Below are positions 1 through 64,000 of a stretch of 64,000 bases of DNA, piece by piece; positions within the stretch are counted from its first letter, which is position 1; every line of letters starts with the position of its first letter. Both the position numbers and the translations under genes were made by a program. The DNA is taken from NCBI GenBank assembly GCA_021904315.1, contig CM038910.1, forward strand, positions 26,298,256 to 26,362,255, in the 5' to 3' direction. Origin of the DNA: Sphagnum magellanicum (taxonomy: Eukaryota; Streptophyta; Sphagnopsida; Sphagnales; Sphagnaceae). The notes below the pieces were generated by a model that worked only from the letters and a program-made list of their open reading frames with translations, had not been told where the DNA came from and did not search any database.

Positions 1-720
1 GGTCAAATGGCTTAAAGCTGAAATGGTTGGAAAAAGGGCTTTGCCTCTACAGAGTTAAAGGCAGACTTGGGAAGAGTTCTCTGTTTTCAGGACAAAAACT
101 AGGGTAACATGACCATAGGGCTCACAGTTACAGTCCAAATGTCCCAGTGCCAATCATCTTTCCTGAAGAAAGAATGTCTACTGGCTGAATTTCAAAAGAG
201 AACTACATCAGTTTCTACACCGGTTTCTGTAGTGTGCAGTAACTAACTGCAATCGTTCCATGATATATGATGCAATAACCCAGAAATAAACATCTTCAGA
301 TGAGGCTGTAACCATGCAAAACTTTATCCCAAATTCACAGTTGCTGATAGTAGTATCCTAATGAAACAAAAAATGGAATCACTGTTGGAGAGATTAATGC
401 ACACAAGCACTGATATTATATGCTAGTTTGATCAAGCATAGTCATGGTCATGTTGACACAGCAGGAATTCATGTATGGAACCCTGTTTGTGCACAGATGT
501 TAAAAGGAATGGCTTGCACATTATTAGCACACAATGAGAAGAGTTCACTTGGACAGAGCTATTACAGGGCTGGCTCACATTAAGAAGCACATGAGTAACA
601 CAAGATGGACTCTTGTGCCCCACTGTGATACACCCATCAACCATTTTCTTCACTAGAAATACAGACAGCAGACAATTTGGGGGGGCGGGATGACACAGAT
701 GCAGATAAGAATAGTGGTGT
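1..720 (-). other. V-ATPase E 3' UTR / downstream flank
   Basis: This stretch follows the VHA-E stop codon on the minus strand and probably contains its 3' UTR. I see no other convincing gene. The 120-codon open frame at 432-794 reads through the last VHA-E intron and exon in a non-conserved frame and is treated as spurious. Confidence 0.4.
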
Positions 721-2513
721 TTAAGCACCCACCAGACCTCCAGCAGGAAACAGCCGCTTCCGAATCTGAAACACAATAAAAAAAACCGCCCCACGTTGCC
801 ACATCAATTCAAGAGCCCAGAAGGAGAATGACTAACTACTTTATAATGCCTATAGCAAAGCCATCAAGACTCTTTCATTTGCCATAATTGCCCTGTTGCA
901 AGTGGCATTTCTGGGTTGAAACTTCAAGTTCTCGCAACCCTTCATTTTGAGAGGTTCCCAATCATGGCAGTTATCAAGAATCTGAAGCTAATTGTAAGGA
1001 CTGAGGATCTCCAACAAAAGAAAAAAAATCCAAGTCCTGGATCTTTCTGTAATTAACAGTTTCAACTGGGAAAGTCCTGAAATGAAAGTGCACCTCAGGA
1101 AGCTGCTGCTTGAAGACAACCTCCAAACGTGCATCCAGAGTGTTTTCCAACACTATGCGTCCATCTTTTGTTGCCAAAACAACACCCCCAGCACTGTCAC
1201 ACCCCAATAAACATGATTATTCAGGAGAACACCCACCACACAAGCAGCAAAAAGTATCAGTTTTTCATACAAAATTTCCCACAAATCATCTACATACAAA
1301 GCACAAGGAGCTACACCAACAAAGAGGAAAACGTCCAAAAATTCCTAAAGATTGGTGGAAGTAGAGTACCATGAGGATCCATGTTGGCCTTCTTTTGGAG
1401 GACCAGGAAGAAAGTGTTTCTCATCCACAAATACTTCAGGTGGATCCGCACCAGTTTTTTTGGCATATGAATTTGCAGCAGAATTGACAACAGATTTAAC
1501 ATAATCAAGATCATGCTCCCGGCAACGAAGCTGTACTGCAGACTCATTCAACCTCAACAAACCCTGCACCAAAATGCATGCCAAAGTAGCCATGATGGAG
1601 TGTACCTGTGTTTTCTCAAAGTGGAATTCCAAGTGCTGAGTATTTGGAGATTTGGATAAGGTGGTGGAACAGCAAACCTGGAGGATGAGAGCTTCAAGAA
1701 GTGAAGGATAGTCATCATCATCCAAGCTCACAGATCGGAGCTGCTTTTCTGCTGCATCCTTCATCTTGCGAACTAGATCATCCTGTGCTTGCAATACCTT
1801 CAAACGCGATGCATTCAGCTGCGTGGAATACTCTCTACACAAGATATCAACCCACCGCAACAATCAGTCAGTCAGTCAGTCAGTCCTCCTAACTATCTGA
1901 ATTCTTTCAGTTTCCTCTGATCCTTCAGCAAATCAATCTGGCTCTGGATTTGTAGTACTACATTTTTTTGCGCACATCGACTTGCTTCTCCTTGCGCTCA
2001 TATTCCTGCTTAATCTTCTTCTTCTCGGCCTCCACCAGCTGGAGTTTCTCTATATTGAATTCCTGAATCATCTCAGCCATGGAGTCACATCAATCAAAAC
2101 CCACATCATTCCATACCTGTAACCACATCAGAAGATGTCTTTCTTGCTTGCAGAAAGATTGCCAAAAAACCACAAGAACACAAAGAGTGAGATTTACCTG
2201 GGCTGCAAACCCTAACTACAAAAAGCATTCCACATAATACATCACACTGAAAAAACACATAGAGAACCGAAAGCCGTTGTGGTTTCTCAATCAATACCCT
2301 CTACAACAACAGCAAACACCCACCCACAAAAAAAAGAAGCATCTGAATCATCGGTTTTCAGTTTCTGGGATCAGATCGGCACCCAAATTAGGATTTTTTT
2401 TTTTCCCTCACCTCTTCGGCAGCGACAGAGATCTCATTTGCCTTCTCTTCAGCTTCCTGTTTTATGAAATGCACCATCTGCTGCACCTGCTTGGAAACCT
2501 CGGAGTCGTTCAT
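721..2513 (-). CDS. VHA-E: V-type proton ATPase subunit E (VHA-E), six exons
   Basis: Subunit E is a peripheral-stalk component of the V1 sector of the vacuolar/endomembrane H+-ATPase, where it pairs with subunit G as a stator. Exons on the minus strand are 2412-2513, 1962-2062, 1678-1834, 1370-1563, 1094-1193 and 721-765. All have GT-AG borders and phases join cleanly, giving 232 residues, the usual family length. The start MNDSEVSKQVQQMVHFIKQE is the conserved family N-terminus, followed by a charged helical stretch (EKLQLVEAEKKKIKQEYERK). Later come LNASRLKVLQAQDDLV, LLRLNESAVQLRCRE, and SCAGGVVLATKDGR with NTLDARLEVVFKQQLPE. A 15-codon last exon supplies the conserved IRKRLF ending and the stop. 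Introns are short. Intron 2 carries a (GACT)n run near 1863-1886. If the last intron is not spliced, the frame stays open to a stop at 974. Identification is firm; exon edges are by eye. Confidence 0.93.
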
Positions 2514-4235
2514 CTTGGCTGCTGCTTCTTCTTCTTCTTCTTGCGAAGAATTTCTTTCCACCAACAAAAAATCCCTCCTCTTCACGCCGCGACAACAACA
2601 AACAAGAGTGCGTTAAATCCGCTTTGCACAGCAACCCACTTCCACAAAAATCTGCTGAACACAGAAGAAGAAACAATCTCCCCGCCCCACCACAAAACAA
2701 AATCTTTAGAAACAAAATCTCGAGCAACAATCTCATGAGCGTCCCCTCTTCGCCCCTTGAGCGCCGCGCGAGGACGCTGTACATACGCAGCAAGTACGCC
2801 TGATGTATTATACGTAAATCATATACTATACACAAAAGAATACCCCAACACATCGTACAACTCATACATCCGACATACGATTCTCGTGTATAATATAATT
2901 TTGAAATATACATAAATGCATGTGTAAATTTAAAACTAATGAAAATGAAAAATAATTTCATGGGCAATCTATATGATCATGGATTACCAATTTCTGGTAA
3001 CCAAATTATCTCTTAAATAATTTATTTAAGTAAATATAAATCTATTAATATTTTGACCTTGTGTCAACTGATATTGTTTGATAATGTGAAGCAATGTAAA
3101 GCCCAAATATAATTTTGGAATAAATAAATGCATGTGTAATTTTTGAAGAAATATTATTGTACCATATTTCATTAAGCACTATTACAAAATGTGGATGTAG
3201 TTCATTAATCTCCGTTCATTAGACCAATGAATTCATTGTTTTTTCATTGGCCCCCATTCACTACAACTAGTGAATTCATTCAAAATTATGGAATCATTTG
3301 GTGTATAGGGACACCTTTTGTTGTACTAATGGACTTTTTGGATTGTTAAAATATTTTATTTTTTTATTTTTAAAAATAGCTTATAAATCATATGGTTCTA
3401 ATTTGAAAAATTTGTGTTTTATGTGTACAAATTAGAAAAATAAAAATTTGGGCTTTTTTTTTTACAATACATTTCACATGCCCCATCATTCATTCTAACA
3501 TCTAAAAAAACCAACTTGGCCCTAGTGATTTTATTTTATTTTATTTTTCCTCCGACAAATTGTCTAATGATCCGAGAACAACAAATTGAATGTCATACAC
3601 ATTTTGTGACACATGTGGCTCTTGCACAAGCATCCATGGCATCTTTAGCAATTTTAGATAATAATAAAATTTGCATAATTTCCCACATTCATGTTCACAA
3701 CAATATGCTTTATAGTTTCCATATTGTAATTTGTTTCCTTTTGGTGTAAAATCAAGAAGAATATATATATTTTTAATTCCAAAAATGTGTGAAAAAACTT
3801 AATCCCAATTGGTTGGTCGAGTTCAAATCATTTTTTTTCAAATCTCTAAATTATTGTGGGAAAATTTCCAAAGGCTATTCAATCTGCTACAAACTATAGA
3901 TAATCACAATAATCACAATGAACAATTGAATTATATTTACACATAATTCTAATGCACTTGCAATGATAGTTTCCAATGAATATAATGCCACAAATGAGAA
4001 GAAAAATCACGTTACTATCGACTCTTGTAGTCTCAAAAATTCCATTTAATTCAACAAATAATGTTATATTATTTTTAAATCAATTACCAATTGATTGAAT
4101 TATCAACCACTATTAATTATGGCCTTATAATGTATTGGAATTTCACTATTTCCCAAAAACATATCTCTTCCATAATATTCGTTCCATTAATTAATCGGAA
4201 AAAAATTGTTTTCATGTTGAAAACAAATAAAGATA
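2514..4235. other. VHA-E 5' flank and AT-rich intergenic DNA
   Basis: About 240 bases immediately upstream of the VHA-E start are relatively GC-rich and contain GAA repeats on the coding strand; this is the likely 5' UTR and promoter. Beyond about 2800 the sequence turns strongly AT-rich, with many short homopolymers and no credible coding region on either strand. Confidence 0.5.
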
Positions 4236-4239
4236 TCTG

Positions 4240-4370
4240 TAAAAAGTGACTCCTCCCTTGTGAGCCCTTCTTTCTCATCTGCAAGCCCCCCTCTTTCACT
4301 ATTATCTGCAAAGTAATGAAATTTTACTAAATCTGGGTATAAAATGCTGGAACTCAGGATTCAATGCCAT
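4240..4370 (+). repeat. Partial copy of dispersed repeat family 1
   Basis: The stretch reading 'ctgcaaagtaatgaaatttt' followed by 'ctgggtataaaatgctgg' matches fuller copies at about 27240-27560 and 32240-32640, and an inverted copy at about 22860-23229. Only the left part is present here. It has no coding capacity. Confidence 0.55.
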
Positions 4371-4435
4371 GAGGCCATTTAGTTGTAACTTGTGTGTGAA
4401 ACCAAATCTCATCATCATCATTATCATGAAGGTTT

Positions 4436-4700
4436 CCCATGTAGTTAAAGACATTCATTCATGCCCATTGTTGCAAAATGGGTATATACTATGGGTTTCA
4501 ATGGGGGGTTTCCAAGGGTCTAGGTCTCAACAAGGTTTAGGGTTTCAAGTTTAACCCATGTAGTTAAAGACATTCATTCATGTCCATTGTTGCAAAATGG
4601 GTATATACTATGGGTTTCAATGGGGGGTTTCCAAGGGTCTAGGTCTCAACAAGGTTTAGGGTTTCAAGTTTAACCCATGTAGTTAAGACATTCATTGCCC
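4436..4700 (+). repeat. 119-bp direct tandem duplication
   Basis: Two essentially identical units begin at 4436 and 4555, each opening with 'cccatgtagttaaagacatt' and ending with 'ggtttagggtttcaagttta'. A third, truncated unit starts at 4674. The near-identity implies a recent duplication. The units include a plant telo-box-like 'tttagggttt'. Confidence 0.9.
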
Positions 4701-4794
4701 ATAAATTCATTCCCCAAGTGTCAAGGACTCAATGGCTCTTACATTAAGAAAGGGCCCCAAATGACACGCAAGTACTTAAATGGGCTCCACACAT

Positions 4795-5112
4795 GTGGGT
4801 ACCCGTACCTACTAGCGGACTTAAAACTAACCGTGTGGGTAACTAAGGGGTTAATAAACCATGTGGTTAGTACCTAGGGGGACTTAAACCAAACCTCGTG
4901 GAAACTGGAAACCTTGGCAACCCAAATAGTCCATGTAAGTAAAACTATTAGAGGTCAAACAAACCATGCGGTTTACCTAAGGTGGTCAAAATAAACCATG
5001 CGGTTTGCATAGGGTGGGAAAAAATAAACCATGTGGTTTACATAGGGTGGTGAAAAATAAACCGTGTGGTTTACATAAGGTGCTGAAAATAAACCAAGTG
5101 GTTTACCTTGGG
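4795..5112 (+). repeat. Short-period array with dyad core upstream of PEX16
   Basis: Units of roughly 31-35 bp recur, each centred on a dyad of the form AAACCA-TG-TGGTTT (or its CATGCGG variant) followed by 'acatagggtggt'. The clearest units lie between 4950 and 5112. More diverged ones extend back to about 4795 and include 'aaccgtgtgggtaac' and 'aaccatgtggttag'. The array ends about 170 bp before the PEX16 start codon, so it lies in the promoter or 5' flank. Confidence 0.85.
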
Positions 5113-5282
5113 GGGCGTTGTGGGGGGGGTTTAAAATTAACCATGTTGTTCACCCAGGGGCTCCTAGGGTTAGGGCGGGCAGGGCAGAGCAAGAGTGAAG
5201 CAGGGGGAGAAAGGGAAGTGAAAGGGGAGACGACGTCAAGCTCTCTTGTGCGTTGCAAGGGGGGGAGTTAGGGCAAGCAAGC

Positions 5283-8181
5283 ATGGAAGCGTACAAGGCA
5301 TGGGTTCGTCGCAACAGTCAATGGCTTTCCTCTATGGAAAGCCTTGCCAATGTATGGACATTTTTCCCTTCTCTTCTCCTGCTCTTCTTATTGTTGTTGT
5401 TGTTGTTGTTGTTTTCTTTTGGTTTTAGTTGTTGTGTCTCCGATCTGTTGTATTTTTTTTGAGGGTTTTAGGGTTTGGTGCTCACTGCTTTGCGGTGCTT
5501 TTGTTGTGTTCTCGTTTCTCTTGGTTTTGATGACGTCTTCAAACGAGAAAGTAAAGAAAAATATGCTGTTTTTTTGTTTTGTTTTTCGGTGTTTTCTTCA
5601 CCATCTGGAAAAAAATCTGCCCTTTTTCTTTTCTGTTATTTTTTCTTGCTGGGCTTAGGGATTCTGTTTTTTTTTTTACTCTGGGATGGGAGAGATGGAG
5701 TTTTTGAATAAGAGAAGCAGCAATCAACACAGAAGCACTTGAAGATGATGGGAGTTTGTAGTGGTGTAAAGAGTAAACGCCCTGCACATCTACAGGAGTG
5801 CAATTTTTTTTGACATCTTTATTTGGGATTTTATCGTGGGGAATAATTGCAGACGCTGACATGGTTCTTGCCCGAGCGCTTTGCCAAGTCGGAGCTTGCG
5901 CCAGAAGCTTGTATGTTTGGACTCATCTCACATGCTCCTCATGTCTGTGCAGCATGTTGTGAATTGATCGGATGAAGGATTTTACATGTACAAAGCTGTG
6001 TTCCATTTTGGAAAAGATGCACTTTGCCCCTTGTATTTTTCTAAGCCTCAGAGCAATTTGTAGAAGATGTTGCCTTATTGAAGTAGGGGGAAATAGAAAC
6101 TGGAAGAGTAGGTTATGATTTTGATTGCCACTGCATTTTTTCTTAATTTCCTCTTCTTCCTCCTTCATCATATGGTAGTGGCACAGTGATGAGTGCTGTT
6201 GAGGGGATCGTTGGTCAGGCAAGTAACAAAAAGCTTTCTGGAGAAGCTATTCTTATGGTGCAGTGAGGGATTTTGCTGTTATGTCTGCAGCCAGCTTTGT
6301 TGTGAACATGTGTCCTGGTATGTTTGAGATTTATGATTCCTGGATGAGATGTGCGATATCCAAATTTGCTGAAGTCAATCGCTAACATTCACTACTTGGG
6401 ACACATGCGGGGTGCAGTGTCGACTGTGGTGGGACTGGTGACGGTTATGAATCAGCACATCATTGCAACAGGCCCACGCCACCCTAATTCCAGCAGTCCA
6501 TCATTAGTAGCGGCAGTGGAAGAAACCTTTCCTTGGCCACTACTCCTGTCAGTGGTCAAAGAAATGGAAGTGCTGGTTGAAATGGGTGCTGAATACTACC
6601 TGGGTAGAGATCACAAGTGGACCCCTGTGGCAACTGTGGAGACTATCAAGTAATTCTTTGCTCCTTGTACTGCTCTACCGTCATACTGATGTCCCTGTGG
6701 GGTCACCATCCTGTTAGTGTGTCTTCATGTTTAGCTCTCATGATCTTGACATGGACTTCAATTTGCTGAATTTCATCTAGGGTGCTCATGCGGCTGCTTG
6801 TGCTTCACAAGAGTGGGTACAAGATGTTGATTGATGGAGGTGAAACCCCCAATGTGGGCGATCAACCAGATGGCTCGCAGTTTGATCCAGCTCTAGGGCG
6901 AGGCAGGCTAGGAACTGCACCCTCCACAAGCAGGCCTGACAGGGCAATGCAGGCTATGCTAAAGTATCGTGCCAATGTGGGAGAAAGCACCAGACCTTCA
7001 TGGATTGTTGGCCACTCTTCTACAGTACCTCCACACACATCCAACCCTTGTAAGTCTTTAGGAGCAGTTGTCTTTATGATCCTTTATGTATTCAGGGTTT
7101 CTTGCGTATTGTGTGCACTTTCAGTTATATGTCAGAGTACAAGGACTTTTCTTTGGAGATGCCTGTATGCATTTATACCATGTCTATCTGTGTGTATGAC
7201 AAACAGGGGAAATGAAGACAAGGCCTCACACAAATAAAGCATTGGTGGTTGGAGAAGTGCTGTTGATATTGAGACCTTTGCTGTATGTCTTATTGATTCG
7301 CCGCTATGGGTTGCGATCTTGGCTGCCATGGTTGCTCTCATTGGCCTTGGATGCAACTGGCATGACTGTGTTGTACAGTACAACCGTTTTACCCAGTTAC
7401 AAAGTAGGCAACCACCTGAGGCCAGCAGCAACAATGTCAAAGCTTGAAAAGAATGAGGTGATTCACCACATATTCTTATGCATAGAGGTCATTTCCATTG
7501 CAATACCAGTCAAGGCAGCTTGTGAGGCTTAGTTGATATGTTGCTATTATGAGTGAGAAATATTTCTTTTCTTACAGTGTACTTGAGAGCCTGTTGTAAT
7601 GAATTTCATGCATGTGGACACCTGAAGGAATCTTGTCTAGGGCAGACCTGAATCTAGCAACCAGATGGGCTGGCTGGACATCGATGAGGTGAAGACTGCA
7701 TGGGATTTTCCTTTTGTGTTTGCTTGGAGGGATATGGTTTGCTGGCTACTCCAGCTTAATCAAGTAGGCCTTAAGTTTCAGGTTTGTTTTGTTCTGTTGG
7801 GCTGGTGCAGCTCCTGAGAAGGCAAGTGCTATGGGCACTTTATCTGATGAGGAGTCCCTTCTTTGATCGCTACACTCGGTATGCTCACTGGCCAATCATC
7901 TCCCCTTATAGAAGTGTCAATGAATCATTTACGTTCTGACCTGTTTATGCTTGGACTTGCACTTGCAGGCAACGATTAGACAATGTGGAACAAATTTTGA
8001 AGCCTGTTCCATTATTTGGTACCCTTGCCGGTATGCTCTTCTCCTTGTCTGAGTTTAATGGCTTTGGGTAGGGGTTGTAGAAATATGCAAATGACACCGA
8101 TTTTTTTGGGGTGTTTCAGGGAAGGGGGTGGACCTGGTCCTTGGCATCCAAGCCTTTTACATGTATACAGCAGCTTCTTGA
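5283..8181 (+). CDS. PEX16: Peroxisomal membrane biogenesis protein PEX16, eight exons
   Basis: PEX16 is an integral membrane peroxin that recruits peroxisomal membrane proteins at the ER and peroxisome; the plant homologue is known as SSE1. Exons are 5283-5351, 5853-5910, 6418-6649, 6781-7049, 7207-7457, 7811-7878, 7969-8030 and 8120-8181. Phases join throughout and give 356 residues, close to the plant family length. Diagnostic stretches are MEAYKAWVRRNSQWLSSMES, TLTWFLPERFAKSELAPEA, MNQHII, HKSGYKMLIDGGETPN, GEVLLILRPLLYVLLIRRYG with RSWLPWLLSLALD, and LWALYLMRSPFFDRYTRQRLD. The hydrophobic stretch in exon 5 is the clearest candidate membrane segment. The gene is convergent with PDH E1-alpha. 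The upstream flank holds the dyad array at 4795-5112. Intron 1 is T-rich with (TTG)n runs. Confidence 0.93.
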
Positions 8182-10066
8182 CTTGGTCTGTGGTGATTGC
8201 CTATTGCTCACCACCATTTGGACCGTCAATGGCCCAGCTTGCCTGTCATTTTGGATGTTCTTCAAGGGTGGTGACAGTGCAGTGCAACTGTTGTGGGGAC
8301 AAGACTCTTAGTAGGGGAATATTAATTAGCACATGAGATGAACATGGGACAATGTGAGGCCTGATGATGTCGAGATAGGTAGTGCTGGTTCAGAGCAAAT
8401 CTGGGGATGATCTGCAGAGTCACCGCCTTTGTTGGCATTTCCAGGTATATTTGCCAGTTCTCATTCCCTGTAGAACCTTGTGGTTCCCCTATTTTAGGCA
8501 GCATTTCTCATGAAACTCTTGCTGCCAGGTTGCTTCTCCTGCTTTGAGTGCAAAGAACACAGTTGTTGCAGCTATTGTCCTGACTATATCAGCATGCTGT
8601 GCAGACACGCTACCTATCGCTACACAACTGGAAGTCCGTGACAGTGTTGTGAGGCCCTCCACAAACATACAATAGTCATGGATTGGGCTGTTAATACTTT
8701 GTATGAGAGAGGTTCAAGTCCATGGTGATGGTTCAGGCTCTGGTTTGGAGGTCTTTGCAGCTCTTGAGAAATTTCTTTCAACAGGTTTCAGTTGCCTGCT
8801 TCAAAAACCAAAGTTCATTTCTTTGTTACTACCCCTGCAATGTTCAGCCTGCTCTTGGGTATGTGGATGGCTTGTCAATTTTGTCTCTAATCGAAGATTA
8901 AGGGCATGAATTCAAGCACAAGATTTCTGAGATTTCTAAGATTTCTGATTTCTGAAGTGGGACCCCTTTAAGCTAGCTTCTTATTGCTTATTCCCCTTAT
9001 ACATTGTTTCATTCTTCTAGATCTCCATCTTCATGATGTGGAAACGGCTACTAGCTGAGTATCTCAGAACTAGACAGAATTCAAAAAACTTTTATCCATC
9101 ACCAGGAAATTAGGCTGAGTTGGGAAATTTTCAGTCAATTGTCTGCAATTCTTGTGATGCACTATCAGAAGGTACATTTTTTCCTGCATTTCCCAGGTTC
9201 TTCAGGGTTATGTAGTGCTTCATGATCTGAAGTTTTGGAAATATGGCTCATAAAATGGCACTGCTCTGTGCAAGCATATTTTTAGAGTTTAAAGCAAGAG
9301 CTTCATCTTCTCAATTGTAATCTAGAATGTACAGAGATGGGTTTTTCCATCTAGTCAGCTTGTTTGAAGGGTCTGTGTTAGCATTTTAATATGTTCACTA
9401 TGAATGTGTTTTAATTGAATGTGAATTTAAGTACAGTTGCAGAACTATTTAGGTTTGCACATGTTGAGTGACAAGTTTCACGGCACTTTCATCAGTGCAG
9501 TTGTTGACACATATATGTTTCTTATTCATTGCACAGAATTGAATTAATGCAGTGCAGTTGTTGACATATATATGTTTCTTATTCATGCGCAGAATTGAAC
9601 TAATGTGCATGTTTTCAATCTAAGTATTCTAGGCCTACTTGTTTGATGCTTTCATGGTTGCATGAGTGCATTTGTTGAGTGTGAGCTTTCATTTTTGCAC
9701 TTGCAGCAGCTGAATCTGTTTTCTTTAATCAAGTAGTAACATAATGTTGGTCTTGAATTATTTTACCAAAATAGCACAACATTACTATGTATGAAATTGT
9801 GAGCACCTGAGTAGTGTGCCAGCCATGTGATATTTCATTTTGATTTCTTCTCATAGATTTTAGTCTTGTAGGATCTAACTGTACACAAATGTATATTGGT
9901 ATTAGTGTTCACAGAAATCAAGAGGAGGGCAGCTAGGTATAAACATCTCTATTGGTAACGAGCCCCCCACCCAACCTTTGAAATTCAAGCATTCTTGCCT
10001 TTTCTTAGTTGTTTTACCCTGTTTAGGCTCTAGAAGCATCAAAGAAGATTGGGGAGAAAGAAGCTT
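8182..10066. other. Convergent intergenic region with PEX16 3' UTR
   Basis: This is the DNA between the stop codons of PEX16 (plus) and PDH E1-alpha (minus). No additional coding exons could be supported on either strand. A 57-bp tandem duplication (9493-9549 and 9550-9605) is the only clear internal structure. Confidence 0.5.
9493..9605 (+). repeat. 57-bp tandem duplication
   Basis: Two adjacent units each read 'cagtgcagttgttgaca', then 'atatgtttcttattcat', then 'cagaattgaa'. They differ by a few substitutions and short indels. The duplication lies in the convergent spacer. Confidence 0.85.
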
Positions 10067-13000
10067 TTATGGCATTTGGATCCGTGTTTTCTTCCTGTCA
10101 CATCCATATGCAATAAGGCCCGAGTCCTTCTTGTAAATGTTGGCAAAAAGTTCATCATCATGAGGTTGTTCAGCTTCCCGTGCTTTGGCTGCTGCATCTT
10201 CCACATCCCTTCGTATTTGCTTGTCTAAATCCTTAAGCTCCTCTTTTGTTGCTATCTCTTCCTGCATTCTCATTTTGATCCCATCAAACATGCACTAAAA
10301 GATGGAGATGCCATGTTTTTCACAATCATTCAACTTTCTGGCTCAATTGCATCACAGGAGTTGTTCAAAAGAAAGAGCAAATGTGATATTCTCAATCAGT
10401 TTTCATCCTCATTTCTTCTGCACACTTGTGGTTCCTTTGCACAGAGAATCATTTGCAGAGCAAACCGAAAGGCTGCAAGCTTGCTTTGAAATTCAGTTCG
10501 ACTTGCAACTCAAATTTGCTTTGAAATCAATAGAGTTTTGCTAACCTGCAGAATGATTTTTCGCACATGCTCAATGGGATCACGCTCTCTTCGAATTCCT
10601 TGGATCTCATTGCGTGTACGATAAGTACTACCAGGATCTGACATGCTGTGTCCATGGTATCTGTATGTGTCTGCCTCCAGCATTATTGGACCCTGCACCA
10701 TTCCCATACAATACAACACCACTTTGATAGGTAGACATTCTCTCTCTCTCTCTCTCTCTCTAGGAATCTGTGAAGCTCCTTTTAATGGGAAATGCTTTGA
10801 ACATCAGGAGATTCAGGAGATGATGCAGAGTCAAGTCTAAAACTTGCTAAAATACATGGCAGCTGGAGGTGCGATTCTGAATGCATATAATAGAGAAGGA
10901 AAGTAGATTTCAGGGGGCATTTGGACATGCATTGACATCATTTCTTTCACATGCATCATGATAAAATCATGGTATAATCTCTCACTGCCACCATGGGGGC
11001 AGTGTAATGAAACATGATATTGTAGCAGTTTTGTCAAGCATTGAAATGTACCTTTCCTCCAAGGCAATATTCTTTGCAATATTGAAATGCTTCCTTGATG
11101 GCAAACACGTCCATACCATCTGCCTGGGAAGCAACAATGATCATATCCAAGAAAAATGTATTTTCAGTAAGCTATTTTATGTGTTTTCCCAGTAAACCTT
11201 TTGTTGCAACACCAATCAAAGAGCTGCACAAAGCAAAGCAATAACTTGTGGTGTCCTCAAAAAGGGAAGAAGGATGTCAGTTGTGTTGTTGTTGTTGTTG
11301 TTTTTACCTTGACTCCAGGAATGTAAGAGATTCGATCATAGTAAGCAGGCTTTTTGGAAGCTCGCCACTCTGCTGTGCCCATTCCAAACTGTGAACCCCA
11401 AAATCCATCATCCCCCCGGTACCAATTTCTCAATTCCAGCAAACATTGCAAAGAAAAGGTGACAATATTTGCAACACAAAAGAAAAACTCGGTGGCAAGT
11501 GAACAGAATTACAGATTCACAACCAACATTGTGTCCATCAAATCTCTTTCACACAACTGCACATCAAATCTCTTCACACATCTGTGCATCAATCTGTTGA
11601 AGTTAGCTCCAGTCTCATAAGGACCAGCCATTATCCTCTTGATCCACAAAAGAACAAGTGGAACTTCCAGATAAATGTTAAAGCAAGCAATTGAGAGAGA
11701 GAGAGAGAGAGAATGGCCTACATGATTGTTTTCTATCAAGAATATAATAGGTAATTCCCACAAAGCCGCCAGGTTCTGAGCTTCATACAACTGACCCTGC
11801 ACATTCAGCCACACACACACACAAGTTCAATCTTTCAGTGATGATGATGAGGAAGAGGAGGACAGTGCCTACTAGGTATAGCAAACACACACTTCAGGAT
11901 GCAGAACTCAAGCTTATTCCTGAGTGAAACTCCTCTGCAAGGAAGCTAAGGATGCTCCTTATCAGAGAAAAACTTCTGCATATAATACCTCACAAAAGAA
12001 GAGGTAGAAAAACCAGGATGTGCCTTTTTCTGTATCCTCAAAAAGACTTAAGAAGAAAGAGCAGAGAATGCAGGTTCTGTTTTCTGCTGCCATTCTCAAA
12101 AGAGACTTGAGGAGGAGAAAGAGCAGCAGCAGCAGTGGGAAGTAGACAGTAGAAACCTGATTAGCTGCACCATCACCATAGATGGCAACCACAACATTTG
12201 GCTTCTTCAAATACTTGTGAGCAAAAGCAAGTCCAGTTCCAAGTGGAGGAGATGTTCCTACTATTCCCCATCCACCCCAGAAGTTGTTCTCTCTTTTGTA
12301 GAGATGCATGGACCCTCCTTTACCATTTGCACATCCTGTCCTCTTTCCCATCAACTCTGAAAAAGCTTCCTGCCAACAACAAAAACAAACAAACAACAAC
12401 ACCAAAAGGAAGGTTCAGAAGGCCATTTGAGATGTGAAAGAAAGAAGCCTTGAGAAATCCTTCTGAATTGCCTAGAATTACCAATTCTTTGATTCAGTAA
12501 ATGCAGGAACAAAACCTCAAAGCACTTGGTGAAGGAAGAATTTGCAAGCAAACCCACAATCTTGCAAACCTCAAAGCACTTGGTGAAGGAAGAATTTGCA
12601 AGCAGACCCACAAAGGATCTTGCAAACCTCAAAGCACTTGGTGAAGGAAGAGTTTGCAAGCAGACCCACAAAGGATCTTGCAAACCTCAAAGCACTTGGT
12701 GAAGGAAGAATTTGCAAGAAAAACCACAACGGATCTTGCAAAGCTCAAACGACTTACTGAGGGAAGAATTTCCACATTGAAGGATCTTCTTGCAAAGCTC
12801 AAAGGATTTTCTGAAGGAAGAATTTGCAAGTGAAACCAAATTGAAGGATCTTCTTGCAAAGCTCAAAGGATTTGCTGAAGGAAGAATTTGCAAGAAGAAC
12901 CTCAAAGGGTTGTTGCAGGAAGAATTTGCAAGCAAAAACCTCAAAGGGTTGTTGCAGGAAGAGTTTGGGAGAAAAACCTCAAAGTATCTTCTAGAAAAGC

Positions 13001-13927
13001 TCAAAGGATTTAGTGCAGGAAGAATTTGCCAAATGCTTGGCTTCACAGTCCAGGGTTTTTTTTGTTGCTTACAAAAACAGTTCCGCCTCTGCCAATGAAG
13101 ATGCCATGATCTCTGTATGCAGTGACGACAGAATCATCAAAGTTGAGAGCTTTCTCCATGCCCACACACACAGCTTCTTGCCCATCATACAAATGACAGA
13201 AACCTCGAATTTGCTGTGACTTGAACAGCTGCAAGCAAGCCAAAAACCCAAAGAACACCACCATCGCCAGGAGCAGGAGGATACGAATGAGGAAATGTGA
13301 TAGGACTGAAACCAGAAACAATCAGAAGCAGATGCTTGTTGCAACAACAACCATCTGATAAGAATTCTGGAAACACATGGGTTCATGCAATTCAGATGCA
13401 GAGAAGAAGAAGAAGAAAAAGCTCTGGATCACTTGCAAGCTGAGCACGAAGAATAAGATCTAGAGTACGACTCTTTGTACCATGTCAGCTGTGATCTCCA
13501 TTCTTCGAATGACGCTCATCTCGTGATAGATGCTCATCAGATCTTCGCTGTTAGTGACGCTGCTGCGCGATGGCGCAGACTCCAACAAATGCAAGTCGTA
13601 ATCCACAGGAATCTCCACAACAATTTCTCGTCCTTTGGTCTTCTGCTCATCTGCAGTCTTCTCTTCCTCTTGTTGTTGTGGTTGTTCCTCACTCTGTGCT
13701 GAGAACGCCGCCACCGTCCCGCTAGGCGGCTGCATATGCTGCTGCTGCTGCTGCTTCCCATGATGATTCTTCACGCTCGTCCACGCTCGCCACGGAATTC
13801 TCGACTCGATGTTGTTGCCGCTGCTCTGAGTAGAGAATTCCAAGGGACTCAGAAGACTCCTGCTGCTCTTGGTGGGGAGGAAACTTGCAGCCAACTTCAT
13901 CGTCGAGCTCATGCACCCCTTCTTCAT
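10067..13927 (-). CDS. Pyruvate dehydrogenase E1 component subunit alpha, mitochondrial type, eight exons
   Basis: With E1-beta this subunit performs the TPP-dependent decarboxylation of pyruvate in the pyruvate dehydrogenase complex. Exons on the minus strand are 13481-13927, 13073-13228, 12157-12369, 11722-11796, 11308-11388, 11052-11123, 10546-10692 and 10067-10261. All junctions are phase 0, giving 461 residues. Family marks include [37 protein letters not shown], and the TPP motif running from GDGAANQ (about 266-272) to ENNH (about 294-297). [16 protein letters not shown] and the regulatory phospho-loop [20 protein letters not shown] (from about 358) follow. It resembles the mitochondrial rather than the plastid isoform. 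The N-terminus is longer than usual and contains Q/E-rich low complexity; [20 protein letters not shown] looks like a targeting peptide. Two further in-frame ATGs follow within 30 bases, so the start could be 13912 or 13900. Confidence 0.93.
10737..10761. repeat. (CT)n microsatellite in intron 6 of PDH E1-alpha
   Basis: A run of TC dinucleotides on the plus strand lies inside the intron between exons 6 and 7. A matching (GA)n tract at about 11691-11712 lies in intron 4. Confidence 0.85.
12511..13030 (-). repeat. Minisatellite in intron 2 of PDH E1-alpha
   Basis: About ten head-to-tail units of roughly 40-65 bp share the core 'acctcaaagcacttggtg', then 'aaggaagaatttgcaagc', written on the plus strand. 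Three consecutive units near 12568-12740 are nearly identical; units toward 13030 are shorter and more diverged. The array fills most of intron 2 (12370-13072). Frames through it are open on both strands, a by-product of the period, and are not annotated as genes. Confidence 0.9.
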
Positions 13928-14547
13928 CTTCTTCTTCTTCCTCTTGCAACGCTAGCGACACTCAGAGAGAGAGAGCAAGAGAGAGAGAGAGATCACCACT
14001 GCAAGCTAAGATTCTTCTGAAGCTCCCTACTTAGTTCCGTCTCCGTGCTCGTCGTGAACTGTCTCTCGCAACTGTTTCACTTCGAGAGCTCTCTTGTGCT
14101 GCCTTAGAATTCATGGATCCTTGTGGCCAAAGTTCGTGAATCACCGCTGGTTGCACTGCAACAAGTCACGTGTCGAGTCTTCTCGTGTACATGCGGAGAC
14201 GCGTGGTGTTGCGGCGATGATGCGCATTGCTTCCCCTCTCTCCGGACCGGAAAGCGAACGCTCTTTTTCTATTGTAGTCGCGCTTGCTTCACGTGTCGCG
14301 ATTGCAGTGTTCCGTGGATGATGGCAGGAGCTGCTAATAGGGAAAGAAGAAGAAAGTCGCGCGGTCGGACACGCTTTCGAGGCTTCACGAAGGATCGATC
14401 GATCGATCGAGCTCGCGAGCTCCCGAGCGACATGGATTCCCTGAGCAATCTATTGTTTCTTTTCCCCCTCAATTGGGTTTTTGGGGAGTGAGGACTTCCA
14501 CCGATGCTCTCGAGACTGGCAATCTCGACATATCTGACGATAGAAAT

Positions 14548-15345
14548 GCGGGTGTTCAAGAGATTTGCAGCAGCAGAAGCTTGCTTGCATTGCTGCTGGG
14601 TTTGGTGGTTTGTACACATTTGGTGATGATGAGCTTGGCGTGCAAGAACCTGAATGCGAATGTTGAAGAGATTTGTAGCAGCAGAAGCTCGAATTGCTGC
14701 TGAGTTTGGCGGTTTGCACATGCTGGTGATGATGAGCTTGGCATGAAGAATCTGAATGTAAATGTTCTCTTTTTCAAGCGATTTGCAGCAGCAAAAGCTT
14801 AAACATGCGAATGTCCAAGAGATTTGCAGGAGCTTGCAGAATCTCTGTGTTCGGGTTTTCACATTTGGTGATGAGCTTGGCTTGGCATGAAGAACCTGAA
14901 TGCAATTGTTCAAGAGATTTGCAGCAGCAGAAGCTTGAATTGCCAGACTTTGGGTTTGCACATTTGGCAATGCATGCACTTGACATTAGGAACCTTAACA
15001 TGAGTGTTCAAGAGTTTGCAGCAGCAGAAGGATGCATTGTACAATTTGTCATGAGTTTGGCATGAAGAACTTGAACATGCAAATGTTCAAGAGATTTGCA
15101 GAAGCTTGAATTGCTGCTGGGTTTGGTGGTTTGCACCTTTGGTGATTGCAGGACTAACCTGAACATGCAAATGTCCAAGAGATTTGCTGAAGCTTGAATT
15201 GCTGCCAGGTTTGGTGGTTTGCACATTTGGTGATGAGCTTGGCATGAAGAACCTGAACACGAGAATGTCCAAGACACTTGCCGCAGCAGAAGCTTGAATT
15301 GGTGGGTTTGGGTTTGCATGTTTGGTGTTGAGCTTGGTGTGGAGT
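14548..15345 (+). repeat. Minisatellite array A upstream of PDH E1-alpha (about nine 80-110 bp units)
   Basis: Each unit contains 'ttcaagagatttgcagcagc', 'agaagcttgaattgctgctg', 'ggtttgcacatttggtgatg' and 'agcttggcatgaagaacctg' in order, with internal deletions in some units. The array begins about 620 bp upstream of the PDH E1-alpha start. Minus-strand frames of up to 236 codons run through it and translate to repeated Cys/Ser/Leu-rich text. With no family resemblance, I do not call them genes. Confidence 0.88.
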
Positions 15346-15420
15346 TTGGTATGTGTTTCAGTCCTGTGTTGTGATAAATTGTTGCAAGAATTTGAATACC
15401 AATCCCTTTCCCTGGATTAG

Positions 15421-15925
15421 TGTGTTTTGGTGTTTGGTGTTTCTTCTGCCAAGTTGCAATCTTCAAAATGATGAGCTTCTTATTATGCCTGAGTGATCCA
15501 ATACCCAATTTGTTCTCAAAAGATCAGGCTCTCATTGATGTGTTGTCCATGTTGTTTTGGTGTTTCTTCTTGTCTTTGCAATCGTCAAAATGTTTGTTTT
15601 GCAGTCATCTTATTCTTGACTGAGGAGCCTTTCAAGACACTAACCTTGTTCTCAAAAGATCAGGCTCTTGATGCATTCTCCATGTTGTTTTGGTGTTTCT
15701 TCCGCCTTTGCAATCTTCAAGATGTTTTTTTTGTGTTGCTTCTTATTCTTAACTGAGGAGCTTTTCAAAACATCCACTTTGTTTTCAAGACAGCAAGCTC
15801 TTGATGTGTTCTCTGTGGTTGTTTTGGTTTTTCTTTGTGTCTTTGCAATCTTCAAATTGTTGCTTTGTGGGCATCTTCTTCTTGCCTGAGGAGCTTTCCA
15901 AAACACCCACTTTGTTCTCAAAAGT
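15421..15925 (+). repeat. Minisatellite array B (about four units of roughly 120 bp)
   Basis: Successive units share 'ttgttctcaaaagatcaggc', 'ccatgttgttttggtgtttc', 'tttgcaatcttcaaaatg' and 'ctgaggagc'. The sequence is unrelated to the adjacent array A, so two independent minisatellites abut. No coding potential is supported. Confidence 0.85.
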
Positions 15926-16913
15926 TAAGGCTCTCACATGATGTGATCTTCATGTTGTCTTTCTCTCTTATTATCTCGTCCTCTTTTCCTTGTTTTGATT
16001 CCTTTTGAGTGTTCATCTTTCTCCTTGCTTCTTTTTTTATCATCTCCTCTCTTTTATGGTTCTGTTGAGCTACCCCACATCATGTGCTGAGTCTTCTTTC
16101 CCTAGGTCTTGTGACAGAAAACTTGTTGGAACTTGAAGTATGAGATGTTGATGCATGAAATTCACCCCCACCCACTGGCAGGAGCTGCGTTACTTATCCT
16201 TGGTAGGCATGTTTGGTGCATATGAATATTGCATGAGAAGATGATACAGGTGCATATCTATCTATGGACAGGAAGCTTGAGGGGTCAAGACAGAACCCTC
16301 AGCATCTTGGATAAGGAGGAGGAACCCTAAAGTTTTTGGCTGTTGTGATCTGCTAGGCAAGCAGGAAATCCAATTACCACCCACTGAACTAAGAACCTTG
16401 TGAGCATATAAGGCAACAACCAGAGATATTGCATGTTTGTCAGCTGATGTAAACCTTCAAATCCATGATTAGCACCAACAGTTTCCCTTATTTATCAATC
16501 TCTGGTATGTTGTTGTTGTGCTTTCAGTGCCAGTTTGTAGGAGAAAGAGCTCTTTCCCTTTTGGATTTTGCTATCAGCACATGATGGTTCTGGGTCTGTT
16601 TCACTTAGATTGGAACATATCAAGTGTGTATCCTGCAGTGAAGGACATAAGGAAATATCTCATTCTAGTGATATTTATTGAGACATCTTCCAGGATGCAT
16701 TCATTCCTCAAGTCTTTTCTCACCAGCAGAAAGAAAACCGTGATGATCTAGAGAATGTGAAAATGTTCAACCAGAGCTTAGCAGAAGAAATATCTGCCTC
16801 TGATTGCTGCCAGAAGGACTCTTTGCAGTGTGCCCGGTTGGTGTTTCCACATTCAGGTCTTCTGAGTGTAGTCTTTTTGGACCTAATCCAGAGTTGAAAC
16901 ATGTTTCCATCTC

Positions 16914-18216
16914 TCAACATGATTTGGCATATGCTCTCTGTTGACCTTTTCGGAGTGAAGTTCGCATCCCAGATTGCAACTTTTCACACATTTGCTCAGT
17001 GTGAGTTTTTGTAGGGTTAAGACGAGTCTCCCACACCTTTTGGGTGGCAATGCAGTAAGGGTTCATCTGCTTGTAAGCATCAACAGTGGGGTCTTTGGAT
17101 TTTCGAGGATTTGAGATGATGACTGAAGGACAAGGAGTTTCTGTAGCAGTGGATGCATCCTGGTGTGAAGATCCTGCTCCATTGGAAGGTCTGGGAGTTT
17201 CTGTAGCAGTGGATGCATCCTGGGAGGAAATGCTCGGTCTAGCAGATTGCCCGGTCTCACAGGGAGGGTTGGCAGATAATGGATCTGATGCTGTTGCACC
17301 ACCAGTTGTTTGCAATATGCAAGGAACTGTGCAAGGTCTCCTTGATGTGCTGGATCTTGTGCCTCTAGGCTTCACTGAATCCCGAATGTCTGATGCCTCG
17401 GACCTTGAGGTCCTTGACCCACACCTACAACAAACACAACAAATGATGATGATGATGATGGTCTTCAAGTGTGTACATGATGAGGTAGTTTGCTACTGCT
17501 CAAGGTCAAAATCAAAGCTCTACCTTGTGTTATCTGAAGTCAGTTTTGGTTGCTCAAGTTCAGCAGCTGACAAATGCTTTCGTCGAAGAGTCCTCGGCAA
17601 CCACCTAGGCAGAGCTGCATGCAGGTCAGTTGCATTTACATATTGTGGGGGCACAGCAAGCTGGGCAGCGCCAGGACGATCCTCCCACCAGTGAGAAATG
17701 ATAGAAGGCAAATTAGGATCCAGAGGCTGTTGTTTGTTATCTGTGATGACAGTGGATTGATGGCCATAAGAAGGAGCACAAATGTTTGGATTAGGATGCA
17801 TTGGAGGCAGCATGCGCAGGTGATCAGAGACATCTGTCTTGGATCTTCCAAACCATGGAGCAGGAACCCTAGTAAAGGGTCCATTGTTTGGAATACTCGA
17901 GGCTTGCTCTGCCTCTATCACAGAGGTGTTGTCCCTCTCCTCCTCTTTTGCAACACAAGCTGGGTGGGCACTTCCTTTACTCAACGTTGTTGTTACTGGC
18001 TCATCAAAGTTGTGTCGGGTTTGTGGTGTGGTATGCTCCTCCAACCACTGTGATACATTGGAATGCTGATCATGATGACGATGGTGGCGGCCATGCTGCT
18101 GCTTACCTCCCTCATACTCAGAAACATGACTGTTACTCCCTGGAATCTGTCGGAGTCTGAGTTTGGGTGGTCTCCTCAACTCCTGTTTTTTCAATGCCAT
18201 CTCCATCAATTTTTTG
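16914..18216 (-). CDS. Unrecognised gene, two 3'-terminal exons
   Basis: Two long minus-strand frames join at consistent splice sites: exon 17524-18216 ends at a GT donor, and exon 17424 down to the stop at 16914-16916 follows an AG acceptor. The phase is preserved across the junction (the R-C-G-S-R reading). Together they encode about 400 residues. The first exon begins after an AG at 18217-18218 in phase, so further upstream exons are expected but were not identified. The protein is hydrophilic and rich in Ser, Thr, Pro and His. Landmarks are HGRHHRHHDQH, VPAPWFGRSKTDVSDHLRML, PSIISHWWEDRPG and ALPRWLPRTLRRKHLSAAE. A peptide QDASTATETP-x-PS is duplicated in the second exon, matching a 60-bp period at about 17139 and 17199. 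I do not recognise a family. The composition suggests a disordered C-terminal region of a larger protein. Confidence 0.55.
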
Positions 18217-19079
18217 CTGGAAGAAGAAACAAGATATTATGAACTATGTGCACTGTGTTGTACCTTCAGGCTGTAGTAGACTGCTGCTGCCACAAGTCCT
18301 CATCAAGGTTTCTTTCTATCCAGAGTAGGTATATGTATGTATACCCAGCTGATCTGCATCACTCTGTTCAGAAAACATTGAACCCAGCTACTCCTTACTC
18401 TGGATATAAACAAGCCACGATACTTTACTTCAGGCTTTTCCTTCCTGTGCAAGGTCTGGTGCAACAAGCGAGCCTCTTAGAATATCATTGATGATCGGCA
18501 GTCTTGTTTTGGATTTTGTACACCTGAATGATTTCAATGTGCAGATTCAAGGCTTGATACCAAATGGGACTTGAGGGAAGGTGAAGGAGGAAAGAAGAGG
18601 AGGGGAAGGGTACAAAGATCAGGTGGTTGTAAACTAACTGTCATGGGACAGTCATCCAATAACTACCTCTCTTTTTACCTGACTGCTGAGATCCATGACA
18701 GCAGCTCACACCTCAGAGCTTTGGGACGGTGGGTTTTCTTTCTTAGCAGTCCTCCCCCCAAATGTCTCTATTCTTCATTTTTTTTTGGTTTTCATTGTAC
18801 AATGTTGCAATCGAGTTATTGTTGAGGGGGTACACCAGGCTCTACCAACCCATTTGAAGTGTGTGGCAGCTTTGGAGAGACAGACACTTTATCCCTGAAT
18901 TTCAAACAGCCAGATTCTGACAGACCCCATTGTTCGATCACTGCAACAAAGAACTCACCAGTGGTAGTAGAAATCATGCATGAGCTTGATCTTCTCGCAT
19001 TACTTGCAAATCTTACAGAAGCAATTCAGAGGAGTGAAAGTAGCAGAATGACATGATGTTCATCAAGAATGGCTACACT
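18217..19079. other. Unresolved stretch, probably intron(s) of the 16.9-18.2 kb gene
   Basis: Upstream exons of the minus-strand gene should lie here or beyond, because its first recognised exon starts in mid-codon after an acceptor. I could not choose between several short open segments. Confidence 0.3.
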
Positions 19080-20049
19080 CATACCTCTACATCACAAGCT
19101 TGAGTTTACAGTTCAGTGGATTTCAGATTATGGACTCATCACCTGGACATCATTGCAGAAACAGCTGACACAATGACAGGCGATTAAGCCAGAAGGATGC
19201 AATTTTGAAGGATAGTATTGACAATTTATCTGCAGCATTGCACAAATGCACAAAGTTTGAGATTCAGTCAGTGTTCCCTGCAAGCTGAATTGTGTACAAA
19301 GAGCCTTATAAATTCAAAGAAAATGGTGGCATTTTCAGAAGAAAAGAGAAATCTGACCACCTTGTCCTTGCTCCCTGTGAGGTCATATTTGGAGATGAGA
19401 TTTTGCAAATAATTGAATGCTCTGGAACCTGAGCATGCATCAATTTGCAGTCTTCTTGCAGCAGACTGGAATGCAAGCACCACGGAATATCATCAGTCCA
19501 TCAACAGAGGAAAGAGCAGCAGAATCACCTCTTCCTGAAACTTCGTCTCCACTCTCTCTAACTACATACATATAGTCAGTTGCAACTTGCCCATAGCTGG
19601 AAGGGATTCAGCAACTAAGATGCATAAGAAAAAAATTACAAATTTGTACCAGATCTGTTGGGTGTTTTTGCCTCTTTGAATGCTCAAATTTTTTTACAAA
19701 TGAATGTCCTGTGCAACGGGTTCCATGGTGCTAATAATGGATATCATATCAACTCAGCTTCTGTGCTTCAGTAATTATGGTGTCATCAACCAAGAATCGT
19801 CCATAGTCTTTCTTACATTAATCTCCTTTCTGCTGAGATTTACTCTATTCATGCCAGCTCCCATGTTGGAGATATTCTTGGCATCATCTGCAAGCTCCTC
19901 CTATCACCAAAAGAAAGAAATGACAACATACGCAAATTGGCTCTGTTCGTTACCAAAAGGTAAGAAGTGGCACTGACCATATGTTCCAATGTCAAGCTTG
20001 TATCATCCTCTGGGTCAGAAGAGATCACATGCCAACCTTCACTATGCAT
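19080..20049 (-). pseudogene. Degenerate second copy of the two-unit RHH-like gene
   Basis: Segments here match the neighbouring gene at 20406-22211 with an offset of about 1.36 kb. The block at 19361-19428 translates as FNYLQNLISKYDLTGSKDK and mirrors the 20711-20767 exon, including its GT donor. The stretch near 19125-19170 mirrors the last exon at DNA level (shared 'caggtgatgagtcca'), but its frame is broken. Bases 19978-20049, ending TSLTLEHM before a GT, mirror the exon ending QEASM. The equivalent of the first unit was not found. Exon phases differ from the intact copy. Decay is the simplest reading; a diverged, still-used partial gene is the alternative. Confidence 0.4.
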
Positions 20050-20405
20050 ATATCATGGTATCCACATCACAAAGAACGAGAGCCATAAAGAAGAAAAAAA
20101 GCAGAATAACATGATCCAAAATCATCCATCAGGATCGGTATTCACAGTTCACTGAATGTTCATAAAATATGTCAGGTATGACTCAAGCTTGGTTCTTTTG
20201 CACATAATAATAGTAATACTAGTGCAAACATTGAGCACCATGAGAGAGTGCAATTGTCAATTGCAGTCAAAGCAAAGATCACTTCTGGAAAATTACTTGG
20301 TAACCTCTCTGCTAATGTAGCTCTTCCCAAGGAAAAGAGAGTCTGGTCAAACTGAGGGCTTATGGAAACTGCTCTCTGTCTCTCTGTCTCTCTCTGGGAG
20401 AACAA

Positions 20406-22211
20406 CTAACAGTTTTTACAAGTACTGCCATGTCTGCAGCGCTTGACTTCAAAGATAGTGGACTCATCACCCGATGTCATTGCATAATCCAGAACAACAC
20501 GAGCAGCCTGCACACACCAGCAGTGACCAAGTCATTAGGGATTGAATACGGATGGGTCATTTTGGAAGGATGCGGTACTACTGGAACAAGCTTGAATAGC
20601 TTGCAATTACATATGGGTGCTTTGATATTTGATTTTCATTCTGTGTTTCTGACTTGAGTGCATATGAAGAACATACACTGAAAGAACATCCGGCACACTT
20701 CATAACCCACCTTGTCTTTGCTCCCAAGACCATACTTGGAGACGAGCTCTTGCAAATAATAGTCATGCTGCAGAACCAAAATTCTCATCTTAGAAACCAA
20801 CAGAGAAGGCATCCCATGAGTTCTACACTAATGATACTCACAAAGGAATGATCCAGATGACAACCCATTGCCCCTGAAACTGTTGAATGGTTCAGCTAAA
20901 ATTGACCTGCTTTGAAACCCTCTTGACAGACAACATCTGCATCCTACTCCAAAACCAGATCAGAAATACAAACACAAATTCCTTCATGAAGCTAAAACCA
21001 AAAGAGTACAAGAAAAAAATCCATCACTGACAGCTTATGTGCTACTAAAGAACCTGCTTGAGAATGCAACATCTCAAGCTACTAATTGAGCCCAAATTGG
21101 ATATGTCATTTATTCACCAACAACACATGAACAAGCAAACAAAATAGGTTTGGTTGCAGAAACAAGGCTTTCACCACATCATCAAGTTTCTGAAGGCTGT
21201 TCACAAGGGTACTGTCATCATCAACTATGCTCTGCACCTGGCACTCAGCAGCCAGATTCCCCAATTAGAAAAAAAAACACAACAAAACTCAAAACCCTAG
21301 GGTTTCATATGACGTAAAACTTTGTGCACTTAAATCTTCTGAATTTGCTGTCACAAACCAGATACAGTCCAGAATCAAGACAATTTCTTGCACAAAAAAT
21401 CCATTATTCAACAGAAGCTTTCTCCATTCAGTGGAAACAAATCTTTTGTTTGCAGACAATTGTCTAAATGTTGTGTAATTAGAAAAAACCAAACCCAAAG
21501 CTGTATGTCTAGGATACCACATGACATAAAACTTTGTGCACTCAAATCTTCAGAATTTTGCTGCCACAAAACAAATCCAATCCAGAGTCAAGACAGTTTG
21601 TTGCACAAAAGACCCATTATTCAACAGAAGCCTTCTCCACTCAATGGAAACAAATCTTCTGTTTGGAGACGAATGTCTAAATGTTGTGTAATTCAGATAT
21701 GGTGAATTTTTGAATCCATAGACACCATTGAAGCTTCTTGGGTTGGCTTGTCATGGGTTCCACCATCACTGAGCAGATTTGAATACACAACCTATAGTGA
21801 GGTGATCATCACGCAACCTAATCTCTTCATGCTTTCAATCAAAAACATCTGTAGCAAAAACCCAATTCCAAGAGGTTAAGACATGTGAAGGAGATGAACC
21901 TTAGCAAAAATATCAGCGGCATCGTGCTCCTTTTGCTTGGTGTACAGTATCACGATGCGAAATGCCTTACCTGTGCAACATATATAGTGCATATATAGTA
22001 CCCAACTCCAAGAGGTTACAACAACAAAGCAGAATCACCACGGCATCATCATACATGGAGCATTTGTTGCGGAACTCTTTTTCAGTACAGAGACAATCAA
22101 TTCAACTATGTCTGTACCTGGAGTTGGCAACCCATATTTCTTTGCCATGATTTCCAACCAGTCCAGTTGCTTTCTCTCCAAGCTCAAGGAAACTCCCATT
22201 TTCTCTCCCAT
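20406..22211 (-). CDS. Uncharacterised protein with two ribbon-helix-helix-like units
   Basis: Minus-strand exons supported by splice signals and phase are 22118-22211 (start ATG), 21900-21970, 21726-21791, one beginning at about 21231 (end uncertain), 20711-20767 and 20406-20507 (stop). At least one junction between 21231 and 20767 is unresolved; a small exon near 20850 is possible. Unit 1 reads VSLSLERKQ, then LDWLEIMAKKYGLPTPGKA, then FRIVILYTKQ. Unit 2 reads YYLQELVSKYGLGSKDKAA, then RVVLDYAMTS. In both units the intron falls at the same point, at or next to the codon just before the KA/AA pair. The strand-helix-turn-helix outline recalls ribbon-helix-helix DNA-binding proteins; this is inference from pattern, not a database match. 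The protein ends CRHGSTCKNC, a Cys/His cluster that could bind metal. The start is the first ATG in frame with unit 1. Confidence 0.5.
21310..21693 (+). repeat. 212-bp direct repeat inside an intron of the RHH-like gene
   Basis: Two units (from about 21310 and 21522) share 'aaaactttgtgcact', 'ccattattcaacagaag' and 'tctaaatgttgtgtaatt' in the same order. They differ by scattered substitutions. The pair lies between the exons ending at 21726 and starting at 21231. Confidence 0.8.
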
Positions 22212-22860
22212 TTTGAAATTCTACCTTGCCCCAAAGTGATGATTTCTTTCTCAAATTGTGCAACCAGCCGACACAAAGCAAAAAGATGAAGGTGCTATTA
22301 AATTGTGCCCCCCAAACTGTTACCAGATTCCCACATCTAAAGAATTTTACAACTGTAACTCTGATTCTTCTTTGATACCTCACACATCAAATCAATTCGA
22401 GGTCTTCCAGCAAACCCACACATCAAATTTTCCAAGCTCCACAGGTTATTCAAAAGAAAGAAGAATCACCAAAAAGAAAAAGAAAAAAAGAATTTCACAT
22501 GGGTTTTGGAAATCCAGAAGCTAGGTTCTCCATAGAGGCAATTGGAGGACCCACCTTCTCATACAATCAATCCAGCACTAAACACACCAGTTTCTTGCAT
22601 GGGCATTAGAAATTCAGTATACCTACCCACCTTTGGAGAAACTTTGCTCACAAATGGGGTGTGTGATTGCTGTTGTCCTCCTCCTCCTCCTCTCTACCTG
22701 CTCTACCTGCACACACACACACACAAAAACATCCTGGAAATGCATTCCCACACTCTCCCAGCCACAGGCTTTCCCATCTGTCCCCACAGCCTCTAACAAA
22801 GATATTCTGCAAGACTTGTTTAGGGTTTAGGGGTTTTGTTCCCTCATGACGTTCCCCATA
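22212..22860. other. 5' flank of the RHH-like gene
   Basis: This is the likely 5' UTR and promoter of the minus-strand gene. It contains a CTC-rich tract and a short (CA)n run near 22711-22724. No additional coding exon could be supported. Confidence 0.35.
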
Positions 22861-23229
22861 GTAGTTCCCACATATTATTAGATTTACCCGTAAAGTAAGA
22901 AAAACACAGCACCAGAACCCTGAGTTTGGTCATACACAGTGTGAGATTTAAAAAAAACCTCCAAAAAAGAACATTAGAAACTCAGAAAACCATCAATTTT
23001 GGTGGTAAACTGAGTTTCATCCTGTCTTTCCTTTTTCCTGAGCGCCTCCACTGCTGCTACGTATATTTTCACTGCTCCTACCTGTACAACTACTATAATT
23101 AGTCTCGAACCTTGTGCATTAAATGCTGAGTAGGTATGAGCATTTCGATTTTATAAAATTTCCTTACTCTGCAGATATCACTCAAAGAGGGGTTTGTGTG
23201 TGAAAGGAGGCCCGAAGACAGGGTGAAGA
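22860..23229 (-). repeat. Dispersed repeat family 1, inverted copy
   Basis: This is the reverse complement of the copies at 27240-27560 and 32240-32640. Shared blocks include 'ccctgagtttggtcatacac', 'ctccactgctgctacgtata', 'ttttcactgctcctacctgt' and 'gaaccttgtgcattaaatgc'. It has no coding capacity. It could be a non-autonomous element or a solo terminal repeat. Confidence 0.75.
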
Positions 23230-23640
23230 CTTTGCGGCTAACTCTAATGTTTTCCCAAACTGTTCCTCCCATAGTTTTCCTCATAGTTCCCACTATGTTC
23301 TCCAGAACGTTCCCAATGCTGTTCCCGATCTATGTGCTCCTGAATTTTATCTCGTAATATGCTATGATTTGCTAAATGTTTCCTTATCTTGTTCTCACAA
23401 AGTTCCTCATAATGTTCCCAATGGTGTTCCCAGTTTGTTATTCCATATTCTCCTTAATTGTATCTTGTTAAATCTATCGCAAAGGGTTCCTTATTTTGTT
23501 CTCATAGTTCTCATGTGTTCTCTCATTTGTGCTCTTTAATATTCATCCCATGTGCTTTGTCAAAAGTTCCATATGTGGTTACATGATTCCATGTGTTCTC
23601 ACAATGTTTGCTATAGAGTCCCCCACCCTCTCCCCCCCCC
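23230..23640 (+). repeat. GTTCCC/GTTCTC-rich degenerate array with C tract
   Basis: Irregularly spaced 'gttccca' and 'gttctca' motifs recur every 10-25 bases over about 350 bp, followed by a C-rich run near 23620-23642. The same combination reappears at 25985-26300 and 35240-35355. Confidence 0.7.
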
Positions 23641-23734
23641 CCTTTCTTTCCAATTGCCTCACTTTCTTACCCCTTATTTTTGGCCCAAAATCATCCTCCT
23701 TTAGCTTCCATACTTGGGTCTAGTGTCTAATTTG

Positions 23735-25020
23735 TTGGCGTTGCCTACCAAGGCAAGGATATTGTGTTTAGATACATTATAGAGTACTAGTCTGTAAACC
23801 CATTTTGCAAGCAAAATGATCAAATAAGCAAAAGATTAAAGTGTTATGTATCAAAGTCCATTTTGTTCACTTCTACCCATCAAATGAATTCTGTGTAAAA
23901 AGGCACTGTTTTTTTCCACAACTGGTGTGTGTATATTGTGTGTGTGTGTGTGTTTTATTTTTTTCACACACACCAAAGGCCAAAACCCAAAACCTTTTTT
24001 TTCTTTTGGGGGTGGGTGGGGACATCATTTGCAAGAGAGATAGATGATGGGTATATAGGCTTTTAATAGTATATACCCTACTACTACCTTGACAGTTTTC
24101 CACACTAATCTTTTTTTTTTCAAGAATGTTGAAATTTTCTATTTTTTTAATTTTTTTTCCCCCAAGTAAAAAAAAATTTCTGAAAGAAAATATTGAACAT
24201 TCAAGAAAATTCTATTTGGTTGCAATGATTTTTCAAATTATTTATTTATTTGTTTGACAAACATTTTTTGAAGCTTGCTACCAAGGTATGTTCTTTTTTT
24301 TTTAACTAATTAATTATTTGACAAACATTGGTTCAACCTGCCAAGGTATTACAATATATGATATTATTATTAGATGCAAGAATAAACCCCTCCCCGCCTG
24401 CCCCAAAAAAAAAAAAAAACAATTTGGGGGGTATCCTAGAAAAAATCTACCTATTCCAAGTTTTTTTTTTGAAAAATGGGGTTAATAAGTGAATGCAACT
24501 TGTAGTCTTGCCTAATAAAAGGCATAGTTGACCCAAAAAAGGCATCCCACCCACCCCCAAAGTTTAAAAAATTATAAATGATGGTTCGTAAGAACATTCC
24601 ATTTGAGCTCAATGCAGATTAAAAATAGCAATCTCCCATGGAGATATCAACCGCCGCTCGCTTTGGCTGGGGGCTCTCAAGGGAGGGCTTCAGACAATCA
24701 TGAATTACCGAATCAAGCATGTGCGGACACCAATTATTTTATATAAGTAAGATAGTAGCTTGAAGGATTTTGCCCCTAGGTAATAATAAGTCTATTTTGA
24801 TATGAGGATTTTTGAAAGGATGATATTTTGGCTTGTGTTTAAACTTGGGATTAGTTATAGAGTTATAATATCTTGAAAGATTTTGGTTTCTTTTAGAGGA
24901 TATTTTGAAGATTATATTTCTACATGTTGAAATATTTGAGTTTTCATAATTCTTTCTTTTATCTTTGAAGATACTTTTTAATGTTAATGGCAAGGCCAAA
25001 GTGTGACGCACCCCTTGTTT
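23735..25020 (+). repeat. Dispersed repeat family 2, interrupted copy
   Basis: The left part at 23735-23790 ('ctaccaaggcaaggatat', then 'tacattatagagta') and the right part at 24745-25010 ('ggcttgtgttt', 'agttatagagttataatatc', 'atggcaaggcc') match the uninterrupted copy at 34590-34930. About 950 bp of AT-rich DNA separates them here. Short, non-coding open frames only. Confidence 0.6.
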
Positions 25021-25217
25021 CAATTCTTACATTGCCCAAGAGATTGCTCACAATATCCAGAAAAAAAATTAGCTAAATTCGGTTATATACCATAATATCT
25101 TTTCAGGTTCGGTAGGAGTTAAATCATTTTTGAAATCGTCAAATTTTGTAGAAATTATCTATTTTGAAGTGTTGAAAATTAAGAAATTACAAAGGAAAAT
25201 TACAAAAACTGAGGGAA

Positions 25218-25240
25218 GGGGGGGGGGGGGGGGGGGGGGG
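25218..25240 (+). repeat. G23 homopolymer
   Basis: An uninterrupted run of 23 G residues. Tracts this long are rare and prone to assembly error, so the true length is uncertain. Confidence 0.9.
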
Positions 25241-27220
25241 AACCAAGAGCTTCTTGCTTCAGGCTAGCCCACCATTTAGAACAAGTATCCAATTATTGAC
25301 AAACATTTCTTTATGTTATAATCTATTGGAAAAATGTTTTTTGCAAAAAGGAAGTTGTAAGAGTTGCAAAAAGTCTCATTTTGTTTTTAATGTTTAAAGT
25401 CCACAAAACATGTGAAAGAAACTACTTATATATTTATTGTCAAAATTTCATAAATTATCTTTTTTTTTACTGCCAAAGTGGATTTTGAAAAACAAAATAA
25501 TTATTGAGCACCTAAGTGTCGAACCTAAAGGTACTACTATGGTATCAGATATGAAAGGGGGTTTTTTTAGAAAAGAATCCTTCTATATTCTTGGTCATTG
25601 TTTGGAACTTATCACAAAAATATGGCAATTTGGAAAAAAAATTCATCAAAATCTGACAAATTTGCACCATTTTCTCCATGGAAAATCCTTTACATAGCTC
25701 AAAATCATTCGTGTTGAAATTGGGCCAAAATGCGCAAGTAAAAAAAATCATTGGTTAGCCTAGATCAAATGGAAGGCTTGGTTAATTATATCTTACGACG
25801 TTATGGATGCATTAAAATGGTAGCATCCAATGGTAGTATTTTTTAAATGGCTTTTACATAAATATGTTGTGATTTCCTTACATTGTTTCGCTATGTTGGA
25901 AAAAAGCCCAAATAAGGCGCATGTGGGTGGAAACCATTGGTAATTAGCTATTTATTTCTCTATGTTGATTTGTATTGTTGCTTTTGGGAATATGTTGAGA
26001 ACACTTTAGGAACTTTTTTAAGCGTCATGAGAACATTTTGAGAACATGATGGGAACACCAAAATCCAAAAAAAAAAAAAATTACTTAAAAATAAACTTTT
26101 GAACCATCCCCGAGAAAGGAGAGGGAGAAGAGGTACTTGAATTTTTTTTAGTTTAGGGATTTTGTTCGACTGCATGTTCTCAATAATGCTCTTATTACTT
26201 AGTGGTGTTCCCAATTTATTTTCCATGTGTTCTTTATTAAATTCCATATGCTTTGTTGGGCCCTGCCCCCACAAACAACCCCCCCACCCCCCCCCCCTCC
26301 AACAAAAAAATTTACCCAAATTTTTAATAATTCAACTTTTGGGTTTTCTAAATCATCAAATTTTTTAATTATTATTTATTTTATCAAAGATCATCAAATG
26401 TACATTAGGTTACACTAGATAACCAACAATATAGAAGCAATGTTTCTTTTTTTCAACTTTGTTATGTTGTTCAAATGGCGATCATCCATAAGTATATTTA
26501 TCCAAATTTGATGATACTCAAAATATGAAATTTTAAAAAATAAGCAATTGTAGGCAATTAAGGTGATTTTTTTTCTAAATATTTTAATTTTAAAGTTCAT
26601 TTTTTACCCAAAAAATTCAAAAAACAAGGAATTTGTGATAAGATATCTCTTTTAAAATAATTTTCTTGTAAAATGTTGAAAGCTCACACCAACTTAAATA
26701 AATAAATAAATAAAATCATTGTATAAAACGATGCTTAAATATTTTTATAATGTCTTCAGAATTCACAGCCTTTGCCATGGCAACGAGCGCACAAGGATCC
26801 ATGATGCAATTTGTGACACTTTTGTCATCATTGTGTGAGACATTGATTTTCACATGAGATGAAAATCACACAATTATATTCGTTCCCTCAATCATGTTTA
26901 ATTCATCCTATCAACAAGTCAACATTCTTCACCAAAGATGAAACTCACACCCTAGTTAATGTTGTAGTAAACCCAACACATGTGAATTTATTTCCTTGAT
27001 CTTACACAATTCAAAAAATAATGCCTTCAACAAAGTTCAAACCAAAGAAAGGAGTTATCATGACCAACACCCACTAATTAATTCCTTCCTATAACAATTG
27101 AAATATTTAAATGTCAACACAAAAATATTGATGTGTTCTTACATAATTCTACCAATGCCATTTGAAACTTGAAAAGTGCTGACTCACTGTATAGGTTAAG
27201 TCCAGTGACCTACCAGGTGG
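25241..27220. other. AT-rich intergenic DNA with GTTCCC/C-tract segment
   Basis: There is no supported gene. A GTTCTC/GGGAAC-rich segment and a C-rich tract occupy about 25985-26300. The remainder is low-complexity AT-rich sequence, including a short (AAAT)n run near 26695-26715. Confidence 0.5.
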
Positions 27221-27239
27221 ATCTTTGTTGTTTACTGTG

Positions 27240-27560
27240 TTTTCTGACATTAAAGATATCCTGAAAGTCACCCAGTATTCACCCTCTCTTTGGGCCTCAT
27301 TTCACCCTCAAACCCCTCTTTCAGTGATATCTGCAAAGTAAGGAAATTTGATAAAATCTGGATATGAAATGCCAAGACTCAGCATTTAATGCACAAGGTT
27401 CAAGAGTGATTATAATAGCTCTACAGGTAGGAGCAGTGAAAATATATGTAACAGCAGTGGAGACGCTCAGGAAAAAGGAAACATTGATGAAACTCAATTA
27501 ACAACAAAATTGATGGTTTTCTGAGCTTCAACCCCACTATTGAGTGCTAATGTACTTTTT
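27240..27560 (+). repeat. Dispersed repeat family 1, direct copy
   Basis: Carries the family blocks 'ctttgggcctcatttcaccc', 'ctgcaaagtaaggaaatt', 'gcacaaggttcaagagtgat' and 'ggagcagtgaaaatatatgt'. Same orientation as the copy at 32240-32640, opposite to 22860-23229. Confidence 0.75.
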
Positions 27561-27570
27561 TGCAGATTCA

Positions 27571-28926
27571 TCAGTCTATACTGACACTACCAGACGAAGA
27601 TGGAAGTAGTTTTTTTTCCTTGCAGAAGAATTTTTGGTTGGATAGCACTAGCAGAGATGATGGATTCCTGCTACATGAACCCCCATGGGGCCTCATCATT
27701 TCTTTCACCATGGAATTTAGCAAGACAAGAAGAGAATGATCATGCTCTGCCAGATTCTTCACTGGAAAAAACTCCACCAAGTCTCCCAATTGCACTCATT
27801 TGGAATTCTGTTATTTCTCACAAGAGTCAGTGGACAACAGCGGTGAAGGGTTTGGGAGTACCTACCAAGCTTTCTGCACGTGGCAGCTCCAACCATTTTA
27901 TGTCTTTCCAGTAATCCAGCAGCATGCTGATGATGATGACCACAGATCAATCTCTTTTCCACCTTCTAAAGAAGTATTTAGTTCTGACAAAGGGCTTTGA
28001 CATCTGCTACCAGACTCCCTCTCAACTTGGATATTAGGCATATCCTGGGTTCCTTTTGTTACAGCATCTTTTAAGGTTGATCTTTTAAGAAAAGGCCGAT
28101 CTTCAAGCTCCCCAAAGTAAGCATAACTAATTTTACTCACCAATGCTGCATCTGCAAAATCAAGCATACAACTATTTTTCACTTGCAATTCTGCATATGT
28201 GAAATCAAGCACATAACTATTTTCCACTCAGCAATTTTGCATCTGCAAAATCTCACAAGTTCATAGGCTCACACTGGGATCTCCCAAAAGCAGCCTGGTT
28301 TTCCTGTGAGTGTTTTCCATCTGCAAAATCTCAGAGATTATTATTAAGATCTCTCGGATCTCCACCATTCCTAGCAGATTAAAAGGAGACCATGGCAGCA
28401 GAAAGTCTGACAAATACATCCAAATTCTAATCCATGGTTTTCATATGACAAGCTGGAAACTGGACACTTTTGGATTAAAGATCTTGCTTATTGAATATTG
28501 AACATTAATCCAGATGCATCAATTACCTTGAGATTCGATCGCATAAGATTTAGTGTGCTTCCCCTGCTTGTGTTCTCACCTACACAGCTTTGCAAGCTCA
28601 ATGAAACAAGTAATTTCCTGCTTCGAAAAAAATCTTTCATAGGAGTGTGAGTAGACAAAGGGCTAAAAATCAAGAAGAATCTTGCACAATTAAGGAGCTT
28701 GAACTTTAGAGGCATACATACTGCCTGCTTTACCTCAGTCTTAAAACACACTGCCAGGTTCAAAATTCAGAGTTTGTCTTCGGGAACTTACCCAGTAGAG
28801 AAAAGCAGTACCACAAAAGTCAGGGATCCTCCATCCATACCCAAGGGCATCAAAGTTGAAGCTGTGATGCAAGCTTGAACCGTGTCCAAAAAGACAAAAA
28901 AGAATATATGGTTTATTGATGGGCAT
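27571..28926 (-). other. Coding-looking fragments of uncertain status
   Basis: Several minus-strand segments have gene-like composition and splice-like borders. The segment at about 28787-28870 reads LGYGWRIPDFCGTAFLYW and ends at a strong GTAAGT donor. A block at 27898-28130 is open and reads LKRSTLKDAVTKGTQDMP. The frame at 27571-27795 ends with a stop just short of repeat family 1. They do not assemble into a protein I recognise. This could be a small multi-exon gene, a decayed gene, or downstream sequence of the translocator at 29514-30590. A resemblance of the GWRIP segment to the DFGWGKP motif of BAHD acyltransferases is too short to use. Confidence 0.25.
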
Positions 28927-29513
28927 TGGCAGAGCAATATGCTCTGTGGATTAGATTGGACAAGAGGTGCTTCTCCTCAAACAAGTATCCCTCAAACAAA
29001 TGAGCTGTTGGTTGATGATACTAAGCTAACTTTCAAAATCACTAAGAGGCCCCACCCTAATCCTACAAACTCTCGACTCCCTGAAGATTAACTTATAAGA
29101 CAGGCAGAGATCCCAATCCCCAAAACAACAAACTTTCAGAGATTCTACCGATCCTACTGCTAAACAACAGAAGAATATATAGACCGCTCTAATTCTAACA
29201 GACGTTGCACCCACCATTGACAACAGAAATATTTAATCTCAGAACCCTTGAACCGGCAAATGTGCAGCAGTGCAATGCACAACAATCTCTAAAATTTCCT
29301 TCCACAGTGTTCAATTTGAGCACCCATTACCACTGCCTCCACAGGCCATGAGAACTGCATGAGCATGGTGAGCTCTAATTGGGGGCCCAACAGAGCAAAT
29401 CTACCAGAAAAGAAGGCAAGGGTTCTGTTCATTGGCAGGTGCAACCTATAGAACTCTACCTATGGTACTACCAGTTTTTGTAAGAGGGGGAGAAACAAAG
29501 AGACACTGAGATT

Positions 29514-30590
29514 CTAAGATTCGGAATTGTTCTTCTGTGGTGGCAAGGGGATGGTAGTGGTCTCCTCTAGTCTCTCAAGCTTCTTCTTCTCTAAAAGGCC
29601 CACCTCCTCATCAACAGCTGGAGACTGCAGCTGCTTCTGTGCCTCCTTGGCCTTGAGAGCCTGCAGCTTTGCATGGTTATAGAAGCACACCCCAATAAAG
29701 GCAACCACATAACCCATAAGGTTAATGGGAGTAACCCGATCCATGATGACTGACCATGAGAAGGCAATGAGCAGCCAGTCTTTGGCCACACCTGCAACAT
29801 TCATAGTCAAAGCCGAAGTTTTCCCCACCAGCAGAAACACTGCCAGGTTGAGTGCGAACGCAGCCAGGGAATTCAACCCAAACACAACAAAATCCACCTT
29901 GAATGTGGATGTTGCCTGCAGAACTGGATACTCCACAAGCGCCCAAGGGATGGAGAGAAAAACAAAACAGCATGGTGCAACATAGTAGAGAGTGGAAATA
30001 GGATTCAGAGTGATCCCTTTGGAAGTCAAGAGAATCTGGATCATCACTAGGCGAATAGCTTCAACAACCACGGCACCCAGTTGCAGCAGCACACCAAAGA
30101 GATTGAATTTCGCCTCACCATAAGCTGCAATGGCAACTCCCACAGAGATCCCCACCATGTTGGTCATGGTCTTGGAGTCAAAGGCATCTTTCTTCAGCAT
30201 GACGCCAGTGGAGTACACTGCAACAGGCATGAGAGCCTTGAGCATCTGAATGAAGGAGACGGAAAGGTAGATGTAAGCAGAATTGGACAACCAGAGGGAG
30301 AGAGAATACAAAGCCCCGATTGGCACCACGGAGGACATGAAAAGCTCCCTCGTCATGTTCAGCGGCTCCACTACCTTGAAGACGCGTACCAGGAAGAAGG
30401 CTATGAAGGAGCAGAAGCCCATGTGTATCATGGTCAGACTGATCGGGAAAGGCCAGTTGTACATCTTGCGATCCAGAATGTACTTGTTGAACACAATCAC
30501 CGTGAAGCTAAGGAAAATCCAGATCGCTACGTAAGCGTAGCTCACCAAGATCTTCTTGTACACCGCTGCTGCGGCCTCTCCCCTCCCCAT
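29514..30590 (-). CDS. Sugar-phosphate/phosphate translocator, KT/TPT family, intronless
   Basis: A 358-residue single-exon protein of the plant drug/metabolite-transporter superfamily. It belongs to the group annotated as probable sugar phosphate/phosphate translocators of the KT subfamily, generally placed in Golgi or other endomembranes; the substrate is not deducible here. Family marks are [106 protein letters not shown] and [16 protein letters not shown]. About ten hydrophobic segments are visible, with a cytosolic-type charged tail at the C-terminus. I chose the ATG at 30590 ([15 protein letters not shown]) because the family starts MG-K/R-G. The frame is open further upstream to an ATG at 30779, which would add 63 basic residues without family support. 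Confidence 0.93.
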
Positions 30591-32100
30591 TGTCCCGCTC
30601 TTTTGCTCTGCTTCGTTCAACAAGCCTGTTGTTTGCCTCTTCCCTGTTCTTCTTCCACAGAAGTGTGAACAGGATGATTCTCTTCCTAGTTCTAGAGAGA
30701 CAATGACGCTCTTCCAACGCTTCAGAGCTCTCTTGAGAGCAGGAAATAGCCCCAATCTCTGACGTTTTTTGCTTCTCAAGACAATGTTTCGTGCTCTGAC
30801 GCTCTCTGCTTTCTATTCTTTTCTGTTCAAATCATAATACTTACAGCATCGGTTTGATCAACCGCTTGTCTCCGGGGCCTTCCGCTTGCTGCGATCCTGC
30901 AAAGCTCCGAAAGAAAGCTTCGATTTCACTCTGCCTCCGTCGTTTTCAGATAATACGAAGCTCCAGAATCAAAGATGCAATTTCCCGCAGTTCGGCAGAC
31001 ACTAAGTTCTGATTTTCGTCCAAATCCGCGTATACTACTCTTCTCTCTCTTTCTATCTCCCCTCGTACATCGCCTCTCTCAGAGAAGAAAAACCGAAGCA
31101 AAAACCAAAGCAATGCCGAACAGATACGCTAATCTCACTCCTCTCTTTCCTATTTTCAATTCTTCTTGCCCAAGAAAAGAAAGCAACGAACTGAAGAGAG
31201 ATCGTCAGACCTCCAGAAACAAATATGAAGTTTTTGCACTTGGTTCTGGTTTTTTCCAAAACCGTGTATTTACTCTTCTCTCTGTTTCTATCTCCCCTCG
31301 TACGTCGCCAATCTCCGGAAAGAAAAACCCCGCAAAACCCAAAGCATTGCCAGAAAACAGATACACAGATCCCACTACTCCTCTCTGTAGAATTTCAATT
31401 CTCCTTGCTCAAGGACAAAAAACAGCAACTGATAACTGTAGGGAGGCGATCCTCAGACCTGCTCCTCCGGACGAGTTTCGCGCCTCCAAAAATGGACAAT
31501 GAGTTTCACCTCCGTTCTTCCTCGTCTCTTGTCTGTTTCGGGTCGTTTAAAAGCCAAAAAAAGAACAGCAATAACACGCATTTTCAGCTACAGCACTGAT
31601 CTGACTTCAATCAACAGAGCGTGGAGCAATCAGAAGCGCAACAACCGCAGGAAATTTAGCACGGGCGAGAGCAGTGGTGCACTTCCGCCATCACTCCTCT
31701 TTCCCCTCCTCGCTCTCTCCCACCTTCCCTCCCTCCCTCCCTCCCTCCCTCCACGCCTTCAAAGCCCTGAGAATCTTTTCCGTATCTTTTTCCTCCCACG
31801 GTTCAGATTTCCTAATGTCCACATCCGACGGTCGTCCACCACCGAAATTGAAAAGATGTCACTTTTGCATTGCTGCAATGCTGGGTGGTCCCGGGCAAAT
31901 GGTGGGTCGGGGGCCCAGGCGACCCGCGCTAGTTCTCCATCTCACCGTTCACCCGGTTACTTATCGGACGGTTGCCGTGGTGACTGACTGGTAACCACCA
32001 GTTGATTTTACCAGAGGTTTCGGTCGTCGTCACGCGGGGTTCCAAAGTCGGGCGACGCGGAAAGGTGACCGGCTGTAGCTAGTCTCCGGCCTGTACTGTG
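30591..32100. other. Translocator 5' flank, CT-rich
   Basis: GC- and CT-rich DNA upstream of the minus-strand translocator; probable 5' UTR and promoter. It contains a tandem duplication (31020-31490) and a (CCCT)n run near 31725-31752. Several 70-175 codon frames on the plus strand track the duplication and show no family resemblance, so they are not called as genes. Confidence 0.5.
31020..31490 (+). repeat. Tandem duplication of about 236 bp upstream of the translocator
   Basis: The two units (from about 31020 and 31256) share 'actcttctctct', 'tttctatctcccctcgtac', 'acagata' and 'cctccagaa/cctgctcc' landmarks in order. Divergence is moderate, so the duplication is not recent. Confidence 0.8.
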
Positions 32101-32239
32101 TGTTATCTTAGGTACCTAGTAGCCTATTTATTATAGGCTGCCCAGACTAAAAATAACTCCTGGCCCGGAATTAATAATTCCTTTTAATCAATGCCCGGAC
32201 TGCCCTCCGCCCACCCCCCCTACGCCAATTTGAAAAGCA

Positions 32240-32640
32240 AATTCACCCTGTCTTCACCCTGTCTTTGGGCCTCCTTTCACCCTCTGACCCCTCTTTTAGT
32301 GGCATCCGTAAAGTAAGGAAATTTTATTAAATCTCAGTATGAAAATGCTGAAACTCAGTACGAAATGCCGAATCTCATCATTTAATGCACAAGGTTCGAG
32401 AGGAATTATAGTAGCTGTACAGATAGGAGCAGTGAAAATATATGTAGCAGCAGTGGAGGCGCTCAGTAAAAAAGAAAGATAGGGTGAAACTCAGGAAACC
32501 ATCAAATGAATGGTTTTCTCAGTGAATGCTAATGTAGCTAATGTACTTTTTTGCAGGTTTCTTTTGAAATTCACCTTGTGTATGACCAAACTCAGGGTAC
32601 TGCTGCTGTGTTTGCCTGACTTTATGGATATCTCTATTGT
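32240..32640 (+). repeat. Dispersed repeat family 1, longest copy
   Basis: Contains all blocks seen in the other copies, from 'ttcaccctgtctttgggcct' to 'gtatgaccaaactcagggta'. The right end includes the block found at the left end of the inverted copy at 22860-23229, which helps define family limits. No open frame of note. Confidence 0.75.
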
Positions 32641-33419
32641 CTAAATATGGTGTGACTTTTGACTTTTTTTTTCCTCAAAATATGGCGAATTTTTTGCATT
32701 TTTTCCCCCAAAAAAAAACCCTTTGTACACTTTGAAAAGGAATTTTAATTTTAATTTTTGGGTTGGCACACAGTGTGAAATTTCACCAAGGAAAATGCAC
32801 TAATTGGGAGACATACCGCCATTTTTGTAAAAAAAGATATGGGGTTTTCATTCCAAGGCTTGTAACCTTAGTGATCTTTCGATACCTTTGCCCAAAACTG
32901 CAAGCAAAATAATGGAAAGGTTTACATACAACCGAATGGAATTATTGAATTTCCCAAGCCCCCAAACAGAAAGTAAAATAATAATAACAACAATAATAAA
33001 TTTCATGGAAAAAAAATTAAAAATTCATTTCATTGAACAAGTAAGAGATTTTTCTAGTGATGTCCTTATGGGAACTCATATTTCCCGTAGATTTTTTTTT
33101 TAAAAATAAAAGTTGTGAGGTCTTTTCATTACATGGGTTTAATTCTTCCTCAACCCGACCTTATTGTACACGAAAGAATGAGTAGAACTGAAATAATGAA
33201 ATGAATTGAGTACGAAGTAGGTAGTGCTCTATTATGCAATGAAAACCCAATGGATCATTGAGCCTGCAGAAGAACAAAAAAGAATGATTCCAAAATCGTA
33301 TACCTAATTTTCAATATAAGTGTCAAAAATTGAAACCATTTCATTCCATAATTCCAGTTGACAAACAATTCAAAACATCATCTCACCGAGGAGGCTGTGA
33401 AATGATGCCAAAATCCATG

Positions 33420-33800
33420 CATAAATAAAATGGAACAAATGGATGAAAGATTAAATGAAATGGGACGAATGGATGTAACATTAAATGAAATGGGACGAAT
33501 GGATGTAAAGATTAAATGAAATGGGATGAATGGATGTAAGATTAAATGAAATGGAACAAATGGATGAAAGATTAAATGAAATGGGACGAATGGATGTAAA
33601 GATTAAATGAAATGGAACAAATGGATGAAAGATTAAATGAAATGGGATGAATGGATGTAAAGATTAAATGAAACGGAACAAATGGATGAAAAAATTAAAC
33701 GAAATGAGATGAATGGATGTAAAGATTAAATGAAACAGAACAAATGGATGAAAGATTAAATGAAATGGGATGAATGGATGTAAAGATTAAATGAAATGGA
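33420..33800 (+). repeat. 30-bp tandem array (about twelve units)
   Basis: The units read 'gattaaatgaaatgg', then 'gacgaatggatgtaaa' or 'aacaaatggatgaaa'. The two unit types partly alternate, giving a higher-order period near 60 bp. It ends abruptly against an inverted copy of repeat family 2 at 33800. Confidence 0.9.
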
Positions 33801-34040
33801 ACAAGGGCGTGGCCTTGCCATTTACATTAAAAAGCATCTTAAGGCAAAAGAAGAATTATGGAAATTCAAATATTTCACCTTACAAAAATACAATCTTCAA
33901 AAAAAATCCTCTAAAAGACACCAAAATCGTTCACGATATCATAACTCGATAACTAATCTCAAGTTTCAGCACAAGCAAAAATATCATCTTCCAAAATTCC
34001 TTGTTAGGTTCCATATTGTTGGCTGGCCTATTGGAACCTA
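33800..34040 (-). repeat. Dispersed repeat family 2, inverted copy
   Basis: Reverse-complement match to 34640-34930 and 24745-25010. Landmarks are 'gtggccttgccatttacatt', 'gaagaattatggaaattcaa' and 'ctaatctcaagtttcagcac'. It lies about 600 bp from a direct copy, so the two form a loose inverted pair. Confidence 0.75.
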
Positions 34041-34589
34041 ATACAGAATAAATTTATTTTTGAAACTATTTATTTAATTTCTGAAAATTAAAAAAAACCC
34101 CCCAAAAATGCAAATTTTCACATTTTAAAAAAAAAAAAGAATTTTGGCAACTAAGAAAAAATTTGTCACAAAAAGAAGAAGACACCAAAAGGAGGAGACT
34201 GAAAGGATTGGGACAAAATGGAAGAATATCAATGATGCTACTACAAGTGCATGATTACTATGGTGCTGATAACATGAACCAATCAAAGCAAATAAAAATT
34301 ATGGCTATATACGGTTATTCCACTTTCGGGTGGTCAAGTTAAGCACATGTGTATGAAATATGAAGCAATCAAGCAAAATTGAATTATGGCTATTGCACTT
34401 TATTGCACTTTTGGAGTCCAGTTTCACATGTGTATGGTGCAACCAACCCAAAATTGTTAGGCCAATTGAGGACAAGTCATGATGCGGGCTCCTTCACAAT
34501 GCATGAATTCCATAGTAGTAGTAATGTGCTCTCCCATTTTGTTCAATTCCAAGCTTGTGTTTGTCCATAGTACAAAGTGGCCTTTGTTG

Positions 34590-34935
34590 GTGTCACCTAC
34601 CAAGGCAAGGACATTGTGTTTAGATTCATTATAGAGTATAGTAGCTTAAGGGATTTTTATAGGCCCCTACTAGGTAATAATAATAGGTCTATTTTTATAT
34701 AAGGATTTTTGAAAGATAATAATATTTTGGCTTGTGTTGAAACTTGAGATTAGTTATTATAGAGTTATAATATCTTAAATGATTTTTGGTTTATTTTAGA
34801 GGATTTTTTGAAGATTATATTTTTGTATTGTGAAATAATAATATTTGAGTTTCCGTAATTCTTCTTTTGCCTTAAGATACATTTTTAATGTAAATGGCAA
34901 GGCCACAGTGTCACACACACAACCCTTGTTGTGTG
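34590..34935 (+). repeat. Dispersed repeat family 2, direct copy
   Basis: The most complete copy, running from 'ctaccaaggcaaggacattg' through 'gattcattatagagtatagt' and 'ttttggcttgtgttgaaact' to 'aatggcaaggccacagtgtc'. It is followed by a (GT)n microsatellite at 34929-34952. A short duplicate of its right end recurs at about 35150-35222. Confidence 0.75.
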
Positions 34936-35239
34936 TGTGTGTGTGTGTGTGTGGCTTGGTGTAGATGAGGTGGTGATCAGCGACAAGCTTATTTAGCCAA
35001 ATTTGGCTATTAAAAATATGAAAGGAAAAAATTAAACATCCTTATATTTTTTGGCTACCTACTTATTTGAACATTTCATAAGAAATCTGACAATTTTCTT
35101 TTTAATTTTCTAATTTTGGGTGTTCTAAAAAACATCATTGAATTCGTAAACAATTAATTTCATAATTCTTCTTTTGCTTTTTTTAAAGATATTTTTAATG
35201 TAAATGGCAAGGCCACAGTGTCTGGTACAAGGGACATAA

Positions 35240-35355
35240 TGGTGAAATGTTGCTATTGGGAACATCTCCTAAGGAACACATTGGGAACTTTATTAACATT
35301 TTGGGAACCTTAAATGAACATCTTGGGAACAACCCCCCCCCCCCCCCCCCGCCCA
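35240..35355 (-). repeat. GGGAAC-rich segment with C18 tract
   Basis: Recurring 'gggaac' motifs run into 18 consecutive C residues (35333-35350). This is the same association seen at 23230-23640 and near 26000-26300, here with GTTCCC on the opposite strand. Confidence 0.7.
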
Positions 35356-38300
35356 AGAGTGTCAACTAAATTGTTTGATAAAAAATGATCAAGTTGTGAG
35401 TTATATATCATTTCATTTTAATGAAATTCAAATTTCACTTCATTCAAGTTATATGTGGCCAATTATTAAGTTTGTGAACTTTAGAGAAATACATTCATTC
35501 GACAATACTTTCAACTAATGTCTCTTATTAGCCAATTAAAGAAATGAACCATAACCACCAAATTTAAATGAATGAACAAAATGAAAGATGATTCAATTCT
35601 ACAAATTGAAAACTAATTTTTTGTCCATCGAAATTCCAAGTAGTTGCATATGAACAAAATATCAAACAAAGCATAATCCAAAAATTAAAAATTAAATTTG
35701 ACCACATGAATGTTTTTAAAAAAAAAGTTTTAGAGATAACATTCCAAATTTGGATTAAAAGGGTTGAATTAGGGATTCAATGATGAATTAAAAAGAATAC
35801 TAGACTTGTGGCAACAAAGAAATAAGAGGTATGCCACAACAAGAATTACTAAGGAAGCAAACATTGGAAAAAGAGGTGATGAGATTCAACTTTGAAAAAC
35901 ATTCACAAAAGGAAATGTAGCACTAATGCAACAAATATTTACAACAATTGTTTTAGAAAAGCAAGGTTTTTTTTTTAAATGCAAAAACCTAGTAATGACT
36001 TGCAACATCAACAATTACAAATGAATTCATAAATAAAAGAAGGACCAATAAATCCAAAAGTTCACCTACGAGTTGCAACAATTGACCAAATTAGTAATGC
36101 ATGAAAAACAAGAGGAATTATGCAAATTACCATAGGAAATATAATGATAGAGAGTTTAACAAATCAAAAATATTAATTTCAAAATTCAATTAAAAATTCA
36201 AACCGAACGAATTAAACTGAATATTGAAAGTATGAAAACTCAAGGTTGAAAAGCTCAATATCTAAAAACTTCAATATTTGAAATTTTGATTTCCAAAATT
36301 GGTTGTCAATTCCATAGGCTGTTATCTAGCTTTTTCATTTTGTATAATTTCAAGAAAGACATGTGAATATTGGAAAATAATTTTTTTTACAACTCTACCT
36401 TATTTTAAATATATTTGTTAAAAAATGGGTTTCAATTTTTTTCCCTTTGAAAAGGATGGGTATGAAAGAAAAAATTTAAGTTACATCCATGTCATAATAA
36501 CACCTTGTAACATCCTAAAGACAACTATCATCTTCACATTGGCTATGCATTGAACCAAAATGTCATCCCTAAATATTGCACACATGCAGGTTTTTCTTTA
36601 TGGGTAGAGCCAACAAACAACTAAACATCATGTGACACATAATTAATATCTATCACATACCTTGCATCATGCTTCAAAGGGATCTATTGGCTATTGTTAT
36701 GGTCGAAAATCTCACATGTTCATATTGGAACAAAAAAAAAGGATTTTGAATAAAGCATTGTGGCAAGTTGATGATGACTCTTCTTTTGTGAGTTCATTCA
36801 AGTAATATATTACCTTCAAAAGAAAAGATTATTGCAAGGTATCATATTACAAACTTTCCATCCCACAATTTGATAATGAAAATCGTGCAGGTATCATTTT
36901 TTCATGAGTGTGTTGTTTACATTTAAAACACGTATGATGCACATATAAATAGGATGAAACATTTTCAAATGGTTGAAAATATTTCATTTTACTTATACAT
37001 GCATCACAGATGTTTTAAATGTACAACATTTATGTGCAAGAAACATGAACCCATGAAATACTATATTTTGCGCAACTTTCTAATGAACCTATAAAGTCAA
37101 TAAGTATGATGTTCAATGAGTCTCTTGCCATTTTAATGTGTATGTGCCACTTTGCAAAATCTAATTCATCAATAGTTGAACAAGCAAGGGGTGCAATTCA
37201 CATGAAGGGGACAACAACACTTACAAGGAGCATCTGAAATTTTGTTTGTTGCATGAATGCACATCTAGAGTGTGTATGAATTGCAAATTACTTGCAATTT
37301 AATGTGTAACAAATAGTAAAAAAAATAACACATAAAAAAAAGAATGAGTTGATTTGTGCAACTTCACCTTCCAACCACTATTGTGCACACCTAGCAAATG
37401 TTGATTGCAATTGAGCTTTGAAGTAATTTCTCAAAGGGGAGTTGAAGGTAAAGAATGTTGCCAATCATTTTTTCACTAATGTATTAAAAAATGAAATCAA
37501 TTTTTTTTGTTTAGACCTTTTGACATGATAAGGAAATTTTGAATTGTGCAGATGATAAAAGCATGTCAATAGTTACAAACAAGATGTAATCACAATAAAA
37601 GGAGCCAAAACAATTGTTGAATATACTAAAAATTATGTACCTCCACTGCTTTGAAGAACCACCAATAATTGTATTTAATGATTTTTTTGTCCATCTTTCA
37701 AATTTATGTTTTTTTATTTATAATGTTTAGTCCCATGAATTTGGAGTCATTTCATTATGTTGGAAGAGTCCTTTTACATACAAAAACCACTTGTTGAATA
37801 ATGTTTTGCAACACACTTAAAAATTTGGATGTATTTTTCATTATTCAAACCTTCACTAAATGTTTTCAAATTTATTGTAAGCTTTAATATACTTCATAAA
37901 AAAGGCCACATGTATTTAACCATTCAAAAATCCTTTTGAATTTTGTGTGGTGATTTTATATTGGATTATGATGTTCAAATGTCAGGTTAATGACTAATAT
38001 AGTTACAAATTTATGATCATAATTAAAAACAAAGTTGCAAATTTGATTTTAATGTAGGGATTTATGTAATAAAATTATATGTTTATTATAATATGGGTCA
38101 TATGTGTTTTGAATATTAATATCCAATCTAAAAAATTATATGAAAAATTCTTAGATTAGGTATTTTAAACTAATGTAAAAAGATCACATGTTGAATGTAG
38201 TCCTTAGAAAGGATTCAATCCCTAACTTAATTGGCTCTTTATTGTGACCAGACCCAACATCAATAGAGTGAAAAAGGAAAACAAGGAAGAAGAAAGCAAT

Positions 38301-38480
38301 AAAAATTAAAACCATCTAACCATTTTAACCCCATAATGTTTTCTAAGGAGAGAACCAATGGATTACAAAACATGTTGGATTACCTACATTCTTTATACAC
38401 ATACATAGTGAGTTCATATCCACAATCCCTTCTAATGGCATTTTCTTAGGCTAAAATAAAAAATTATTCCTTACCCATAT
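35356..38480. other. AT-rich intergenic DNA, nothing recognised
   Basis: Long AT-rich stretch with frequent stops in all frames. I see no gene, RNA gene or clear transposon protein in it. Confidence 0.5.
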
Positions 38481-38481
38481 T

Positions 38482-39370
38482 ATGTTGCGATCCTAGCCTT
38501 GGGTTTGCGACCAAGGCAAGGTGTTACAAAGGTCGGGCCAACAGTGAAGCCCGAAAGTCACAATTCATGCTCCTTAGAGTGTAAGAAAGTGTGAGAAAAT
38601 GAACCCATACACTCCCAACTTTAGGAATGGGAGTCCTAATGAACTCTTAAATTTTCAAAAAGTAATTTCAAGGGTCAAAACTCATTGGATTGAAAAGTTC
38701 TTTATACCATTGGAATTTTTTTGAAATGTAGATGTTTAAAATGGGTTTGAATGATCATTTGGGTACATAAAACACAAGTTATGGCTAAAAAAAAGGGTTG
38801 AGAGTCAAACTGCCAATTTGATCCCCAACCACTAAAAGTCGGGAATCGCTTTGATATATTTGCGTGCAGGTGACGTTCAACATGTCATTGGAAAGCTCTC
38901 GATGAGGGCTAACACTTCATTTTAGACCTCACCTTAATTGAAGGTTTACAAAAAAAAAGTTATGGGCTTCCAAAGTTGCAAGAACCTCAATTTTAGGAAT
39001 TTTGGGACTCCCAACATGGTCTTGGGACAAAATGATATTTAGGTGTAGGCCCCATGGTTAGGAACAAAAAATAATATAAGAGGAAAGGTGGTGGTTTCCT
39101 CAAGTTTGAATTATGGTGAATCTTGTGAATTCGTGTGTGCCTATAGTTCGTCCGTGCACCAACTATGCATTAACCAACTTATTGTTTAGTTTGTGTGAAT
39201 AATTGATTCACTTGTCACTTGTCCCAATCCCCATCCCGGAACTCCAGCACGCCCTTTTACCCCCGAAGTATTATGAGCTAAAAAAACATATCCCCACTCC
39301 TTCCGTTATTTTAATCTTCGAACTCGCATTTGGGTCTTATGAAGAATTTGGGGGTGCGTCGCATTAACAA
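38482..39370. mobile_element. Possible solo long terminal repeat or similar element
   Basis: A segment of higher GC than its surroundings begins 'tgttgcgatcctagccttgg' and ends near 'gggggtgcgtcgcattaaca'. The terminal bases and a block resembling 'gtgacgcacccc', seen at the right edge of a family 2 copy near 25000, suggest a retroelement terminus. No internal coding region or convincing target duplication is visible. Confidence 0.25.
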
Positions 39371-41086
39371 CATTTCCTCCACTTATGAACACATTCATTC
39401 ACGAACCTTCCATTTTTTTTTCACCCTCCATTTAATACATAAGACTAGTTCATAAGACTTGTCACAATAGCTACACCACTTACAAATAAATGATGTTCTA
39501 AAATGACAATTACATTCCATTTTTTAGTTTTGAGCTTGAAGCACTACAAAACTAAAAAAGGGACTATAATTGTCACTCTAAAACATCACCTATTTGCAAA
39601 TGATGCAACTACTTCCTCCATCACACATTTATGCAAAATTTATGATGAATGATTTTACATGAATGTGAAAATTTACATTATTATTTGTTTGTTCCTATTG
39701 AAAACATTGTATTAATATCTTATGGTTGTAGAGTCTACAATGTAACTCCTCATAAAATCAAACATAATTGGTTACATGAATAAATACAATGCATATAAAT
39801 TACTATATATGAAACACATTTAAAACTATAGTGCAATTACTGAACAAATAACTTTGATTAATACAAATTGAATTGGAATTGGGTCTAATTTTTATAATTG
39901 AAACCATATTTTTTTTCTTAATAACCAAACTTGGGGTTCTATTTATGTTTGGAACTACAATTAAAATACAAGTTTTAAATGGTAGGGTTAGGTTAAGTGG
40001 TAGTTCAATTTTGGGTAAATAAAAACTAGGACCAAAACTAGGTCTAATTTTCAAAACTCGAAATATTCTTTTTTTAAATAATCAAAAAATTTATTCCATT
40101 TATGTGTGGCATTGGAACCAAGATAATTTCAATCTATTCTTTAAACCAAAATCAAAGGATAGTTGTAAAATTGAAAAACCACCCAACATTGGATTTAAGT
40201 TTTTACCCTTATTAGATGTACATAGGAACAATTCAAAACATATCTTACAAAACAAAATAGGTCTCGTTCCACCTACTCTACATTAAAAACACACAAACGT
40301 ATCCAAGTGCGTGTATGGATTACTTCACATATTTGTAAAGTCATCTAATCACAAATATTTTCATACAATTACTAAGACTAGTGTAACATGTGCCATTGGT
40401 CCAAGTGTGGATGTAACTTGTTGTAAATAATTTGATAATTATGTAATTCTCTTAGGGGTTATATAGATAATTATTAAGTGGTGAGGTTTCATAATTTAAT
40501 AAAGGTTTGGTGAATTATCATCAAGTAGTCATTACTTCAATTAATGTTCCATAGCTCAAAAATGTGGCATGAAACTTCATGACTTACAAGACAAAACAAA
40601 ACAAACTACCTTGCTTCATAGATGAGTAATGTAAAAATCATTCTAGCAAGCCTTACAATAAAAAGACTACAATACAATACTCAAATTCAACCTCAGGTTC
40701 CTACAAGCCTGGTATTTGTACAAGGCTGGTATTGCCTCATGTCATGCTAGCCTACTAGCCTACTTGGTACCGAGTTGATATTAGGCATAGGCTTATATAC
40801 TGAACCACAACTTCGATCTTTTTACTTACTCTAATTGCATTAACAAGAGACACTTCCAACATGCAAAATTATCTCGAGTCAAAGTTCTGCATTTGTCACC
40901 ATGTAACAACTCTCTATTGCAAATGGGTGTCTCAGATATAATGAATGCCTTTCATTTCTAGAAAGTCAAGTGCTTATTTAGAAACTTCATGGTCTATTAA
41001 CATGACTACAAAGCCAAAAAGTTTGGGAAGATTTATTATTGTTAATTGGCCTTCTTCAGAAAACATTCAATTAACACCCAAAAATT

Positions 41087-43530
41087 TCAAGCACCAAGAA
41101 ATGATTTTGGAGTGAAGCCGTGTGCAGTCAAGCCACCATCGATACAAATGGTTTGTCCAGTTGTAAATGAAGAAGCAGGCATGCATAGAAATGCAATCAC
41201 ACCCGTAATCTCATGAGTTTCTGCCACTCGCTTGAGTGGTATACAGTCCTCAAGGTCAGCTACAAATTGCGGATTGCTTAACATCTGCCACAACAAATTC
41301 ACAGATTTAACCAAAATACATGGGGATTACCTTATTAGAAGAATTCAAACATTCACCCAAACAGGCTGAAAAGAGAAGCCAATCACTCAATTCATATTAA
41401 CCCATCATTTCCATTCCTTGTCTGGGGAAATAGACAACACAATGCAGGGATAATCTTTGTCCTTGCCTCACCTGTTGTGCAAATTTGACAGGAATTCTTG
41501 TCCAGAAAGGAGCGACGCAATTGACTCGAATATGGTCTTTTGCCCAGTCACATGCAAGGCATTTTGTTATCTGTTGCAATGCAGCTGGCCAAACAAACAC
41601 AAACCCAATACAACGTTAATCCATCTGCAGGTCGACCAAATGAAAAATCTCTGCTTGGAGGTTTGTATTCTATTTGCAAACAATACAAGGAGATTGTATT
41701 ATTGCAAACTTGTGAAAGAAACTTAAATTTTGAGAAAGGGAATGTTGAGTAATTTTTGACCCAATTGAGAAATCTTATCCTCCTATATATACCATCTCAC
41801 ATAAACTACAAGGAAAAGCTCATTTGCCCACATCAACATGATCAGTTATTTATACAAGCAAAGACAACATCAAATAAGCAAAACCTTCAAAAACCATAGT
41901 ATCATTAGCTCCATTTTCTTGTCTCCAATTTTGTAGGTAATTGTGATCCAAATTTTCCAAAAATATTATATTCAACTTCTCCTGAAATATTCCAGCTTTT
42001 GCATTTATCTTATTTCCATTTGTAAGAGATGAAACTCATTCATCATTACCAACAAAGCATCCATAAGGGGTGAAATTCATCCACCCTCATCTTTTCTACC
42101 AAGAAATTGAACAAACCCATTTAGTGGGAATTCCATTTCTAGTAGATGAAATTTGTTGTGGAAATTCTTTCGTAAAGGATGACATTCAGTCACCATAGTC
42201 CATTCTATCAAGAAATTCATTGAAAACCCATTTGTCTCCAGGTGTAAATACATACAAGAGGGAACAAAAACATGTGAACATGTGATAATGATAACCTCAA
42301 CCATACCTTGCATTCCACCGTAGAGAGCACCAGGCCAACATGCAACAGTACCCGACAATGATGACACATTTACAATACTTCCATTGCCTGATGCTTTCAG
42401 AAGTGGGTAAGCAAGCTGGCATGTGTGAAATGCAGACTCAAAATTGGCTGACATTCCTGTCTGAATTTCTTCTTCAGTGTATTCGAGCATGGACTTGAGC
42501 ATATTGTAACCCACTGTGCCATTGATCTGCATCAGCAAAAAAATTTGCATCAGAAATTGGAATTGAATGGAAGTTGTTGCAGAAATCATGATCTATGAGC
42601 TCGATGTTCAGATTGCATTTGGGCTTGGATTTTGCATATCCTTTGTTGGTTTCAAATGTTTCGGCATTTGTCATTTCACATCCAGACTCTATTCAAGGCT
42701 CCACACAAGTAATCTATGTATTTCAACACTTGGGGTGTAAGATGTAGACCTCTTTCTTTTTACAAGCAAAATTTCAGCAAGAAGTGAAATTAGAAATGAA
42801 AATTGTGAAAATGAATTGATTCTTGATAGTTTCAATGGCCAGAAGTTGAAAAGAAAAATGACTAAGGTCTGGGTTGGCAGATTATGTCATTTTCTTGATC
42901 ACATTACATGACATACATTACAAGATGATGGTTGTTGCAAATGACAGATTCCATGAGCTTACCAAGATATCAAGCTTTCCTCGAAAATGAGCATCCACTT
43001 TGCGGAAAAGCTCAACACGATCTTGATGGTTACCCATGTCACATACACAGCCTTCCACTTTCCAGCCTGCAGCTCTCCAAGTTTCCAAGCCCTTTTGGAG
43101 ATCAGTATCAAATTTTGTGCAGGTGTACACTGAAGCTCCCAATCCCGCCAGCTCTTCAACAACTCCCAGCCTGGACAACAACAATTACCAGAAGAATCAT
43201 TACATTAGCGTTATCTGTGAAGTGAGCAACTATCTGAGGATAAGTCTATTGTGACAAGGACACATTTTGTTTTGTGATGAAATTTTATTGTTATCAGATG
43301 TTGGTCGGAGACTGGTTGTTGCATAGAAAAGAGGAGGTTGGAGAAGGAACCTCTGATCAACTCCCTGGGAGATTTGACAATTAACTATGGAAAGGGGGGA
43401 AAAGAATCAAGAAGAACTAGAGAAGCTTAATTTGAGAGAAGATGTTGTACCCGATCCCCACAGTGACAAGAGCATTTTTGCCTTGCAAACTCCATCTTTG
43501 TGCAGCTAATGGCTCACCAACGGTCCCCAT
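41087..43530 (-). CDS. Tropinone-reductase-like short-chain dehydrogenase/reductase, left copy, five exons
   Basis: Exons on the minus strand are 43451-43530, 42963-43170, 42307-42526, 41472-41584 and 41087-41284, giving 272 residues, the family length. Tropinone-reductase-like SDRs are NADP(H)-dependent reductases of the classical SDR fold. Matching stretches are RWSLQGKNALVT, VVEELAGLGASVYTC, TCQLAYPLLKASGNGSIV, LACDWAKDHIRVNCVAP, and GVIAFLCMPASSFTTGQTIC with IDGGLTAHGF. Deviations: the cofactor motif, normally TGGTxGIG, reads TVGIG, three residues short. The NNxG region reads NGTVG. Catalytic Tyr is present in LYGGMQ, but Lys at Tyr+4 is Gln. The catalytic Ser (VSSLSG) is kept. No stop or frameshift is seen. 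The reductase activity is therefore doubtful although the gene looks expressed in structure. Confidence 0.9.
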
Positions 43531-43573
43531 TTTGAAAAGTTTGGTTCTCTCTGTTTTCTGTCTTGTAGTTGTG

Positions 43574-43576
<3 letters not shown>

Positions 43577-43610
<34 letters not shown>
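43577..43610 (-). repeat. (GA)n tract in the left SDR 5' UTR
   Basis: A GA dinucleotide run on the coding strand, between the putative TATA box and the ATG. The right copy has a longer equivalent at 53275-53316. Confidence 0.85.
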
Positions 43611-43612
<2 letters not shown>

Positions 43613-43781
43613 TTGACCTCAAAATTGTAAAAATAATTCCTCTTCTGATCTCTACTACCCAACAACTAAAAAACTTCCACTTGCAACCCCAACACCCAAG
43701 AACCAGAAGAAGAAGAAGAAGCAGAAATGTGATTCACAAGCTTTGTTGAATTCTGGAAGTGCCTGGTGGGACACTTGATAA

Positions 43782-43787
43782 TTTATA
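43782..43787 (-). promoter_or_regulatory. Putative TATA box, left SDR copy
   Basis: TATAAA on the minus strand within 'gcatataaattatc', about 250 bp upstream of the ATG. The same element lies at the equivalent place in the right copy. Confidence 0.5.
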
Positions 43788-44374
43788 TGCAATTTTTGTC
43801 TGATGTCATCCATGATGTAACTGGATCTTCTTCCATCTGGTTCTTTGCTTGATGATGGTGGGTCTGCGGTCAAAACCTTCAGTGTGTTTGCTTTGCTTCC
43901 TTGCTTGTTTGTTTTGCACCAGCCTCACCATTGCTGAATGCTGCTGCTGAGAGGTTTTAAAATTTTTTTAAAAAAAAATTAAATTTATCAGAATTTTAAA
44001 AAAATAAATAAATTAAATTTAGTTCCAGATTTTGCAACTAGGCTCAGTGGAGAGGATCCTTGAGGAGATTTATGAATAAATAGCAGCAATTTTGGAGGTG
44101 ATAGTAGATTTCATAATGCAAGTTTGCACCATGAGGGTCCACAAGAGCACTCAGGAGCCCTCAAATCTCAGGATATTGGCATTGACCTAAACTCTGGGAG
44201 TTTCTAGACACAAGGGCACCACAATTGAAATGTTGTTTTGCATTGACCTCAATAGTAGAATTTGTGTAGGTAGTAGGTTCCTTTAGAAGTTGGGGAGCTG
44301 CCTTTTTAACCTAAAAATGTGTAGTTTCCTCTTTTGGACATATGTGTGTGTGTGTGTTTGTGGGTGTGTTTTTG

Positions 44375-44600
44375 TGTTTAGATTCATTATAGAGTATAGT
44401 AGCTTAAGGGATTTTGACCCCCAAGTAATAGGTCTATTTTGATACGAGGATTTTTGAAAGATGATATTTTGGCTTGTGTTGAAACTTGAGATTAGTTATA
44501 ATAGAGTTATAATATCTTGGAAGATTTTGGTTTGTTTTAGAGGATTTTTTGAAGAATTATGGAAACTCAAATATTATTTCACAATGCAAAAAATTAAACA
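44375..44600 (+). repeat. Dispersed repeat family 2, partial copy in the inter-arm spacer
   Basis: Matches the 34640-34830 copy from 'tttagattcattatagagta' to 'ttttagaggattttttgaag', then joins sequence also seen at about 35020-35160 ('ttttttggctacctac'). Confidence 0.7.
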
Positions 44601-47600
44601 TCCTTCTATTTTTTTGGCTACCTACCTATTTGAACCATGCATAAGAAATCTGACAATTTTCTTTTCAATTTTCTAATTTTGGGTGTTCTGAAAAAAAAAT
44701 CATTGAATTTGTATCAAAAAAATTTCAAAATTTTCACACAAAAAAAAAGGAAAAATTAGGTCAGGTTTTTAGGAGGTTGGTGGGACCGACAATATTATTA
44801 TTCAAGTGAGATCTGCTTGCACAAGGAATTAATATTTTGCAATCAGACCCAGACTTGAATATGCTATATATGTGTAATTGCAAAATTTTAGATGCCAATT
44901 TCTAGTGTTCATAACTTGATAGAGAAAGTTATTAATAGCTAGATGTTGTATTACAGTGATTTTTTTTTCCAATAAATTATTTTGGAATTTTATTTTTTCC
45001 TAGTGTAAATTCCACTAATTTTGATTTTTTTGGTGAAATTTTTGCCAAATTTTCAACATAAAATTTTTGAAAAGAAAAACCTGGGTTGTAGACCTCAATT
45101 CTTTGACTACAAGAAAATATGGTTCTTAATACAGCAATAGGGGGAGAAAACCCCAAAAGACTTGGTTCTTAATACCTAGTGCTGTATAGTTAATCCTTAA
45201 ATTTTCGGTATTTTATTTTAATTTTATTTTCAATTTTTTGATGTTGCTCAAGTGACGATGGTCCATTTTAAGTATATTCAGCCAAATTTGGCAATACTCA
45301 AAATATGAAAATATAAAATCTTAAGCACCCATTCATATTTTGTAGGCAATTGAGGCAAATGTTGGAGAATTGCTTTTGTTTTCCTCCATTAAAAAAAAAA
45401 GGGAATGTGCAATAGAATATTGGAAAAATAATTTGAAAAAATATTAATTATTCATTTTATTCAATTTGAAAGTTGACCCAAGTCAAAAGTTGACCCTCGG
45501 TGAAAGTTTACGTATGGAAGGGAAAAATCCATAGATATCACCCAAATTTTTAAAAATAAAATAAAATAGACATGTTCCTTCTCAAACACTCTACACAACA
45601 TATAACACCTCAAAACATTTTTTCAAGCACAAAAAGACAATAAATAGTCAATGCAAAAAAAAAGAAAAACAACCCTAAAAAGACCCATGTCAATGTTTTG
45701 CAAACAAAAAGACTATAGGCTACTAGGTAAACAACAACACCTTGTTCTAACACACCCTTTCAACCATGTCAATGTTTTACAAGAAACAAAAAGCCTATAG
45801 TCAATCAAACCTTGCACATTAGTATTACTTTATATGTTGTTTCCTCCTTTCACATGTGTCTCTAGGCTAACTAACACATGTTGGATTCCAAAAGCTTGTC
45901 AAAATTTGGCTTCCAAGTGGGGGTGAGGGGAGGTTTTCTTTGACATTCCAATTTGCTTTGCTTGTGACATGTGCCAAAAGCCTTTGGCTATTAAGAATGA
46001 TTGACTACACTGCCACTATAAGTATTGACTACAATGTACAGTGCTAGAAGAACTCAAAATGTCTCTTCTTGGGTGTGGTTATAGGGGTTTTTTTAAATAT
46101 TTTTTTAAAATTTAAAATTATATATAATTTTAATATAATTATATAATAATAATAATATAAGTCATCTTAATATAATTTATTATTATTATTATTATTATTT
46201 TGGTGGGTCAATTTTGTGCAGCCAAAGTGGCAATCAATTCATAAGATGACTTGGCAAGATTTGGTGATAAGAAAAGATGAAACTTTTTTTTTGTAAATTA
46301 TCATCCTTTTTTTTTTCTTTTTTTTTCTTGAGATTTTCATTTTTTAGTTACCCTTTTGGGGGGAGAATTTGCCAATTAAAAAAAATGGCTCTTCAGCAGT
46401 TGGGAAATTTCAAAATTTTGAAAAATTCAAATATGTGGTGCAAGGGTTTTTATTTGTCAGTTTTTTTTAAAAAATAAATTAAAAAATGAATAGATTTCTC
46501 TATTTATGTTCCAGAAGAGTACCCAATGACAAGATGCTTAGATTCTTTCATTTTATTGTTTATAGCCACTTTCATTTCTTGGTTATAGCCAGATTTGGCT
46601 AAATCTTCTTATGGATGATTGATCACCACTTTTGATTGCATCACAAAATTGGAAAGAACTAAGGAAATGGAAAGGGGAGGAAAAAAACCCGTATTCCAGC
46701 ATGAAAAATCAGGTGTGGTTTGAGGAAGGTTCATGAGGTGTTTCTATAAACACAAAGTTGTTCCCACATTTTGAGGAATGCTCGGCATGTGTTTCTATGA
46801 AACACAAGGAGCTTATTCTTTTGGAATAACATGGAACATTTTTTATTTTAATTTAATTTTGTTGTTTTCACCTAGTGTTGTGCAGTTTTTTTAAAAAATT
46901 TTTTTTTTTAAATTTTAAAACCTCAAGGGTTGGTTACCTTTTATTAAAAGATTTTTCAAACCTTGGGGTGAGGGTTTTTTTTTACTATTTTAAATCTTCA
47001 ATTAAGGTTAATGTTTTTTTCCCTAAGCATAGCATAGGAGGGTTCTCGGGTATTATTAGGGTTTAAGTTTTTTATTTTGACAAGAGACCAATAAGGGTAA
47101 TGGTTAGGATTTAGGGTTGTTAATTAGATTGTCAAAACACGATAAATTATGTCCCCTACAACAAAATCTGTGACTACTAGTTCTTTTGCTTCAATGCACA
47201 CATTCATTTCAGTGTAGAACCAAGTTGTAATAGAACTACCAAGAATGGAAGCCCCCTTTAATCACTTTCATGGAGCTCTACATTTATATCAAACAAGATT
47301 TGCCTCATTTATATTGTGACTCTAAAAGCTTCAAAATGTTGGTTCACAACTCTAGCCTCTTTAAGAATATACACTAAATCTAAAATTAAGCACTATAACA
47401 ATGACCATTGAACCTTAGGAACTCAAAGAACTCAAACCTTGTCGAAAAAGAAAAATCTTTCAATAACAATTCTAGGTCAAAAACAAAAAAAAACATGGAA
47501 ACACTAATTCTAAGTTTCATGATTCAAACTCAAGCCTATAAATAAGTAGATCTTATGTTAAGGTTTAGATTTGGTGATCGAGTCATGGGTTGTCAAGTTC

Positions 47601-47823
47601 AAATTCAATTTACCCTTCCTCAGAAACCTTTGGGTGTTACCTTGAGTTCTAGAGAACCACACAATACTAGTTTGAACCAATGTTGTATGGGTTTCAAAAA
47701 TGGCACCAAATCTTTACCCGTTAATTACAAGAAAGGTTTTTTTTCTTTTTTTTTTCAATCAATTTTGTGATATAGCCAAATTGGAGGTCATCCACAATCT
47801 AGCTATAAAATATATGAATTTAT

Positions 47824-47862
<39 letters not shown>

Positions 47863-49250
47863 AATAGTTGGAATTAATTGTAAAAGTCTAAATTTTACTT
47901 TTTTTCTAAAACTTGGTGATTTAAGAAAAAAATTTGGGCAAAAATTGTTGTATGTGTCAAAATCATAGCTTTGATCAACAAAATGTGAAAACTCAATAAA
48001 ATAAAATAAAATATTGGTTATTAATGTGGTTTTTTGATCTTATAATTATTAATATCAATTAATCAAATAATTAATTTTAATATAACCAAAATTCCCCATA
48101 TCCTTACAATGAAAGAACTAGTGTTGGCCACATATACTTCAATGCATTGATTATCAACATGCATAATGCCCCTATTATCAATAATTCATATTTAAATTTT
48201 TCCCATCTTTTGTATTTGGAGCTATGGGTAACCAAAAAATGTAGGTCCAAATGATATGTTTGTACATATTTACACATATAGGTTTTTTTCATTATGCATA
48301 TTTATTGTTATTTTTATGAGATCTTGAATATGTATAACTATGTTATATATATTTTTTATATGGTGTTTAGGGTTTGGATATGCGTATCCTTGATTAGGGT
48401 TTAGGGTTTTCAAACTTCTTCATCCCTTGTCCCTTCAAACCTTCTTTTTTATGTTGCATCGAAGTTTTACAAAAGTGAATTTTGACAACAAAAGTTTTTC
48501 CTTTTTCTTATGAATGGTCTTTGTGTCACATCATTTGATTGAATGTTTAAGCATTCGAGCATTGGGGTGTTTGAATGTTTCAACACTCGAACAAATGTTA
48601 AGCATATGAATGTCTAAATGTTTAAGGTTTGTTTGACATAATTTGGAGTTTTGAGGTTTGTTGTTTGTTGTTTTTCATTAAAAGGTTTATTTTCAATCAT
48701 ATCTAAGGGATGACACAAAACATTTAGGACATGAACAAGAAGAGACGAGAAGAAAAAAAAAGATGGTGATGATGTGTGGTGTTTGTTAATTATTTGTTTA
48801 TTTACAGATTTGTGAAAGTTGTGGTTTTGTTGTAATTCATTAAAAGTTGGAATTCAAAACCCTAAATGTTCCTCATTAGAAGTCGCAACTCATCAAAAGT
48901 TGCAGCTTGTCAAAAGTCAGAGCTCATCATTGTAACTTGTCAAAAGTTCCACCTTGTTGGAGTTTTGTCATTTTGTTGTAGTTCATCAAAATTTGGAACA
49001 TCGTTACAATAGGTCATTGAAATTTTGTTGCAACTCATCAAAGTTCCGTAAGTCATTGAAATGTTGAAGTTTTTGTAACAAGAGGTTTTTGGACTTCTTT
49101 ATATTTATTGCAAAACATTTCATTTTTAGTGCATGTTGTATTTACAATTTATTAAGGCTACACTTGATTTTTGCATGTCATTTGTCATTTTTTTATAGGT
49201 TGGACTTAAAGCTTTTGAAATTCAATAGTTTGCAATGTGTAGTGTGTGTT
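44600..49250. other. Inter-arm spacer, AT-rich, no gene recognised
   Basis: AT-rich DNA with (ATT)n near 46140-46200 and (TA)n at 47828-47859. Two telo-box-like 'gtttagggttt' motifs lie at 48364-48410. No coding region is supported. Confidence 0.5.
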
Positions 49251-49260
49251 GATGTGCATG

Positions 49261-51574
49261 ATGGCTACAAAAGACGATTATGTTGTTGTTGATAATGTTG
49301 GTGAGGTTGATGGACCACTTGCATGTGAAGATGTGACCACAAGCAAATTGGACATGGAGAATGACATATTATAGCTTGTGATTATAAAAGTTGATGAAGA
49401 TGTACTTTAAAAACCACACAACTGAAATTCTATTTGTTTCTTTTTTTCTATGAATGATGATTTGCTTGCAGATTTTGAAAATCCACAAATGTTGTGATAT
49501 ATTGTTTATAAATTGGAAAAAATGTTACATAGTTTTCTATCCCAAATTTTTGTTTTGAAGAAGGGCTTGATAAAGTATAATAAAATTAATGGGATTATTT
49601 TCACAAAGAATCATGTTGATTTTGTGCATCCCAAGTTGTTTGTTCAAAGAAAGGCACAACTTGTAAAAAAAACAATGATGGCTAATGTAAATAATTTGTG
49701 GTAGTAAGGGAAGAAAAGGGGCCAACCTTCCAATTTTGCAATCACCACTTATTTTGGGTTCCCAAACCGTTACAAAAATACTAATGAAGCACAACAAATG
49801 TTGATTGAGGATTTAGTGCTTTACATTTGCAAATGTTATTTAACATTTTTTACCCCTAAACACATTTGGTTAAAAAGGTTAGTTTTACACCAATGTCCCC
49901 ATGTTTCATTTTCTTCTTGAATTGTTTTTGTGGATGAAGTGTTTTTTGCAATGGTTAAAGAAACCTTGGATTTACATGTATTTCCAAACCTTGCATCTGC
50001 AACCACTATTTCTTGCAATTTTGATCTTCAAATGTCTAAGGGCGGAGTGGAATTTTTGCCCTTGTGATAAATTTCTTAAATAAATCTTGGACCCCTATGT
50101 ATGTTATTCTGCACTTATTTCAAGTGCATAAAACAAGTCATTAAAGTATTAATATTCAACATGAATCATTATTTTCAAATTTTGGATTAATGCATTATGT
50201 GATTACATCTATGAAATATGAAAGCAACAATTTGATAGCCACAACAGTCACATTGTGCTTCATCATCAATTGTGAACCTTTGACACTTATCAAGGTTTAT
50301 GAAGGTACATGTTTTGGGAATGCGATGTCTAAAGCATACCAATATGTTATTAATGATGACAAAGTTTCTAAAGGTTTAATGCAAGTTAGTGTGAAGGATG
50401 CACAAGCTATTTTACAAAAGACAATTACATGAACAAAGAAATCCATGAAAGGTAGGCAAGAATGAGGGAAGGATTGCATTGAATGTGTGATGTCAACTTG
50501 AAAATTTGAAATTCATGTCAAAATCATATTTGCATTGAAAGTCTCATATAATTTGAAAAGCCCTTGGAATTCAAACACATCATCATTATTTGTTATGGAA
50601 GGCAAAAGACTATCACTTTACAACAAAAAGTTCGAAGTTTCAAATGTGAGCTATTGTAGAGGGATTCACATGAATGATCATGACTTGTGTTATGAATCAA
50701 TCCCATGTTCATTGGTTATTATTTAATGGTTTGATTATTACCATTACCTTAATTGACAAATTATAATTTGAAATGATTGAAATGTTGCAAGTTTCAAATG
50801 GGACAAAAATGATGGACCAATTTGATTTCGAGCTCTTCCTTTTCCAAAGAAACATGCGAGAAGAAGTTGTGAAGAATTTGAAAGAAAATGTCCAATTTTT
50901 TATTTTTAAATATTTAGACTAGGTTAATAACATGTTTGCCATAATGTTGGATCCTTAGTTCAAATCATTATGAATTGTGAAAAATTGGTGGGACATGGGA
51001 ATGCAATTTGACTTGCTTATGAGTATGATTTGAAAATTATGATTCCCCTTTGCATGATTTGTTTTGAAACCCTAAACCTTAATGTTAAAACATGCACATA
51101 TATTAATCATGGTGAAGAACTTTAAAATGAAAGTAACATGTTTGGGGTTGAAGCATCCTTTTAAGAATCTTGTCGAACACTTTTATCATTTGAGAATTAT
51201 CTTTGTTCATGAGGTTATTCCCTATTGCATGTGAAAATCCTTTTATTTTGTGGTGCAACTTGGAAGGGTAGTTTCCAAATGTGGCATTTATGACCAAACA
51301 TATTCTTAGCATTCCAAGGCCATAGATTGAAACAAAAATGGTGTTTAGTCTTGCTAAAGTATTGATAGTTTTGTAACAATGTCGATTACAAGTGGAAAAC
51401 CTAGTTATAATCATCAAAATTGTTAAAATTTGGCCTAACGATCCACACATGAATTTTATGCCAAATAATAATATGAAAGATTACCTAAAAGCTAAAGGGT
51501 CTTTGGTTAATGACAATTATGAATTGATTGAAGAAACAAAATATTTTGAGAATTTGAACATGGATAGTGATTAG
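49261..51574 (+). mobile_element. Decayed hAT-superfamily transposase
   Basis: Frames broken by stops and shifts read in order like a plant hAT-type transposase. MATKDDYVVVDNVGEVDGPL at 49261 is followed by GLIKYNKINGIIFTKNHVDF with VHPKLF (zinc-finger-like spacing), then DLVLYICKCYLTFF, a WLKRLVLHQCPHVSF stretch, FDLQMSKGG, and VYEGTCFGNAMSKAYQYVIN with KVSKGLMQVSVKDAQAILQK at 50300-50430. A C-terminal-like block ends near 51574. Several in-frame stops make it inactive. I did not find terminal inverted repeats or target duplications by eye. Confidence 0.65.
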
Positions 51575-52640
51575 CATTGCATAGAAATTAACTTTTACAT
51601 TATTATTTTTCAACAAATGAATCTTTTATTGTTTTTTTTTCAATTATCATTTCAAAGTTTTTGCAACAAGTTTTTTCCTTGAGGCTTGGAAAGAATTGAG
51701 TCACAAGAGCTAGATATGGGATGACAAACCATTGAGTATTTGCATGGGATAATTGGGGTGGGGTTTAAAGTGTTGGTGGGACAGGTAACTTGCATTGTAA
51801 AAGGCCAAAAGGTAGAGCTATGGTATTTCGAGAATTGAGGTTCAATTCACTTGCAAGTTCCTACACTTTTAGGGATGTGTTTTTATGCATGTGAAAAATA
51901 ATCATGATCATATAAATTTTGAATATGCAAAACCTTTATACATATCTACAATTAATTTGAATTTTAAAACTGACAAATTCATTCATATTCGCCGAAACAT
52001 AAAAAAATAAACTTGAATCCATATTTGCCTTTATAAATAAATTACTGAAAGATTTCAATCCATATCCATTTGTTTGCTGTATATTTGTATAGAATATGCC
52101 TTAATCGATATCTTGAGGTTTCCCCTTGAATTTCTTGTTTGCTTCCCCAAAAAAAAAAAGTGCATGCAATTTGATTGACTCATATACAGTGAAAGTAATA
52201 GTCTACAACCATAGTACCTATGTAGCTTCAACAATAAATAAATAAAATAAAATAATATAAAATAATATTATTCTTGTAAAGTATTGTAAAATTTTCTGGA
52301 ATAGGTACATTTTCAGGAACCTCCCTAAGCAGAGTTTTCCCCTTGCAAAACCCTCTTCAATTTCCAGGCATCTTCAGCTTTAGTAGCGGACTTAAAAAAA
52401 TAAAAATAAAATTTAAAAAGAAAAAGAAAAGAAAAGTGCTTTGATTGGAAGGAAGCATTTTCCTCTGAGGCCATTCCTGGGAGTTTTGGGATTTTCTGGA
52501 TTATTTATTTACCCTTATAATCAGCCAGTGGGTGAGGCTGGAAAGATGTTATAAATCCCCGACCCCCAATTAATATTTTCTAAAAACAAATTGGGTGATA
52601 CCTGAGCACAATTTGCACTCAAAACTTTTTCATGTTATGA
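51575..52640. other. Spacer between hAT remnant and right arm
   Basis: No gene or element recognised. A (AAATA)n stretch lies near 52230-52270. Confidence 0.45.
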
Positions 52641-52660
52641 ATGCTCCAAAGCTCTCACAA

Positions 52661-52845
52661 AACATGCCTAGTGACATGTTATGTACCCCCTAATAAGACC
52701 CATAACATGCCTAGTGACATGTTACCGTACCCCCTAATAGTACCCATAACATGCCTAGTGACATGTTACATACCCCCTAATAGTACCCATAACATGCCTA
52801 GTGACATGTTACGGTACCCCCTAATACCCATAACATGCATAACAT
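52661..52845 (+). repeat. 42-45 bp tandem array upstream of the right SDR copy
   Basis: Four units start at about 52661, 52703, 52748 and 52791. Each has 'aacatgcctagtgacatgtt' followed by 'accccctaatagtaccc'. The first part is an imperfect dyad (ACATG and CATGT arms). The array sits just outside the region shared with the left copy, about 200-400 bp upstream of the right TATA box. Confidence 0.9.
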
Positions 52846-53054
52846 GGACCCAAATTGTCATGGACCCAAATCGTGTTTTAGGTATCGTAGCAGGACCTTC
52901 CCCCCTACGTAAGTAAAGCAATGGTACTGCAAGCAAACAAACAAACAGTGAAGATTTGACCGCAGCCCAGCCCAGCCCAGTCCACCATCATCAACGGAAC
53001 ACCCACATGGAACATCTACTTACATCATGGCTGACATCACGAAACAGAATTGCA

Positions 53055-53060
53055 TATAAA
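53055..53060 (+). promoter_or_regulatory. Putative TATA box, right SDR copy
   Basis: TATAAA within 'tgcatataaattcacgag', about 320 bp upstream of the ATG and conserved with the left copy. Confidence 0.5.
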
Positions 53061-53247
53061 TTCACGAGTGTCCACTGGGCTTCTCCAGAATTCATTCAAC
53101 AGAGCTTATGAACCATCTTTTCTGCTTTTCTTCTTAGATCGATACATACTTCTTGGCTGTTTAGATATCACTCACAAGTGCAAGCTTTTTTAGTTGTTGG
53201 GTGGTAGCGATCACAAGAGGAATTTATTTTAATTTTGAAGCCAGGCT

Positions 53248-53271
53248 GAGAGAGAGAGACACACACACACA

Positions 53272-53316
<45 letters not shown>
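53248..53316 (+). repeat. (GA)n/(CA)n tract in the right SDR 5' UTR
   Basis: A compound run of GA, then CA, then about 40 bases of GA, between the putative TATA box and the ATG. It is longer than the left-copy tract. Confidence 0.85.
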
Positions 53317-53319
<3 letters not shown>

Positions 53320-53375
53320 CAGAACTTCAAGACAGAAAACATAGACACACGAGTGAGAACACAAAACTTTTTAAA

Positions 53376-55904
53376 ATGGGGAGCTTTGGTGTGCCATTAG
53401 CTGCAGAGCGATGGAGTTTGAAAGGGAAAAATGCTCTCGTCACTGTGGGGATCGGGTACAAGATCTTCTCTCAAATTAGACTTCTCTAGTTCTTCTTGAT
53501 TAATTTTCCCCCCTTCTGTAGTTAATTGTCAAATCTCCCAGGGATTTTGATCAGACGTTCCTTTTCCTCCAACCTCCTCTTTTTGTGCAACAGCCAGTCT
53601 CCGACCAACATCTGATATCAATAAAATTTCTTCACAAACAAAATGTGTCCTTGTCACAATAGACTTATCCTCAGATAGTTGCTCACTTCACGGATAACGC
53701 TAATGTAATGATTCTTCTGGTAATTGTCGTTGTCCAGGCTGGGAGTTGTTGAAGAGCTGGCGGGATTGGGAGCTTCAGTGTACACCTGCACAAAATTTGA
53801 TACTGATCTCCAAAAGGGCTTGGAAACTTGGAGAGCTGCAGGCTGGAAAGTGGAAGGCTGTGTATGTGACATGGGTAACCATCAAGATCGTGTTGAGCTT
53901 TTCCGCAAAGTGGATGCTCATTTTCGAGGAAAGCTCGATATCTTGGTAAGCTCATGGAATCTGTCATTTGCAACAACCGTCCTTCCAGTGGTGAATTTTC
54001 AATGAGTTTCGTGATGTAGCTCAACATGTTCAACAAAGATTTTGGTCACAATTAGCAGTGTATAATCATCATCAGAAGAGTATGTCATGTAATGTGATCA
54101 AGAAATTGACATAATCTGCCACCCCAGACCATAGTCATTTTTCTTTTCAACTTCTGGCGATTGAAACTATCAAGAATCAATTCATTTTCACAATTTTCAT
54201 TTCTAATTTCACTTCTTGCTGAAATTTTGCTTGTAAAAGAAAGAGGTCTGCATCTTACACTCCCAGTTTTGAAATACATAGATTAGTTGTGTGGAGCCTT
54301 GAATGGAGTCTGGATGTGAAATGACAAATGCCGAAACATTTGAAACCAACAAAGCATATGCAAAATCCAAGCCCAAATGCAATCCGAACATGGAGCTCAT
54401 AGATCATGATTTCTGCAACAACTTCCATTCAATTCCAATTTCTGATGCAAATTTTTTTGCTGATGCAGATCAATGGCACAGTGGGTTACAATATGCTCAA
54501 GTCCATGCTTGAATACACGGAAGAAGAAATTCAGACAGGAATGTCAGCCAACTTTCAGTCTGCATTTCACACATGCCAGCTTGCTTACCCACTTCTGAAA
54601 GCATCAGGCAATGGAAGTATTGTAAATGTGTCATCGTTGTCGGGTACTGTTGCATGTTGGCCTGGTGCTCTCTATGGTGGAATGCAAGGTATGGTTGAGG
54701 TCATCATTATCACATGTTCAGATGTTTGTGTTCCCTCTTGTATGTATTTACACCTGGAGATAAATGGGTTTTCAATGAATTTCTTGATAGAATGGACTAT
54801 GGTGACTGAATGTCATCCTTCATGAAAGAATTTCCACAACAAATGTCATCTACTAGAAATGGAATTCCTACAAAATGGGTTTGTTCGATTTCTTGGTAGA
54901 AAAGATGAGGGTGGATGAATTTCAACCCTTATGGATGCTTTGCTGGTAATGATGAATGAATTTCACCTATTACGAATGGAAATAAGATAAATGCAAAAGC
55001 TGGAATATTTCAAGAGAAGTTGAATATAATATTTTTGGAAAATTTGGACCACAATTACCTACAAAATTGGAGACAAGAAAACAGAGCTAATTGTAATATG
55101 GTTTTTGAAGGTTTTACTTATTTGATGTTGTCTTTGGTTGTATAAATAGCTGATCATGTTGATGTGGGCAAATGAGCTTTTCCTTGTAGTTTGTGTGAGA
55201 TGGTATGTATAGGAGGATAAGATTTCTCAATTGGGTCAAAAATTACTCAACATTCCCTTTCTCAAAATTTAAGTTTCTTTTCACAAGTTTGCAATAATAC
55301 AATCTCCTCATATTGTTTGCAAATAGAATACAAACCTCCAAGCAGAGATTTTTCATTTCGTTCATGCGTGGATTAACATCGTATTGGGTTTGTGTTTGTT
55401 TGGCCAGCTGCATTGCAACAGATAACAAAATGCCTTGCATGTGACTGGGCAAAAGACCATATTCGAGTCAATTGCGTCGCTCCTTTCTGGACAAGAATTC
55501 CTGTCAAATTTGCACAACAGGTGAGGCAACGACAAAGATTATCCCTGCATTGTGTTGTCTATTTCCCCAGACAAGGAATGGAAATGATGGGCTAATATGA
55601 ATTGAGTGATTGGCTTCTCTTTTCAGCCTGTTTGGGTGAATGTTTGAATTCTCTAGTAAGGTAATCCCCATGTATTTTGGTTAAATCTGTGAATTTGTTG
55701 TGGCAGATGTTAAGCAATCCGGAATTTGTAGCTGACCTTGAGGACTGTATTCCACTCAAGCGCGTGGCAGAAACTCATGAGATTACGGGTGTGATTGCAT
55801 TTCTATGCATGCCTGTTTCTTCATTTACAACTGGACAAACCATTTGTATTGATGGTGGCTTGACTGCACACGGCTTCACACCAAAATCATTTCTTGGTGC
55901 TTGA
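53376..55904 (+). CDS. Tropinone-reductase-like short-chain dehydrogenase/reductase, right copy, five exons
   Basis: Exons are 53376-53455, 53738-53945, 54469-54688, 55408-55520 and 55707-55904, identical in length to the left copy, giving 272 residues. The N-terminus reads MGSFGVPLAAERWSLKGKNA where the left copy reads MGTVGEPLAAQRWSLQGKNA. Other differences are few (for example NFQSAF for NFESAF, NPEFVA for NPQFVA, MPVSS for MPASS). It shares the TVGIG cofactor motif, the NGTVG segment and the YGGMQ active-site substitution with the left copy, so these changes predate the duplication. The intron 1 sequence was checked for a micro-exon restoring TGGTxGIG and none was seen. Frames and splice sites are intact. 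The promoter has an added tandem array at 52661-52845. Confidence 0.9.
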
Positions 55905-55999
55905 AATTTTGGGGTGCTAATTGAATGTTTTCTGAAGAAGGCCAATTAACAATAATTAATCTTCCGAAACTTTTTGGCTTTGTGGTCATGTTAATGGAC

Positions 56000-58530
56000 C
56001 ATTAAGTTTCTAAATAAGCACTTGACTCTCTAGAAATGAAAGGGCATTCATTATATCTGAGACACCCATTTGCAATAGAGAGTTGTTACATGGTGACAAA
56101 TGCAGAATTTTGACTCGAGATAATTTTGCATGTTGGAAGTGTCTCTTGTTGATGCAATTAGAGTAAGTAAAAAGGTTGCAGTTGTGGTTCAGTATATAAG
56201 CCTATGCCTAGTATCAACTCGGTACCAAGTAGGCTAGTAGGCTAGCATGACATGAGGCAATACCAGCCTTGTACAAATACCAGGCTTGTAAGAACCTGAG
56301 GTTGAATTTGAGTATTCTATTGGAGACTTTTTTTGTATGGCTTGCTAGAATGATTTTTACAATATTTATCTATAAAGGAAGGTAGTTTGTTTTGTTTTGT
56401 TAGTTTCATGCCACACTTTTGATCTTTTGGAAAGCTCTCAATGAATAAGCGTACGCCCACTTGGTTTGCGACTTTTTGAAGTTTTCGTGTGGAAGCTATT
56501 GATTATTGAAACATTTTCTCGATGAAAAATGGAAACATAAAACTATATTGGAATTTGGGGCTTTCTTGGTGTTATTGGAAGCTTTACAATGAGTTAGATT
56601 TAATAGAGTTTATTTCACAATTTTCAGAGCCAAGGTGTGAAAGATATTGATTTTTGAGTGAATTTTGTTCCAAAAATTCAAACAAATTACAAAAAATGGG
56701 TTTGGAGGGGAAAACCAATTGACCCTTCAATGTGTTCGGATTGCTGAATTCAGAAATTTTCAATTCTGAAAGTGTGAAAACTAAATAATGTGTTCATGTG
56801 GAAAACAAACGAATAAAAGATCAAAATTATTTATTTTCATTATATAGCTATGGGGATATATGTTTTTTTCACAAATATCTACTCATATGTCTATTTTATA
56901 TGTATATATAAGCATCCCTCCTATTATGGATTCTATATAATTTCAAAGTATGCAAAAAAAAAAAACTTTTGAACAATTTTTCAATTCTATTTCACAAATC
57001 TATTTTATGAAACTTTCAATTTTTTATAGCAAGTTTTATTTTACTCAAGTGAAAACGTGTTTAAAAATTTGAAACATTCACTTATACAATAACCAAAAAG
57101 AAACTAAACAAGAAAAGTCATAAAACCTTACACCTTATATGAGTCACCATGTGATTTAACATGCACACTAATTTGTGCCATGATTTTTATAATGAGTCAT
57201 TATCTTTTATTTACACACATTAATTTATCTCATGATTGTTTTAATGAATCATAATCATTGAACCATGCACATTAATTGAAATTTTGACTAATTAAATTTG
57301 TCAAGCCATTATTAAATTATGAAACTACACCACCTAATAAGTTACCCAATTTAATCCTTTAAATGATTATTTAATTATCAAGCTATTTACACCAAGTTAC
57401 ATTCACACTTGGACCAATGGCACATGCTGCACTGATTTTAATTATTATATGAAAAGACTTGTGATTGTATGACTTTATAAATAAGTGAAATAATCCATGC
57501 ACACACTTGACTATGTTTATGTATCTTTATGTAGAGTTGGTGGAACTAGACCTCTCTTGTTTTGCAACATCTAGCTATGAAGCAAGGTTGTTTGTTTGTT
57601 TGTTTTGTTTTGTACCGATGAGATCCACCAAACCAAGATGCTCCAAATCATGTTCTTGATGTCTTTGGAAAGCTCTTGAGGAGGAAGGGTGCATCAGCTT
57701 GGTTTCATGATGTTTGGACTTGTGGTGCAAAAGTTCTTGAATATTGGATGATTTTTTCACTGAACATTAAAGTGTTACCATGTCCTGAACTGATGGTTTT
57801 GGAAGGAAAAATCAGTTCAGGACGTGGTAACACTTGAACGTCTACCATTCAATTCAACTAGAAGGAATTGTGATGTGCCTTTGGTGTTGTTGCAAAGATC
57901 TTGCAATGGGATTGGGGACATGGTAACACTTGGGCCAATGGCACAGGCCACTCTAGTCTATTTATGAAGGAAGGTAGTTTGTTTGTTTTGTTTATACTTA
58001 TGAGATCCACGGAACTAGGATACTTCAAATCGCGTTTTTGGTCTCTTTGGAAATCTTTCAAGAGGAGGGGTGCATCAGCTTGGTTTCATAACATTTGGAC
58101 TTGCAGTGTAGAAGTTCTTGAATATTGAATGATTTCTTCACAGAAAATTAAATTAAATCGTAGCTAAAATTTTCAGAGGAATTAGAAAGTGCCAAGTTGG
58201 TGTTATTGGAAAGATCTTGATGAGCAGGATTTAATGGAATTTATTTGGAAAGATTTGGGTTCAGAATGTGGGAGATATTGATTTTTAAATGATTTCTGTC
58301 ACTGAAAATTCAAATAAATTTCAAAAAACTAGGTTTTGCAAGGAAAAATTAGTTGAGGACATGGTAACACTTGGGCCAATGGCACAAGCCACATTAGTAT
58401 ATGTTTTGAATTGTTCCTATGTACATCATCTAATAAGGTAAAATCTTTAAACCAATGTTGGGTGATTTTTCAATCTTACAATTAACCTATGGTTTTGATT
58501 TCAAAATAAATGGAATTATCTTGGTTCCAA
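56000..58530. other. 3' flank of the right SDR copy and expanded arm segment
   Basis: There is no supported gene. Repeated blocks near 57540-57760 and 57950-58130 share 'gagatccac', 'catgttcttgatgtctttgg/cgtttttggtctctttgg', 'catcagcttggtttcat' and 'gttcttgaatattg'. These form a local direct duplication about 415 bp apart. Confidence 0.6.
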
Positions 58531-58835
58531 TGTGACACATAAATGGAATCAAGAATTTGGTTCTTTAAAAAAACATTCAATTCCAGTTCTAAAAATTGGA
58601 CCTAGTTTTTGGTCCAGTTTTTTATTAATCCAAATGGAACTACCATTTAACTTGGACCTAGGCACCTTTTATTTTAAAAAATTGAAACATGTATCTCAAT
58701 TCTTGTTCCACACATAAAGAGAATTCCAAGTTTGATTCTTAAAGAAAAAAAAATCTAGTTTCAATTCTGAAAATCAAACCCAATTCCAATTTGATTTGTA
58801 TTAATTAAAATTGAAATGATATCTAATTTGTAGCC

Positions 58836-61800
58836 AAATTTGGCTAAATTAATTTTTGGATGGTTGACCCCTTGGCTACATCACAATATTGTTTAAAAAA
58901 ACATTGAATGAGGGCCCACACATAAATGATTTGTGAATGTCCACACGACAACCTTTGGATATGTTTTGAATGCTCTCAACATTTTTCATGGTTAGGATCC
59001 CTCACCATAGGGTAAAGGGGGCCTTAGACTTTCTTTTGGAAGTGTTCATGTTCGAAATGATAATAATGTATCCATCATCATGTAAATAAATGTTTCATTA
59101 AAGTCAGAAATAGATAGGATAGTTGAAATTAGTTAAGGAATGTCAAGTACTTAAATATAATGAAAATGAAGATATTTGGAATCTACCAATTTAGTATGGA
59201 AAGAATATTTTTCATTGGGAGTATTGTTGCATTTGTTTAAATGTTTTGTGATACAATTTGGAAGTAGTGATCGTAAGTGTGTGGGTCTTAGGAATGATCT
59301 TTAAATTATATGTTGGAATCAAATGTGAGGAGTTCATGTGAGGAGTAGTTTTGGGTTCTTGTGGAACCTATCAAACCTATATAAGAAGGTTCTATTTTGA
59401 AGGCCAAATAGCATAATGGACTTAGTGTGGTTTATTTGGGTAATACAACTTTCATTTGTGTGAAGATTTTTGTTTTTCCACAATTACTTTAAATGATTTG
59501 GACATTTGTGATTCAACAATACTATGTGTGAACCAAAATTAGAATAATGTTTAATGGTAAGAATTTGGTGTGAATTTGTCTTGGTCCAAAACTAAAAAAA
59601 ATTGTTTATCTAGTTTTGGAAAGTTGTGAAGATGGGACCAATTTTATCAACAATGAAGAATCAATATACGAAAATTTTGTTTATGCCAACTAATTGGAGC
59701 CCTAGTTTTCCTCCTCTTTTTCTTTACATTTTCCTTTCCAATGAATTTCACAATTTAAATAACATCTCCATAATGCCTCTATAATGTTTCCCAATATTTG
59801 ACATCTTTCATGCATCATTCACAAAGTTTTCTATGAAGAACACCATTGTATTCATCATGCACCAATAGTGTTAGCTCAACTGCATGATTTTATGTATAGG
59901 TATATTTTTAGGCGAAGACATGCTCCCAATGACCTCCCCTAATTGAAAGTCATAGACTTGAAGCCATAGCCCAAGGGTGTAGGCCCGAAAATTAGGGAAG
60001 GCCCATGGGAGTAAGCCCTCTCCAACATGAAGCACAAAACGTTATTTTATTCAAATGGTGAAAGTCTCCATGTGATTAGTGGATGGGTCCTTCAATTGCC
60101 AAACAAATCTTCCATGTGGTGGAGGTGCTTTCAAATACAAAGGAGAAAAAACCTTGTAGTATTTTTTTATTGGTGGAATTGTTCAAATTAAATTGATTAT
60201 TTGCATGTCACATCATGTGTACAAGTATACAAGAAGTCAAATTGGTAAAATGAGGTTTAAAACAAATAAAGTTACAATTTTTAAAAATAAATGGAGGTGA
60301 AATGTGTGAAAGAAATGTATTAAAAAAAGAACACTATTTCACTTTCATGGGCTTTATGTTGGTCCCACATGATTATAAAATTCAAGATTTTATAATAGTT
60401 ATATTATATGAATAAGCTTCAATTTGGGCCAATGTTCTACAGGTCTTAGTCTATTATTTAAAATGGCCTTAATAGTAATAACAAGTATATTTTGTTGCAT
60501 TTTACTTAGTTATTATCCTACAAAAATTGTCTATTTTGGTCCCAAAGAAATATTTTTTAAATTGACATTAATTTAATATATGAATTTACGCTAAATAAAC
60601 ACAATGGTATAAACTTTGGTATGGAAGACCAAACTTTTTAATCCCTTGTTTGTAGATACTTGAACTAATACCATATTAACCTTAAAATCAAGGTCAAGAG
60701 GGAATAAGGAGAAGATTTGGTTACATTGGTACATTCAATAGCAAGAAGTCATCCTCCTCACTCATCCGGTATGAATATGTACCATGTTTTGTGAGCTATG
60801 GCATTTGTTTCCCTATGGTTAACATTTTTTATTGATAATTAAGCATCCCTTCTTAATGGAAGCCTCTTGTTTTCTTTTAGTGGATACCACACATAGCATG
60901 CAAAAAGAAAACACCAATGAAAGACACATTGCCTATTACATCAACCAATGGGTCTAACCCTAAACATACATTGATACCAATGCATCACGAAATGGGGTTT
61001 TAAGAACTCTTTATATATCATGTTTAGTTGTTTTGTCTTTCCAATTTATCCTTGTCTAGCAAATCTCAAATTTCATACATTAATAATTGTAATTCTTCCA
61101 TATAAAATAGGTAAAACCTTGTTCATTATGCAAGGTAACTTGTGCATGCAAGTACATGATAAGGTGAGATGGGTGATACATTCTCCATATTTATGCATGT
61201 ATCCTAGATCTATTTATTCAAAATAATGGGCCAACAAAGAATAACTCATGTCCAAGTAAGTAATTGGTTGGAAAAATATGAAAATATGCCCATCTCATAA
61301 ATCAATTGATTCAAAAATATGTGCCAATAGATAATGACAATGTCCCAACTTCCAATTAAGTTAATAATTGGTTGGGAAAGATGTATTTTACAATTTAATT
61401 TACCTAAAATCATTAGCAAATCCCTTCAAAAGCAATCAAGCATGTATGTCACAAACTAATCTAAATAGTAAATACCTAGTCATGTAAAGGTTCATATTTG
61501 TAGATTTGGCAATTTTCACATTTTTAAAATCATAAAATTAACTACAAATCACAATTCTAATTTTTTTACCTAAAGCTAAAAACACACCTATTGTTAGAGC
61601 CTAGACCATTAGGCTACTATAACCAACCCATAACCTAAAATGATAATTTAAGAATAGTTGGTAATGTCAAAAGTACTTTGTTTACAATAATGCTTTCGAT
61701 TCACACTTGATTGTTTTTTAGAACATTGAACATAACATCATTTCAAAGCATTCACATTTCAATCACACTTACAATGGTCATTTTTTCATTTTCTCCCTAC

Positions 61801-62640
61801 CTTCAAGACTGATCATTTAAGAGCTTTCTTCTCATTTCTATCCTTTCATATATTCTTCAGACTATCTCCTCTCCCATTCTTTTCTCTTCTCATTTTTCAA
61901 ATCTTCTTTTCTTTTGACATTCTCTTTTTTCACCTTGCTCATTCCATTCTAAAGACCAACACATCATCAATGTTTCATTACATTTTACTCTACACATTGA
62001 CATCAAAGTTCACTATGTGTTTTGCTCTCCTTTTTACATAATGTTTTCAAAGCTTTGTTTGTGTTTCTAGGCTCCTTTTTGCATATTAACATCAAAGTTC
62101 AATTATTATTTTTGCAATATTGTGTTCCTTTATGCACTTCTCATTCATGTTTTTCTTTTTTTTTTGTCTTTGCTTATGCTTTGTTTGTTTTCTTTGCATT
62201 TTGCTTATGTGTTGATCAATTTTTGGGTGCCATTTAACTTCATAGCCTACATCTATTTTGTTTTCTTGTTTTTTCTTTTTCTTTTATTTTTTGTATTTGC
62301 ATTTTGTTGGTCTGCAAGTTGTTCCTTGAGAAATTTTTCGAGGACCAAGTTCGTTAGCTTCCAAGTTCATCTATTTGGACTCGACAAACAACACACAACC
62401 TTTTTTGGACCCAAGGTCATTTTGGCCTTTGTTTCTTTTCATCAATATAGGTTGTCAATTGTGCTTAGTATTTTGTCAACTAATTTAGGACATTCGGTGA
62501 AACCTAGGAGCACAACATGGTTTTCCATTTTTTTGATAAAATGTGATGAGGAAAGGCAGGTAAATTTTTTTTGTATGACCAAAGCCTATATTGATTGATA
62601 TTTCAAATCAATTGAGGCCCATCGTTATGAAAACACACAC
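58836..62640. other. AT-rich intergenic DNA, nothing recognised
   Basis: No gene supported. The frames at 62022-62598 are T-rich and hydrophobic by composition and lack family resemblance. Confidence 0.45.
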
Positions 62641-62678
62641 AAAACATAGGAAAGTAGTTCTAGTGGAAATTTGAATAT

Positions 62679-63420
62679 CTTGTGTGATTTATAAAGTTGT
62701 TCATGGTGTTAATGTCTTAATTTGTAATGAACTATTTATAGTTGGAGAATCTATTGTATCACTTGTTTTACATGAATTTGTTTCTATTGTCAATCATGTT
62801 TGCAAAAATCTAATTTGTTGGCCTAAAGGGAGAGCAATGAAAATTGTCATGGAGGAATTTAGGTTGTGGTGTGGATTTCCAAATGTGCAAGGAACAATAA
62901 AAAGTATAAATGTTTCTATGTTAAATCTTTGAGGTGCTTATGCAAAGGATTATTATTATCACAAGATAAATGTGTATAATATAGTGGCTCAAGTAGTTGT
63001 GGATTATGACAAAAGTTGATTCATCGATGTTTGTGTGGGCCTTCCTGGTGGTGTTAATGATCAAGGCTTTTGTATATGTCTTATTTATATAGAAATGCAC
63101 AATATAATGGATTGTTTGATGAAAAGAGAGGTTCACAAGATGGGTTGCCACCATACATCCTTGAAGATAGAAAGTAGCATTTGTTTTCCTAGATAATAAT
63201 CCTATTCAAGGAAAAGGGAGAACATCCTACCCTTGAGTTCATATTCAATGAAAAAAACATAAGAGGGGCCAATTTCTTGTTGAGAATGCATTTGGTATTC
63301 TCAAAAAAATAGTTAGAGAACTATTAACCAAATATGATTTGCATGTTTTTTTGCTTGCTTAATGTCCTCATGTATGATGTTTATTACACAATTTATGGTG
63401 ATTTAAAAATGACTTGAATG
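62679..63420 (+). mobile_element. Decayed PIF/Harbinger (HARBI1-like) transposase
   Basis: Fragments in the expected order match the DDE nuclease of PIF/Harbinger elements. A helical N-terminal part contains AMKIVMEEFRLWCGFPNVQG. GTIKSINVS stands at the place of the first catalytic Asp (normally GTID-x-x-H). Then come YYYHKINVYNIVAQVVVDYD with FIDVCVGLPGGVNDQGF (second acidic site) and, near 63275-63310, VENAFGILKK (third acidic site). At least three internal stops and a changed first catalytic residue make it inactive. No terminal repeats were identified. Confidence 0.7.
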
Positions 63421-64000
63421 TACAAAGATTTATGCAAATCATTGACCTTGATGTGCAGTTGAACTCACATGTTTCAAACAATGCAAGAGACAATGAAGTT
63501 GGTGATGAACAAACAATTCACACAATTGAAGGACAAGAAAAATCAAGGGAGACAATGTGCGATGAATTGTGTAATTACCTTGGCTAATAAATAACTTGAA
63601 ACATGAAGGTTTATGAACATAACCCTTTCGTCTTACATCAAAATTAGATAAAGTTTTTCTAAGTTTTATTTTCATGCACATTGTACCGTCAATTGCCAAT
63701 TTTACAAATCATTTTTGTCAATTGCATTCCCATGAAAAACTTTTGATGTTGGGACATTGTTGGATTTGTTGTGTTTTGTTTCAACACCATGTTCATGACT
63801 TACATTAAGCCTAGGATTGCTTTAATCATGTTCATTTGATTTCCTGATCTTTGTTTATGTAATAATCCAACTGCTTATCCATCATAGATTCTTGGGTACT
63901 TGCACATTTTTCTCCTAGGACAAGGTTAGTTTCATGTATCTTGTTAATAGATTGCACTAAGATTTCATTACCTTTATGTGTTACTTCAACCATAATTTGG
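63421..64000. other. Right-end sequence, nothing recognised
   Basis: Possibly the 3' part of the PIF/Harbinger remnant or its flank. No gene supported. Confidence 0.35.

Follow-up and report, generated by a model that had tools for sequence, protein, structure and literature searches.

SDRs function as dimers or tetramers assembled through helices E and F. Two animal SDR pseudoenzymes, HSDL1 and NMRAL1/HSCARG, have the SDR fold and lost catalytic residues, with dinucleotide binding kept. The cofactor motif TGxxxGxG is given as the defining N-terminal feature of SDRs in passages of PMC3541173 and PMC3783447, and a passage of the latter lists Asn, Ser, Tyr, and Lys (N-S-Y-K) as the catalytic tetrad. 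Catalytically dead paralogs that activate their partners, the trypanosome AdoMetDC prozyme and the dead deoxyhypusine synthase (DHS) subunit, are described in excerpts of PMC5201418 and PMC3663545, and a plant pseudoenzyme contributing to indole supply is cited in a section of PMC11742589.

The inverted gene pair and its relatives

The window, which is the whole stretch of 64,000 nucleotides analysed, contained two copies of an SDR gene, copy A on the minus strand (43530–41087) and copy B on the plus strand (53376–55904). The copies lay in the divergent arms of an inverted duplication, on opposite strands ~10 kb apart in the same 26.7 Mb contig. When the arms were compared by self-BLAST, the identity was 95% over 40553–42916 (2.4 kb) and 84% over 42927–43861. 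Each copy was a complete five-exon gene of 272 codons with GT..AG introns and the same exon lengths (80, 208, 220, 113, and 198 nt), and the joined exons gave a product of 272 amino acids for A and for B, with no stop codon and no frameshift. The coordinates, open frames, five matching exons, and splice sites of the preliminary description were thereby confirmed. The features were located as follows.

40553..43861, minus strand: arm A of the inverted duplication, gene and flanks, from self-BLAST
43451..43530, minus strand: copy A exon 1, from the start codon to the TVGIG loop, donor GTACAA, aligned with paralog exon 1
42963..43170, minus strand: copy A exon 2, 207 of 208 nt the same as in copy B
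42307..42526, minus strand: copy A exon 3, with NGTVG, the catalytic Ser and Tyr, and YGGMQ
41472..41584, minus strand: copy A exon 4, 113 of 113 nt the same as in copy B
41087..41284, minus strand: copy A exon 5 and stop codon
52982..56425, plus strand: arm B of the inverted duplication, from self-BLAST
53376..53455, plus strand: copy B exon 1, with the TVGIG loop
53738..53945, plus strand: copy B exon 2
54469..54688, plus strand: copy B exon 3, with NGTVG, Ser, Tyr, and YGGMQ
55408..55520, plus strand: copy B exon 4, with 6 nt more than its counterpart in each of the three paralogs
55707..55904, plus strand: copy B exon 5 and stop codon

Copy B matched the profiles PF13561 (E = 9.7e-48) and PF00106 (E = 1.7e-34), which placed it by homology in the SDR fold family. 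Its best PDB sequence matches spanned nearly the full length and included plant tropinone reductases, the top seven having E values between 1.4e-66 and 3.9e-63. Arabidopsis At1g07440 (PDB code 1xq1), tropinone reductase II (2ae1), and the SDR in 6y4d were near full-length matches, and copy B retained the Ser and Tyr residues; noroxomaritidine/norcraugsodine reductase (5feu, 5ff9) was also among the best matches. However, 6y4d, 1xq1, and 2ae1 carry TGGTKGIG or TGGSRGIG, NNxG, and YxxxK, and copy B carries none of these. A and B derive from a tropinone-reductase-like classical SDR, and similarity gives SDR65C as their plant family label. In the open-licence literature searched, no report of an SDR65C pseudoenzyme was found, and Sphagnum together with tropinone reductase gave no match.

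A search of the same genome (439 Mb, 31 contigs) revealed three intact five-exon paralogs, C7:20704743-20709353, C19:3188921-3192225, and C19:3211227-3213630, which matched A and B in exon number and phases. Since exon boundaries and phases are shared with these paralogs, an error in the splice model of A and B seems unlikely. The C7 paralog was 57% identical to A and 56% identical to B. The three paralogs read TGGTRGIG or TGGTKGIG, NNVG, and YAASK or YGGSK; they hold all canonical motifs, whereas A and B differ from them by in-frame changes of −9 nt in the Gly-rich loop, +3 nt in the NNxG element, and +6 nt in exon 4.

An exon-3 fragment on contig C9 contained NGTVG and YGGMQ as in A and B, but was split and carried a stop codon. 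Exon 1 of this fragment was not found, so the fragment is uninformative on the Gly loop. Because NGTVG and YGGMQ are common to this more diverged fragment, they are, on sequence comparison, older than the A/B pair. All of the changes were present in both copies, which supports the earlier proposal that they predated the duplication.

Altered cofactor and active-site residues

When the spliced translations were aligned to the intact paralogs, the three altered motifs of the preliminary description were present in both copies. The Gly-rich loop was Thr-Val-Gly-Ile-Gly where TGGTxGIG was expected, and was three residues shorter. The NNxG element was NGTVG in place of NNVG, and the active site was YGGMQ in place of YxxxK, in which Tyr was retained and Lys was replaced by Gln. 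Asn, Ser, and Tyr of the tetrad were kept at the aligned positions, and Lys alone was lost. Residues Asn123 and Ser151 (numbering of the C7 paralog) were invariant in the alignment, including A and B, and Asn123 was taken to be the tetrad Asn. Residues Arg46 and Thr199, presumably NADP contacts, were replaced by Lys and Ile, respectively. The active-site spacing of the enoyl-reductase type, Tyr-x6-Lys, was ruled out for A and B, in which the nearest Lys after Tyr was 12 residues on. The tetrad Ser was assigned from a 13-residue spacing between it and Tyr that matches a passage of PMC3783447.

TGxxxGxG was found in all three intact paralogs and in 13 of 13 bacterial SDR loci, and YxxxK in all three paralogs and in 9 of the 13 loci (one scan), the bacterial loci being distant relatives that served as a motif yardstick only. 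In this small set, loss of Lys is not rare and loss of the loop is absent. Among the residues invariant in six intact enzymes (n = 84), copy B was changed at 6 of 16 cofactor or active-site positions and at 9 of 68 others, with a Fisher p of 0.033 that is weak because the 16 positions were picked from known SDR motifs after the alignment had been viewed. When each of the six intact enzymes was left out in turn, the functional changes were 0, 0, 0, 0, 0, and 1, and the other changes were 4, 3, 4, 7, 7, and 12.

The shortened loop and the missing Lys would be expected to block normal NADPH-dependent reduction. Alternatively, A and B might still be redox enzymes, perhaps slow or acting on another substrate, in which the cofactor is bound by the shorter loop and no Lys is needed. 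Residues Ser, Tyr, Asn123, and Asp71 are retained, the Lys at the position of Arg46 could still pair with the phosphate, and YxxxK was missing in 4 of the 13 bacterial loci, which nevertheless retain the Gly loop. This alternative is unlikely when the changes are taken together: one protein combines a loop three residues shorter, loss of the catalytic Lys, loss of Thr199, and an altered NNxG element, none of which was seen in any of the three intact paralogs.

Selection and integrity of the two copies

When A was compared with B, the dN/dS was 0.163 (8 nonsynonymous and 14 synonymous changes; binomial p = 5.2e-5). For the two tips, codon ML estimated a ratio of 0.14, and fixing it at 1 worsened the fit (2dlnL = 18.0); even a single neutral copy, with an effective ratio of 0.5 or more, was unlikely (p = 0.011). 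The divergence at codon positions 1, 2, and 3 was 2.2, 1.1, and 4.8%, respectively, and that of noncoding sites was 4.5%. The 20 indels between the copies were all located in the 2311 noncoding bases, with none in the 819 coding bases. When neutral evolution was simulated at the noncoding rate, 0 of 5000 runs ended with 8 nonsynonymous changes or fewer. The dN/dS check proposed in the preliminary description was thus passed between the copies and on the tips, and its reading of an SDR kept in a non-catalytic or re-purposed form, as opposed to simple decay, gains support from dN/dS, codon ML, and simulation alike, at the level of sequence.

On the stem branch before the duplication, the ratio was 0.59 compared with 0.36 elsewhere, a difference that did not reach significance (2dlnL 2.7), and the exclusion of a stem ratio of 1 was only borderline (2dlnL 3.8). 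When stem and tips were pooled, the ratio was 0.42, similar to the 0.40 of the other branches. A relaxed phase before the duplication is therefore possible, and the results point to purifying selection on both copies that is demonstrated after the duplication only.

A recent loss of function, with stop codons not yet acquired, would agree with the missing core motifs, the broken C9 relative, and a stem ratio that permits a relaxed phase; moreover, neutral copies would have stayed free of stops with a probability of 0.23, so open frames alone are weak evidence. However, both copies carry the motif changes, and the substitutions between A and B therefore arose after them. It is these later substitutions that gave the low dN/dS and the rejection of a ratio of 1 on the tips, with third codon positions diverging at the noncoding rate, first and second positions not doing so, and exons free of indels. 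A pseudogene reading was rejected on this substitution pattern and is quite improbable. In A and B, catalytic residues are lost relative to active homologs and the coding sequence has been maintained by selection since the duplication, as in a pseudoenzyme, whereas a pseudogene is at odds with the undisrupted frame and the non-neutral substitutions.

The preliminary description had raised the possibility that another exon restores TGGTxGIG and YxxxK, and this was checked on the genomic sequence of the locus. When intact-paralog exons 1 and 3 were used as tblastn queries against the window, the known exons were recovered and all other matches were weak (E above 0.3), and a six-frame motif scan of 40500–56400 gave 16 matches, two within exon 3 and elsewhere none with TGG or a Gly loop; no motif-restoring exon was found by either. 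The sequence YAKSK, which both copies carry in an intron 2 open frame, was chance-like and had no SDR-like flank. As the donors and phases of A and B agree with those of the paralogs, and the Lys-to-Gln change is internal to exon 3, alternative exons or splice sites that restore the motifs in the real transcript are very improbable. An assembly artefact, or a single gene counted twice, is scarcely credible despite the 95% identity of the arms, given 98 substitutions in 2193 noncoding sites plus the 20 indels, the placement on opposite strands of one contig, and the recovery of both copies by whole-genome DNA search.

Possible roles and comparison with known dead enzymes

A and B are thus likely to be protein-coding, selectively maintained pseudoenzymes from a tropinone-reductase-like classical SDR, judging from their sequences. 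The protein has probably retained a function distinct from the usual redox chemistry, because its sequence looks preserved despite the loss of the loop and Lys. The helix E and F regions were largely retained, and the dead chain may assemble with the active paralogs of C7 and C19. In such a mixed assembly, it may stabilise, restrain, or re-tune them. This partner role, suggested by analogy, is a tentative proposal, a stand-alone ligand-binding role is rather unlikely, and the remaining weight lies with other non-redox roles. More speculatively, this peat-moss SDR may have abandoned its dinucleotide loop entirely and become a cofactor-free protein, in which the empty reductase pocket serves a small-molecule binder or an obligate regulatory subunit; a head-to-head duplication then gave two copies, both kept. 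If this doubtful reading were true, A and B would represent, among plant SDRs, the equivalent of receptors derived from enzymes and of dead activator subunits.

Dead paralogs under selection flag functions that are overlooked by enzyme annotation. In A and B, the cofactor loop and the catalytic Lys are both gone and the remaining protein is constrained. The intact relatives, the duplicated pair, and the broken fragment in one genome form a natural series for asking what the SDR fold can do without chemistry.

Like A and B, the animal proteins HSDL1 and NMRAL1/HSCARG have an SDR fold from which catalytic residues are missing, but they keep dinucleotide binding, whereas A and B lost the loop. 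The AdoMetDC prozyme and the dead DHS subunit, as described in the excerpts cited above, are retained alongside active paralogs in the same manner as A and B. They belong to other enzyme families, however, and partner activation is reported for them, whereas for A and B it is a proposal.

Gene pair and relatives in the genome

The tropinone-reductase-like gene pair was composed of two copies on opposite strands, whose 5′ ends face each other with approximately 9.8 kb between them.

43530–41087, minus strand: copy A, five exons
53376–55904, plus strand: copy B, five exons

Each copy contained exons of 80, 208, 220, 113, and 198 nt, GT..AG introns, and a 272-codon open reading frame. The arms of the inverted duplication were 95% identical across 2.37 kb and 84% identical across another 1.0 kb. 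Further inverted matches (78–79%) were located beyond both arms, at 39850–40547 and 57269–58812, and the genes may thus not mark the limits of the duplication or of its repeats. Intron 2 of copy B included a repeat of ~110 nt (54025–54133), dispersed on many contigs with 77–88% identity (35 of 44 rows of a whole-genome DNA search in which the best 40 of 539 candidates were scored, so that counts are lower bounds); copy A had only part of it, with 88 nt of gaps at 53982–54080. Three of five other open frames scanned in the window matched a triose-phosphate transporter family protein (29514–30812, minus), V-ATPase subunit E (1345–1863, minus), and an E1 dehydrogenase component (11962–12414, minus), all ordinary genes.

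The genome search covered 438,994,042 bases in 31 contigs, including the window's contig, C4. Among the best candidates scored, the exon 2 query matched at least five places (E up to 0.001) and the exon 3 query at least nine (E up to 1). The exon 5 query gave at least 14 matches (E up to 1), the best six of which were taken as the SDR family of A and B. Besides the pair, three complete five-exon genes were found, one on contig C7 and two on contig C19 (C19a and C19c). Their models, built by hand from the DNA, shared exon phases with A and B and read TGGTRGIG or TGGTKGIG, NNVG, and YAASK or YGGSK. A further copy between the two C19 paralogs (L020, G000:C19:3195000-3204900), with only exons 4 and 5 found within 9.9 kb, is a probable truncated gene. 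An exon 3 piece on contig C17 still contained NNVG.

Altered motifs and retained residues

Compared with the canonical motifs of the three full paralogs, A and B read TVGIG in the cofactor loop, NGTVG, and YGGMQ in the active site, as the preliminary description had claimed. At the nucleotide level, 9 nt had been lost, 3 nt had been gained, and the Lys codon had been altered from AAA to CAA. Exon 4 was 6 nt longer, and all indels relative to the paralogs preserved the frame. No motif-restoring alternative exon was found in the window: paralog exons 1 and 3 retrieved the known exons and otherwise weak matches, and a six-frame motif scan of 40500–56400 gave 16 matches, two in exon 3 itself, with neither TGG nor a Gly loop in those elsewhere. 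YAKSK occurred in an open frame in intron 2 of both copies, with flanks that were not SDR-like.

A and B were aligned with six intact enzymes (the three paralogs plus three with solved structures), and 84 residues were invariant in these six. Copy B altered 15 of the 84, comprising 6 of 16 cofactor or active-site residues versus 9 of 68 others (p = 0.033, conditional on a class based on general SDR motifs and picked after the alignment was viewed, with the tetrad Asn excluded). Gap placement at T20–G22 was arbitrary in this alignment. Residues Asn123, Ser151, Tyr164, and Asp71 (C7 numbering) were kept, as was the closing G-I-G of the loop. Few invariant residues were altered in the stretches presumed to be helix E (His135, and Glu125, one of the nine others, in B only), helix F (Lys168 and Glu181), and the C-terminal strand (Pro227 and Val252).

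A single scan supplied 13 bacterial SDR loci for comparison; TGxxxGxG was present in all 13, and YxxxK was present in nine and absent from four. Within this small set, the Lys loss has parallels and the loop loss has none. Four bacterial MAG loci (L026–L029, two labelled Acidimicrobiales) kept TGxxxGxG and read FAAAMGG at the YxxxK site.

Selection before and after the duplication

In the dN/dS comparison proposed in the preliminary description, A and B differed at 22 of 819 coding bases (8 nonsynonymous and 14 synonymous), with a dS of 0.079, a dN of 0.013, and a ratio of 0.163 (p = 5.2e-5 against neutrality). Five of the eight amino-acid changes were in exon 1, before the loop; exons 2–5 had 3 amino-acid versus 10 synonymous changes. 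Divergence at codon positions 1, 2, and 3 was 2.2, 1.1, and 4.8%, respectively, versus 4.5% in noncoding sequence. None of 20 indels between the copies was exonic; 4 of the 20 noncoding indels were multiples of three, and 2 of 20 were terminal in the alignment. When neutral evolution was simulated at the rate of the noncoding sequence, ~27 nonsynonymous and ~10 synonymous changes were expected, and because 23% of runs remained without a stop, open frames alone are weak evidence. Neutrality of one copy, for which a ratio near 0.5 or more is expected, was also unlikely (p = 0.011).

Codon likelihood, computed with our own GY94-type script rather than PAML on 263 of 281 alignment columns from five moss genes, gave a ratio of 0.14 on the two tips and 0.43 on other branches. 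Fixing the tips at a ratio of 1 worsened the fit (2ΔlnL = 18.0). The stem preceding the duplication had a ratio of 0.59 versus 0.36 elsewhere, which was not significant (2ΔlnL = 2.7), and a stem ratio of 1 was only borderline excluded (2ΔlnL = 3.8). Pooling the stem with the tips gave 0.42 versus 0.40 on other branches. The substitutions between A and B postdate the duplication, whereas the motif changes found in both copies, on the simplest reading, predate it; therefore, selection acted on a protein that had already been altered. A change could also have become common to A and B through gene conversion.

A broken exon 3 fragment of the A/B subfamily was found on contig C9.

G000:C9:1577057-1578397 (L044 6058-7398): exon 3 and intron pieces

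Its two pieces were 90% and 93% identical to copy B, were split by ~1 kb of other sequence, and contained a stop codon together with NGTVG and YGGMQ. Since this diverged fragment carries both, these two of the three motif changes are older than the duplication, in line with the earlier proposal that the changes predate it. Where A and B agree, the fragment had 10 differences across 218 exon sites and 11 across 146 intron sites; ten codons differed from both copies, seven of them giving another residue or a stop (differences not polarised). One site was Ala in A and B and Thr in the fragment and paralogs; therefore, this change is placed in the A/B lineage. The fragment is thus a relative that shows no visible constraint and has broken. 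The dS of the pair is below the whole-genome duplication Ks peaks of 0.406 and 0.643 published in PMC9946827, so A and B were duplicated more recently than either event, with the methods differing.

Proposed role of the pair

By descent, A and B are tropinone-reductase-like SDRs; by motif, they lack two defining features of a functional classical SDR (PMC3541173, PMC3783447). A maintained pseudoenzyme is the best-supported reading. Constraint after duplication, together with motifs broken relative to three paralogs, supports the initial suggestion of a retained non-catalytic or re-purposed SDR instead of simple decay. Since SDRs are oligomers, the genome contains intact paralogs, and catalytically dead copies control partners elsewhere, the favoured role, held tentatively and at less than even confidence, is a subunit that would join the active paralogs. 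Ligand binding in the empty pocket is a bolder predicted alternative. For the partner-subunit role, control of partners by dead paralogs in other families is described in PMC5201418 and PMC3663545, and a plant indole pseudoenzyme is cited in PMC11742589.
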